From Heliocidaris tuberculata (lineage: Eukaryota > Echinodermata > Echinoidea > Camarodonta > Echinometridae), in the NCBI GenBank assembly GCA_025618425.1, contig CM046833.1, positions 40,139,022 to 40,203,021 of the forward strand: 64,000 nucleotides of DNA. The letters run 5' to 3'. Both the position numbers and the translations under genes were made by a program. Below the pieces are notes generated by a model that was not told where the DNA came from, made no database searches, and worked only from the letters and a program-made list of their open reading frames with translations. How positions within the stretch are numbered: position 1 is the first letter of the stretch; every line of letters starts with the position of its first letter. Shown here one piece after another: positions 1-64,000 of this stretch.

Positions 1-53
1 GCAATTCATTAGGAAAACAAAAATATGAGGTTCAGTCACCGAATGAGTGGAGG
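1..53 (+). pseudogene. fn3 exon tail of an upstream cassette (unit 0)
   Basis: Frame from base 3 reads NSLGKQKYEVQSPNEWR, which matches the end of the fn3-type exon in cassettes 3 and 4 (...EVQSPDEWRK). At base 54 the match stops inside the motif GTGG and the sequence continues as the 5' flank of cassette 1. The remainder of unit 0 and its spacer are therefore missing through a deletion or unequal exchange. Confidence 0.6.
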
Positions 54-628
54 CAATATCTACATAATTATATAGTGTCCAATTTATTTTGATTTAATAC
101 TAATATTTTCATGTGAATGAAGTATACTGTAACATGTGGAAAATGTGAAACCGTACTTGAAAGTATTCCACTGGTTAAATCCATAACAAATATGTACTCA
201 GAATGATACACGCGTATTAGAATGACACAAAAATATAAAGTTATTTAAAAAAAAAAAGTGGGAGCCCTTAGCAAAGCTACTGTAATAAAGCAATAACTTC
301 CAAACAATATCTACATAGAAAATAGGTAACTTTCTATTTGAACTGTAATTCTTTTGTCAATATTTCAACTAAATGTTAAAAAAGATACCGCCTCCTATCG
401 TTTTGACATGAACATGGAATGACTCACTGACCAATTAATGTATAGTTATAGTTTCGATAACTATACAAAACAGTAGTTCCATACGATACACTACCAATAC
501 TAATAATATTAAACTTCCCACCACTTTCGAAGGCAACATAAGTCCATTCGACATGAAAATTAATTGTTCGTAATTAATTTTCTCATTCAAGGACCAAAGT
601 TGAAATCATTTTACATTTACACTAGAAA
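54..628 (+). promoter_or_regulatory. 5' flank of cassette 1, with conserved dyad at 441-465
   Basis: This stretch aligns by eye with the DNA ahead of the signal-peptide exons of cassettes 2-5. A dyad, TATAGTTAT-(A)GTTTCG-ATAACTATA, sits at 441-465, about 165 bp before the ATG. It is followed by an untranslated leader that is nearly the same in every cassette (a CAAGGACCAAAGT block just before the ATG). The promoter role is inferred from conservation; no canonical TATA box or start site can be fixed. Confidence 0.5.
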
Positions 629-686
629 ATGGGGTCGCACATTCACCCAACCTTTTTTTTGTTCGCCATCCTCGCGTGCCTTAAGG
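629..686 (+). pseudogene. Cassette 1 signal-peptide exon
   Basis: It encodes MGSHIHPTFFLFAILACLK plus one base (phase 1) and ends at a GTAAAC donor. It has a positive/polar N-terminus and a hydrophobic core, as in the other four cassettes (MGSHIHRTFLFAILACLKG). It carries one extra TTT codon. The exon itself is intact but belongs to a dead gene. Confidence 0.75.
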
Positions 687-1014
687 GTAAACTAATAATT
701 CTTAATTTTATTATTTTGTTTATTTTTTCTTACTTCAATGCAGGATTGAATATGTATAATATCTACTATAACACTCATTCACCGATTTACTTTCCTGAAG
801 ATGCACACTTCATCTGTTGGTAAACACTCCTTTACGTTTCAGAAGGCCTTTCAGTGTATTTATGTAGATAATTTCAAATAATGTATCAACAATACTGATG
901 GCAAATGATGTTGTGATTAATTTTCTAAATTGCTTGTGTCCCTTTTTAATATGCTACAGTGGTGAGAAACGTTATTATATATATGTTATCTGGTTATTTC
1001 AATGACTTTTGCAG

Positions 1015-1350
1015 GTAACCTTGGGGACTTACAGGCATCCATCGCTAATGATTACCTTCCTCTCACTGGGGAAGGTATTGAACTTGCTATTCGTCTCTCC
1101 CCAGCGAATTTTACATTACATGGAGGAGAAACGGTTTTGGAAATCTGGCAACTTTTATTTGCTATATCTGCTTGTGAGCAGAGCAATTTGAATTCTTATT
1201 TTTCTACAGTCAATCTGAAGACAGATTCTACACATTTTAATCTAACAATCAAAGATTTAACAATGGATGATAGTGGCATGTATCAGTGCCAAATTATCAG
1301 CATCGAAGGTGTGGAAACAGCTGCAGTAGAACTTGAAGTGTTGTCGAGAG
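1015..1350 (+). pseudogene. Cassette 1 Ig1 (V-like) exon, frame-damaged but open
   Basis: Aligned with cassette 5 (37,787-38,137) this exon has a 7-nt and an 8-nt deletion. Together they remove 15 nt, so the frame is lost and then regained. The stretch between them is scrambled: the B-strand Cys (ELVCGF in paralogs) and the core Trp (MTWRRN) are gone. The second half (NSYFSTVNLK...DSGMYQCQ) matches cassette 5 residue for residue. The splice sites (TTTTGCAG / GTAAGA) are intact. The exon cannot fold as a normal Ig domain. Confidence 0.8.
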
Positions 1351-1616
1351 GTAAGACCGTTTCCTGCAATTTCTTTATTACATTCGTCGCTATAGAGTAA
1401 GAATTTCATTCTGAAACATGTTCGCATTATTAAAAGAAAATATTAAAAACAAAAAAAGTGGAGACATCACGATCCCATCTTTGCGCTGATTTCAAGCGTA
1501 AATAATATAGCTAAATTCAGCTGCAGATTGTTCAATTTCAAGCGTACGCATTTTGGGCATGTAATTAAAATCGGTGCTCCATCATAGATTCTAAAATGTC
1601 AGATTTGTATTTTACA

Positions 1617-1617
1617 G

Positions 1618-1644
<27 letters not shown>
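1617..1644 (+). repeat. (TG)n microsatellite
   Basis: This is an uninterrupted TG run in intron 2 of cassette 1. Cassette 5 has only a few TG units at the matching site (about 38,416). Confidence 0.9.
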
Positions 1645-1650
<6 letters not shown>

Positions 1651-1894
1651 TCTCTCTCTTTGATTCAATAGCGAGCTTTCGATTTGCACGTCGAAATAGT
1701 CGACTGGTACGATCGAACCGGGAGCAGCGAACATGAACGGACGTGCCTAGATCGACCTCCGCTTTCGTCAAATGTCAAAAGGAAAAGCAAGGTATTTTTA
1801 CTGAAATTTGCACTACTCTTGCCGACTCATCACCACCAGTTATTTCTCTCATCTATATTTTGAATTTTGATCATATCTCTGATTCCATTTCAAC

Positions 1895-2898
1895 TTGCCT
1901 TCACAAAAAAGCATTTGCATGTTTTCAAGCAATGCTGACAAGAAAGATGGCGACCAGAACGAAGCACCGAGGCGCTGCGGCGTCTTACAGTCAAGCGGCC
2001 GCCTCCAGCCCTGCACCATCTGCATACTCAAGCCCTGCCTCCGCGAAAAGGTCAAAGCACTCCTTCGTCTTCGGGTAAACGCTCAACGAAAAAGACAACA
2101 CAACCAGTGCATCGCACAGAACAGCGAGAGAGCCTCCCAGCTGAAGAAGGGCCGGACCTCTCGACAGCGATACGACAAGCACTACATGAGCTCCTTTTCA
2201 GAAGACAGCTTCGTGAAAAACCTGGTTTCAGCCATCAAATCATCATTATTAGCAGAAATCGAGGATGCAATTTCACAGAGAGTAGCCGAGTCTCTACAAT
2301 TTGATGCCAATAATTTCATTTATAAGATCGCAATGTTGGAGGAATAGATTGAGAGCGTACATGCTGACGTTGACGACGCTGAGCAATATTCGCGAAGGAA
2401 TTGCCTTATCTTTTGTGGCGTTCATGAGATGCCTAATGAAAACACCGATGAAGTAGTCGCTCATATCTGCGAAAAGAATCTTGGAGTTAAGATTGACATG
2501 ACATCTGACATCGACCGTTCGCATCGTCTTGCTTCGCGTGAACCGTCTGGACCTAGATCTACATCCAAATCCAGTTCTACTCGCAGAAAAATTCCAAGAA
2601 ACATCATAGTGAAGTTCGCGAATTATCACACCAGAAACGAAGTCTACCGTGCTAGAAGGAAATTAAGAGATGCTAATGTTGATGACGTTGATGACGATGG
2701 TGGACACAATATCTACATCAATGAAAATATCACAAAGAGGAGAGCTGACCTCTTTGGACAATCAAGAAAGCTAAACATAAGTTCATTGACAAAATTTGGA
2801 CACAAGATGGTAAGATCATCGTTAAGAACCGTAATGGTGACTGTGTCAGTATTACGCGTAAGAGCGAACTTGCAAACATCCAATCACTTAATGCTTGA
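1895..2898 (+). pseudogene. LINE ORF1 (RNA-binding type), broken
   Basis: It reads ...AEQYSRRNCLIFCGVHE...DIDRSHRLA...RNIIVKFANYHTRNEVYRARRKL...INENITKRRADLF, the pattern of ORF1 proteins of many non-LTR retrotransposons. There is an in-frame stop at 2345-2347 (EE*IESV) and a frameshift near 2,770. After the shift the frame reads IWTQDGKIIVKNRNGD and ends at TGA 2896-2898. The start is uncertain because the N-terminal part is low complexity. Confidence 0.75.
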
Positions 2899-3174
2899 TC
2901 GGATCTGTTGGTATTGTTTCAACTATCATTGGCAATGCTACTAGTGCAATTCCATTTCTTTTAACTGAGACATTTGGTCGATCCCATTTCTTTTAACTGA
3001 GTCATTTGGTCGATTCGTCTTTAGACGTACATCAAGCCTTTTTATAATTTATTTTTCTCCCCCTCAACAGTTAATATTCACTTGTGATTATATTTATTTC
3101 TACTGTAAAGTTACCATATATCGCTCTTTTTTGTATTCTTTTATACTTTATATGTCTCGTACATCATTGTATTT

Positions 3175-6100
3175 ATGTGTGACTCAATTTTAGGAAACCA
3201 AACCATTTTCAGTCATAATAACCTAGACCTTTCTAGTGGAGAGCACAGTGAATTCGACTCAAGCTATTATTCATGTGAACTGTTTGTCAACAATTTTGTA
3301 AATGAAATAGATGTTCAGAACCAGAAACTTTCTTGTATACATTTCAACTGCCGTAGTCTTGCCAAGAATTTTGAAAATCTCACTCTCTTTCTAAATGATA
3401 TTCATTACAACTTCTCTACCATAGAATTAACAGAAACATGATTAAAATCTGATGCTTTCTTACATTTGTATGACATTGATAATTATGATTTTATTGCAAA
3501 TAGTAGATCTCACAAAACAGGAGGCGGCGTTGGAATGTTTATACAATCTAGTATGAAATACAATCAAAGAAATGAAATTACTTTCATGTTTAACAGTTTT
3601 GAATCACTGTTTATAGAAATTCCTGAATTTGATAATGTTAATTCAAGGTCTTGTATTGTAGGAGTGATTTACAGGCCCCCTGCGAGTCCTGTCGATGATT
3701 TCTTACAAAATCTGAGTAAAGTTTTACATACAATTAGTCATGAACATAAATCTTGCTTTTTACTCGGTGACTACAATATTGATCTTTTATCTGTAACTGG
3801 TACCAATATCTCCAATCGCTTTTTTAGGCACTATTCTCACTTATTCAATGCACCCAATGATTAATGAACCCACATGCATTTCCTGCCATAAAGCATCACT
3901 TCTAGACAATATACTTACTAATGCTGGTGTTTACTGTGAATCAGATATATTATTATGTGATGTAAGTGATCATCTACCTGTGTTTTCTTTTACCAATGTT
4001 TCCTTAGAACCAAAAGCAAATAGAGAAGAATCATGTGTGTACACACGTCTTCTTAATGATGCAAATATTTTAAAGTTCTATCACTTATTAAGTGGAATTG
4101 ATTGGCATTACTATGTGCATTTTGAAGACACAAATGACAATTACAACAGCTTCATTTCAGTATTCATGACTAAGTATAATGAGTGTTTTCCTATTACTTT
4201 TAAACGTAAACATAAGAAACTCAAAAAACCATGGTACTCTTCTTACCTCAGAAAATTGTGCAATAAAAGACTAAGGTTTTATAGGAAATATCTAAAGAAA
4301 CCTACCAATGTAAACAAAAACAGGTATAATTCATTTAGAAATTTTGTCACAAAAATAAATTCGGAAAACAAAGAAGACTTACTATAATCAGAGGTTCAAA
4401 GACGCAAATGGAAATATGTCAGGGACATGGAAAGTTATAAACAATTTATTAGGAAAGAATAAAAAAATCAAGCTTCCTGAATCTAAAGAAGATGGCATGA
4501 ATATTCCTAATGAAGCTGTTGCCAAAGGTTTCAATGATTATTTTGTAAACGTTGCACATAACATGCTATCAGAAGTTTCTAATGCATCTCAGTCTAATTT
4601 TTCCCCAACTGCTCACATTGAAAACAATTTGAAAACTTTTTTTTTGCAAACCTATAAATGGAAGTGAAATCATAAGTACTGTATCAAAAATGAGAAATGG
4701 TACCAGTCCAGGATATGATGATGTTCATATATCTGTAGTAAAAGAGATTATTCACTTGATATGCAAACCCTTATGTGCAATATTTAATTCATCTATTACG
4801 AATGGTGTATTTCCTGACAAGATGAAAGCTGCAAAGGTTATTCCTATATTTAAAAAAGGTCAGTCAAACTTGTATTCAAATTATCGACCCATTTCCCTCC
4901 TTCCTCTATTTTCAAAAATTCTTTAGAAATGTATGTATAATCGGCTTATCTGTTTTATTGACAAATTCCAATCGTTATATTGTAACCAATTTGGCTTCAG
5001 GTCCAAACACTCGACCTCTTCTGCTCTTATTGAGTTTATTCATACCATTGCTAAAGCTATGGATAACAGTGAAATATCAGTGAGTGTGTTTTTAGACCTT
5101 TCAAAGGCTTTTGACTGTTTCAATCATAAGATATTATTAGACAAACTATCTTGTTATGGCATCAGAGGTATTCCTCTTAAGTGGTTTCAGAGCTATTTAA
5201 ATGACCGTAAACAGTTCACAGTTTATGAAAATAGTCAATCTCAAATGCAAAATATCTCATGCGGAATTCCGCAAGGATCAATTTTAGGCCCCCTCCTTTT
5301 TCTAATATTCATAAATGATATTCATAAATCTTCTACCAAACTCAATTATGTTCTCTTTGCAGATGATACTACGCTCTCTTTATCCCCTGAGAATGAAGAG
5401 ACTCTTATTCAAACTCTAAACAATGAATTAGAACATGTTAGCAACTGGCTCAAAGATAACAAACTACTCTTAAATACAAATAAAACTCACATGATGATAT
5501 TTACCAAAAGAAATAATGATGTTTCAAATTATAAGGTATATTTAAATGGCTCTGAGATCACCATACTTTCTAACACAAAATTTCTTGGAATTCAAATTGA
5601 TGACAAACTGTGTTGGAACGACCATATAGATTATGTCAGCACGACAGTTTCACGAAATATTGGTGCTCTTAACAAATTAAACTACCTACCAAGAAATATT
5701 TTACTATCTCTATATTATACCTTGATTTATCCTTTTCTTACATATTGTAATGTTGTTTGGGCTGCAACTTCTCAACAGAACTTGTCAAGAATATACAAAC
5801 TGCAAAAAAGAGCGGTGGGGATAATATGTAATTCTCCTTTTCTTGCCACCACTAAACGTTTATTTACACAATTACAACTTTTGAATATATTTGACTTATA
5901 TGAACTGAGATTAGCAATGTTTATGTATCGCAGTCATAGAAAAACGTTGCTATCATCTTTAACCTGGTATTTTTCTTTCAATTCTGATACCCATTCTTAT
6001 TCTACCCGCTCATCCGCAGATTTTTATATTCCATATGCAAGAACTACAGTTTCTCAAATAACAATTTATTATGCAGGTCCTAAACTATGGAATTCTTTAT

Positions 6101-6180
6101 CAACTAGTCTCAAATCGACTTGCTCACTTAATATTTTCAAAAAGCAATACAAAGAAAAGCTTTTACACATTCGTACGTGA
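3175..6180 (+). pseudogene. LINE ORF2: AP endonuclease + reverse transcriptase, broken
   Basis: The endonuclease part has HFNCRSL, LTET, GVIYRPP, GDYNIDLL and SDHLPVF, so the metal and His residues remain. The reverse transcriptase has NYRPISLLP, NQFGFRSKHST, LDLSKAFD, GIPQGSILGPLLF and FADDTTL, with the catalytic Asp pair present, followed by a C-terminal CNVVWA...LQKRAVGI region. Disabling changes are TGA in place of the expected Trp codon at 3439, TAG at 4924-4926, and frameshifts near 3,850, 4,385 and 4,640. The architecture fits the CR1/L2/Jockey group; the exact clade needs a phylogeny. Confidence 0.9.
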
Positions 6181-6383
6181 GTCACCTCAAGATCTCAAGA
6201 TCTTTAATCTCGATCCCCACTCATCTATGTCTCTTGATTTTCCATACAGTCGTTTATTTTTGATGTACTTTTTATGTATTCATATTTTATATGTATGATC
6301 ATTATGTGCAATTATGGGCTTTCATATGTATATTGTCTCTATATTGAGTGAAATAAATGAATCTTGAATCTTGAATCTTGAAA
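6181..6383 (+). mobile_element. LINE 3' UTR and (AATCTTG)n tail
   Basis: A short 3' UTR holds AATAAA at 6352 and ends in 7-bp tandem repeats (ATCTTGA, about 3.5 units, 6358-6383) rather than poly-A. Such short tandem tails are usual for CR1/L2-like elements. Confidence 0.8.
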
Positions 6384-7001
6384 CCACATTTTTAAGCTCT
6401 ACGCATGCGTCACATCGTCTCCCTCGTCCACTAGCCGAATCGAGGACGCGTGCACCCTGGTTTTGCCGTCGTCCTAGATTCAGCTCGAACGTTCATATAT
6501 ATGACGTCATACAAGCTCCAAATATGGATGAAAGTGCGACCCACACGGTCGTGAGAGATCGAAAGCGTATAACGCGAAGTGAACGGACTTGGCCTGTGCG
6601 ACGCCTCCACGCTCTGGTGACTCGTCGCAGAAGTCGTTCGGAGCAGAAATCGAACGCTTGCTATTATATCGCTTTCTTAATTTGACTGCCTTCTCTTTCT
6701 TGTCATATTCACCCCAACCAACTGAAATTGCCATCAGTGACCGAAGCTCTCAAGAGGAATATACAAATATCTGTCAAATAGTCTAATATAATAAGCACAT
6801 CAAATCAGTTCATTAATTCATAATGCACTTCTTAATTTGGTAATTATGTTAGTTTGCAAAGAAATCTGGTATTTTAACTTCGCTTCTTTACACGAAAATT
6901 ATAATGAAAAAAAAAAAAATATTGAAAGTATATAGTACAAATGTACCAGTGTTTGGGTTTGATTTTTTTTTTTAATTCATGACGATTTTTCAATTGGTCA
7001 G

Positions 7002-7330
7002 CCCCACCTGCTGTTGTAGTCATCAGCGATAATCAGTCTCAACTAAGATATATGCCGAAGGCTCCTACGTTTCCATGACAACGGGAAAACCACAGGAAAT
7101 CACATGTACAGCACAAGCACGACTCCCGGCTTTCATTGAATGGCATACGAATGTTGAAGATGTCCAGCTTCTGGGCCAGTCTAATGTGGTTGAAGGACAA
7201 ATCTACACATCTCGGGGTGTAGCCACAATAACTTCTTCTACAGAAGATCGTAACAAAATCATTCGTTGTCTCGTGTCCCAATCGGAACTTGGAAACTTGC
7301 TTCAAACAACCATTCGTGTTTATATTGCAG
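7002..7330 (+). pseudogene. Cassette 1 Ig2 exon with 2-nt insertion
   Basis: It is homologous to the 327-nt Ig2 exons of cassettes 2, 4 and 5. An extra AT in AGATATATGCC (about 7048) shifts the frame and brings a TGA about 25 nt later. The downstream part (ITCTAQARLPAFIEWHTN...IIRCLVSQSELG) is preserved in another frame. The acceptor (GGTCAG) and donor (GTAATT) are intact. Confidence 0.85.
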
Positions 7331-7585
7331 GTAATTACAATCAGTTATCTTTTTAAATGATTTTTTTTAAAATTATCATCATATCCTGGACTAGATCAAC
7401 ACCAGTATAGCTCCTGTATTTTATATATATATTTTTGTACCAGGAATAAATCTAAAATGCTACCATTACAGTTTTATGAGGGGTTCTGCAAACAAAGGAA
7501 GAATATTTTTCGTTTGAACAATTTTCTCACTTCTTTCATTAACTCTCGAAATAAATTCAGTTATCATTTCATCTGTCCATATTAG

Positions 7586-7928
7586 TCTTATCAACGGCCT
7601 CTCAGCTCCTTTAGGCATAAGCAACGAAACAGGGACCCAAAGTGTCGTCGTCTTTCAAAACGTTTCAGAAGTATTCACCTGTAAATGTTTGGGATCTCGT
7701 CCACCGGCCCTTCCAACCTGGGAACTTGGGGGCACAGTTGTCTCTGGTGACATTATAGCTTCCATTACCCAAAATAGCAAGGACCATAGTTCATATGATA
7801 CTCTGAGTAGCCTACCCATGGTACCGGGAAGAAGTTATCGGGAAGAAGTTATCATAACAAAATGTTGCGGTGTTTAACACCTGCCGGGCAAAACCTAATT
7901 CAGGCAAGAGTGAAATTAGTCGTTTATG
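7586..7928 (+). pseudogene. Cassette 1 Ig3 exon, two frameshifts
   Basis: Compared with cassette 3 (23,841-24,176), seven bases are lost near the start (GGCCTCTCAG for GGCCTTACAACTCTCAG), giving an early TAG. GGGAAGAAGTTATC is tandemly duplicated at 7826-7853 (14 nt). The Ig core CKCLGSRPPALPTWELGG is still readable between them. Confidence 0.85.
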
Positions 7929-8029
7929 GTAAGTTCATTAAAAATACTATATGTGTCTATCAACATTAAACCTGAAAGTATAGAATATACCATTAATTAT
8001 TCCATGACAAGGAAACGCCGACGCTAATG

Positions 8030-8129
8030 TTAATGTACGAGCCACTAGTAACTGAAGAAGGACAATATGAATGCTTGGTCGTGACAAGGCTAGGTAACGA
8101 CAGTGCTGCTATCAATTTTACCTTATCTT
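8030..8129 (+). pseudogene. Cassette 1 Ig5 exon remnant
   Basis: Only the last third of an Ig5 exon survives (EEGQYECLVVTRLGNDSAAINFTLSC). It is fused to DNA of the Ig3-Ig4 intron (GACGCTAATGTTAATGTA). It has no acceptor, so it should stay unspliced. The same junction is present in cassette 3 at about 24,285. Confidence 0.75.
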
Positions 8130-8581
8130 GTGAGTAGTGATATAAGACTTAGGCCTAGATATAACATGGATGTACTATTTCCACGTCACTTTTACTGCAC
8201 TGTGTTACCGTCCTCCTCATGATCTTATAAATGAGAATATATCAGTGGGGATAAGGGAATTCGTTTGGAGGAAATAGTATATTATTAACTGTATATTTTG
8301 TCTTTAGTATTAAATTTGAGTTTAGAGCATTCATCGCAAGGCAATATTGAAGTCCTTATTTTCACGCAAAATAATTTTTCCAAAAGATCTATGGAAGGCC
8401 TACACGAATGCCATAAATATGATTTAATTACTCAGGGCACGGAAAGATACTCTGTTTTTGTTTCTGTGCAATGGATGAGGCATAGAATTAAAGTTTGCGT
8501 AAATGTTAATTTAGAATTAAATAACGAACAACCCTGCTCTATCTCTCTCACCTTCTATTTCCATTTCTTTTAAACTTACAG

Positions 8582-8632
8582 CTGTCCCTGACAAACCTTC
8601 TGGGTTGGTTGTATTCCGAAATCAGACGACAT
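8582..8632 (+). pseudogene. Cassette 1 fn3 exon, 5' part, split by a transposon
   Basis: It reads VPDKPSGLVVFRNQTT up to the insertion point at 8632. The exon resumes at 10,132 with TTTACTCTCTTCGCTGCTTGGCAA (read in two parts). The acceptor TTACAG is intact. Confidence 0.85.
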
Positions 8633-8829
8633 GGCTTGTACTAAACAGTCCGGTCGCGGAGTGGCGCGGCACGGCTCGCTGGGTAGAAATTTTAGAACAT
8701 TAATTTGTATGGTGTCTTCAAAGGGACAAATTGAAAAAGTGTCCATCTCAGTATCATTATTTTTCCCGTTTTTAGGCTAAAAACGGAAAACAAGGGAAGA
8801 AATAAAACAGTAGAAGGACAAAGCAAAGG

Positions 8830-8863
<34 letters not shown>

Positions 8864-10123
8864 ACGAGAAAGAGAGATAGGATATAATGGTAGGAAAGAC
8901 CGAAGAGAAGATGAAAGGAAACAAAGAATACAACAAAAGGAAAATTGAAGAGAATAAATGAGTGAATAAAAACAAAGAATAACATAAAGAACGATAGAGA
9001 CATGAAGGATAACATATTTAGAGTAACATAAGGAAAGATGTAGAAGAGAAGATGATAATTTGAATAAAATAATAACATAACGAAAAAGATTAAAAGAAAG
9101 AATGATAGGATAACAAAAGAATGGTTTGAGGAAAGTAAGTAAAGATGGAAGGCAGAACAATATTTTTTACAAAGAATATCATCAAGGATAGAGAGGAAAA
9201 TGATAGGATAAAAAAGGTATAACATAACGAAGATAGAGAGAAATGATAGGGAAGGATAAAGATTAACGTAGGGGAGAAACTGATAAAAGTACACAAAGAA
9301 TATCAAAACGAAAGGAAAGATGGAAAGGTAATTCCTAGAAGGATGAAAGTAAGGAATAACATAACTAGAGATAGAGAGAGAAATGATAAAAGGATATAAA
9401 CATGAGGAAAGGTGGAAGAGAAGATGATAATAATAATGGCCACTTATATGCTCTCATATCTCAGTTATAGCCGAACCGCCAAAGTAGCTATCAACATGGG
9501 CGCAAATTCAGGGGGGGGGGGCAGGGGGACATGTCCCCCACTTTTTTTGAAGGGGGGGTTGTCAGAAAAAAAATCAGACATTTCGGACAGGTACAAAAGT
9601 TAAATCATGTGGTGATCCCCCCCCCCCGAATTTTTCAAAATGGATTTGCGCCACTGGCTATCAAGCATATCAGGTACATATTTACAACTTGTTGGAGAGT
9701 GGCAAATGTAGATTAGTGTCTTGTCTTGCCAAAAGAAGTTCATGCCGTGGTGGGATGCAAACCCTGTACCTTGTGCTCTGCATGAAATAAAGATGAAAGC
9801 AACAACAACAACAACCCCCCCCCCAGAAAAAAAAAAATAGGATAAAAAGAATGATTATAAAGAGTAACATCAAGAAAAAGGGAAGACGAGATGATAAGAA
9901 GAATCAAAGAACATAATGAAAGGAAAGGTGGAAAGAAAAATGTTACAGAAGGATAAAAAGAAAATACCACTACTACACTTTTTTTTTTTTTTTTTTTTTT
10001 TTGCTGCTGCTCAACAAACAGATACCATACATAAAATTACTGGAAAATGTTCGAAAATTTCTACCCAGCAAGCCGCGCCGCGGCGCGCCGCGTCACGCCG
10101 CGACCAACTGTTTAGTACAAGCC
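8633..10123. mobile_element. 1.5-kb TIR element in the cassette 1 fn3 exon
   Basis: About 68-bp inverted ends start GGCTTGTACTAAACAG (8633-8700 and about 10,045-10,123) and share GTCGCGG and GCTGGGTAGAAATTTT blocks. The flanks GACGACAT (8625-8632) and GAAGGCGT (10,124-10,131) match at 5 of 8 bases and could be a decayed 8-bp target duplication (hAT-like). The interior is non-coding: a purine-rich tract (8,820-9,460), a smaller G/C-run palindrome (about 9,494-9,658) and poly-A/T runs. It is non-autonomous. Confidence 0.75.
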
Positions 10124-10131
10124 GAAGGCGT

Positions 10132-10340
10132 CGTTTACTCTCTTCGCTGCTTGGCAACTGGAATGTGATGACGGACGTCATCAAACAGTTCATCCGCATT
10201 TTTATTCAAGCAGCAATTTGAAATTGAAAAAAAAATAAATAAATAAAAAATGAATAAATAAATGTGAGGTTCAGTCACCGGATGAGTGGAGGAAATTTAA
10301 TGCTACATTAAAAATGACATTTCACAAAACATGTCTTTTA
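10132..10340 (+). pseudogene. Cassette 1 fn3 exon, 3' part
   Basis: It continues the split fn3 exon: FTLFAAWQLECDDGRHQTVHPHF, then a TAA in a (TAAA)n-like stretch. Homology to cassette 3 runs on to the shared CATGTCTTTTAA at about 10,330-10,341. Confidence 0.7.
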
Positions 10341-11821
10341 AACTAGAGGCATTATGCTAAACAATTAAATACTATATTTAGGTTAAAACAGTAGTCATGA
10401 AATGTATAGTTTTAACGATGTACGACACAGTTGTTAAATTCTCCCCGATAAGAATATTCAACCTGTTTATACAATTCGGGGATCTACTGAAGCTTTCAAT
10501 AACATAGCCGAAAGCTAGTACATCTAGGAGATCAAACTTCTATATTTTTGTTCAATGCTATATTTAAAGAAAATAATTATATTGAAGATTAGGCCTATCC
10601 GATTAAATACGTCGTCTTCTGGGGTGGAGAGGAAATGGGTAGTTAAAGATAGATTCATTAGAACTTCCGTAATACCTGGATGGGCTGAACACTGAATGAA
10701 TCGTGTTGAAAGTAAAAGGGTGAATGAGAATGAAAAATATTTCTAGCTTTTAGTTACAAATAAAGTAACTACAATAACGACTTAATAAGAATACAACTTG
10801 GTTAGTCAAACGTCTATACATGAAAGTCACTACTGTATTAGAAAAGAACTATTAAGCTTATTAGTCGTTACACAAATAAAACTTAGCAGATAAGATACGA
10901 AGGTATCTGAGAAAAGCTAAATGATATCGGGTTGCATAACCTTACGATAGTAACAACATTTGGATAGATAAGTAAAATTAGATTACATTCACGTGATATT
11001 CACGTTAATTGCTTAAACATCAAGCAAATAAAAATGAGCCCATACAGGCAATAATTAATATTTGATATATTTTTCTACATCTTTCGGGCCAGCAAAGTTC
11101 TCATATTCAATGTTTCAAATGTTTTAAAATATATTGTAACGCATTGATTGAAAAACCCAATCATATATAAAGGCAATAAAAGTTGCCTTTATCTCAATCC
11201 ATGGAAATACTGATATCATTATCCGATTTATTTTGATTTACCGATAACATTTAATTTGAATTAAATGCATGTATACCGTTACATTCACAATATAAGAAAC
11301 GGAATATGAAACTATGCGATTAGTTAATTACATAACAAATATTGTGTAGTCAGAATGATACAAGCGTATCAGAATGACCCTCAAATAATTTTGTGTCAGA
11401 AGAGAATTAAAAAAAAAAAAAGGGGGGGGGGGGCTAATTAGTTAGCAAAGACATTGCAATAAAGCAATGACTTCCAAACAATATATAAAATAGGTACCCT
11501 ACCATTTGAACTGTACTTCTTTTGTCGATACTTAAATACTAGACCTATTTGTTCTATAGCTTGCGCCTTCTATAGTTTTTACATGAACATGGCATGACTC
11601 GCCAATAAACGGTATAGTTATAGTTTCGATAACTGTACAAAACAAAAGAAAAGTACTCAACCTAATTGTAATTTCATCATACACTAAGTACATACTATAA
11701 AATTTCCATTCACTTTCGAAGGCAACAGCAGTCAGCTGGACACGAAAATAAGTTGTTTGTATCTGATTTTCTTGTTTAATCAAGGACCGAAGTCGACATC
11801 ATTTCACATTTACACTGGGAA
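10341..11821 (+). promoter_or_regulatory. Spacer and 5' flank of cassette 2
   Basis: No gene is seen. The first part (to about 11,000) matches the spacer after cassette 3 (25,080-26,200). From about 11,160 it matches the flanks of the other cassettes. The conserved dyad is at 11,613-11,637 with one mismatch (ATAACTGTA). An A-run followed by a 13-G run lies at about 11,409-11,433. Confidence 0.5.
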
Positions 11822-11876
11822 ATGGGATCGCATATTCACAGAGTCTTTTTGCTGGCCATCTTCGTGTGTCTTAAGG
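11822..11876 (+). CDS. Cassette 2 signal-peptide exon
   Basis: It encodes MGSHIHRVFLLAIFVCLK plus one base, with donor GTAAAG. The residues differ from type A (RTFLFAILAC) in the same positions as cassette 4. Confidence 0.8.
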
Positions 11877-14800
11877 GTAAAGTAATATATTGTTGTTGTT
11901 TTTGAATTTGTTTTTTAGAACTTTAATCCGGGATTGAATGTGCGTAAAATCTACTTATGAACACTGATTTACTGATTCACTTTCCTTGAGATTCACAGTT
12001 CATCTGTTGATAAACACACTTTAACTTTCAGAAGGCCTTTCAGTGTATTTCGTAGGTAATTTGAAACAATGTATTAATGATATTGACAGCTCATGATGTG
12101 GTAACTAATTTTCTATTCTATTTTGTCCCCGTTTAATATGCTATAATGGTGAAATACGTTATTGCATATTTCCTTTTATTTTGATGATTTGCAGTAAGCC
12201 GAGGGGGCTTGCACTCATCCTTCACTGATGATGACCTTCCTGTCACTGGAGAAGATATTGAACTTTTTTGCGTCTATTCGTCTCTCCCCAGCGAATTCCG
12301 TATGACATGGTGGAGAAACGTTATTGGGACTCTGGCTTCTTGTGATTACTCCAACGGTATATCGGCTTGTGAGCAGAATAATTCGTTTAAGTTCACTCTG
12401 AAAACAGATTCTCGAAGTTTTAATCTAACAATAAAGGATTTGACAATGGATGATAGCGGCATGTATAAGTGCCAAGTGTTCGGCATCGCAATTTTTGCTA
12501 CAGATGCCGTAGAACTTGAAGTTTTGTCGAGAGGTTAGTACTTTTCGTAAAATATTGTTCTAACATTAGTCGCTATCGAGTAAGAAGTTAATTTTGAAAT
12601 GTGTTCCCATTATCAAAAGAAAATATGAATATATAATGAAGACGTCATGAACTAAATTTTCTGTAAATATAATGTATATCTTGATTCAGGTGCAAATCTG
12701 AATGTTCCTATTCAAGCGTATAAATTTGGGGCATGTAATGAAAATCGTTGCTCCAGCGTTTAATTCAAAAGTTGGAATTTTAGATTTTTTTTAATGTCTG
12801 TAACAATTGTGACTATATCGAGCTCTTCATTCAGTTTTATTAAACCTCACTGTGTTCAATTAATCACTTTCCTAGTATGATTGCCCCCCCCCCTCCCCTC
12901 CTCCTCCACCCCACCACCAGGGGCGTAGATATGAACCCCAACCAACTGATATTAGTGACAGAAGCTCTCTGGCAGAATACACAAACAGCTGTCAAATCCA
13001 CTAATCTAATAATTAACAATGAATTTCATTAATTCATAATCTCGTAATCATGTTAGTTTGCAAACTAATCGTGTATTTTCACTTCTCTTTACACAAAAAA
13101 AAAAAGATGGGGAAAAGAACTCTTGAAAAGGATATTGTACAAATGTAACAGTGTTTGTGATTAATATAAGTCTTTTTTTTTCTTCTTTTTTTTCATAACA
13201 ATTGTTCAATTGGTCAGCCCCACCTGCTATTGTAGTCATCAGCGATGATCGGTTTCCATTGGGATATACCGAAACCTCTAACGTTTCTATGACAGTAGGG
13301 AAACAACACGAGATCACATGTACAGCACGAGCACGACCCCCGGCTCTCATTGAATGGCACACGAATGTTGAAGATGTCCAGCTTCTGGACCAGTCTAATG
13401 TGGTTGAAGGACAAACCTACACATCTCGGGGTGTAGCCACAATAACTCCTTCTACAGAAGATCATAACAAAATCATTCGTTGTCTCGTGTCCCATCCGGA
13501 ACTTGGAAACTTGCTTCAAACTACCATTCGTGTTTATATTTCAGGTAATTACAATGAGTTATCTTTTTAAATATTTTTTTTTTCTAATATGATATTCCAA
13601 AAAGTAATTCCATTAAGTATTCCAATAAATATTTATATTTTTTCCCTGAAAATCCTAACAGATCAACACCGATACAGCTCCTGTGTTATATTCATATTTT
13701 CGTAACAGGAGGATATCTAAAATACTACCATTACATATTTTATTTCGGGTTCTGCAACAAAGGAAGATTATTTTTCGTTTTAACAATTTTCTCACTTCTT
13801 TCATTAAATCTCGAATTAAATTCAGTTATCATTTCATCTCTCCATTTTAGTCTTACCAACGGCCTTACAACTCTCAGCTTCTTCAGGCATCAGCAACGAA
13901 ACAGGGACCCATAGTATCGTCGTCTTTCAAAATGTTTCAGAAGTCATCACCTGCAAATGTTTGGGATCTCGTCCACATGCCCTTCTAACCTGGGAACCTG
14001 GGGGCACAGTCGTCTCTGATGACATTACAGATTCCGTTACCCCAAATAGCAAGGGCCATAATTTATATGATACTCTGAGCAGTCTACTCATGCTACCGGA
14101 AAGAAGTCATCATAACAAAATGTTGCAGTGTTTGGCATCTGCCGGGCAAAACCAACTTCAGGCAAGAGTGAAATTAATCGTTTATGGTAAGTTCTTTTAT
14201 AATTATATGTGTTTATCAACATTCAACCTGAAAGTATAGAGCATTCCATTAGCTATTCCATGACAAGGAAACGCCGACGCTAATGTTAATGTATGATACT
14301 TTTCGTCTCTATTTTAATAAACTCATTTTAATCGTCGTTCGTGTCTCCGATAGTAAAAATTATATCATGAACTTTGCATACTGTAACTTTTGATGTTCAA
14401 GAACCACCAGATACTCCACAACTACTTGGTACCAGTGACTGGCTAGCTGGGGTATCTGCCACAATCACATGCATTTCCAACTCCGGATATCCAGCACCTG
14501 TATTTCAGTGGAACCTCGGAACAACGGATCTTACCAGTGAGTCAGAAACATATGAGGAATTTAATGAAGACAACAGAGTGTATGCTAGGAGTGTGCTTAC
14601 CTTTACGCCAATGAATGACGACCACAACCGATATCTTATATATCAAGTCTTTCAGCCTGATGGACACCAAGCGTGGTCCAGGAGTGTTAGAAAAATGATC
14701 CATATTTCATGTAAGTGGGCTTCCTTTGTTCACTATAATATCATACTAACTAGTAGTCTGTTGTTGTTTTGTCTTTTTCAAATCGAATATACAGCTTGAT

Positions 14801-15888
14801 GAAGCTTTAATGACGACCTGTCAGTGCTCTGAGGTGTTTATTTAGCGACATACTCTTAAAATCACAATTCTTAGAGACTTTATTTTTTTTAGTGTTTCAA
14901 CAATGATTGATATTAAAGTGTGCTATGAATATATTTCAAGTCCAAAGCTAGGATTTCTTCCTTTGTTTCAACCTATTAAACTCAGTCATATTAACTCACA
15001 TAATACGTCGCCAGCAGATTATTATTCATCATGAGCACTATTTTCTGGCACAGTGTAAACCAATTTCTGTATGCCAAATCCCTGTTTCACTACATCGTAT
15101 TCCCTCTGTCAATATCCAGATCCTCCTATTATTGCCGCACTGTCTGTTCGTCGAAGAGTAGCTGGTGATGGGAACGTTTCTACGGTCTTTACATGTCAGG
15201 TAGATGCTAGACCTCAAGCCCGTATCATGGTTTGGTTCTTTAATGGAGCAAGGCTGGTGAATGACACCAACACAATAATCCACCATAGTAATTTCCAAGA
15301 AGGTGAAACAGATGCTACAAGTACGTTGTTAATCAACCAGCCACGAGTACTTGATGAAGGAAAATATGAATGCTTGGCCGTGACAAGGCTCGGTAACGAC
15401 AGTGCTGCTATCAACTTTACCTTATCTTGTGAGTAATGATATAAGACCTATAGGCCTAGATATAAGATGGATATAGTATTTCACTTTTACTGCACTGTGT
15501 TACCGTCCTCCTCATGATATTATAAATGAGAATATATCAGTGGGGGTAGGGAATTCGTATGGAGGAAACAGTATATTATTAATTGTATAATTTGTCTTTT
15601 GAATTAAATTCAATAGGGTTCAGAATATTCATCGCAGGGCAATATTGAAGCCATTATACCACGCAAAATACGTTTTGAAAAAAAATATATATACAAGGCC
15701 TAAACACATGCCATAATATGATAATACTATGTGTATTGTTGTTGTGGATGTGGCATGGAAGTTTGCGTAAATATTAAGATAAATCTTTTTCTATTTCTTT
15801 TAAAATTACAGCTGTTCCTGACAAACCTTATAGGTTGGTTGTAAACCGAAATCCAACGACATCTTTTACTCTCTTCGCTGCTTGGTAA
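11822..15888 (+). CDS. Cassette 2 (type B): secreted 5-Ig protein ending early in fn3
   Basis: Exons are 11822-11876, 12195-12533, 13218-13544, 13851-14186, 14402-14710, 15120-15428 and 15812-15888. They add up to 584 codons including the stop. All junctions are GT/AG and phase 1. The order is signal peptide, V-like Ig1, Ig2 and Ig3 of C2-like type (nectin/nephrin-like CxARARPPAxIxW), Ig4, Ig5 and the first strand of an fn3 domain, then TAA directly after FAAW. No transmembrane segment follows, so the product would be a soluble IgSF protein unless its Ig5 is spliced to a distant exon. In Ig4 one expected Cys is Tyr. The family is inferred to be recognition or adhesion proteins; the ligand is unknown. 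Confidence 0.75.
12195..12533 (+). CDS. Cassette 2 Ig1 (V-like) exon
   Basis: 113 codons. The B-strand Cys is in ELFCVY, the core Trp in MTWWRN, and the F-strand motif is DDSGMYKCQV. An extra Cys pair (SCDYSNGISACE) recurs in all cassettes and may form a second disulfide. It is typical of V-set receptor tips. Confidence 0.85.
13218..13544 (+). CDS. Cassette 2 Ig2 exon
   Basis: 109 codons: PPAIVVISDD, ITCTARARPPALIEWHTN, VATITPSTEDHNKIIRCLV. Both disulfide Cys and the Trp are present. The pattern resembles CD80-like C2-set domains of nectin/nephrin-type proteins. Confidence 0.85.
13851..14186 (+). CDS. Cassette 2 Ig3 exon
   Basis: 112 codons: VITCKCLGSRPHALLTWEPGG, with the second Cys in MLQCLASAGQN. 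It is nearly the same as cassette 4. The acceptor CATTTTAG and donor GTAAGT are strong. Confidence 0.85.
14402..14710 (+). CDS. Cassette 2 Ig4 exon, lacking the usual second Cys
   Basis: 103 codons. The first Cys is in TITCISN and the Trp in FQWNLG. The F-strand reads LIYQVFQ where cassettes 4 and 5 have LICQVFQ, and NSGYPAP replaces NCGYPAP. So two Cys are lost together, and the domain would lack its core disulfide. Confidence 0.8.
15120..15428 (+). CDS. Cassette 2 Ig5 exon
   Basis: 103 codons, an I-set-like domain: VFTCQVDARPQARIMVWFF, LLINQPRVLDEGKYECLAVTR. It ends TLSC at a GTGAGT donor (phase 1). Confidence 0.85.
15812..15888 (+). CDS. Cassette 2 terminal fn3 fragment with TAA
   Basis: It encodes VPDKPYRLVVNRNPTTSFTLFAAW followed by TAA (15,886-15,888), where type A has CAA. 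Homology to the fn3 exon continues to CATGTCTTTTAA at about 16,033, but a further in-frame stop follows. The TAA is shared with cassette 4. Confidence 0.75.
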
Positions 15889-17401
15889 CCGGGATATGAA
15901 GAAGGGCTTCATCAACATTTCATCCTCATTTTTATTTAAGCAGCAATTCATTAGGGGGAAAAATATATGAGGCTCAGTCACCGAATGAGTGGAGGAAGTT
16001 CAATGTTACATTGAAAATCGTATTTTACAAACATGTCTTTTAAACTAGAGACATCATGATAAACAAGTAAACACAACGTTTCGGTGACAACGGTACTCTT
16101 GAAATGTATCATTTCAACGATGTACCACACGTTGTTAAATTCTTCCCGGTAAGAATATTCAACATTTTGACAATTCGGGAATCTATTGACGCTCTCATCA
16201 AAATAACAGAATGTTAGTACATCAAAGAGATCAAATCTCTCTATTTATTTTATTTTTCTTCATTGCTATACTTTAAGAAAGAAATTCTTATCAAGAATAG
16301 GCCTATACGATTAAATACGTAATAATTTATGATGGAGAGAAAATGAGTTCTTACAAATAAATTCATTAGAAAATGTGAAATACCTGCCTTGCTGGATACT
16401 GAATGAATTGTGTTGAAAATAAAAGGCAGAATATGAGTCTCACTTTAAAGAATTTATTTTAACAAATATGCATACGATTTCGAGTCAAGGCTTTTTTAAT
16501 GAACAATTTCTTTCTTTAAATTTGAAACAAAGCAATTATAGTAACGACTAAATAAAATGAAAAGTTGCTTAGTCAAACTTTCATATATTAAAGTGACTAC
16601 TGAATGAGAAAAATAGCTATTTAGCATACTAGTCCTTAAAGAAAAGAAACTCAGCAGATAAAATGTAACTGAGACGATAATAATTAAAAGGTAGTAATTA
16701 CTGTCATGCTAGATCTGAAAAAAAAAATGATACTGTGTATTATGATATGCTTCAAGGAATATTAAAGCAATATGGCAGAGAAGACAATACTCTTCTCTTG
16801 TTTTCAAGTTATTTGAATAGTAGATCGCAAGCAACATTGTGTTACAGAAGCTTTCTCTGACTTTTCGTCACTGAAATCCGGGATTCCCCCAGGGGTCAAT
16901 CATTGACCCCCCCCCCCTCTAATTTACCCAATGGACTCCGGTTTTGTAAAGTCAGTATGTACGCAAACGACACCTTTCTGGCAGTGATATTTCTACTTAA
17001 ATGCAAGAAATTAATGAAGACCTGGAATATTTTAGGAGATGGCTGGTTACAAACAAATTAAGTTTAAATGTAAACAAAACGGAATACATCGTGATGGTTA
17101 CAAAGCAATGATTAAACAGAATTTATGATGTGAACATTACCTTTAACGTATCTGGAATTCCATTGAAAAGAGTACAAGCATGCACACGTCTCGGAGTGAT
17201 AACTGATGAAAACCTTACTTGGTGTGAATATATCAGAAACTTGAAAGCAAACGAAATCAGGATTACATATGGTCAACGGCATAAAGGGTTTAGTAAATAA
17301 CGAGACATTGAAAACGGTAAACAATGCATTAGTGTCATCCCACCTATTTTATTGTAATGTTGTTTGGGGAATTTTTTGGAAGACATTGTTAGACATTAAT
17401 G

Positions 17402-18131
17402 GGTGTCGATCGGGGGGGGGGGTATACATCCCCCCCCCCGAAATTTGAGGTGGGGTGATGGTCTTATTATCACCCCCATAGTTTTGTATGAAATGAATAT
17501 GAATTATGATACATTAACTTAAAATTAATAATTATCCAATATCATTATGTTTCATCTTGAAATACCATAATACCATCACAAAGGGGTTCTACTACACCTA
17601 CCCCCCCCCCTCTCCTGGACAAACCACCCTCTAGGACAACTACCCCTTTGGAAAACTACCCCCTAGGGCAACCACCCTCTAGTCTAGGACGACAACCCCC
17701 GGGACAATTACCTTCTAGGATGACTACCCCCCCCCCCCCCCCCCCCCATTAACTACCCCATACGACAACCACCCATTAGGACAAGTACCCCCGGACAACT
17801 ATCCCCTAGGGCAAGCACCCTCTGGGACAAGTACCCCAGGACAAGTAACCCCAGACAACTACCCCCCTCCCCCTCCCCCGACAACTTCTTCTTCGAGCAT
17901 TGAACAACAAACTGTCTATCTGGCTTCTTTTTCCTGAATCATTACAAATAATTTATAGCACACATATTTAAATATCTGTGGGATGCTCTAAAATGCAAGT
18001 TTTATAGACAGATTTTGACAAAAAAATCCCTGGTATGGGAGGGGGTATCCCACTCCCGCATCCCCCCCCCCCCGCTCGGTCACTTCGCTCCCTCGACGGC
18101 CATCCCCCAATCATAAACACGGATCGACACC
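17402..18131. mobile_element. Small TIR insertion with minisatellite inside the LINE
   Basis: The ends GGTGTCGATC (17,402) and GGATCGACACC (18,121-18,131) are inverted copies. The interior is a G-run, an AT-rich part and a degenerate C-rich minisatellite. It cuts the LINE between FYCNVVWG and LDTLQRIQNR-type coding. A second copy is at 33,141-33,686. Confidence 0.6.
17594..17888 (+). repeat. Degenerate minisatellite, unit about CTACCCCCTAGGACAAC
   Basis: There are about 17 imperfect units of 13-18 bp rich in CCCC and GGACAA. A shorter block of the same unit lies at 33,357-33,437. Confidence 0.8.
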
Positions 18132-19311
18132 ACTGGACACACTTCAAAGAATTCAAAACTGAGGCGCTCGCCTTATCAATATACACCTAGGTTTTCATCA
18201 GGAAAAGAAAACCTAGATATTTGAGTTCGGAATCGCTCACAAAGAGGAGAAAGTATAATATTGGTGTAATGATGTATAAGATTATGACAAACCAAGTTCC
18301 GCTTTATCTTAGTGAGACATTTTTTTACGCAGAAAATATATCTATCATACGCCATAAAGCAGGATTTGTGATTATATAAACGTCAAAAAACTGAATCAGG
18401 CAAAGACACGTTTATATACAGAGGTGCACAAATGTACAACTTACTTTCAGAGGAGATTCAGAGCGCACAACATAAAGGTAGATTTAAATCTAAGATGGTG
18501 CATAATGCTTCTTCTTGATATAGAATGCGTAAATAGAGCAATTATTTTCAATTGATCTTATGTTTATTATATCGCAAAACAAATTTTATGATGATATGGG
18601 GGGGGGGGGGGGGGGTAACAATGCATATTTGCTATTTTAAGAGCGGTCAACAAATAAACTTGTTATGATGCTTTAACATCCAATTTACCGTATTGCATAA
18701 TGATTTTATTATTTTCTTTTCTTTTCGGAAATATAAATAGTTATCAGATCTTATGGTTGTGGAATGGAAATGTAAACTAATATAAAACCAAACTAAACTT
18801 ATTTTGAAACAACACCGAACACTTACCTTGTTTGAGATTTTATTCCTGTAACTTTTTACTCTGTTTTTAAATTCGTTTTTGTAATAGATCTCCTTTTCCT
18901 GATTTCATCAAAACATTAAATACGTGATATAATTATTTCTTTATTTTTTAACATAATCTAATTACATATTATGTGTCCTTTTACGGTACATTGCTATTTC
19001 GTATTGTATTTTTCATATTTCATATTATTTATCTGAAAAATGTGTTTATAATTTTAGTTTTTACACCTTATATTACCGAATTCTTTCTTTTCGATATGTT
19101 TTCCAATATTTTTTTTCCTAAGCTTTATCTTAATTTCTATGATTTATATATTATTTTCTCATATTTTCTGTGCATGTAATTGTTTTGATATTTGTTTTGA
19201 TATTTTATCATTCATTGTATTTTATTGTTAGACGGCCCCATTGTGAATCAGCCAAGTAGCTGAATTGGGCCTTTACCGTGTTTAAACAAATAAATTGATA
19301 AAATCAAATCA

Positions 19312-20216
19312 TATCTGAGAAAAGCTGAAAATTATCGAGTTGCATAACAGTTGTAACACCATATGGGAAGATTTATAACATTAAATTACTTTTAAGACCT
19401 TTTCTAGTGATACTCAAGTTTATTGCCTAAATATCAGGTAGAAAAAAGAGCAGTAAGCCCACACGGTTGAATATATGATGTATTATTTTGGTATTAATTT
19501 TTTCGGGCCAGAAAAAAATGTTCTAATGTTCAGTGTTTCCAATGTTTTTTTTTTTCTTTTCTTTTTTTTTAAATATTACAACGCATTGCAAAAAAAAATA
19601 TATATATATATTTGCTGGAGTTCCGTGGCAGTATCTGTCCGATTTATTTTGATTTAATACTAATGTTTTCATTAAAACGAAGTAAACTGTAACAAAATGT
19701 GAAACCGTACTTGAAAGTATTCCACTGGTTAAATTCATAACAAATGTACTCAGAATGATACACGCGCATTAGAATGACACAAAAATGAGTTTAAAAAAAA
19801 AAAGGGGGGGGGGGTGGGGACCTTTAGCAAAGATACAGTAAAAATAGCAATAACTCCCAAACAATATCTACATAGAAATAGGTACCTTTCTATTTGAACT
19901 GTAATTCTTTTGTCAATATTACCACTAAATTTTCAAAAGATACCGCCTCCTATCGTTTTGACATGAACATGGAATGACTCATTTTACCAATTAATGGTAT
20001 ATAGTTTCGATAACTATACAAAAGGCATGAAAAGTTATCAACCTAATTGTTATTTCGTCAGTAGTTGGAAACGATACACTGTCTATATTAATAATATTTA
20101 ACTTCTCACCACTTTCGAAGGCAACAGGAGTCCATTCGACACGAAAATTATTTGTTCGTAATTGATTTTCTCATTCAAGGACCAAAGTCGAAATCATTTT
20201 AAATTTACACTAGAAA
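19312..20216 (+). promoter_or_regulatory. Spacer and 5' flank of cassette 3
   Basis: After the LINE, spacer sequence returns (GAGAAAAGCTGAAAATTATCG). The cassette flank begins near 19,640. The dyad region at 19,998-20,019 has lost one arm (GGTATATAGTTTCGATAACTATAC). No gene is seen. Confidence 0.5.
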
Positions 20217-20271
20217 ATGGGGTCGCACATTCACCGAACCTTTTTGTTCGCCATCCTCGCCTGCCTTAAGG
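20217..20271 (+). CDS. Cassette 3 signal-peptide exon
   Basis: It encodes MGSHIHRTFLFAILACLK plus one base, with donor GTAAAG. Confidence 0.8.
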
Positions 20272-23200
20272 GTAAAGTAATAATTCTATATTTTATTATT
20301 TTTCATTTTTTCTTACTTTGATCCAGGACTGAATATGTGTAATATCTATTATATCCCTCATTGAAAATTTCTTGCTTTTGGATTGGTCGAGAGCACTTCA
20401 TGTGATTAATCATAATTCTACCAGAAAAAGAAATTACTCCGGGAGAAAAATAGGTTTGGTGACGTCAAACTTTTCAGAGTATGATAGTTTTTTTACTATC
20501 ATGCCTCCGACTGCCCCTTGCTCCCTAGAATCATTTCTCTTGACGCGTACGGCGAGCAGCCAGTAGTCTTCCTCGGCTAACTCCCGCGATGGGACGGCGC
20601 GGGCACCAGTGAAATTACGCCGAGCCCGAGAATTTTCATGAATCCATATAAAGAAAAGTGAGGGGGGGGGGGGGCGGACACTGAACGAAAAATAGCCGTC
20701 AATTTTTGCAAAATATGCTTGAAGTAACACTAAGTCCAGTAAATATTTGCAATTAATAATTCTGTCAATCTATCTTGTCAAAGATTCTTGACAATTTGCA
20801 TGAAATTGTGTTCAATTTACTGTTTAAAAGTGACCTGTCCGGACATAAGACGTGTTGGTTATGGAAATGTAATTGGATGTAGGTCAGTAAATCAGCTGTT
20901 TCTCATGCATGATATGCGCAATCGTACTGACTAAATGCGCGTCGTAACAATAACGCGCATGTCATCAGTCGAAATCAAAACATGGCGACCTATGGCTCTA
21001 GCCCAGTGTCCGTCGAAAGGAAAAAAAGATTTGATTTTAATTGACTAGGACCAAAAACAAACCAGGATTGGAAACAAATGAAGTAGCCTATATTCAGTTA
21101 TCAGGTAAACTTTATCTACCGTGTTCGGTTATCAGGTAACATTTAATTTGAGTGTAAACTGTCATAATTACCCGGTATGTCGTTTGACCCTTTTTAACGG
21201 TTTGTTATTCGACGGTACTGTTTGTGTTACTTTTTATTTAGTAACGAAGTTAGACCTAAATATAGATCTATTTACCGTTAGCCTACCAGACTCTAACGGT
21301 AGTAGTAATTAACATTAATCAATTAAGTTTTTTAAATCTAAAGTTTTGATCTAACTGTGCCTGTGCAGTTCATTATAATACTAGCCATATACTTTTCACT
21401 TTCGGATTTTCACCGATTACGTTACGGTATAGGCCTAGATCTAGATCTAGATCTAGGCCTACCCTTTAACACTTTATGACAGGATTAAAATTAACTTGAT
21501 GTTATAGACTACTTAGTCCTAAAAGTTAGAGGCCTATAAAAGAAAATTGATATACAGGGCCTTTATTCTGAAATCTACTTCGATCTACGGGGTCGGTCTC
21601 AGGCTCAGCGACTATCAATCGCGTCAATCTATTCTAAGTAAGTTAGTTAGCGTCCACTGTGTTTTCCGTATAGATTTAACAACAACGCGAGATTTATACC
21701 ATCTAACATTAATTTGTCATATCTAGATCAATGTTAATTCCAAATATATTTAATTGTTGATGAGGGATATAAAACAAATATACAGGGCCTTTATTCGGAA
21801 ATCTAGTGCGGTCTATGGGGTCGGTCTCAGCGACTACAGTCAATCGTCTATTTCTCTCGGGGCTCTCGCCCCTCGAGGAAATAGACGACTGTAGTCACTT
21901 CGACCGACCCCATAGATCGCACTAGATTTCCTCGGGCCCTGTATATTTGTATACTATAACACGCATTCACCGATTTACTTTCCTGAAGATGCACACTTCA
22001 TCTGTTGATAAACACTCCTTTACGTTTCAAAAGGCCTTTCAGTGTATTATGCAGATAATTTCAAATAATGTATCAACAATATTGATGGCACATGGTGTTG
22101 TAATTCGTTTTCTAAATTGTTTGTGTCCCTGTTTAATATGCTACAGTGGTGAGAAACGTTGTTGCATGCATATTATCTGGTCATTTCAATGACTTTTGCA
22201 GGTAACCGTGGGGACTTACAGGCATCCATCACTAATAGCGACCTTCCTGTCACTGGGGAAGATATTGAACTTGTTTGCGGCTTTTCGTCTCTCCCCAGCA
22301 AATTCTACATGACATGGATGAGAAATGATGTGGGAAATCTGGCTACTTTTGATTGCTACAATGGTATATCAGCTTGTGAACAGAACACTTCGAATTCTTT
22401 TTTTTCTACAGTCACTCTGACGACAAATTCTACACGTTTTAATCTAACAATCAAAGATTTAACAATGGATGATAGCGGCATATATCAGTGCCAAGTTATC
22501 AGCATCGCTGGTTTGGAAACAGCTGCAGTAGAACTTGAAGTGTTGTCGAGAGGTAAGACCGTTTCCTGTAATTTATTTATTTACATTCGTCGGTATAGAG
22601 TAAGAATTTCATTCTGAAGCATGTTCTCATTATTAAAAGAAAATATTTTTAAAAAGTGAAGACGTCACGATCCCATGTTTGCGCTAATTTCAAGTGTAAA
22701 TATATAGCTAAATTCAGCTGCAGATTTGTTAAGTTAAGGTTCTATTTCAAGCGTATAAATGTTGGGCATGTCATGAAAATCGGTGCTCCTTCATAGATTC
22801 TAAAATGTGAAATTTGAATTTTACAGGTGTTTTTATTTTCTCTCTTTCTCTCTTTGGTTCATTATATCGCTTTCTTGATTTGACTGCCTTCTCTCTCTTG
22901 TCATATTCACCCCAACCAACTGAAATTTTCATCGAAGCTTCCAAGAGGAATTTACCAATATCTCTCAAATCATCTAATATAATAAGCACGTCAAATCCGT
23001 TCATTAATTCATAATGCACATCTTTTAATTTCGTAATCATGTAAGTTTGGAAAGATATCTTGTATTTTCACTTTGCTTTTTTTTACACAAAAAATTATAA
23101 TGAAAACAAAAACAACAAAAAAAAAAATCTTGAAAGTGTATAGTACAAATGTAACAGTGTTTGGGTTTAATTTATTTATTTTTTTTTTAATTCATTACGA

Positions 23201-25062
23201 TTTTTTCAATCGGTCAGCCCCACCTGCTGTTGTAGTCATCAGCGATAATCAGTGTCAACTAAGATATGCCGAAGGCTCCTACTTTTCCATGACAGCGGGA
23301 AAACCACAGGAAATCACATGTACAACACGAGCACGACCCCCGGCTCTCATTGAATGGCACACGAATGTTGAAGATGTCCAGCTGCTTTTGGACCAGTCTA
23401 ATGTGGTTGAAGGACAAATCTACACATCTCGGGGTGTAGCCACAATAACTCCTACTACAGAAGATCATAACAAAATCATTCGTTGTCTCGTGTCCCGTCC
23501 GGAACTTGGAAACTTGCTTCAAACAACCATTCGCGTTTATATTGCAGGTAATTACAATCAGTTATCTTTTTAAATGATCTTTTTTTTTCAATTTGCCAAG
23601 TATTCAAATACATATTTCTCAGATTTCTTTTTTTGGGAAATTCTTCTAGATAACACCAATATAACTCCTGTATTTTATATATATATTTTTTGTACCAGGA
23701 AGAAATCTAAAATGCTACCATTACAGTTTTTATTAGGGGTTCTGCAACGAAGGAAGAATATTTTTGGTTTGAACAATTTTCTCACTTCTTTCATTAACTC
23801 TCGAAATAAATTCAATTATCATTTCATCTGTCCATATTAGTCTTACCAACGGCCTTACAACTCTCAGCTTCTTCAGGCATAAGCAACGAAACAGGGACCC
23901 AAAGTGTCGTCGTCTTTCAAAACGTTTCAGAAGTCATCACCTGTAAATGTTTGGGATCTCGTCCACCGGCCCTTCTAACCTGGGAACTTGGGGGCAAAGT
24001 CGTCTCTGGTGACATTACAGCTTCCATTACCCAAAATAGCAAGGACCATAGTGTATTTGATACTCTGAGTAGCCTACTCATGGTACCGGGAAGAAGTTAT
24101 CATAACAAAATGTTGCGGTGTTTAGCACCTGCCGGGCAAAACCTAATTCAGGCAAGAGTGAAATTAGTCGTTTATGGTAAGTTCATTAAAAAATACTATA
24201 TTTGTCTATCAACATTCAACCTGAAAGTATAGAATAAACCATTAGTTGTTCCATGACAAGGAAACGCCGACGCTAATGTTAATGTACGAGCCACGAGTAA
24301 CTGATGAAGGAAAATATGAATGCTTGGTCGTGACAAGGCTGGGTAACGACAGTGCTGCTATCAACTTTCTTGTGAGTAATGATATAAGACCTAGGCCTAG
24401 ATATAAGATGGATATACTATTTCCACGTCACTTTTACTGCACTGTGTTACCGTCCTCCTGATCTTATAAATGAGAATATATATCAGTGGGGATAAGGGAA
24501 TTCGTAAGGAGGAAATAGTATATTATTAACTGTATATTTTGTCTTTGGTATTAAATTTATTTGGGTTTAGAGCATTCATCGCAGGGCAATATTTTAGCCC
24601 TTATTTTCACGCAAAATAATTTTTCAGAAAGATCTATGGAAGGCCTACACGAATGCCATAAATATGATTTAATAACTCAGGGCACGGAAAGATATTATGT
24701 TTTTGTTTTTGTGCAATGGATGAAGCATGGAATTCAAGTTTGCGTAAATATTAAGTTAGAATTAAATAACGAACAACAGTGCTCTATCTCTCTCACCCTC
24801 TACTTCTATTTCTTTTAAACTTACAGCTGTCCCTGACAAACCTTCTGGGTTGGTTGTATTCCGAAACCAGACGACATCGTTTACTCTCTTCGCTGCTTGG
24901 CAACTGGGATGTGATGGCGGCCTTCATCAGACATTATATTTCAAGCAGCTATTTGATAGGAAATTGAAAAAAAAAAAAAAAAAATGTGAGGTTCAGTCAC
25001 CGGATGAGTGGAGGAAATTCAATGTTACATTAAAAATTACATTTCACAGGCATGTCTTTTAA
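20217..25062 (+). CDS. Cassette 3 (type A): secreted 3-Ig protein with short fn3 end
   Basis: Exons are 20217-20271, 22202-22552, 23218-23547, 23841-24176 and 24827-25062, giving 436 codons with the stop. The reading frame is open throughout, with GT/AG phase-1 junctions. Ig4 is absent and only a remnant of Ig5 remains, so Ig3 joins the fn3 exon directly and keeps phase. The fn3 exon reads through a Lys-rich A-run and ends HVF-TAA without the second half of the domain. No membrane anchor is encoded. The first intron holds a TIR element and a foldback. It could be a short decoy-like variant or a recent pseudogene; expression data are needed to decide. Confidence 0.65.
20350..21771. mobile_element. 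1.4-kb TIR element in cassette 3 intron 1
   Basis: The 12-bp ends TATATCCCTCAT (20,350-20,361) and ATGAGGGATATA (21,760-21,771) are perfect inverted copies. It is absent from the matching intron of cassettes 1 and 5. No transposase is visible. It includes a CpG-rich part (20,500-20,680) with a G-run. Confidence 0.65.
21774..21950. repeat. Near-perfect hairpin (about 85-bp arms)
   Basis: The arms begin ACAAATATACAGGGCC and meet at GGGGCTCTCGCCCC (about 21,859-21,872). Both contain ATCTAGTGCG(G/A)TCTATGGGG. A further single arm copy lies at 21,550-21,640 in direct orientation. Confidence 0.8.
22202..22552 (+). CDS. Cassette 3 Ig1 (V-like) exon
   Basis: 117 codons: GDLQASITNSDLPVTGEDIE, LVCGF, MTWMRN, the extra Cys pair FDCYNGISACEQ and DDSGIYQCQV. 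All V-set core residues are present. Confidence 0.85.
23218..23547 (+). CDS. Cassette 3 Ig2 exon
   Basis: 110 codons; one extra Leu (QLLLDQ) compared with the other cassettes. ITCTTRARPPALIEWHTN and IIRCLVSRPELG are intact. Confidence 0.85.
23841..24176 (+). CDS. Cassette 3 Ig3 exon
   Basis: 112 codons: VITCKCLGSRPPALLTWELGG and MLRCLAPAGQN. This is the undamaged counterpart of cassette 1's Ig3. Confidence 0.85.
24286..24373 (+). pseudogene. Cassette 3 Ig5 exon remnant
   Basis: It reads EPRVTDEGKYECLVVTRLGNDSAAINF and then loses 7 nt before the old donor (CTTGTGAGTAATG). It has no acceptor. The deletion junction is identical to cassette 1. Confidence 0.75.
24827..25062 (+). CDS. Cassette 3 terminal fn3-type exon
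   Basis: It encodes VPDKPSGLVVFRNQTTSF, TLFAAWQLGCDGGLHQ, a Lys run from an A19 tract, then CEVQSPDEWRKFNVTLK and TAA. Compared with the full fn3 exon at 56,393-56,686 the C-terminal strands are missing. The A-run makes the frame here fragile. Confidence 0.65.
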
Positions 25063-26921
25063 ACTAGAGGCATTATGGTAAACAATTGAATACAATATTT
25101 AGGTTAAAACAGTAGTCTTAAAATGTATAATTTTTAACGATGTACGACACAGTTGTTAAATACCTCCCGATAAGAACACTCAACCTTTTTTATACAATTT
25201 GGGGTTCTACTGAAGCTTTCATTAAAGGGATTCGGTAACTGTGGAGGCTTGATTTAATAAATAAGTTGAATTTTGATATCTGTTTTGTATAATGATGTTC
25301 AGAAGGATAAATAAATAGCCAGGCATAAGAGGTTTTCAAATATATAATGCTATCATTAAGATATCTATGACTGAATACTCCCATTTACGAAAGCGTATGG
25401 CCATGCGCTTTAGTCTAACATTGAGTCTACGGGGGAATACGAGTCTGGCGTTTCCGGTCACTTGCATATGTTTACTTTTGTGAAGCACATAATGATTTTG
25501 AAGTGCTTTTTCCCCCCTGGGCTTCATTTTTACACCGTGTTACATACACTGATAGCATGTAAGGCCTGGCAGCTCAGATTTTATCAAGCCTCTACAAAGT
25601 TACCAAATCACTTTAACATAGCAGAAAGCTAGTGCACCTAAGAGATCAAACTTCTATATTTTTTGTTCAATGCTATATTTAAAGAAAATACTTATATTCC
25701 AGATTAGGCCTATCCGATTAAATACGTCGTCATCAGGGGTGGAGAGGAAATGGGTAGTTAAAGATAGATTCTTTAGAAATTGCGTAATACCTGGATGGGC
25801 TGGACACTGAATGAATCGTGTTGAAAGTAAAAGGATGAATGAGAATGGAAACTATTTCTAGCTTTTAGTTAGAAATAAAATAACTACAATAACGACGAAA
25901 TAAGATTACAACTTGGTTAGTCAAACGTGTATACATGAAAGTCACTACTGGACTAGAAAAGAACTGTTAAGCTTACTAGTCATTACAGAAATAAAACTCA
26001 GCAGATAAGATACGAAGGTACGAAGGTATCTGAGAAAAGCTAAAAGATATCGGGTTCATAACGATAGTAACAACATTTGGATAGATAATAAAAATTAGAT
26101 TACATTCATGATTGCTCTAGTGATATTCAAATTTATTGCTTAAACATCAAGCAGATAAAAATGAGCCCATACAGTCAATTTAATATTTGATATATTTTTT
26201 CATATTCAATGTTTCAAATGTTTTAAAAATGTACTGTAACGCATTGATTAAAAAACCCAATCATATATAAAACATCTGACTTTATCTTAATCCATGGAAA
26301 TATTGGATATTATTATCCGATTTATTTTGTTTTACCGATAACATTTCATTTGAATGAAATACATGAATACCGGTACATGCGCAGTATAAGAAACGGAATA
26401 TGAAACTATGCGATTAGTTAATTACATAACCAATATTGTGTAGTCAGAATGATACAAGCGTATCAGAATGACCCTCAAATACTGTTGTGTCATAAGAGAG
26501 AGAGAGAAAAAAAAGGGGGGGGGGGCTAATTAGTTAGCAAAGACATTGCAATAAAGCAATGACTTCCAAACAATATAGAAAATAGGTACCCTACTATTTG
26601 AACTGTACTTCTTCTTTTGTCGATACTTAAATACTAGAACTATTTGTTCTCTAGCTTGCGCCTCCTAGAGTTCTGATATCGACATGGAATGACTCACCAA
26701 TAAACGGTATAGTTATAGTTTCGATAACTGTACAAAACATATGAAAAGTACTCAACCTAATTGAAATTTCGTCGTACACTATCTAAGTACAAAATATATA
26801 AAAAATTCCATTCACTTTCGAAGGAGCAGTCAGCAGGACACGAGTATGAGTATAAGTTGTTCGTATCTGATTTTCTTGTTCAAGGACCGAAGTCAACATC
26901 ATTTCACATTTACACTGGGAA
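25063..26921 (+). promoter_or_regulatory. Spacer and 5' flank of cassette 4
   Basis: It is collinear with 10,341-11,821, except for a 0.4-kb insertion at about 25,215-25,610 of unknown type. The dyad is at 26,708-26,733 (ATAACTGTA variant, as in cassette 2). A 12-G run is near 26,515. No gene is seen. Confidence 0.5.
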
Positions 26922-26976
26922 ATGGGATCGCATATTCACAGAGTCTTTTTGCTCGCCATCTTCGTGTGTCTTAAGG
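26922..26976 (+). CDS. Cassette 4 signal-peptide exon
   Basis: It encodes MGSHIHRVFLLAIFVCLK plus one base, the same protein sequence as cassette 2. Confidence 0.8.
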
Positions 26977-28328
26977 GTAAATTAATATATTGTTGTTGTT
27001 TGTTTGTTTGTTTTTTTATAACTTTAATCTGGGATTGAATATGAACACTGATTCACTTTCCTTGAGATTCACAGTTCATCTGTTGATAAACACACCTTAA
27101 CTTTCAGAAGGCCTTTCAATGTATTACGTAGGTAATTTCAAAAAATGTATTTATAATATTGACAGCTCATGATGTGGTAACTAATTTTTTATTCTAGTTT
27201 GCCCCCATTTAATATGCTATCATGGTAAGAGACGTTATTACATATTTCCTTTTATTTTGATGATTTTTGCAGTAAGCCGCGGGGAATTGCACTCATCCTT
27301 CTCTGATGATGACCTTCCTGTCACTGGAGAAGATATTGAACTTTTTTGCGTCTATTCGTCTCTTTCCAGCGAATTCCGTATGACATGGTGGAAAAATGAT
27401 TTCGGGACTCTGGCTTCTTGTGATTACTCCAACGGTATATCAGCTTGTGAGCAGAGTAATTCGTTTAAGTTCACTCTGAAAACAGATTCTCGAAGTTTTA
27501 ATCTAACAATAAAGGATTTGACAACGGATGATAGCGGCAAGTATAAGTGCCAAGTGGTCAGCAGATCAGTTTTTGATATAGATGTAGTAGAACTTGAAGT
27601 TTTGTCGAGAGGTTAGTACTTTTCCTAAAATATTGTTCTAACATTAGTCGCTATCGAGTAAGAAGTTAATTTTGAAATGTGTTCCCATTATCAAAAGAAA
27701 ATATGAATATATAATGAAGACGTCATGAACTAACTAAATTTTCTGTAAATATAATGTATATCTTAATTCAGGTGCAAATCTGAATGTTCCTATTCAAGCA
27801 TATAAATTTGGGGCATGGAATGAAAATCGTTGCTCCAGCGTTTAATTCAAAAGTTGGAATTTTAGATATTAGATATTTTTCTGTGTGTAACAATTGTGGC
27901 TATATCGAGCTCTTCATGCAATTTTACTAAACCTCACTGTGTTCAATTAATCGCTTTCCTAGTACGATTTCCTAGCACGTTTCCCTTTTCCATAAGATGT
28001 GCCCCTAATCCAAAGTAACTTAGAGCCAATATTCCCGAATGCTCGCTTACTACTCTCGCTCGTATTAAATCTACAGCTTATTAAATAAATTTTCATTGTG
28101 AAATTTTGCAAATGAAACCCGATCAGAACTGTGTTTCCCCACTTTTATATTATTTATATTATTTAATGTAATTGCGACCTCACAAATTGTGAATATTGTT
28201 TACTCGCTCGCTTCGCTCGTTTGCTCAATATTCAAATCATAATACAAAACTGCAAAGCATGATGCTAAAGTTGTATCTTGGACACGTAAAGAGAAAAACC
28301 ATATACATGTTTACACACCCTCACCCCA

Positions 28329-28383
<55 letters not shown>

Positions 28384-28572
28384 TAAGGAAATAACATACA
28401 CAACAGCTTTGACAACTCTCGTATAGAAATGATATAATTGTGAGCAATGAAATGAGAGAATAATGGTTGCATAGCTTAAATCAAAGTTCCCTAGAGCTGT
28501 CCTTCCTTTTTTGAAATTCATTTTAATTTCTCACAATTTTATATTTATGGGTCTTTGACCGAAACGTCACTC

Positions 28573-28603
<31 letters not shown>

Positions 28604-31600
28604 CGTGTGTGCGTGCGTGTGTGTGTGTGTGTGTATGGCCCTTGAGAGAAATCATACCCCCACTTATGAGGGTCTGTCTACGCCAATGCCCCCCCCCCCC
28701 CCTCCTCCTCTCTCTCTCTATTTCTGTCGCCATATGAACCCCAACCAACTGATACCAGTGACGGAAGCTCTCTGGAAGAATACACAAAAAGCTGTCAAAT
28801 CCACTAATGTAATAATTACAACAATCGATTTCATTAATTCATAATCTCGTAATCATGTTAGTTTGCAAACTAATCGTGTATTTTCACTTCTCTTTACACG
28901 AAAAAGATGGGAAAAGAACTCTTGAAAAGGATATTGTACAAATGTAACAGTGTTTGTGATTAACATAAGTCTTGAACCTTTTTTTTTTATATAACGATTG
29001 TTCAATTGGTCAGCCCCACCTGCTGTTGTAGTCATCAGCGATGATCGGTTCCCATTGGGATATCCCGAAACCTCTTACATTTCTATGACAGTAGGGAAAC
29101 AACACGAGATCACATGTACAACACGAGCACGACCCCCGGCTCTCATTGAATGGCACACGAATGTTAAAAATGTACAACGTTTGCGCCAGTCTAATGTGGT
29201 TGAAGGACAAATCTACACATCTCGGGGTGTAGCCACAATAACTCCTTCTACAGAAGATCATAACAAAATCATTCGTTGTCTCGTGTCCCATCCGGAACTT
29301 GGAAACTTGCTTCAAACAACCATCGTCGTTTATATTGCAAGTAATTACAGTCACTTATGTTTTTAAATATTTTTTTTTTAAATTTCCTAAGTATTCCAAT
29401 ACATATTTCTTTTCTTTTTTTCGGAAATCCTAACAGATCAACACCGATACAGCTCCTGTATTATATTCATATTTTCGTAACAGGAGGAAATCTAAAATAC
29501 TACCATTACATATTTTATTAGGGGTTCTGCAACAAAGGAAGATTATTTTTCGTTTTAACAATTTTCTCACTTCTTTCATTAAATCTCGAATTAAATTCAG
29601 TTATCATTTCATCTCTCCATTTTAGTCTTACCAACGGCCTTACAACTCTCAGCTTCTTCAGGCATCAGCAACGAAACAGGGACCCATAGTATCGTCGTCT
29701 TTCAAAATGTTTCAGAAGTCATCACCTGCAAATGTTTGGGATCTCGTCCACATGCCCTTCTAACCTGGGAACTTGGGGGCACAGTCGTCTCTGATGACAT
29801 TACAGATTCCGTTACCCCAAATAGCAAGGGCCATAATTTATATGATACTCTTAGTAGTCTACTCATGCTACCGGAAAGAAGTCATCATAACAAAATGTTG
29901 CAGTGTTTGGCATCTGCCGGGCAAAACCAACTTCAGGCACGAGTGAAATTAATCGTTTATGGTAAGTTCATTTATAATTATATGTGTTTATCAACATTCA
30001 ACCTGAAAATATAGAGCATTCCATTAGCTATTCCATGACAAGGAAACGCCGACGCTAATGTTAATGTATGATACTTTTCGTCTCTATTTTAATAAACTCA
30101 TTTCAATCGTCGTTCGTAACTACGATAGTATAAATTATATCATGAACTTTGCATACTGTAACATTTGATGTTCAAGGACCACCGGATACTCCACAACTAC
30201 TTGGTACCAGTGACCTGCTAGATGGGGTATCTGCCACAATCACATGCATTTCCAACTGCGGATATCCAGCACCTATATTTCAGTGGAACCTCGGAACAAC
30301 GGATCTTACCAGTGAGTCAGAAACATATGAGGAATTTAATGAAGACAACAGAGTGTACGCTAGGAGTGTGCTTACCTTTACGCCAATGAATGACGACCAC
30401 AACCAATATCTTATATGCCAAGTCTTTCAGCCTGATGGACACCCAGCGTGGTCCAGGAGTGTCAGAAAAATGATCCATATTTCATGTAAGTGGGCTTCCT
30501 TTGTTCACTATAATATCATACTAACTAGTAGTCTGTTGTTGTTTTGTCTTTTTCAAATCGAATATACAGCTTGATGAAGCTTTAATGACGACCTGTCAGT
30601 GCTCTGAGGTGTTTATTTAGCGACATACTCTTAAAATCACAATTCTTAGAGACTTTATTTTTCAGTGTTTCAACAATGATTGATATTAAAGTGTGCTATG
30701 AATATATAATACACATAATACGTCGCCAGCAGATTATTATTTATCATGAGCACTATTTTCTGGCACAGTGTAAACCAATTTCTGTATGCCAAATCCCTGT
30801 TTCACTACATCGTATTCCCTCTGTCAATATCCAGATCCTCCTATTATTGCCGCACTGTCTGTTCGTCGAAGAGTAGCTGGTGATGGGAACGTTTCTACGG
30901 TCTTTACATGTCAGGTAGATGCTAGACCTCAAGCCCGTATCATGGTTTGGTTCTTTAATGGAGCAAGGCTGGTGAATGACACCAAAACAATAATCCACCA
31001 TAGTAATTTCCAAGAAGGTGAAACAGATGCTACAAGTACGTTGTTAATCAACCAGCCACGAGTACTTGATGAAGGAAAATATGAATGCTTGGCCGTGACA
31101 AGGCTCGGTAACGACAGTGCTGCTATCAACTTTACCTTATCTTGTGAGTAATGATATAAGACCTATAGGCCTAGATATAAGATGGATATACTATTTCACT
31201 TTTACTGCACTGTGTTACCGTCCTCCTCATGATATTATAAATGAGAATATACCAATGGGGGTAGGGAATTCGTATGGAGGAAACAGTGTACTATTAATTG
31301 TATAATTTGTCTTTTGAATTAAATTCAATTGGGTTCAGAATATTCATCGCAGGGCAATATTGAAGCCCTTATACCACGCAAAATACGTTTTGAAAAATAT
31401 ATATACAAGGCCTAAACGCATGCCATAATATGATTTAATTACTCCGGGCACGGAAAATATTATGTGTGTTGTCGTTGTGGATGTGGCATGAAAGTTTGCG
31501 TAAATATTAACATAAATCTTTTTCTATTTCTTTTAAAATTACAGCTGTTCCTGACAAACCTTCTAGGTTGGTTGTAAACCGAAATCCAACGACATCTTTT

Positions 31601-31621
31601 ACTCTCTTCGCTGCTTGGTAA
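26922..31621 (+). CDS. Cassette 4 (type B): secreted 5-Ig protein ending early in fn3
   Basis: Exons are 26922-26976, 27273-27611, 29014-29340, 29626-29961, 30177-30485, 30835-31143 and 31545-31621: 584 codons with the stop, the same exon lengths as cassette 2. All Ig domains keep their core Cys, including Ig4 (LICQVFQ). The frame stops at TAA right after FAAW. If that single codon is read through, the frame stays open to TAA at 31,775-31,777 (PGYEEGLHQTFHPHF...). The Ig2 donor is AA|GTAATT instead of AG|GTAATT. Intron 2 holds a 0.75-kb insertion with TA and GT microsatellites. The product would be soluble; its ligand is unknown. Confidence 0.75.
27273..27611 (+). CDS. Cassette 4 Ig1 (V-like) exon
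   Basis: 113 codons: ELFCVYSSLSSEF, MTWWKN, SCDYSNGISACEQ, DDSGKYKCQVV. It differs from cassette 2 mostly in the last strands (SRSVFDIDVV versus FGIAIFATDA). Confidence 0.85.
28331..28381 (+). repeat. (TA)n microsatellite
   Basis: A pure TA run inside the intron 2 insertion of cassette 4. Confidence 0.95.
28573..28634 (+). repeat. (GT)n microsatellite with GTGC variants
   Basis: GT repeats interrupted by GTGCGTGCGT, in the same intronic insertion. Confidence 0.95.
29014..29340 (+). CDS. Cassette 4 Ig2 exon, donor -1 A
   Basis: 109 codons: ITCTTRARPPALIEWHTN, IIRCLVSHPELG. It ends GCA A and then GTAATT; all other cassettes have G before GT, so the split codon becomes ATC (Ile) instead of GTC (Val). 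Confidence 0.85.
29626..29961 (+). CDS. Cassette 4 Ig3 exon
   Basis: 112 codons, almost identical to cassette 2 (CKCLGSRPHALLTWELGG). Confidence 0.85.
30177..30485 (+). CDS. Cassette 4 Ig4 exon
   Basis: 103 codons with TITCISNCGYPAP and LICQVFQPDGHP. It is nearly the same as cassette 5's Ig4. Confidence 0.85.
30835..31143 (+). CDS. Cassette 4 Ig5 exon
   Basis: 103 codons, one residue different from cassette 2 (NDTKTII for NDTNTII). Confidence 0.85.
31545..31621 (+). CDS. Cassette 4 terminal fn3 fragment with TAA
   Basis: It encodes VPDKPSRLVVNRNPTTSFTL, FAAW and TAA (31,619-31,621). The sequence after the stop is still an open fn3-like frame to 31,777. Confidence 0.75.
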
Positions 31622-33140
31622 CCGGGATATGAAGAAGGGCTTCATCAAACATTTCATCCTCATTTTGATTCAAACAGCAATTCATTAGGGGGAAAAATAT
31701 ATGAGGCTCAGTCACCGAATGAGTGGAGGAAATGCAATGTTACATTGAAAATCGTATTTTACAAACATGTCTTTTAAACTAGTGACATCATGATAAACAA
31801 GTAAATACAACATTTAGGTGACAACGGTACTCTTGAAATGTATCATTTCAACGATGTATCACACAGTTTTTAATTTCTTCCCGGTAAGAATATGCAACAT
31901 CTTTGACAATTCGGGAATCTATTGACGCTTTCATCAAAATAGCAGAATGCTAGTACATCTAAGAGATCAAATCTCTCTATTCTTTTTTTTTTTCATTGCT
32001 ATACTTTAAGAAAGAAATTCCTATCAAGAATAGGCCTATCCGATTAAATACGTAATAATTTGTGATGGAGAGAAAATTAGTATACTTACAAATAAATTAA
32101 TTAGAAGATATGAAATACCTGCCTGGCTGGAAACTGAATGAATCGTGTTGAAAATAAAAGGCTGAATATGAGTCTCACTTTAAAGAATTTATTTTAACAA
32201 ATATGCATGGAATTTCGACAGGGCAGTCAAGGCTTTTTTAATTTCTTTCTTTTAATTAGAAACAAAGCAATTATAGTAACGACTAAAAAAAATGTAAACT
32301 TGGTTAGTCAAACTTTTATATATTAAAGTGACTACTGAATTAGAAAAATAACTATTTGGCTTACTAGTCATTAAAAAAACGAAACTCAGCAGATAAGATG
32401 TAATTGAGACGATGATAATTGAAAGGTTGTAATTGGTGTCATGCTAGGTCTGAAAAAACAAAAACAAAACAAAACAAAAAAAAAACAAAACATTTGATAC
32501 TGTGGATTATGATACTCTTCGAGAAATATTAAAGCAATATGGCATAGAAGACCGTACTCTTCTGTGGTTTTCAAGTTATTTGAATAGTAGATCGCAAGCA
32601 ACATTGTGTTAATGCAGCTTTCTCTGACTTTTCATCATTGAAATCCAGGATTCCCCCGGGGGTCAGTCATTGACTCCCTCTTTTTTGTATTATATATCAA
32701 TAATTTACCCAATGGAGTCCAGTTTTGTAAACGCAGTATGTACGCAAACGACACGATGTTATACCTTTCCGGCAGTGTAATTTTGAATTCAATGCAACAA
32801 ATTAATGAAGACCTGGAATATATTAGGAGATGGCTGGTTACAAACAAATTAAGTTTAAATGTAAACAAAACGGAATATATCGTGATCGGTACAAACATGC
32901 ACGCGTCTCGGAGTGATAAATGATGAAAATATTACTTGGTGTGAATATATCAGGTTGGTGTGAATTTATCAGGAACTTGAAAGCAAACGAAATTAGGATT
33001 ACATATGCTCAACGGCATAAAGAGTTTTTAGTAAATAACGAGACATTGGAAATGGTATATCGTGCATTTGTGTCATCCAACCTTTTTTTATTGTAATTTT
33101 GTTTGGGGAATTTTTGGGAAGACACTGTTAGACACTCATA

Positions 33141-33686
33141 GGTGTCGATCCGGGGGGGGGGGGGGGGGGGTATATACCCCCCTCGAAATTTGAGGTGAGG
33201 GTTATGACCTGTATTATCACCCCCCCCCCCAATATTTTTTGATGAAATCAATACGAATTATGATACATTAACTTAAAACTAATAATTATCCAGTCGCATT
33301 ATGTTTGATCTTGAAATACCATCACATTGATTAGAAGTAAGGGGTTCTAGGACACTTACCCCCTGGACAACCAACCCCGGATAACCATCCCTAGGATAAT
33401 TACCCTCTAGGACAACTACCCCCCCCCCCCCCGACAACATCTTCTTCGAGCATTGAACAACAAACTGTCTATCTGCCTTCTTTTTCCTAAATCATAACAA
33501 AATTTATAACACACATATTTAAATATCTTTGGGATCCTCTAAAATGCAAGTTTTATAGAAAAATTTGGGGGAAAAAGTCCTTGGTGTTGGAGGGGGTATC
33601 CCCTGCCACAGCCCCCCCCCCCCTCCCCCTTCGGTCACTTCGCTCCCTCGACGGTCATCCTCAAATCATGAACTTGGATCGACATC
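33141..33686. mobile_element. Small TIR insertion, copy 2
   Basis: The ends GGTGTCGATCC and GGATCGACAT are inverted. It matches 17,402-18,131 but has a shorter minisatellite. Confidence 0.6.
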
Positions 33687-34838
33687 CCTGGACACACTTC
33701 AAAGAATTCAAAACCGAGGCGCTCGCCTTACCAATATACTCCTTGGTTTTCATGAGAAAAATAAAACCTAGATCTTTGAGTTCGGAACCGCTCACAAAGA
33801 GGAGAGAGTATAATATTGCTGTAATGATGTATAATGTTATGACAAACCAAGTTCCATTATATCTTAGTGAGACATTTTCACACGGAAAATCTTTTTATAT
33901 AATACGCTAAGGATTTGGGGTCTTTTTTTTGTGTTCGCATAGGCGCCTCCCCCGGCTCTTTAGGTCCCCATCTTTTGGTACCCACGGGCGGGGAATAGTC
34001 CCCAGATGGTTGGGAGGCATTTCATAAATTCATTTTTAAACAGTGAATTTATTTCCGGAGGGAGTAATATTTCTGTCGATGGAACAGCTCACTGTCGTAG
34101 CACGGAAAAAGTACCTTCTGTTATTCCCCCAACCCATACCGATTACCTGTGAAAGGGAGAAACTTCATTGGTGTATTGCCAAAGAACAACGTGACGTATT
34201 CTCCATGGCCATATCCGCATGTGTATACTAAGTATTGGCTTCAATGTATACAGCACACGTGTTATTTGTTCGCACATGTACATGTACTGCTCCTTGTACT
34301 ATTTGTAGCTTTGTGGTTACATAACAGTTTAGTGCGTGTGTAACTCTATGGTTTCACGGCGGGGGGGGGGGGGGGGGGGGGGGATTGGATGATGGGCGGG
34401 GTGGGTGGGGCCATGTCTCATTGAAGCCGGTACACGTACATGAAAACGGATAGAAAGGGTACCTTTTCAACAATAAGCGCATAACCCGGATTACGCGTTT
34501 AGGGTATCAAAAAAAGCAAAAATAAAGAAAAAGAAAAAAAAGGGTATAGCAAATTCAGAGATGATAGATCCGCGGAAGGGGCGAGGGGGGGGGGGATATA
34601 GTTCGGTAGTGTGTTCCAAAGTAGGTTAAATTTCTTTTACGGTTCCTTTTTGGCTAAAAAGAGATCTATGATGATGATGATGTCATGCTCAAATTATAGG
34701 ATGTAAAATGCCTTAAGCAAAATATAAAATCGCCGTTAATAATGGTATAAAAAAATCAGAGATAGGCTGGTTTCCCTGTTAAGAGTATCGAAATCTGCTC
34801 CTACTGCAATCTGCTTTTTAATTCAGCAAGTGATTTAC

Positions 34839-35577
34839 GCGGATGATGTACAGGTCTCAATGAGACATCGTGGGGGGGGGGGGGGGGGAGGGCGGTCGTC
34901 GCGATCGATTCGGATTGATTCTGGTGCCCGTAAACTTTTTCTCCCTTTTATTTGTGAAAATTCGGCTCCTTTGGAAGTTTGATTTATGTAAGCATTCCAT
35001 TACTTTATAAATTGAACTTTCAACAGGTTTTTTTGTTGTTTTTTTTTTTGGGGGGGGGCTGTTTCTTAGTTCAGCTTAATTATTTCTGTGATACAATTGT
35101 TTTGTTTGTTCGTTTGTTGTCGAGGTTGATGTTCGATGAGACAGGGTGAAGCCGGGAGGAACATGTAACTGTTAGATGTATTAAGCGGATGATGTACAGG
35201 CCTCAATGAAACATCGGAGGGGGGGGGGGGGGGGGCGGTCGTCGCGATCGATTCGGATCAATTGAAGTGCCCGTAACCTTTTCTGCCTTTTATTTGTGAA
35301 AATTCGGCTCCTTTGGAAGTTTGATTTTAGTAAGCATTCCATTACTTTATAAATTGAACTTTCAAGGTTTGTGTTTTGTTTGTTTGTTTGTTTGTTTGTT
35401 TGTTTGTTTTTTTTTGGGGGGGGGGCTGTTTCTAAGTTGAATTTAATTCTTTCTGTGATACAATTGTTTTGTTCGTTTGTTTGTTTGTTTGTTTTTGTTT
35501 TGTTGTTTTTTTCTTGTGGGGGTTGATGTTCAATGAGACAGGGTGAAGCCGGGAGGAACATGTAACTGTTAGATGTA
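34839..35577 (+). repeat. Tandem duplication, two units of about 345-390 bp
   Basis: Each unit starts GCGGATGATGTACAGG, has a long G-run followed by CGGTCGTCGCGATCGATTCGGAT, then AAAATTCGGCTCCTTTGG, a (GTTT)n tract and CAGGGTGAAGCCGGGAGGAACATG. Units begin at 34,839 and 35,185. It lies inside the 2.2-kb insertion at 33,906-36,145, which also has long G-runs and no gene. Confidence 0.85.
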
Positions 35578-36635
35578 AAAAAAAAAAAAGGGGGGGGATT
35601 TCGGCCACTTCATATTTTAGGACTCTTTATTTCACTTAGGAATATCGGTTGCCACGGTGTAAAGAATGAGCCCCCCCCCCCCCCCACCAAAATTTCCTTC
35701 GAAAACATTTCCACTATGACAATACGTATAGGATACTAATCCTCGCGCTGGGGTGACGGGAGGCCGATGGGGTGGGGGAGGGGGTACGGTAGGGAAAGGT
35801 CAATCCGTCGGGGGGCCATAATCCCCCTGAAAAGAAAATGACAATAAATTCATTTTTTTCTAATTTTTGCATCCTTTACAAGAGACGTACCGCTAATTAT
35901 GCATGTTATGTTTTTATGGCCTTAATTTCTCTGAGCATTAAACCACAGAAACATGGCAAGATCAAATCGCTCACTCTAGCTCTATTCATGGATATACTAT
36001 TCGAACATAATAATATCCATGCTCTGTGTGCGAGAATCTCGCCCAGGTGTAAATGAGATCGTGTGTCATCCACAGGCCACAGGGCTGACGTAACATAAAT
36101 AAATATCATTATTCAGTCATTAAATAAAGTAAAACAATCGTCATTTAGTCTTCATCAAGCTGGTGTATAATGCTTCTCCTTAATATAGAATGCGAGAAAA
36201 GAGCAATTATTTTCAATTGATTTTATGTTTATTATATCGCAAAACAAATGAAATGATGATATGGGGGGCGGTTAAACCGTGCATATTTTTTTGCTTTTTT
36301 TTAAGAGCAATCGACAAATAAACTTCCTATGGTGCTATAACATGCAATTACCGTTTTATATAATGATTTTATTATTTTCTTTTCTCTTCCGAAATATAAA
36401 TACTGTCAAATCTGATGGTTGTGGAATGGAAAGGTAAACTAATATAAAACAAAACTAAACTTATTTTGAGACACTGAGCACTTATCTTTGAGATTTTATT
36501 TCTTTAACTTTTTACTCTGTTTTTAAATTTGTTTTTGTAATAGATTACCCTTTCTTAATTTCATCGAAAAAAATAAATACGTGATATAATATTTCGTTTT
36601 TAACATAGTCTGATTACATATTTTGTAAACATTAT

Positions 36636-37250
36636 TTACCGGAGTTCTAAATGGCCCTTTTCTTAATCCGTGGCAATATCTATATAAAGGGTCCCATTTA
36701 GTTTGATTTAATACTAACGGTTTTTATTAAAATGAAGTATGCTGTAACAAAATGTGAAACCGTACTTGAAAGTATTCCACTGGTTAAATTCATAACAAAT
36801 GTACTCAGAATGATACACGCGTATTACAATGACACAAAAATTAGTTCAAAAAAAAAAAATGGGGGCCTTTAGCAAAGATACAGTAAAAAACCCCCCAATA
36901 ACCTCCAAACAATATCTACATAGAAAAAAGCTACCTTTCTATTTGAAATGTAATTCTTTTGTCAATATTACAACTAAATTTTGAAAAGATACCGCCTCCT
37001 ATCGTTTTGACATGAACATAGAATGACTCATTTACCAATTAATGGTATACTTATAGTTTCGATAACTATACGAAGGGCATGAAAAGTACTCAACCTAATT
37101 GAAAACGAAACACTATCTATATTAATAATATTAATCTTCCCACCATTTTCGAAGGCAACATTGGTCCATTCGACACGAAAATTAATTGTTCGTAATTGAT
37201 TTTCTCATTCAAGGACCAAAGTCGAAATCATTTCACATTTACATTAGAAA
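36636..37250 (+). promoter_or_regulatory. 5' flank of cassette 5
   Basis: It is type-A-like flank joined directly to the LINE 3' region. The dyad is at 37,047-37,071 (TATACTTAT / ATAACTATA). The leader before the ATG matches cassettes 1 and 3. Confidence 0.5.
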
Positions 37251-37305
37251 ATGGGGTCGCACATTCACCGAACCTTTTTGTTCGTCATCCTCGCCTGCCT
37301 TAAGG
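37251..37305 (+). CDS. Cassette 5 signal-peptide exon
   Basis: It encodes MGSHIHRTFLFVILACLK plus one base, with donor GTAAAC. About 130 bp of extra sequence (about 37,360-37,500) lies in the following intron. Confidence 0.8.
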
Positions 37306-40300
37306 GTAAACTAATAATTCTTTATTTTATTTTTATTTTTTTTTTCATTTTTCTTACTTTTTTTTTTAAACCATAACTGGTCTTCTTTATTAAAATAAAA
37401 TTCATGATACAAACATTTATTTCATAAATTGTTCAACATGCTGCTCCATTTTGTCAACCTCATATACACATTTTCTGTTCTTTTGTGTCTTTGTGTCTTT
37501 TCTTACTTTGATCCAGGATTGAATATGTGTAATATCTACTATAACACTCATTCACCGAATTACTTTCCTGAAGATGCACACTTCATCTGTTGATAAACAC
37601 TCCTTTACGTTTCAGAAGGCCTTCCAGTGTATTATGCAGACAATGTCAAATAATGTATCAAAAATATTGATGGCACATGTCGTTGTGATTCATTTTCTAA
37701 ATTGTTTGTGTCCCTATTTAATATGCTACAGTGGTGAGAAACGTTATTGCATACATATTTTCTGGTTATTTCAATGACTTTTGCAGGTAACCGTGGGGAC
37801 TTACAGGCATCCATTGCTAATGACGACCTTCCTGTCACTGGGGAAGATATTGAACTTGTTTGCGGATTTTTGTCTCTCCCCAGCGAATTCTACATGACAT
37901 GGAGGAGAAATGGTTCCGGGAATCTGGCTACTTTTGATTGCTACAATGGTATATCAGCTTGTGAAAAGAACACTTTGAATTCTTATTTTTCTACAGTCAA
38001 TCTGAAGACAGATTCTACACATTTTAATCTAACAATCAAAGATTTAACAATGGATGATAGTGGCATGTATCAGTGCCAAATTATCAGCATCGAAGGTGTG
38101 GAAACAGCTGCAGTAGAACTTGAAGTGTTGTCGAGAGGTAAGACCGTTTCCTGCAATTTCTTTATTACATTCGTCGCTATAGAGTAAGAATTTCATTCTG
38201 AAACATGTTCGCATTATTAAAAGAAAATAATAAAAACAAAAAAAGTGGAGACATCACGATCCCTCTTTGCGCTGATTTCAAGCGTAAATAATATAGCTAA
38301 ATTCAGCTGCAGATTGTTAACTTAATGTTCTATTTCAAGCGTACAAATTTTGGGCATGTAATTAAAATCGGTGCTCCATCATAGATTCTAAAATGTCAAA
38401 TTTGTATTTTACAGGTGTGTGTTTTTTTTTTTTCTTCTCTCTCTTTTTCTCTTTGGTTCAATATAATGCTTTCCTAATTTGATCGCCTTCTCTGTCTTTT
38501 CATATTCACCCCAACCAACTGAAATTGCCATCAGTGACCGAAGCTTTCAAGAGGAATATACAAATATTAGTTTGCAAAGATATCTTGTATTTTCACTTCG
38601 CTACTTTACACGAAAATTATAATGAAAAAACAAATCTTGAAAATATAGTACAAATGTAACAGTATTTGGGTTTGTGGACTTTTTTTTTTTTTTTTTTTTT
38701 AATTCATGACGATTTTTCAATTGGTCAGCCCCACCTGCTGGTGTAGTCATCAGCGATGATCAGTCTCAACTAAGATATGCCGAAGGCGCCTACGTTTCCA
38801 TGACAGCGGGAAAACCACAGGAAATCACATGTACAGCACGAGCACGACCCCCGGCTCTCATTGAATGGCACACGAATGTTGAAGATGTCCAGCTTCGGGA
38901 CCAGTCTAATGTGGTTGAAGGACAAACCTACACATCTCGGGGTGTAGCCACAATAACTCCTTCTACAGAAGATCATAACAAAATCATTCGTTGTCTCGTG
39001 TCCCATCCAGAACTTGGAAACTTGCTTCAAACAACCATTCGTGTTTATATTGCAGGTAATTACAATGAGTTATCTTTTTAAATGATCTTTTTTTTTTTAT
39101 TTGCCAAGTATTTCAATACATATTTCTAAGATTTTTTCCGAAATTCTTCTAGATGAACACCAATACAGCTCCTGTATTTTTTTTTTTTTTTTTTTTTTTT
39201 GTATTTTTATACCAGGAACAAATCTAAAATGCTACCATTACAATTTTAATTAGGGGTTCTGCAACAAAGGAAGAATATTTTTCGTTTTAACAATTTTCTC
39301 AATTCTTTCATTAACTCTCGAAATAAATTATCATTTCATCTGTCTATATTAGTCTTACCAAAGGCCTTACATCTCTCGGCTTCTGCAGGCATTAGCAATA
39401 AAACAGGGACCCATAGTATCGTCGTCTTTCAAAACGTTTCAGAAGTCATTACCTGCAAATGTTTGGGATATCGTCCACCGGCCCTTCTAACCTGGGAACT
39501 TGGGGGCACAGTCGTCTCTGGTGACATTACAGCTTCTGTTACCCAAAATAGCAAGGACCATAGTTTATATGATACTCTGAGTAGACTACACATGCTACCG
39601 GAAAGAAGTTATCATAACAAAATGTTGCGGTGTTTAGCACCTGCCGGGCAAAACCAACTTCAGGCAAGAGTGAAATTAGTTGTTTACGGTGAGTTCATCG
39701 ATATAATAAACTTACCTTTAAACATTCAACCAGGAAGTATATAATATATCATTAGTGAGTCCATGACAACTTGCAGAAAACACCGACATTAATGTTGGTG
39801 TAAGATCCTCTCTAAGACTCTACTTACTAATTTTGAGAAATATTATAAGTTAGATACATGTATGCGATTTTTAAGTTCACTTATCGTCGTTCGTGTCTCC
39901 GATAGTAAAAATTAAATCATGAACTTTGCATACTGTAACATTTGATGTTCAAGGACCACCGGATACTCCGCAACTACTTGGTACCAGTGACTGGCTAGAT
40001 GGGGTATCTGCCACAATCACATGCATTTCCAACTGCGGATATCCAGCACCTGTATTTCAGTGGAACCTCGGAACAACGGATCTTACCAGTGAGTCAGAAA
40101 CATATGAGGAATTTAATGAAGACAACAGAGTGTACGCTAGGAGTGTGCTTACCTTTACGCCAATGAATGACGACCACAACCAATATCTTATATGCCAAGT
40201 CTTTCAGCCTGATGGACACCCAGCGTGGTCCAGGAGTGTAAGAAAAATGATCCATATTTCATGTAAGTGGGCTTCCTTTGTTCACTATATTATATCACAC

Positions 40301-40853
40301 TAACTAGTCTGTTTTGTTGTTGTTTTTTTTTTTCTTTCAAATCCAATGTCCAGCTTGCCGTGTCGTGTTATTTTCACACACAGTGAGGCTTCAATGAACA
40401 GTTGTTACGTTGTAACCTATGTACTCACACATTCCTTCGCTTGCAGATTACTTTTTCATGAGCACCATTTTCGGTCGCAATGAACCAATTTCTGTATGCC
40501 AAAGCCCTGTTCTATAACATCGTATTCCCCCTGTCAATATCCAGATCCCCCCGTTATTGTCGACTTGTCTGTTCGTCGAGATTTAGCTGGTGATGGGAGC
40601 GTTTCTGCACTATTTACATGTCAGGCAGATGCTAGACCAGAAGCCCGTATCATCCGATGGTTATTCAAGGGAGCAAGGCTGGAGAATGATACTAAAACAG
40701 TTATTCAACATATTGATTTCCAAGAAGGGGAAACGGTTACAACAAGTACGCTGATAATTAACGAGCTGAGAGTAATTAAAGAAGGGAAATATGAATGCTT
40801 GGCCGTGACAAGGCTGGGTAACGACAGTGCTGCTATCAACTTAACTTTGTCTT
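37251..40853 (+). CDS. Cassette 5: signal peptide + five intact Ig domains, open 3' end
   Basis: Exons are 37251-37305, 37787-38137, 38729-39055, 39353-39688, 39954-40262 and 40545-40853 (1,687 nt, phase 1 at the end). Every Ig domain has its Cys pair and Trp. Its own fn3 exon has lost the acceptor, so the transcript must continue elsewhere. Joining to the microexon, transmembrane and ITAM-tail exons (48,708-50,817) gives a 718-residue frame. Joining to 56,393-62,527 gives 955 residues. Both sums are in frame. It is the cassette nearest the membrane exons and the best candidate for a complete receptor. Splicing is inferred. Confidence 0.7.
37787..38137 (+). CDS. Cassette 5 Ig1 (V-like) exon
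   Basis: 117 codons: ELVCGFLSLPSEF, MTWRRNGSG, FDCYNGISACEK, DDSGMYQCQI. It is the intact relative of cassette 1's Ig1. Confidence 0.85.
38729..39055 (+). CDS. Cassette 5 Ig2 exon
   Basis: 109 codons: PPAGVVISDDQSQLRYAEGA, ITCTARARPPALIEWHTN, IIRCLVSHPELG. Confidence 0.85.
39353..39688 (+). CDS. Cassette 5 Ig3 exon
   Basis: 112 codons: VITCKCLGYRPPALLTWELGG, MLRCLAPAGQN. The donor is GTGAGT (GTAAGT in the others). Confidence 0.85.
39954..40262 (+). CDS. Cassette 5 Ig4 exon
   Basis: 103 codons. It is nearly identical to cassette 4's Ig4 in both exon and flanking intron, unlike the neighbouring Ig5, which points to a conversion tract. Confidence 0.85.
40545..40853 (+). CDS. Cassette 5 Ig5 exon
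   Basis: 103 codons: LFTCQADARPEARIIRWLFK, INELRVIKEGKYECLAVTR. It differs from cassettes 2 and 4 at many sites. Confidence 0.85.
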
Positions 40854-41230
40854 GTGAGTAAAAATATAAGCCCAAGGTCTTCATATCATAATTATGCATG
40901 CCTCTATGACTGGACTATGTTCAAATCATCTTCATGCTTATGAAAATGGGGAAAATTTATGTGTTTACCTTTAAATTTGACCTAATTACTCACTTCATAT
41001 AGGTTCAGGGCATACAACGCAAAGCAATATCAAAACCCTTAAACCACGCAAAATACATTTTCAAAAAGATCCAGCAATGCCCAAATTAAAAACAAAAACG
41101 CATGCATAGATACGATTTAAATATTTGGAGAATGGGAAGATACTATGTTTTCATGTTATGGATACGTACAAGTAACGTTAATAAAAAGAGCGTCCATCCG
41201 TGTTCTCTATATTTCTCTCAAAGTTACATC

Positions 41231-41364
41231 AATTCCTGACGAACCTACTGCGTTGGTTGTATACCGAAATCAGACGACATCTCTTACTCTCCTCGTTGCT
41301 TGGCAACCGGGATATGATGTTGTATTGATAGTCAACCGAATTTTCCCAACATGTCTTTTAAGCT
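41231..41364 (+). pseudogene. Cassette 5 fn3 exon relic without acceptor
   Basis: It reads IPDEPTALVVYRNQTTSLTL, LVAWQPGYD, then is truncated. The acceptor TTACAG|CTGTTCCTGAC of other cassettes is TTACAT CAATTCCTGAC here. The middle of the domain is deleted and it ends CLLS-TAA. Confidence 0.75.
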
Positions 41365-42440
41365 AGAAATATCATGCTAAAAAATATACGGTGCAATGCT
41401 AAGGCTTCAACTCTTGAAATGTATAATTTCGACAATCCACTAAACGGTCTTTAATTTGTTCGCGACGAGAATATTTTAAAATTTCGATATTAATTTTAGA
41501 AATGCATTTGCGCTCTCATCAACTTAGTAAATAGCTGTCGCATCAAAGCAATAGACCTGATTTTTTTTTTAATTTGTTGTTTAATATGTTAAAGAATAAG
41601 TGCTTTGTTTAGAAATACACTTTTTTTTTAGTATTCTCATCTAAAAAAAGCATACTATATCATAATATTAAAAAAATGAATTATGTCAAAAGAAAATGGG
41701 AAGTTAGAAAGGGCAGCTTTGACTCTTACTTAAAAAAAAAAAAACATAAAAAAAATGTATGCATTTTCAAGAACTCAATGAAGTCTATTGTAAGATAAAT
41801 ATTTATAGCTTTAGCTTCTGAATGAAGCAATTAAAATGCCGACTAAATAAAAGGGAAATTTTATTTGACCATTTAGTCATTTAAATTTCAAAATAAGAAG
41901 TAAAATTGTAGTAAAAACGGGAAAAGATCTGAGAGAAGGTAATAAAGATATCGAAGCACATAACTATACTAACAATACTCGGATATACTAATAAGCATAC
42001 ATTCAAAGTGACGTTATAGACTCATTGTTTAAACAGCAGGCATACAAAACTAAGACCATTAATGTGTTTAAATGAACATAAAAGGACATAAGAACAGAGC
42101 TTTTAATCGTATTTCCTGGTAATGCATACATTGAAAACCCGATTATCATCGGTGTGGTTGTGTGTGTGTGTGTGAGTGCGTGTGTGGCGTTAAAACAGCC
42201 TTTGTCTTTCATTAGCCCGAGGCAGTATTGATGCAGGTGTCAGGGTCTTTTTTTTTTTCCTTTTTTGTTTGTTTGTTTGTTTTGTTCCGTTTTGTTTTGT
42301 TTTGATTTTTTACTTATTCGATTTAAGCTCACTATAAGATGTTCAATATGTGTAACCGTGTTTGGGCGGATTTCAATGATGCAATGAAAAGAAATATGAA
42401 AGCCTATTCAAAATGATAAAAACACATATCAGAAGCAAAT
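41365..42440 (+). other. Spacer after cassette 5
   Basis: It is distantly collinear with the spacers after cassettes 2 and 4 (opening CATGTCTTTTAAGCTAG, later AAGATCTGAGAGAAGG). It has a (TG)n tract near 42,155 and a (GTTT)n tract near 42,260. No gene is seen. Confidence 0.5.
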
Positions 42441-42690
42441 AAGTTATATGTAAAACAAAACAGAAAACTAGGTATAACTGGTTACCAAAGATACTATAAA
42501 GCAATAACTTGAAACAAAATGTACATTGAAAATAGGTACAATTTTTCAAAAAAATACAGCTGAAAGTAAAAGAAATGGTTTCTTCTATTTCGTTTTAACC
42601 ATGAAAATGAAATGACTAATTCACCAATAAGTATTATAGTAATGGAAATTACTGCTCAAACTTGAATGTGATAATCTTATTTGAGGAGTT
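42440..42690 (+). promoter_or_regulatory. Orphan, diverged copy of the cassette 5' flank
   Basis: The order of blocks matches other flanks: GTTACCAAAGATACTATAAAGCAATAACTT, then ACATTGAAAATAGGTAC, then ATGACTAATTCACCAATAAG (each read as separate short blocks). The dyad has decayed and no MGSHIH-type signal exon follows. It marks a further cassette whose 5' and Ig exons are gone. Confidence 0.5.
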
Positions 42691-44535
42691 TAATTTCTAG
42701 TCTCGAGGTCTAAAATACCATTATATACAATATTGTACACATGAAACAATGATGCGTGTCGTTTGTTTGTATATCAGCAGATTGTAGTATGTTTTTTCAG
42801 GGTCCAATAAACATGAAAGATAGACAGTTATCATTGGAAATTCAAGTTAAAGCCAATCTTTTGAATGATACTGTAATACAATTCTGAATCACTTTCAGGA
42901 AAATCCACCACTAATATTATGTGTTTTTTTATAGGAAGATTGTACCCGAAACACTGAAGATATTTATTGGAAAATTAATATGTCGTGTCTGCATTTAGAC
43001 ATAAAAAAAAAAAAAATAAAAATAAATAAATAAATAAAATACTGGCAAGCTACCGCACATGATCTTCAATACAACTCCATTGAAAGTTGCAAGATGAAAA
43101 AGTATGTATTTACTACGACTAATGCATTACAAAACTTTAAATGGTTTATACTCACTGTCTCCTTTATCTCGTTTGACGTGCTACATAGCCTACACGCACA
43201 TTCGCTGGAGGCCTGAAGGTTCTCGCCACTCAGCTTGAGTTGCAAGATTTGTCCTCAAAGAACCAATCTGATATTTTGGCAACTTAGAACTGAAATACCT
43301 TACGCGTGACACATGTACATATTTTGACATTTTCCAAACAGAAAGTCATTTTTTTTGGAGCAAAATTGAAAAACATGCTTATAGGATGACTCCGTGAAAG
43401 ACCGTGTACATGACTTGTGTGTATCTTTGGTGCTAGGAACGTTAGATTCAGATTGCGGGTGGGTTGTAGTTGTTAGTGCGTGCTGTAATAAGATGTACGT
43501 GGTTAAATTGACATGCCGTTTTCCCCTCCCAAGATCGGGGGCATGGATTAGGTGTTGACAAATTGTGTAAAGACGTATTTATATAATTATTGAAGTAGTA
43601 CTGTCTTTGTTAAAAGTTAAAATGATGTACACACATAAATGTGTTGTACATTTGAAGTAAAATAAAACACAAAAACAAACGTTTGAATGCGTAGTCATTC
43701 GTGCTCCTTTGCCGTGCGCGCTTATTAATGTATACCTCTTGGCTGGGCGTTTCATAGCAAACATACATGTGCGCCCCCCCCCCCCCCCCCCAAAAAAAAA
43801 AAATAAATAAATAAAAAATAAATAAATAAATAAATAAATAAAAATAAATGAAAATAAAAATAAAATAAAAATAAAATAAAATAATAATAATAATAAAAAA
43901 AAAAAAAAAGAAATAAATAAATAAAAAAAAATAACAGTTGGGAAAAGTCTCCCTAAAGCAATATTTCAGACAATTTTCCATAAATGTTCATTTCTACTGA
44001 TAGTTCTTGGGTCTCATATGCAATAACACACCCCAAAAAATCTGACTTGTTAGTAAGTATGAGTGATAAAACAAAAAAAAACAAAAAAAAAACAACAAAC
44101 AAACACAAAAAAACTCACTTTTATGAAAGGGTACAAAATTCAAACTTGACAAGAACTGGTATTTGTCCTGGCTAGTATGAAAAAAGTTGAGAACTGTTTG
44201 ACAACATCAGTTGGAACAAGTCTCCCCATTCAAATATTTAAAAATATTTACAGGAAATGTTCATACCTGCAGAAATCTTAGGGTCATTTCTATCAAATGA
44301 AAATAAAATATCTGACAATGTTTTGTGAAAGGGTTCAAAATCCAAGCTTGACCAATGTTTGTTTACTTTCTTGCTGGTATCACCAAAGTTGAGAGTCATG
44401 AAAAGGCTTAGAAATGTCATATTCGGATCATTTAGATACAATTTATGAAAGAACAAATTTTGTTCACTGTATGTCCTGATACATCCTATTAAATTTTATG
44501 GTCGCGTGAGCAAGCCAGGTGGAATATTAAAAGCT

Positions 44536-45101
44536 GCGTTCATACGAAACTATAAGTTAGCAAAACTTTAAGTTAACGAAACCACGACTCCCTAGCAGTA
44601 ACGAGGGTTCACATGAGCCCTAAACAACGCGGGTCCGCTCGCTTTTCATAAGGACCGCTATTCACTTAACACGCGTATTGAATAGCGGTCCTTATGACTA
44701 GCGAGGTTACCCCAAACAACGAGCTGAAACTACAAGCCGAGCGACCGTCGTGGTTAACCCAGGAAGTAGATACTACCGAGTGTGTGTGTACAGTACACAT
44801 ACATATCCTGTGTTCATAACGCGCGAGGGGTGTGACCCGGAAGTTTAACATGAACAGCGAAGTCATCTCTAACCACAAGCTTTCGAAACATGGTGCGAAA
44901 TTGCGACGGAGGAACACCTGCTGCTTGTGGTTTCGACGTTAACCACAAGCTCACTCGTGGCTCTAGAACTACAGGTAAACTTAAAGTTTCGAAACCACAA
45001 GTCCGTTCATACGGTCTGAAACTACATGATAACTACCAGTTAACTTAAAGTTTTGAAACTACAAACAAAACTTAAAGTTTAGCTCCCATCGAGTGAACGT
45101 A
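44536..45101. mobile_element. TIR element with AACTTTAAGTTAAC ends
   Basis: The left end GCGTTCATACGAAAC...AAAACTTTAAGTTAAC and the right end ...TTAACTTAAAGTTTTG...GAGTGAACGT are inverted. More TTCATACG/AAACTAC pieces lie inside. It carries the MITE at 44,630-44,713. Confidence 0.55.
44630..44713. mobile_element. hAT-like MITE, 84 bp, perfect 8-bp TSD
   Basis: It is bounded by AAACAACG (44,622-44,629 and 44,714-44,721). The ends are GGGTCCGCTCGC and GCGAGGTTACCCC; the inner arms ATAAGGACCGCTATTCA / TGAATAGCGGTCCTTAT form a hairpin. Confidence 0.8.
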
Positions 45102-46047
45102 ACTTAAAAGACTCACCGAAAGTAATATTTTGAAACACTAAACAAAGTTAATTGCTCGCTCAAGCAAAAGATGTTGATGATATGTGTAAGGACATACAGA
45201 GAAGAAAGCCTATTTTTTTATGAATTGCCTTTTATTGACCAGAATATGGATAGTACTAAGCCTTTTCATGATTCTCAGCTTGGCTGACACCAGCCAGAGC
45301 CAATATCAATTCTTGTCAAGTCTGGATTTTGCATCCTTTCACAAAATTGGCTTTTGCTCACTCAAGCGTATAATAATGGTTGATATTTTAGTGTCATTTG
45401 ATAGAAGAGTCCCTAAGCTGTCCTCTGGTATAAAAATTTTCTTCGAATATTTTGAAGAAATTATTTGGGTAGATATTTTCCAACTGTAACTTTTTTTTTT
45501 CTGGGACGCACGGTATTGTATCATGTATCAACTGCACGTGCTTTGTTAGCTGTTAATAATTTCGAGAATCATCTGATCCCTAACCGTTCACCCCGTCTCG
45601 AAAACACGGAAACGGTTAGATGATATGTTTCTCTTCACAAATCCCCTGCATTAATGTCCTTATTTTGTTTGGAGCATGGAGGGAGACAATCCTTCCACAG
45701 ATAGGAATAACATGTACCTGTTTGAATATAATAAAAATATAATAAAATATGCTTCTTCCTATGTTTTCTTCACATCTCCCCCCCCCCCCTCCCTTTCAAC
45801 CCTTTGCAGCTTTATTCTTCTCACGAACATAACCAGGCCAGCAGCCAAAGTCATATTGTTGGGGGGGGGGGGGGGGTATGCACTATGCAGGGTGGGAGGT
45901 GATGTATGTGGCTAGGTGAATAATGATTGACTATGAAATCGAACAGCCACAACAAAGGTTATTTTGTGTCTTTAGATTAGAGGAAGGTGATAACACACAA
46001 CCCTCCCATTTGGGGGAATAGGTCATAGGTGACATACGTAAAATATG

Positions 46048-46754
46048 CAATTGCTTCCAGACCATTTCTATCACAATGCAATAGCCTGACCAGAACTCAA
46101 CTTCATTTTTAAAGCCTTAAAGCAATGATTTTTATAATCATTATTTTCTTAGTGATTGTTTGCATAATAACATATATTATATAAATTACTTGGGGATGAA
46201 ACTAACCTTGCTCCAAAGAGATAACTGATCGACCTGATAAAGTTGTACTCTTCCCCTTTTTAGGGTAGTCATTTTCGTACCCTGTAAAAAAACAACAAAA
46301 AAGATAAGGTCAAACATTGACAATCATGGCTTAGCATGAGAGAAGTTATGTGTCCCACCAACTGTGGGAAATTTCATGCCCATCTTGGATATTTGTTTGC
46401 TCATTCACGATCACCTTTTACTCCAAGCTGAGCAAACATCAAAACACCAAACGTTGGTTGAGCACGTAATTACCATCATATTTTTTTTTGTTTTGTTTTT
46501 GTTTTACAGGGTACAAAATTGAATTCCCTAGAAAGGGGAAGAGTACACTTTTATCACTCCAGGTCTATCAGTTATCCCTTTGAAGCAAGGTTAGTTTCGT
46601 TCCCAAGTAATTTATTACAAAATAAATATAATTATGCAAACGATCAATAAGAAATATAATATTTTTAAAAGATCATTGATTTAAGGCTTTAAAGATGAAG
46701 TTGAGTTCTGGCCAGGCTATTGCATTGTGAAAGAAATGGTTTGGAAGCAATTGG
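46048..46754. mobile_element. 0.7-kb foldback element
   Basis: The left arm (46,048 to about 46,300) and right arm (about 46,485-46,754) are about 85-90% inverted copies. They begin and end CAATTGCTTCC / GGAAGCAATTG. A spacer of about 185 bp lies between. No coding capacity is seen. Confidence 0.85.
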
Positions 46755-47761
46755 GAAAGGATGGTTACACAGTGTAGAAGGCCTGATGTAGCCTGTCAGG
46801 CTTTGGAATCATCAAATAAAAAATAAAAAAAATAGACTCAGTCTAGCTTATTAATTCTATTGCACTGGAAACATGGAAATGAATATTCGATCCTAACCTT
46901 TCAGCTATTTCTTGTCATATTTCGATCATGAGGACATTTTAAAAGCAATAATTATTGTTTGAAGGGACTATTCTTCTAAAATTACCTAAAAAGAATGAGA
47001 AAGCTCACAAATTATTTGTCACCGTTACCAGAACCCAACCGTCTCTTTTTATCACTGGTTCTCACTTAAAAATACAAGTAGTCTACAATGCTTCTTTAAA
47101 AAGTTAGTAGTTGAACAAAGTCTCCCAAAATAAATATTTCAAACTATTTTTATCCTAGTAGATTGATTAGGTTCTCTTCTATAAAATGACACCAAAAAGT
47201 CTGATTACATAATTATGTTTGAGTGAGCAAATGCCAAATTTGTAAAAAAAAAAAAAAAAAAAAAAAAGGTGCAAAATCAAGACTTGACAAGAATTGGTAT
47301 TTGGTGTGACTGGCATCAACAAAGCTGAGAAGCGTTAAAAGTTTATATTTGGAAAAAAAAAAACTTTCATTACTCTAAACTTTGCTGATACCATCATGTC
47401 ATAGCTGAAAACACTTTTGAAGCAGTAAACTGAGAGGATAGTTTTAAGTGCCTCGCTTTACGTCCGAAATGACTCCGAGTGTTTGACATATCGAAAATCA
47501 GATACAAAGAACATTATTCAGAATGTACTGTCATCAGTCGTTCCCCCATGATCATTAAAACTGGAAAAAATTGGAAACTATGTTTCTAAACTTTTAAAAG
47601 GGACAATTTGGATGTAGAAGTATGTCAAAATCTGCGTACAAGCAACTCACAAAAGTCCCTTTCTTGGTGATCTTGATGCTAAAAGATTGATATCTGTCCA
47701 TGCATATAAACTGACCACCACTAGCATGTCAAATCTCTATTCCATGTGTCAAGTCGTATAG

Positions 47762-48036
47762 ATCCAACTCCGTCGACCGATACCAAACGACATCTTCAAC
47801 TCTCTTCGTTGCCTGGCAAGCAAGGTTCGATGGCGGGTTGGCACAAACTTTCAGTCTGAAATACTGCCCAAACGAGACGCAAGTCCAAGATGAGGGGTGT
47901 GGTCTTGTCACCAACTTGACTGGGGCATCTTACAGGTTGACTGGACTGAAACCCATGACATGGTATCGGTTGAGTATATGGGCGGTGAACAGCGAGGGGA
48001 ATAGTAGTACACTCGAGACTATGGTATCAACAGCTC
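47762..48036 (+). pseudogene. fn3 exon of the ITAM-tail gene, 5' end damaged
   Basis: It is homologous to 56,393-56,686: TTSSTLFVAWQARFDGGLAQ, TFSLKYCPNETQVQDEGCGL, LKPMTWYRLSIWAVNSEGNS. It ends at donor GTGAGT in phase 1. At the 5' end about 11 nt are missing, so from either nearby AG (47,753 or 47,761) a phase-1 entry gives an early stop or the wrong frame. The exon works only if entered in phase 0 or 2. It is probably skipped or dead. Confidence 0.65.
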
Positions 48037-48707
48037 GTGAGTTTCTCTTTATGTGTATTCTCACTGCTAGTCAACTTCAATTAACCCAAACAAAATGTGC
48101 GTGGTTGTCTTTTTACTGTACACCCCCCCCCCCCCCCATCATTTGCAATTATCATTCAGAAAGTTGAAATTTTATAAGCTACGGGGAATAATCCTCATTC
48201 GACTTATGTTTGATGTCATTTCGCGAACACATGCCAAGGGAAGGGTGTTGACAGCGAAAGTGACGTTAGCCTCATTTCGTATTAGTCGTTCTGTATAAAG
48301 GTGGCACGTGGATTCACACAAAATTCTTCTGGTTAATTTGATCAGGTTAATTTGATCTTAATGAAATGTTATAATTATGTGATTGTAACATTCATTGTGT
48401 AAAAAAAAGTAAAAAATGTTGTAACGTTAACCCATAATGTCATTAAATGTTAACAAAAAAATTACTCTCAAAACCTACGTATGCTTAAAGGCATGTAGAC
48501 AATTACTCAGCGGGATAGATGATATTTAATCATTGAAATATAAGTACCATGTGTTCATATCTTATGTTTTAATTTCAAATCAAAACTTTTGAAACTATAG
48601 ACTCTACAGAGCTAACATTACTCTTGAAATATCACTTCAATGTTACATTGTTTTTGTTCTTTTATTTATTTCATCTTTTTTTTTTTTCCTTGATTTGGCA
48701 AACACAG

Positions 48708-48728
48708 CATTACCACCAGAGAGATATG
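48708..48728 (+). CDS. 21-nt microexon, membrane-proximal linker
   Basis: AG|CATTACCACCAGAGAGATATG|GTAAGC encodes PLPPERY(G) in phase 1-1. It is homologous to the microexon at 57,724-57,744 (PSSPESY(G)). It links the last extracellular domain to the stalk or membrane exon. Confidence 0.7.
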
Positions 48729-49225
48729 GTAAGCATCACGAGCTTTTATGGGATTGGTTATGATTCAGCTAAACACCTTTCAAAAGACACAAGTCTTAAC
48801 TGTAATCCTACTTTGATTTTCTGTTGGGTTAAATAGCCTACCATTAAACTTGTGTGGGTCATGTTTACTGAAAAAAATGAACAGTTTACAATCTTATGTC
48901 TGTTGTAACAGCGGTAGATTATGATATGCATCAAGCGTCCTAACATTGAGCTGATTGTAACATATTTGTCCTGCAAGTGCCCCAACCAACTTCTATCAAG
49001 TATGGGTATGCATTCATCAGGCAATTTAAAACGCTTCAACGAAATTTCCTCAATATTCAAAGCAAAATATGTCTCACAATCTCTTTCAATATCCCCTCCC
49101 TGTCTCGCAGGTTTCCCAATGTCTTTATATTGGTTTTTCTTCTCTAAAACAAACAAACAAACAAACAAAATACATAAACAACAACCCCCCTCCCCCCCCC
49201 CCCCCAAAAAAAAAAAAAAAAAAAA

Positions 49226-49275
49226 ATGAAACAGAGTGTTTTTACAGAGGTCAGCATTGACCCGGAGGATGACTC
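49226..49275 (+). pseudogene. Remnant of the Cys-rich stalk exon
   Basis: AATGAAACAGAGTG and GAGGTCAGCATTGACCCGG-type sequence match the exon at 58,643-58,879. Both sides are replaced by C/A-runs and a G-rich stretch. No splice sites remain. Confidence 0.75.
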
Positions 49276-49447
49276 CAGGGGGAGGGGGAAAGGGGGGAAA
49301 TGGTGAAAAGAGAAAATAATTAGAGGGATATTTCCCCTTATCGCCCCTTCCCCCACTCATTATTACCACCAGTTAATAATTTCTAAAACGACAGCAATTT
49401 ATCTAAAAGTCGGTATCCATAACTGTCTTTGTCATTTTTCCCATTAG

Positions 49448-49600
49448 ACTCACCAGTTGTGACTCAGCCATCAACTCCAGGAAGAAGATTTTTTATGACG
49501 ATCGTTTTTGGAGTGGTTGCTTCAGTCGTCATACTCATTCGTATTTATGTGGGTTTGATGTACTCCTTTGGCTCGTTGTGCTTTGGAAACAAAACGAATT
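49448..49600 (+). CDS. Transmembrane exon of the ITAM-tail receptor
   Basis: 51 codons in phase 1-1: DSPVVTQPSTPGRR, then a membrane segment of about 23 residues (FFMTIVFGVVASVVILIRIYV) and GLMYSFGSLC. The Arg inside the segment (ILIRIYV) is unusual for a simple anchor; charged membrane residues are known from receptors that pair with adaptors. It is homologous to 59,569-59,718 (shared VGLMY). Confidence 0.8.
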
Positions 49601-49737
49601 GTAAGTTTTTTTTAATGAAATAAAGAACCGGGATAAACTATGCCATTAACCTTCGACACAACCGCGTAGCTAGGATTGAATTGAAGGAGGCGGTTTTGAG
49701 CAGGGGATGGGTGCAGTGAGGGCGCGAAGCGCAAAAG

Positions 49738-50070
49738 CTCTGACGTTTTTAGCAAATTTGAGATAAGTATAACGGCTAGCACCTTTTTTTAAAAGCGGAA
49801 AGTTAGTTCGACGCCCTGACTGCTTTTTAATTATTTGGACGCAATACTGTACTGTATGTAACAGGTGTGGGCAGGGAGGAAAAACTCTGACGTTTAAGAA
49901 AATTGAGAGGAAGATAACGGCTTATAGCACCTTTTTTTTTTTTTTTTTTTTGGCGCCTTGACTGCTTTTCAATTATTTGGATGCAATATTGCACAGTTCA
50001 TGTAACAGGGGTGGACAATTTAGCAAATTTTGAAAGCAAGAAAACGGTGCGTAACACCTTTTTAGGCCTT
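49738..50070 (+). repeat. Three diverged tandem units of about 120 bp
   Basis: Each has CTCTGACGTTT or its relic, ATAACGGCTxxxxCACC(T)n, TTGACTGCTTTTxAATTATTTGGA and GCAATA. They lie in the intron before the tail exon. Confidence 0.75.
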
Positions 50071-50521
50071 TTTTTCTCTCACTTCCCCCGGCTTTTTCGC
50101 TCTCACTTTTTTTTAATGGCCACCTCCATCGTCCCCTCCCCCCTGCTACACGCTTGCCTCGACATTCACTCTCGAAACCCCACACCCCCCCCCCTCCACC
50201 CAGGTATAAATGGTACCCGATATGCTAGAGCGCTACATGTTGGGCCAATTTGAAGGAACAATCTTGTTTTGATTATTACAAGTACTCTAAAACACATCGC
50301 CTTCAGGGTGTAAATCAAAATTAATTAAAAAAGAACGTAAATCACATTATATTTCTTGTGAAAATATTGTCTTCGAAAATAAACATTAACGTCTCTTTAT
50401 TTTGTCAGTCAGTCTGAAATTTGTTTACGCTCTCTGAGTGTTCACTAACAATTGATTGTTTGTGAATGTAAACAATAAAATAAATTCAATCATGGTTTTC
50501 AATTTAAGATATCCCAAGAAG

Positions 50522-50817
50522 GCTATGCTGAAATATCACTGACGCAGGAGCATGATTATGAGGCTCTTAAACCAACTACATGTACTAGTTCCTACATGGA
50601 CATGAAACCAATTTCGTCTGCGCACTCTGCCATCCGTGGTTTTAATCCTTCTAGCAGTGGTAGTGATGAATATGTCAGTCCCAGATTTACAAGGAAGGAG
50701 CCTGAGCCTATGTATGCAAGTGCTAGCGGTGAGCATGTGGCAACCACATACATGGAGATAAAACCTGAAGTGCCAAACGAATGCTGTCCCCACAACTCTA
50801 AACCTTCTGGATCTTAG
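50522..50817 (+). CDS. Cytoplasmic tail exon with ITAM and YxxM motifs
   Basis: Read from GC|TAT after AAGAAG (phase 1, matching the transmembrane exon) it encodes YAEISLTQEHDYEAL, an ITAM (YxxI-x7-YxxL). It then has SYMDMKP (YxxM, the PI3K p85-binding type), DEYVSP, MYASA and TYMEIKP, and TAG at 50,815-50,817. An alternative phase-0 start at 50,509 (ISQEG...) would need an extra small exon like 60,752-60,789; the Tyr content is the same. The tail is inferred to recruit SH2 proteins after Tyr phosphorylation. Confidence 0.75.
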
Positions 50818-51174
50818 AGCAAAGTATATGCTGCTCCTTTTAAGTGGAGGCAGAATGATCATCGTGTAGACATAGCGGAAGCTGTGTATACCAACACAAA
50901 GAACTGAACAAGGTGCCAAATGAGGAACCTGCTGATCCTCAGTATATCAATACAGTTCCCAAAACAACGGATGATGAAGATGATGGGACAACCAGATACA
51001 TGGAGATGAAGCCTCTGTCATCCACCATTCCCTTCCGTTGACACGGTCATCTACCATCTATTTCAGAAAATTATGGCAAGGCTTGTCCATCTTTCACGCT
51101 TGGGGTGAACGATACCGCAGACATGTGTGAAGCCCATTATGTTAACACGGAGGCAATGACATTCCCGATGTGAG
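50818..51174 (+). pseudogene. Decayed continuation of the ITAM tail
   Basis: After the TAG the same frame runs SKVYAAPFKWRQ...EAVYTNTKN-TGA. A +1 shift gives NKVPNEEPADPQYINTVPK, then TTRYMEMKPLSS, then a stop; another frame gives ENYGKACPSF...HYVNTEAMTFPM-TGA. Repeated YMxMKP, EAxYxNT and VPNEE units show it was once coding tail. Confidence 0.65.
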
Positions 51175-51806
51175 GGAAGGATTCTCAGTGCACCAGTATT
51201 GTTCTTGAGGAAACATGCAAAAATGTCACTACCTATTTTTGAGCAAAATTGTTGTATCCTATGAATACACACACATATGCATCGTTTCACCGTCTGGTGA
51301 GTTGTCCCTAAAAATTGGTTCTTAGTTCAAGAGCTACATGCTTAGCGTTTGCTACACAAATACCAAAGCAAAATATGAATGATGAGATCATTATCGTACT
51401 ATCCTCTGGGGCTCATCCCTCTTTACCGAAAAGTTAAGTACAGTCGTTTTTATCATCTCTTTAAGTGATTATGCAATACAGTATCTGTTACACTGTACCA
51501 AAAGTCTATTGAATCATTGCAGTATATGTATATTATTTTGAATACATATGAGAAGCTAGTGCACTTTTTTAAATTTAACATTTGTCCTCACAATGTGTAC
51601 ATAAGCATAATTAGAATGTAATCGTAATATTGTAAACCTTGAAATGTAAACAGCATTTGCAAAGCACAGGTATGAACCTCTTTGTAAACTAATTACATTA
51701 TAATGCAGGATGTTTTAGATGATAATTTATCACAATATCAGCATATTACTCCCAAAACAAAAACAAACAAACAAACAAACAAAAAAACAAACATATAATA
51801 CAATAC

Positions 51807-51844
<38 letters not shown>

Positions 51845-52760
51845 CATGTATATCATGACATAGATATCATGGACTTATACAAAAATCAATCTGCAACATA
51901 AGAAATTGTAAGCACATTGGAATAATAGATTTCGTTAATATAGTGTATTTGTAAACCTGTGGAAAAAAACTATGACACGTTGAGTATGGTATAAATCAGT
52001 GTATTTTATCATTGATGAAGTTGGTGTATTATCAAGAACTTATATATGGATATATGCATTTTTGAATTTATATATTCTAAACATGATAATAAATCAATTG
52101 ATCGATTGTTATAAGTAAGATATACATTATTTTATCACATAATCATGCAAACTGCAATATCACCAGTACTCTACATTTAAAAATGTATTACCGTTTCCTG
52201 TTATATTTCTTTGTTAATGTAAATAATGCATGCATCATCATCATCCCCCCCACAAAACAAAACAAAAAGTTCTCTCTCGCTCTCTCTTTCTCTGTCTCCC
52301 GTTCTGTTTATCTGAATCTATTTCTCACATCTAATCAATATTAAGATTGAAGTGTTGTCTATGCTCCAATGAGACTGTTTAATTATGCTTGTTTCTTTCT
52401 TTCCTTTTTTTTAATGCATGTAAGTAAAACAAAAATAAATACATGTATCAATTTATTTTGAGTGAATTAGCATAAAGTAATTGATACAAGCTTCTGAAAT
52501 TGTTCCATTAGATTGACTGTAAGTTTGTCATAGAATTGTGGTAGTTGTTATTGATAAGAGGTTTTATGGAACATGCCCATACAGAAACTATCAAATCGAA
52601 ATGTTCACATATAATGTACGTTAAGCCTATTAAAATCTTTATTTCAAAATATGACACGTATAGCCCTTTAATAATGACACAATGTACTCTCTTTAAAATT
52701 TATGCAACTGAATAAAGTTTCATAATGTAACTCAATCGTACAAGAGTTCCATTCTTGTCT
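50818..52760 (+). other. 3' region of the ITAM-tail gene
   Basis: After the tail relic the DNA is AT-rich with several AATAAA signals (for example 52,434 and 52,712) and a (TA)n run at 51,810-51,841. A stretch at about 52,480-52,570 (AAGCTTCTGAAATTGTT, GTTATTGATAAGAGGTTTTATG) matches 62,000-62,095 after the second tail, so the two genes share 3' flanks. Confidence 0.55.
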
Positions 52761-53556
52761 TTAAACAAAATACTTTTCAAATCAGTCAGAAAGGCAGCCG
52801 TTCATCAGGAACAATGGCCCTTTGAAAGGTTACATTAAACACGCATAATATTTCAGTCACCCAGCACGTCGCCTGTTTTGCACAAACCAGGGGAGAAGCT
52901 ATAACTGATTTGGGGCACGCCCAAGGTGAATATTAATCATGTTCCATATTCAGCATTGAAAGAATCATTTTCAAAGTCGATGGCGTACTTCATTTTTGAA
53001 AGGAGTGGATGAATATGATCGTATCAGAGAAAAGATTTAAAAAGAAGGAAATAGAAAAAGAAAAAGAAAAAAAAAATATATAAAATGAGGAAGAGGGGAG
53101 AATTGAAGAGAGGAATGAAGAGAATGGAAGACGGAGAGAATAATTAAACATGAATGTCATCTGGCTTGAAAGCAATATGCAAACTACATGTGAACCAAAA
53201 AGTCTCAGTAAAGATGAACAGTACATGTGTAAAAACTATACATTTTATAATAGTGTGTGTTACGTGTTCCCCCCAACACCTTTGTTAACCCCAAACCCCT
53301 GTGCATTCACAATAGCCCCGTTTACCCTTGAGTAACCACCATTGCAATTAATGTCTTGTTCGAACGTATTTGTGCACAAGTATAGTAGAGTAATCATGTA
53401 ATTTTAAATAAGCTATCACTTGCCTGATGATCGCTCAAGGCGTGAAACTCCGAGTAGCAGCCATGCTCCATTAGTTTGTCTTATACCATAATATTTATTG
53501 CTTTGCGTTGACATTGAACACTTTACGCTAGGATAGACCAAACTAGATATATATAA

Positions 53557-53608
<52 letters not shown>

Positions 53609-54673
53609 CTACAAAGTTGGACATTGACTTAACAGTAAAGTACTCAAAACCGTGATGTTAATAAATACCAAAAGATTTGTAGCGTTATCAGTTTATATTT
53701 CTTTTATATGTTTCCTTTTCAGTTATATAAAACCACACTTGAGTGTTGGGGAATTTGTCTTGAATTAGTTAAACTATACATGGACTTTCTCGCCAATCAG
53801 AACAGCCATATTGTCTTTACTTGTAGTATTGCCTCTACTTGCAATATGTAGATGCAGTGTCTACTTCTACAGCATAACATGTTAATATCCACTTCTATTA
53901 TTTTATTGTTCTTCAGTACTACAGGTAATTGATATTACAATGGATATTACAATAAAAGTACTCAAACCCGTGTTTAAAAAAAACAAAAACAAAGAGGTGT
54001 AGAGTTACCAGTTTATATTTCTCTTAGCTGTTTCATTTTAAGACTTAAAATAGACACAACTAAGTTTTGGGGAATTTGTCTTGAATTGGTTAAAACTACA
54101 TGCACTTTATCGCCATTCAAAGCGGCCATTTTGTCTCTTCTTGAGGGATGACACAATCTTTCATAATACAACGATTTATATAAAATGATTTCTCAACTTC
54201 AGTTAAAATTTCATCCTGTTCTCGTCGTGTGTTTAACATGTAATTGTGCATCTGTTTGCTACGAATGATTATATTTACGATTAACAATAAAAAATACCAC
54301 CCAGGTGAGGCAATTTCCTTATCTAACAGTAGCTTTGGTCAGGTGTGTAAATCTGTAAACAAAACAATATTGATCTCATAAATCTGTAATCCCCCCCCCC
54401 CCCCCCCCTCTGTTATCGAAAATGATGGGAGGGCTAATAAGTTGCCTTATTGGGTTTACTTTTCAAATTACCCAGCATAATTGTGCCATTGCTCTAAAGT
54501 ACCCCGTGGATAGATTTCTACACACTTGTCCGACGTTGCGTTTCTTGGTGGGGGGGGGGGGGGGGGGATTGCAGCCTGCCATGCAAATCTCGATGTACAG
54601 ATTTTAGCCGATGTTGAGATCTATAATCGATGACGATGTCCATCTTATTTGCACTTTCACGCCTTCCTTTCAG
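52761..54673 (+). other. Spacer before the ITIM-tail gene
   Basis: No exon was recognised. It contains a (TA)n tract at 53,563-53,607, a direct duplication of about 190 bp (53,632-53,822 and 53,951-54,144, both with TTGGGGAATTTGTCTTGAATT), and C/G-runs at about 54,390 and 54,550. No cassette-type promoter or signal exon was found. Confidence 0.5.
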
Positions 54674-54897
54674 AATGTCGATTTTCGTAAAAGAGAATTC
54701 TACCATCTTAGCAAACAAAGTATGTTTCAAAAATGGAGAGTGCAAGAATTATGTTAACAATGCTTCGACGATCACCTGGATGACACATAGCGAATCTAGC
54801 AATTAAAAAAAGTAGACATTGAGCGACAATGGGGACTATCAATGCATCGTCAACAACATAAGATCGGATACAGCAATTCTAGATGTGCTCTTCCCAG
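54674..54897 (+). pseudogene. Degenerate Ig exon
   Basis: The first half reads VCFKNGECKNYVNNASTITW and stops at TAA 54,804. The second half reads LSDNGDYQCIVNNIRSDTAI in another frame. The middle strands are deleted. The acceptor (TTTCAG) and donor (GTTAGT) remain. Confidence 0.7.
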
Positions 54898-55217
54898 GTT
54901 AGTAAGGCCTCACATTTAGCGTATTTTCACTGTAAGTATCTCAATTTCATGATCACTAAGAATTGTTAATATAAGCCCAACAGAAAATATAATATATGGC
55001 ATAGCCTTTTTTTTATAAGTATTCTCGTAATAAATTGTCTTTTCTTTTCAGATAAGCCAATTAATGAAACAACGATACAAACACAAGAATTTCCCGGATA
55101 TTGAATCAAGTCTTTTTAGAAACCCTTTTATATTTTGTATTCCGTTAATATGCATGTACAGCATTTTGATAAACTCTTCTGTTACTGATTTTCTAATTTT
55201 GGGATGTATGTATAAAG

Positions 55218-55532
55218 GACCCCCAGAATTTCCAGAAATTGGCAACGTTGGAAGTCTAAGGGATGGTGAAGAAGCCAAAGTGATCTGCACATCCAACAGC
55301 GGATATCCAGCTCCCCTAATCCACTGGTACATGTACATGGAATCAAATAACGTCACGAAAAAATCCTCTATTTATGCAACAATAAATGCAAATGGTCGTG
55401 TGAACTCTAGAAGTATTCTACTGTTCACACTATCACGTTACCATCACGGAAAACGCCTTATCTTTCAAGTACTTCAACCGACAGCACCCTCAATGAGGTC
55501 TCAGAATGACAGCAAGGTTCTAAATGTCCACT
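55218..55532 (+). CDS. Ig4-like exon of the ITIM-tail gene
   Basis: 105 codons, phase 1-1: GPPEFPEIG, VICTSNSGYPAPLIHWYMYM, RSILLFTLSRYHHGKRLIFQ, VLQPTAPSMRS. It is homologous to cassette Ig4. The F-strand Cys is Phe (LIFQV), so the domain lacks the core disulfide. The donor GTCAGT is weak. Confidence 0.7.
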
Positions 55533-55894
55533 GTCAGTTAACCGAACCTTTATAAATTGAATAACTTCAAGAAAAGAAATTATTACCCCTACATTATTTC
55601 TTTAGGTCTATCAATTATGTCCTTTAAACAAAGATGATGATTTTTTTTTTGTTCATTTTAATTAAAAAAAAATATAAATATCAAATCATTAATGGATATC
55701 ATCATTTGGAAACAGAATATGTGATAAACGTAACGACTACTATTTTTGTTACTTTATTTTTTTCTTGTACATTTATTCTATTACAACATGGACTTCTAAA
55801 CTGTGGGGCACTGCATTTAATTAATATGTTACATGTATTTCATGTTTTCATGTAATTGATCATTCATATAAAACCCTTTGCATCTCTCTCTGAC

Positions 55895-55930
<36 letters not shown>

Positions 55931-55946
55931 TATCTTTCTAACGCAG

Positions 55947-56247
55947 ACTATCCTGTCATTGTCAACATTTCTGTTCAACGTCTTAAAGACGATAATCACT
56001 TCATCAGTGTAAAATTCACATGTACATCAGATGCCATCCCACGAACCGCTAACATCTCCTGGTAGCACAATAGTACTGCCCTCACTAACAACACTCAGCA
56101 TCTCATTCTGTCTGGTGGGATCCAAGGTGGAACCCTCTCTACAAGTAGCCTAGTCATACATGATGTTCGACCGAGCATTTCGGGGAAATATGAATGTCTG
56201 GCTAGTACAGATCTCGGTGACGCCAACGCGTTTTTTATGCTATTCCA
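55947..56247 (+). pseudogene. Ig5-like exon with in-frame TAG and wrong end phase
   Basis: YPVIVNISVQRLKDD, FTCTSDAIPRTANISW, then TAG at 56,063-56,065, then HNSTALTNNTQH...SGKYECLASTDLGDANAF. The end (TTCCA|GTGAGT) leaves phase 2 where phase 1 is needed. If skipped, the Ig4-like exon joins the fn3 exon in frame. Confidence 0.75.
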
Positions 56248-56392
56248 GTGAGTATAAAAACGAGAAAATGGCATCCAACAGTATGGCATGTCTAACATAT
56301 CATCGTATTTCTTCAATTCAAGGGACAGAAATGATTTGAAACAGTATATTCCGATTTTCAACCATTTCAAAATCTGTTCTCCACATCTACAG

Positions 56393-56686
56393 TCCTCCCA
56401 GATCCACCTTCTTGGTTCATCGTCGACCAAAACCAGACGACATCTTCAACTCTCTTCGTTGCTTGGCAAACTGGATTCGATGGCGGGTTGCCTCAAACTT
56501 TCACCCTGAAATACTGTCTCAACGACACCCAAGTCCAAGATGATGGGTGTGGACTTGTCACCAACTTAACTGGGGAATCCCACAGCTTGACCGGACTGAA
56601 ACCATTTACCTGGTACCGGTTGACTCTATGGGCGGTGAACAGCGCGGGGAACAGTAGCACTGTGGTGGCAGTGGCTTCAACAGCTC
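56393..56686 (+). CDS. Intact fn3 exon
   Basis: 98 codons, phase 1-1: LPDPPSWFIVDQNQTTSSTL, FVAWQTGFDGGLPQTFTLKY, LKPFTWYRLTLWAVNSAGNS. It has the fn3 signatures (W in strand B, WYRLTLWAVNSAG). It ends STA plus a phase-1 base at GTAAGT. It is the only complete fn3 domain in the window and the template for judging the cassette copies. Confidence 0.85.
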
Positions 56687-57120
56687 GTAAGTTTCTGCAT
56701 AGGCCTAAATTAATATAGTTGGCTAGTTCTTCTACGGTCCCTGGTGACATCTTTATTTTCTTTCGATTATAATATTTTATTCTCTCCTCACAAATGCCGT
56801 TTTCTATTTATTTCAAGCAATGTGATTATAATGGATGGACACGTAGCTCCATTTACTTAGGGCTTTTGGAAATATTGCTTTAAAGAAAAACGGAAGAAAA
56901 ACAAAACATCCCCGAGATCAAGTTATCTCACCTCACTTTACAAATCACATTCAGTCATTATTTTGACCTCAACATTGTTTCCTGAAAAAGAATCCCAATT
57001 TTCCCTACATTCCAGTAAAATGAATCCATCTTGCCATAATCTCTACAAAACAGACTGGTTCTGGAAACTAAATTATTCCACAAAAACAACTGCAGAGGAT
57101 GTGTCCGAAAATGTGACCTC

Positions 57121-57154
<34 letters not shown>

Positions 57155-57162
57155 GTCTAATT

Positions 57163-57372
57163 GGGGTAACCTCGCTCGTCATAAGGACCGCTATTCATAA
57201 AGACCACTTATTCATAAGGACCACTATCCATAACGCGTGACTAAGTGAATAGAGGTTTTGTACGACCATAGACAAATTTCCTCGTTGTTCATAAGGACAT
57301 CCATTCATAAGGACCACTATTCATAGCGCGTGTTATATGAATAGCGGTTCCTATGAACAGCGAGCGGACCCG
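57163..57372. mobile_element. hAT-like MITE, 210 bp, perfect 8-bp TSD
   Basis: It is bounded by GTCTAATT (57,155-57,162 and 57,373-57,380). The ends GGGGTAACCTCGC and GCGAGCGGACCCG are the same pair as the MITE at 44,630 in the opposite order. The interior holds extra CATAAGGACC(G/A)CTATTCAT copies. Confidence 0.85.
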
Positions 57373-57723
57373 GTCTAATTAACTATTAAACATGTTAACT
57401 ATTCATTTCTAACATTTTTAAAGCTAAATCTACTTAATTCTTTCGAAAAAGCAGAACAATATTGCAATGTCATGTCAGTTTCCTTATCCAATTCACACTT
57501 TATACTGTTTCGTTAATGTAGGTGATGAGTAAGCCTAACATATAATTAATTAGTTGACAAAAGAAAGTTGCCAGAGTTATTTATAACTTCATGTTTTTCT
57601 TTCAGTTCAAATCGAAACATTATAAACAACAAGCTTGTAAGGACACAATCAGTTTTGAAACGTCATTAAATTGGTGTTCTGTTTCTTTTTCTCTTTATGC
57701 TTCCTTGTTTGGGTGATATACAG

Positions 57724-57744
57724 CTTCATCACCAGAGAGCTATG
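57724..57744 (+). CDS. 21-nt microexon, second copy
   Basis: CAG|CTTCATCACCAGAGAGCTATG|GTAAGG encodes PSSPESY(G), phase 1-1. The size, phase and PES/PER-Y core are kept between the two receptor ends. Confidence 0.75.
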
Positions 57745-58642
57745 GTAAGGATAAAGGCTGCTATAACGAAATTCTTGTTAGTTTGTTTTGCTAGTTGGTT
57801 GGTTTAATGAGGGAATAAACGATTTCTTAAAGTCAGAGAATGGCATATACATGTATATGTACTTCAGCTTTCATTCCGCATCATTCAAATGCCATAATAG
57901 ATGTACTTAGCAGAAGTTTATGCTAAAGAGTGACCTTTTTTACCTTATGTTTATCTATTGTTGTCAGCTCTCCAATAAAATCAATAATGAAATTTCTAAC
58001 TCAAAATGAGAATATTCATTTGAAATATTTTTTGTCTCTCTCACCAGTTGATTCAGTAGATATTTACATGGCCAATGTTAACATTCAATAAGTAGACCTT
58101 CAAAGGAAAGAGTAAAAATAAAATTCTTCAAGTTAAATCAGCAATCACACTCAATTTCATACGAGTTGCTTTGAGAATAAAAGATGAACATTGATATCTG
58201 GCCCACAACTCTCTACAAAACAACAAATCTATCTCTTGGTTACTTTTTTGTTGGATCCAATATTGGACCACATTCTGAGATAATGCAAGAAAATGCTCTT
58301 AAAACATACGACACATTTCATTACTTCAATTTTATGATCTCTCATTTTTCAAACCCTCCGACGATATATTCCCTCCCTTACAATGAGGAAATAAACAATT
58401 AGTTTTCGAATGTTTTAGATTAGATTGACTTCTTAGAACAATTATATATAAGAGCAAACATAAACAATTTCTTCCATTCAACTTGCACCTTGCATGATGT
58501 CTACTACTTATAACGTGCAAAAAGTGGGTTTATTATAAATCCAATCAAAAGTATTTCAGCTGTTATTAACATGGACTTGACACTCTCTCGAATATTGTGC
58601 TCATGCATACTTACCACTTTCCTTCTGTGTTTCATCATATAG

Positions 58643-58879
58643 GTGTAACATTCATCCAGGACAAAAAGAAACCAATCTTAACATTTTCAAACAAAAACCA
58701 ATCCTTGGAAGGTATCTGCTTTATTGTCGTACAAAACACACCGGGAAAGGACGCCTGTGACTCTGTAAATGAAACAGAGTGCGTTGAACCCGGCACAGAG
58801 GTCAGCATTGACCCGGAGGATGACCCAGTTGTGGTGACCTACGGAAGGGGGCTGTGCAGTAAACCAACCAAGCTAATAG
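58643..58879 (+). CDS. Cys-containing stalk domain exon
   Basis: 79 codons, phase 1-1: VTFIQDKKKPILTFSN, EGICFIVVQNTPGKDACDSV, NETECVEPGTEVSIDPEDDP, VVVTYGRGLCSKPTK. Four Cys could form two disulfides; there is one N-glycosylation sequon (NET). I do not recognise the fold. It lies between the fn3 domain and the membrane segment. Confidence 0.75.
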
Positions 58880-59568
58880 GTGAGGCTAATATGAATACTA
58901 TTTTTCTCTTACACATATTTACATGAATGGGGGGGGGGGGGGGGGGATAGTTGAATATTAGCCCGGACATTTGCGATCCCCTATCGATTTCTAGGGCGAA
59001 ATCTTGTCCTAAAGTTGATCTTTAAAAAAGGCATTTTACAAAGTTAAAATGAATCTGTAAAAAACAACAGAAAAATAGTTGGAAAGGTTAAGAAATGAAA
59101 ACAAGAGCACTGGTTTGATAGTAAAAACATTCTGTATCATTAGTTGGTTTACTTTTATACTGCGTAAAATGCACAATGACACAGAGATTTGATATTACCA
59201 ACATGTGATTCATCCCCTTCTATGTAGAGGAGCACGTGACAAATATAGTAAGATCATGTTTGGTTATGTGTTTTTGTGGGTGGATTCTCATGCGGGTGTG
59301 TGCATATGTGCTTGGATTTACCTACATGTGTTTGCTTGGATTCATTTGTGTGTGTTGCGAGTACATGAATGCCATTTGACGACAAAAAAGTTTCACTATG
59401 CAAAGCAAATATTAATTGCAATAGGAGAGCTTTATAGTATATTTAAGAGTATATATATTTAACTTCAACATGTAGGGATGAAAACTAGATATTAAGGTTA
59501 ATTCTGACATATTGTTTTAACAAATCAGATATCCAGTAATTAGTGTCATTGTATCCTTTTCTTATCAG

Positions 59569-59718
59569 TCTCAAAAGATGAGAAGCAGCTATCTTCAGGC
59601 AAGAACCCACTGTTCCTAACAGTTGCTCTTGGAGTGATTGCGTCTGCTGGCTTTATACTGTTAATATCAGTGGGTTTGATGTACTTCCATGGAGTGTTAT
59701 GCTGTGCGAAACTAAAAA
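59569..59718 (+). CDS. Transmembrane exon of the ITIM-tail receptor
   Basis: 50 codons, phase 1-1: SKDEKQLSSGKN, then PLFLTVALGVIASAGFILLI, SVGLMYFHGVLCCAKLK. It is an uncharged 22-24-residue membrane span followed by a Cys pair (possible palmitoylation) and Lys stop-transfer residues. Confidence 0.85.
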
Positions 59719-60751
59719 GTATGCTGTAAAACAACTGGCCCCTGCCCTTCCTCGTACTTATCCAACTATTAAAAAAGTAGCCACATATCACAAAGAAAAC
59801 TTATAATTTATTTTTCCTGTTGCAAGTACCATTCAACTTATACATATATGTTTTTCGTTATTTAAGTACCACCCCACCTCCATTAGAGAATCCTTTTGTG
59901 TCTTATAACACTTCCAGAATTGCCACTATTCCTCTTTCTTACTCTACCTTTTCCCCCTCTCCTCCTTTCCTCTTTCATTCCCTTACTATGACTTTATTAT
60001 TTTCCTTGACTTCATTTTTTGCCCCCTCTCCCTCTCTCTCTCTGTACCATCTTGCTCTTTGTCCAGTTCCTGCTGCTCATAAAACATTCTCTCTAGCTTA
60101 TCATATACATGTATATTAACTTTCACTTCCTTTCATCAATAAATCTTTCTCTCCCCCTGATGTATTGATGTATAAGCAAATGATAAGGAAACTTATGTTA
60201 AAGATATGTGTATGATGTATATGTACAGATCCATACATAGAAAGGGAAAAATAAGATGATTACGTTGAACTTGTCAAACATTAATTTTTAGAATGGCCAT
60301 ATGATGAAGGAAAAATTGACTGTAATTCATACATGTAGATATACATTTTTTTATTTTTTTTTTTTTTTTTTTTTTGGGGGGGGGTATTTACATGAAAATA
60401 GAAATAGGTAAATAAATAGTCTTTTGTTTCAGACTTCAATTGTTTTTGTCATTTTCTTCTACCTTTTTATGTTATTGTATTACAATGGTAATTATTAACT
60501 AGTAGGTTTAAACTTTCCGAATATCAGTTGTCTCATGTTGCTGATTTTTAATGACAAATTAGTTCATGGATCTTCTGTGAAAAAAAAAATATATATATTA
60601 TCATAAAATGTTATAAAAAATAGTCAACATGTTTTTTGGACAACAGAATCCGAAATAGGAAAGACTTTACCATTATCTGTCTTTTTATTTGAAACTTATT
60701 CAAATTATATTCCTATCTCTTTGTATTTCATCTTGTTCTTTGCTGTCAAAG

Positions 60752-60789
60752 TGGGGAAGGGAAGAAATGCGGAACAAGAAGGCCAAACA
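60752..60789 (+). CDS. 38-nt juxtamembrane exon
   Basis: AAG|TGGGGAAGG...CCAAACA|GTAAGT encodes MGKGRNAEQEGQT, entering in phase 1 and leaving in phase 0, which fits the phase-0 start of the tail exon. Confidence 0.6.
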
Positions 60790-61482
60790 GTAAGTTCATT
60801 GTCCATTCATTGTTCATTTATCATCACTTTCATATCCTCAACAATAAACATTCTAAATTCCATCACTTTTTCTAGGTATAAATGTATTAGGTAAAGTAAT
60901 TTATAGTCACATCAAGAAGCGAGATTCATGTATCTGCTAATCACTTTTGATATGTCATACATGAATAGTTATCAGAAAATTGTTGAGTGTCACTGGCTAC
61001 ACTATGCCAATGGCATTGTAAGGCACTGGCATAGGCTCATGTTAACAGCCCAATTATTAAGTGGTGCTACATGTATCTTTTTCAGTGAACTCTGTATAAG
61101 TTTTGTACATGTACATGTATACTTTGAAGTTCATTCCTATTTTATATGCATGTAAATCACCATATTTATGCATTTTCTCACAAGATTTCCACTTTCTAAA
61201 TGGCAAAGTTGATCATTGCACTTTTTCCCCGCTCAACATCAAGCTTTTCTCTTGAAGCACATTCTGAATCAAAAGTAGTCTTCTACTTTTTGCCCAACAA
61301 TGTATTTATGATATCCACGTTTTAATTGGTTTATTCAACTCGATGTTAAAGTTGTAAAACCTATTTTGAAGCTATAGTTAAACATGTTTTCACATAAAAT
61401 ATATACATGCATTAATCAAAGCTGACATCCCGCTCTCTATTTGGACTTTATGCATGCGTCATTTCTTTTGCTACAAACATAG

Positions 61483-61885
61483 GTGGATGATGATGGTTTG
61501 GTCTACACCTCTGTCACACACGACCGCGACCATCCCCCTAATGCCCCACCCATACAGACAGAAGAAGCAACCGTCTATGCCTCCCTCAACTCTGAGGCCA
61601 TGAAACACCGCAGGGGAGAGCTGAAATACTCCGACACAAAGGCAACAACACCAGACGGACAACCTATGTACGGGAACTACTTGGTCAAGAAGAGAAAACA
61701 AGAACAGGTCAGAATGCCGCCGCCCGTACAGACAGATGACGCCTCCGACAATGCTACCGCCATGGGAAGCCAAAAGGGAGACAGGAAATTTGGTGATAAA
61801 GGTCCTGTTACACCGGACGGACAACCCATGTATGATAACTACATGGTGAAGATGCGAAAAGAAGAGAAGGCAAAGCAGATTGCAG
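61483..61885 (+). CDS. Cytoplasmic tail exon with ITIM and ITSM-like motifs
   Basis: It starts in phase 0 with VDDDGLVYTSVTHDRD: LVYTSV fits the ITIM pattern (I/V/L/S)xYxx(I/V/L). Tyr 24 residues on lies in TVYASL, close to the ITSM pattern TxYxx(V/I). Then come LKYSDT and two copies of TPDGQPMY(G/D)NY(L/M)VK, each with a YxN site of the Grb2-binding type. The exon ends at G|GTACAC. If that donor is not used, the frame adds TPDVFQMYGI and stops at 61,918-61,920. The tail is inferred to bind SH2 phosphatases and adaptors. Confidence 0.8.
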
Positions 61886-62489
61886 GTACACCAGATGTTT
61901 TTCAAATGTATGGCATTTAAGCACTTACAAGTACATCCCCCCCCCCTCCTTTTCACACGCAAAAAAAAAAAAATGATAGCAGTAACTAGTTACAATAGTT
62001 GATATAAGCTACTGAAATCGTTGCATATGATTGGCTGCAAAAAAAAAAAAAAAGTTATAAAATTGTGGCAGCTGTTATTGATAATAGGTTTTATGACAAA
62101 GGGTCTTGGATTTTGTCTTCATCTACAAGAATGTTAACAGATACTTTCTAATTGGAGTTGAGAATAACAAGATGCAAACACATACAGTCTAAATTTGAAG
62201 AAAACTTGCATTTTTCCCAATATAAATGTATTCAAATCACATATCACACTGTGCATATTTATGACTTTTAAAGCTTACAAGAAGATGAAAGGTAATACAA
62301 TTTAGAAAGGGAGCATCATATCTGTTCATATACTGAATCTATTTATGTACATGTAATACTGACTACCTTCTAAAAGCAGTATTCATGAGGATGTTTCAAT
62401 AGTACTGAGATATATAAAATAAAGCTGCATGTGTACAGACTTGTGAGTGGAATATACAGAATATCTGTAAAATATCTTTTGAATCACAG

Positions 62490-62527
62490 GTGACTATCCA
62501 GTAAATTACCCTCAAATAAAGACTTAA
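62490..62527 (+). CDS. Candidate last exon of the ITIM-tail gene
   Basis: CACAG|GTGACTATCC gives, in phase 1, GDYPVNYPQIKT and TAA at 62,525-62,527. An AATAAA lies at 62,515. The added Tyr sites fit the tail, but read-through at 61,886 is an equally valid end. Confidence 0.45.
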
Positions 62528-64000
62528 TGCCCTTAATGTTCTTAATTGCCCCTCAAAAAAGCTTCTGTTTACAAAATGGTCAACAACTGCTAAACCAATT
62601 AAGCATGTTTGAGGGTTTAATTATAATCTCTCAAACAGCGTCTGTTTATAATAGCCAACAATTGTTGAACCAATGTTTGAGGATGTATTTCTCCTGTTTG
62701 ATGAGATTTGATTGATTACGAGTTTACGACATACAGTTATATCACTGTACATTACACCCGATACAGAATCCATCCACAATGACCAATGACATATGTTGGA
62801 AAAAAGGTACAATGGACAAGGGACTAATTTACAACACATCCAAGGTGTGTTAGGTTTGAGTCCAGTGGGCACTGAACGCTGTGTTACCCGTTTTACCCTG
62901 GTGTCATATTATATAGACTTCCATACCAGCCGCATGATTGTGAAAAAAATTACATGTTTTAACACTAGGGGAGCAAGCAGTGCGGCCTAGCTGGCCAGCG
63001 GAAATGCGTACGCAAGTCAGCCCGCGTTGGCGGCATGGTTAACCGGCAGTGCTACGATTGATACCTAGATCAGCATTTTGTCAAGGCTTTTCGGTGCTAA
63101 ATGATCGTGCTCTTTATTACCGTAGAAATAGGACGGGAGCCGGAGAGCCTTGATAATACAAGTCAGAACTGCAGAAGAGCGAGTAGCAGTTTGTGAATGG
63201 CGCTCCATTACGATTTTAGTACGTACAGGAACCATCCAAAAAGTGGACAGCTAGTTAGCTGGCCAGGCTCTTGGCAACTTGGTCTTGGATCGAGGTACCG
63301 ATCGACCGCCCACCCGCTCCCGACGGCCTCCCGCCCCTCAGCTAGCCCAGGGTCCAGCTCTACAGCTAGGTCCAAGGAGCCATGACTGCATCACCCATGA
63401 TGGGTGTGGGGCTTCTCACAGTCTCAGGCCAGGGTCAGCAGCACCTCTGCATTTATTCTAAGGTACGTATAGAAACTAAAGATTGATTAAATTTTAATAA
63501 ATGGGTTAATCGTGAAATAGACCACTCATCTGCCATAAGTAATCTGCATTCATTTCATTACTGAGTGACAGTCACACTCACAGTGACACTCGTGACACTA
63601 GTCACCGTTCACTGCCCTGGATCTGGATCTCATTTAGATCTATCTAGATCTAACTTAGGTCTAGTACTGTAGTAGTTGCCTATAACCTGGCTTAATTAAT
63701 GTTAATGGTAAAACTTTAGACTGCAAATGGGTCCAGCAAGTATATAACAATGTCAAGGCTCTGCTTGCCAAATCATGCTCTTTAAGACCCTCCGGGCTCA
63801 AATATGAGGTGGAAAACCGTGCCCGTTTTTAAGCGCATTTTATAACACGCGACTTGATGAGCAATGGTGAGTGCGTGACATGTTAAGCTTAGGCCTTTTT
63901 TGCGTCATTGCCATTTATTTTGTCCACAAAAATGCGCTTAAAACCCCCCCGCGGAAAACCCCCACGGTTTTCCACCTCATGTGAACAAGCTTTTCTTGTA
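62528..64000 (+). other. 3' flank; repeat-like DNA, no gene recognised
   Basis: Nothing similar to the receptor exons was seen. The composition is more GC-rich from 62,980. A palindromic element lies at about 63,798-63,982 (ATGAGGTGGAAAACCGTG ... CACGGTTTTCCACCTCAT with AAGCGCATTTT / AAAATGCGCTT inside). Confidence 0.5.
63798..63982. repeat. Foldback repeat at the window end
   Basis: Arms of about 42-50 bp (63,798-63,841 and 63,931-63,982) with a C-run interrupting the right arm. It is MITE-like; no target duplication was identified. Confidence 0.65.

What the first reader, a model, noticed from the sequence alone, without database searches (positions are those of the whole stretch)
50522..61885. 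Adjacent paralogous receptors with opposite-type tails: ITAM versus ITIM/ITSM
The tail at 50,522 has YAEISLTQEHDYEAL, a consensus ITAM spacing (YxxI-x7-YxxL), plus YMDM and YMEI. The tail at 61,483 has LVYTSV (ITIM) and TVYASL (ITSM-like) 24 residues apart. The exons just upstream (fn3, 21-nt microexon, stalk, transmembrane) are clear paralogs. Paired activating and inhibitory receptors with related ectodomains are well known from vertebrate immune clusters (KIR, SIRP, PILR, Siglec). A pair in an invertebrate-like IgSF array would be notable. The motifs are seen directly; the signalling roles are inferred.
Basis: partly seen in the sequence, partly recalled or inferred. Interest (0 to 1): 0.9.

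Follow-up and report, generated by a model that had tools for sequence, protein, structure and literature searches.

The report
Sea urchin paired activating/inhibitory receptors
A sea urchin chromosome carries repeated neighbouring receptor genes with closely related outer parts but opposite-looking signalling tails, like the on/off receptor pairs of vertebrate immune cells, although the two copies in this window look partly damaged.

Summary
The window is from a sea urchin. The motifs are there: ITAM at 50524-50568, ITIM and ITSM-like motif at 61498-61587. The window copies look damaged: A lacks its stalk and juxtamembrane exons, has a deletion in fn3 and a premature tail stop; B has a dead V exon and a stop in Ig5, but its fn3-to-tail exons are intact. 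The start at 50,522 is not the family's conserved acceptor (50,509).

At family level the idea holds up. The ITAM tail exon has 25 full-length matches, all on one contig (39.9-45.1 Mb); 18 of 20 read keep a strict ITAM. In 4 of 4 loci read far enough, an ITIM-tailed unit follows about 11 kb on; two 2-kb looks elsewhere found none. At one locus two units share about 95% DNA from Ig5 past TM but end in opposite tails. Lytechinus variegatus has both tail types on receptors whose TM exons are 98% identical: tails sort by type, outer parts by species. Against: the one Lytechinus A-type tail lacks the second ITAM tyrosine. Expression and signalling are untested.

The parts
37251..37305 (+). signal-peptide exon of ectodomain unit U4 (MGSHIHRTFLFVILACLKG)
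   Evidence: read; same exon in U0-U3
37787..40853 (+). U4 ectodomain exons: V 37787-38137, Ig2 38729-39055, Ig3 39353-39688, Ig4 39954-40262, Ig5 40545-40853, all open and phase 1
   Evidence: Pfam V-set, C2-set_2, I-set
47762..48036 (+). unit A fn3 exon, 10-nt deletion near its start; an in-phase cryptic acceptor lies at 47725
48708..48728 (+). unit A 21-nt microexon
49244..49288 (+). short partial copy of the stalk exon in unit A
49448..49600 (+). unit A TM exon; Arg inside the TM where the tandem copy has Leu
50509..50817 (+). unit A tail exon, conserved acceptor at 50509, ITAM 50524-50568, YMDM 50593, YVSP 50671, YMEI 50749, stop TAG 50815
50818..51190 (+). relics of the longer A tail beyond the stop (VYTNT, YINT, YMEM, YVNT in broken frames)
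   Evidence: intact in paralogs
54600..54920 (+). unit B V exon, no open frame across it
55218..55531 (+). unit B Ig4 exon (donor GTCAGT)
55947..56247 (+). unit B Ig5 exon with TAG at 56063 and out-of-phase donor
56393..56686 (+). unit B fn3 exon
57724..57744 (+). unit B 21-nt microexon
58643..58879 (+). unit B stalk exon, four cysteines invariant in 8 copies
59569..59718 (+). unit B TM exon
60752..60789 (+). unit B 38-nt juxtamembrane exon, phase 1 to 0
61483..61920 (+). unit B tail exon: ITIM 61498-61515, ITSM-like 61570-61587, YGN/YDN sites 61669 and 61831

Best explanation
The window is a partly decayed stretch of a sea urchin cluster of single-pass receptors built as signal peptide, V-type Ig, four more Ig, fn3, microexon, cysteine-bearing stalk, TM and tail. 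Two tail types exist. Type A has an ITAM followed by YxxM and YxN sites and should recruit a tandem-SH2 kinase, PI3-kinase and Grb2 (activating). Type B has an ITIM, an ITSM-like motif and YxN sites and should recruit an SH2 phosphatase (inhibitory). Units with the two tails lie side by side, and recombination (in one case in the intron between TM and tail) puts similar outer parts onto opposite tails, as in vertebrate paired receptors. Shown: anatomy, order, shared outer parts, conservation. Inferred: phosphorylation, partners, sign of the signal, immune role. Window unit A is probably dead; unit B is broken upstream of fn3.
For: 25 full-length A-tail matches, 24 without a stop, on one contig; strict ITAM in 18 of 20; motif-Tyr conservation; A unit then B unit in 4 of 4 loci, tails 10.97-11.47 kb apart; R1 A2 and B 95% identical DNA from upstream of Ig5 past TM, then A2 switches to 96.6% identity with the A1 3' end, both open with matching phases; B-like TM joined to tail A in 7 of 15 loci with a visible TM (sorted by eye); L. 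variegatus P0003 (tail A) and P0017 (tail B) with TM 50/51 and fn3 84/97 identical but tails 27/135; tree grouping outer parts by species; tail B 73.6-76.4% identical between species.
Against: Second ITAM Tyr absent in the one Lytechinus A tail, and tail A (35%) is less conserved than its outer part (54%); whole A tail dN/dS 0.83; ITIM and ITSM-like motifs not improbable by composition; no B tail in two narrow looks; B count in the genome never obtained; no intact full-length gene from signal peptide to tail assembled from one locus without skipping exons; nearest named proteins outside urchins are nephrin/turtle-like; the four A-B loci share ancestry by duplication.
Confidence: 0.68

Rival explanations
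1. A family of cell-adhesion receptors with general SH2-docking tails (PI3K, Grb2), not an immune on/off pair; ITAM and ITIM matches are a minor or accidental part.
For: Database names are syg-2-like, nephrin-like, turtle-like and kirre-like; tail A has three YxxM and three YxN sites; the Lytechinus A tail has no ITAM; tail B also has YxN sites.
Against: Rapid tandem expansion on one contig, outer parts homogenised across opposite tails in two genera, ITIM/ITSM-like pair kept in Lytechinus. Names come from automatic annotation.
Confidence: 0.2
2. One transcription unit chooses its sign by splicing: ectodomain units splice either to the ITAM cassette or to the ITIM cassette downstream.
For: Open 954-aa path from U4 into B fn3-to-tail; B V exon not open in 4 of 4 copies and no near signal exon found while B TM+tail stay open with dN/dS 0.28-0.86 in six pairs; ectodomain exons are phase 1; Botryllus FcoR loci are reported to swap motifs by splicing (PMC12065747, passages).
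Against: No RNA data; 15.5 kb would have to be skipped in the window; B signal exon may simply lie outside what I searched.
Confidence: 0.2
3. The window pair works, with both units functional as they stand.
For: Motifs and most membrane-proximal exons present; open path into A through two cryptic acceptors.
Against: Lost stalk and juxtamembrane exons, fn3 deletion, Arg in TM, tail stop in A; V and Ig5 lesions in B.
Confidence: 0.06
4. Assembly artefact: retained haplotypes and a chimeric join create the apparent repetition and tail swap.
For: The block 32842-62756 recurs 46 kb on at 92-98% identity; many equal-score pairs of fn3 matches elsewhere; two A tails 1.4 Mb apart differ by one residue (L018, L019).
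Against: Both tail types on near-identical outer parts also in L. variegatus, another assembly; B-like TM with tail A in 7 loci; window/tandem copy and R1/R2 differ by dS 0.085-0.193 in TM+tail of B (four comparisons).
Confidence: 0.05

Closest known systems
Vertebrate paired receptors (KIR, SIRP, PILR, Siglec, CEACAM, CD300; PMC3533184, PMC5112662, PMC2832619 seen as search listings only)
   Same: similar ectodomains with opposite tails, clustered genes, exchange between partners
   Different: no vertebrate immune receptor among the named hits; activating member carries its own ITAM plus YxxM and YxN sites rather than relying on an adaptor (the adaptor mode is recalled knowledge); ectodomain V-Ig-Ig-Ig-Ig-fn3
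Botryllus schlosseri FcoR family (PMC12065747, passages)
   Same: invertebrate multigene IgSF family, 53 loci reported, with ITIM or hemITAM tails
   Different: FcoR described as V, sushi, two C2, TM; here no sushi match in the scanned exons and proteins, full ITAM, and fn3 plus stalk
Hydractinia allorecognition (Alr) genes (as cited in PMC12065747)
   Same: ITAM and ITIM motifs on clustered IgSF-type receptors
   Different: not compared by sequence here
Oyster CgIgIT2 (PMC11999971, passages) and amphioxus BbLcLRR (PMC8211107, abstract and passages)
   Same: invertebrate receptors with an ITAM (five Ig) or with working ITIM-type tyrosines
   Different: no partner with the opposite tail in the passages I saw
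L. variegatus P0003 (syg-2-like) and P0017 (turtle homolog B-like isoform X2)
   Same: apparent homologs of the A-tailed and B-tailed receptors, on contigs of the same length
   Different: A tail lacks the second ITAM Tyr; annotated as adhesion-like proteins

Membership tests
Paired activating/inhibitory receptors (a kind, not a sequence family) | nearly the same ectodomain in both members | tested here: met
   R1 A2 and B fn3+stalk+TM 210/222 identical; L. variegatus pair 192/230. Window A and B are less alike: fn3 76%
Paired activating/inhibitory receptors (a kind, not a sequence family) | opposite signalling tails | tested here: inconclusive
   motifs present and conserved here, ITAM not in the Lytechinus A tail; signalling not tested
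Paired activating/inhibitory receptors (a kind, not a sequence family) | close linkage in a cluster | tested here: met
   A then B in 4 of 4 loci read far enough; 2 narrow looks negative
Paired activating/inhibitory receptors (a kind, not a sequence family) | exchange or conversion between partners | tested here: met
   A2 switch point 37724-37767 of R1; outer parts group by species
Paired activating/inhibitory receptors (a kind, not a sequence family) | expression on immune cells and shared ligands | not testable with these tools
   no RNA or binding data
KIR/SIRP/PILR/Siglec families proper | sequence homology to the vertebrate family | tested here: not met
   15 hits, none named as a vertebrate immune receptor; one hit unnamed
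Botryllus FcoR | V, sushi, two C2 Ig, TM | tested here: not met
   V, C2-set, I-set and fn3 matches, no sushi, in exons and in P0003, P0017
ITAM | YxxL/I x6-12 YxxL/I (consensus recalled) | tested here: met
   18 of 20 tails of this species; not met in L. variegatus P0003
ITIM | (S/I/V/L)xYxx(I/V/L) (consensus recalled) | tested here: met
   LVYTSV in 4 of 4 B copies, LVYISV in P0017
ITSM | TxYxx(V/I) (consensus recalled) | tested here: not met
   TVYASL/TIYASL ends in L: ITSM-like only

The most novel reading that the evidence does not exclude
The activating or inhibitory sign is chosen by splicing: arrays of signal-peptide/Ig ectodomain units without a TM of their own (U0-U4 in the window) feed alternative 3' cassettes, an ITAM one and, about 11 kb on, an ITIM one, so that one ectodomain can be given either sign, with recombination reshuffling ectodomains and tails over generations. 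In the window an open 954-aa path runs from U4 into the ITIM cassette.
Probability: 0.2. Interest if true: 0.88.

Novelty: new variant of a known kind. Interest (0 to 1): 0.72.

Why it matters
It would place the on/off receptor-pair design, with exchange between neighbours, in echinoderms, beside reports from tunicates and cnidarians, in animals whose immune cells are easy to obtain. Because outer parts sort by species and tails by type, it offers a test of whether paired receptors keep re-forming outside vertebrates.

Tried and rejected
Rejected: (a) 50,522 as the true tail start. (b) A start of B inside its Ig4 exon: a Met with an open frame up to Ig4 exists in W and D but is not kept in R1 and R2. 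(c) Tails for U0-U3: no match to either TM or tail in the window outside A and B. (d) The fold of the stalk: mean pLDDT 48 with 8 sequences, not used.

Led nowhere: the genome-wide search for tail B and any search for Syk- or SHP-like partners; of the genome searches only searches were answered. Protein search 20 missed P0017, which lies outside its length range; one search found it. Ten literature searches (several lists were capped) listed no paper on ITAM/ITIM-paired IgSF receptors of sea urchins; most subscription papers are not held, so this is weak. PMC9505182 (passages) speaks of ITAM/ITIM for C-type lectins only.

Rows dropped or not read: A-tail statistics use the 20 loci returned; 5 other full-length matches (one with two stops), one split and one partial match were not read. 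The 20 include the window itself and its tandem copy (18 distinct proteins). Two Tyr columns outside SH2-type motifs were left out of the permutation test; with all 10 consensus-Tyr columns variability is 0.055 against 0.133. The 176 pairs are those with dS over 0.03; codons with stops or gaps are left out. My working note gave the juxtamembrane exon as 68 nt; it is 71 nt, and joined it one codon short, in frame. One search held one junk row, remade.
Full report
What it is. The window lies on contig C2 (40139022-40203021) of an 897-Mb assembly.

Window anatomy. Five tandem ectodomain units have signal-peptide exons at 629, 11822, 20217, 26922 and 37251. They carry V and further Ig exons and end in an fn3 match of half length; no TM or tail match lies near U0-U3. 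The Ig exons of U1, U3 and U4 are open; U0 and U2 are broken or incomplete, and the half fn3 of U1 and U3 has an in-frame stop. Pfam finds V-set, C2-set_2, I-set and fn3. Then come unit A (fn3, microexon, TM, tail) and unit B (V relic, Ig4, Ig5, fn3, microexon, stalk, TM, small exon, tail).

Observation check. The motifs are at the stated places. The ITAM spacing is unlikely by composition (0.39% of 20,000 shuffles); the ITIM and ITSM-like motifs are not (13% and 7%). In 6 of 6 paralogous stretches compared with the window, a 71-nt juxtamembrane exon lies between TM and tail A, turning phase 1 into phase 0, and leads to a tail acceptor at the place of window 50,509 that is seen in 20 of 20 tail loci. 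The window copy lacks this exon. Window A also lacks its stalk exon, has a 10-nt deletion in fn3, Arg in the TM where the tandem copy has Leu, and a TAG that cuts the tail (shared with the tandem copy). Window B has TAG in Ig5, an out-of-phase Ig5 donor, a changed Ig4 donor and no open frame across V. On the other side, an open 954-aa path leads from U4's ectodomain into B's fn3-to-tail exons, skipping the damaged ones, and an 822-aa path into A through two cryptic acceptors. I judge A probably dead and B usable at most through upstream exons.

The family. Tail A has 25 full-length matches, 24 without a stop, plus one split and one partial match, all on C2 between 39.70 and 45.11 Mb; one further match at E 9 is taken as chance (the tool says counts are lower bounds, while retained haplotypes would make them too high). 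Of 20 read, 18 have the strict ITAM, one has YAEV, one has Cys for the second Tyr. Seventeen of 20 tails are 141-219 aa; the R1 A2 tail has three YxxM and three YxN sites. Over 161 well-filled columns the nine motif-Tyr columns vary by 0.011 against 0.129 overall (P 0.0015, 100,000 draws), while mean dN over mean dS of the tail is 0.83 (176 pairs): weak constraint on the tail, strong on the tyrosines. The rows are related, so the P value is a guide only.

Pairs. About 11 kb or more downstream of tail A was read in four loci: window (W), tandem copy 46 kb on (D), R1 (C2:42130001-42180000) and R2 (C2:45090001-45130000). In 4 of 4 a B unit follows on the same strand, tail to tail 10.97, 11.47, 11.27 and 11.10 kb. 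These loci are related by duplication. Two 2-kb looks at the expected distance behind two other A tails found no B tail. In R1, unit A2 (tail A) and unit B (tail B) align in three blocks of 95.1-95.5% DNA identity from upstream of Ig5 to past TM; between 37724 and 37767 A2 switches to 96.6% identity with unit A1, bringing juxtamembrane exon and tail A. The joined exons of A2 (Ig5 to tail) and B (Ig4 to tail) are open with matching phases; neither was found with its own V or signal exon. Their fn3+stalk+TM are 210/222 identical. Of 20 A-tail loci 15 show a TM: 7 B-like, 8 A-like by eye, so R1 is not the only such join.

Second genus. L. variegatus P0003 (936 aa, V to tail A) and P0017 (438 aa, part of Ig5 to tail B) are listed with contigs of the same length, 43,542,320, hence probably the same one. 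Their TM exons are 50/51 identical, fn3 84/97, stalk 58/82, tails 27/135. In a tree of fn3+stalk+TM (11 rows) they group together (98/95), the three Lytechinus rows stand apart from this species (100/99), and R1_A2, R1_B and R2_B form one group (100/100). So outer parts sort by species and locus, tails by type. Tail B is 73.6-76.4% identical between the species, against 56.6% for the outer part of R1 B; tail A is 35% against 54%, keeping the first YxEL, YMD(L/M)KP, YMDMKP and YxNT but not the second ITAM Tyr. The Lytechinus proteins are database gene models; I saw no RNA evidence.

How it most likely works (inferred). After ligand binding a Src-type kinase would phosphorylate tail A, with a Syk-type tandem-SH2 kinase on the ITAM, PI3K on YxxM and Grb2 on YxN; tail B would draw an SH2 phosphatase through its two spaced motifs and damp the response. 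These SH2 preferences are recalled knowledge. Partners were not searched for, because the genome search stayed busy. PMC8211107 uses an S. purpuratus Lck relative in a tree (passages).

Not settled. How B starts: V is not open in 4 of 4 copies and no signal exon was found near, yet B TM+tail have dN/dS 0.28-0.86 in six pairs, the outer exons 0.47-0.91. Splicing from upstream ectodomain units would explain this and is my boldest reading. Gene number: W and D are 92-98% alike and equal-score pairs elsewhere suggest retained haplotypes.

Prior work. ITIM and hemITAM tails are reported for 53 Botryllus FcoR loci, with some swapping motifs by splicing, and ITAM/ITIM motifs for Hydractinia allorecognition genes (PMC12065747, passages); an ITAM in oyster CgIgIT2 (PMC11999971, passages); a working ITIM-type LRR receptor in amphioxus (PMC8211107, abstract and passages). 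My ten searches listed nothing on sea urchin pairs. Hence a new variant of a known kind.

Noticed in passing
window 629-41318: Five tandem signal-peptide/V/Ig units, each ending in an fn3 match of about half length at a similar place and without TM or tail: secreted proteins, alternative ectodomains or duplication remnants.
   Followed up: partly
window 32842-62756 and C2:40220822-40248094 (L032-L035): The whole end of the window recurs 46 kb downstream at 92-98% identity, but without the U4-type Ig3-Ig5 exons: tandem duplication or retained haplotype.
   Followed up: partly
window 3109-6180 and 32642-32923: Reading frames that look like a LINE-type reverse transcriptase element inside U0 and a fragment between U3 and U4 (recognised by eye, not searched).
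   Followed up: no
window 58643-58879: The stalk exon is a conserved four-cysteine domain with no Pfam match and a low-confidence beta-rich model.
   Followed up: partly
window 61654-61875: Tail B holds a duplicated block (TPDGQPMYGNYLVK.RK) kept in Lytechinus P0017, with YGN sites of unknown role.
   Followed up: no
window 44640-44700 and 57160-57380: Repeated 'ataaggaccgctattcat'-like sequence in both places, possibly a small mobile element (seen by eye).
   Followed up: no
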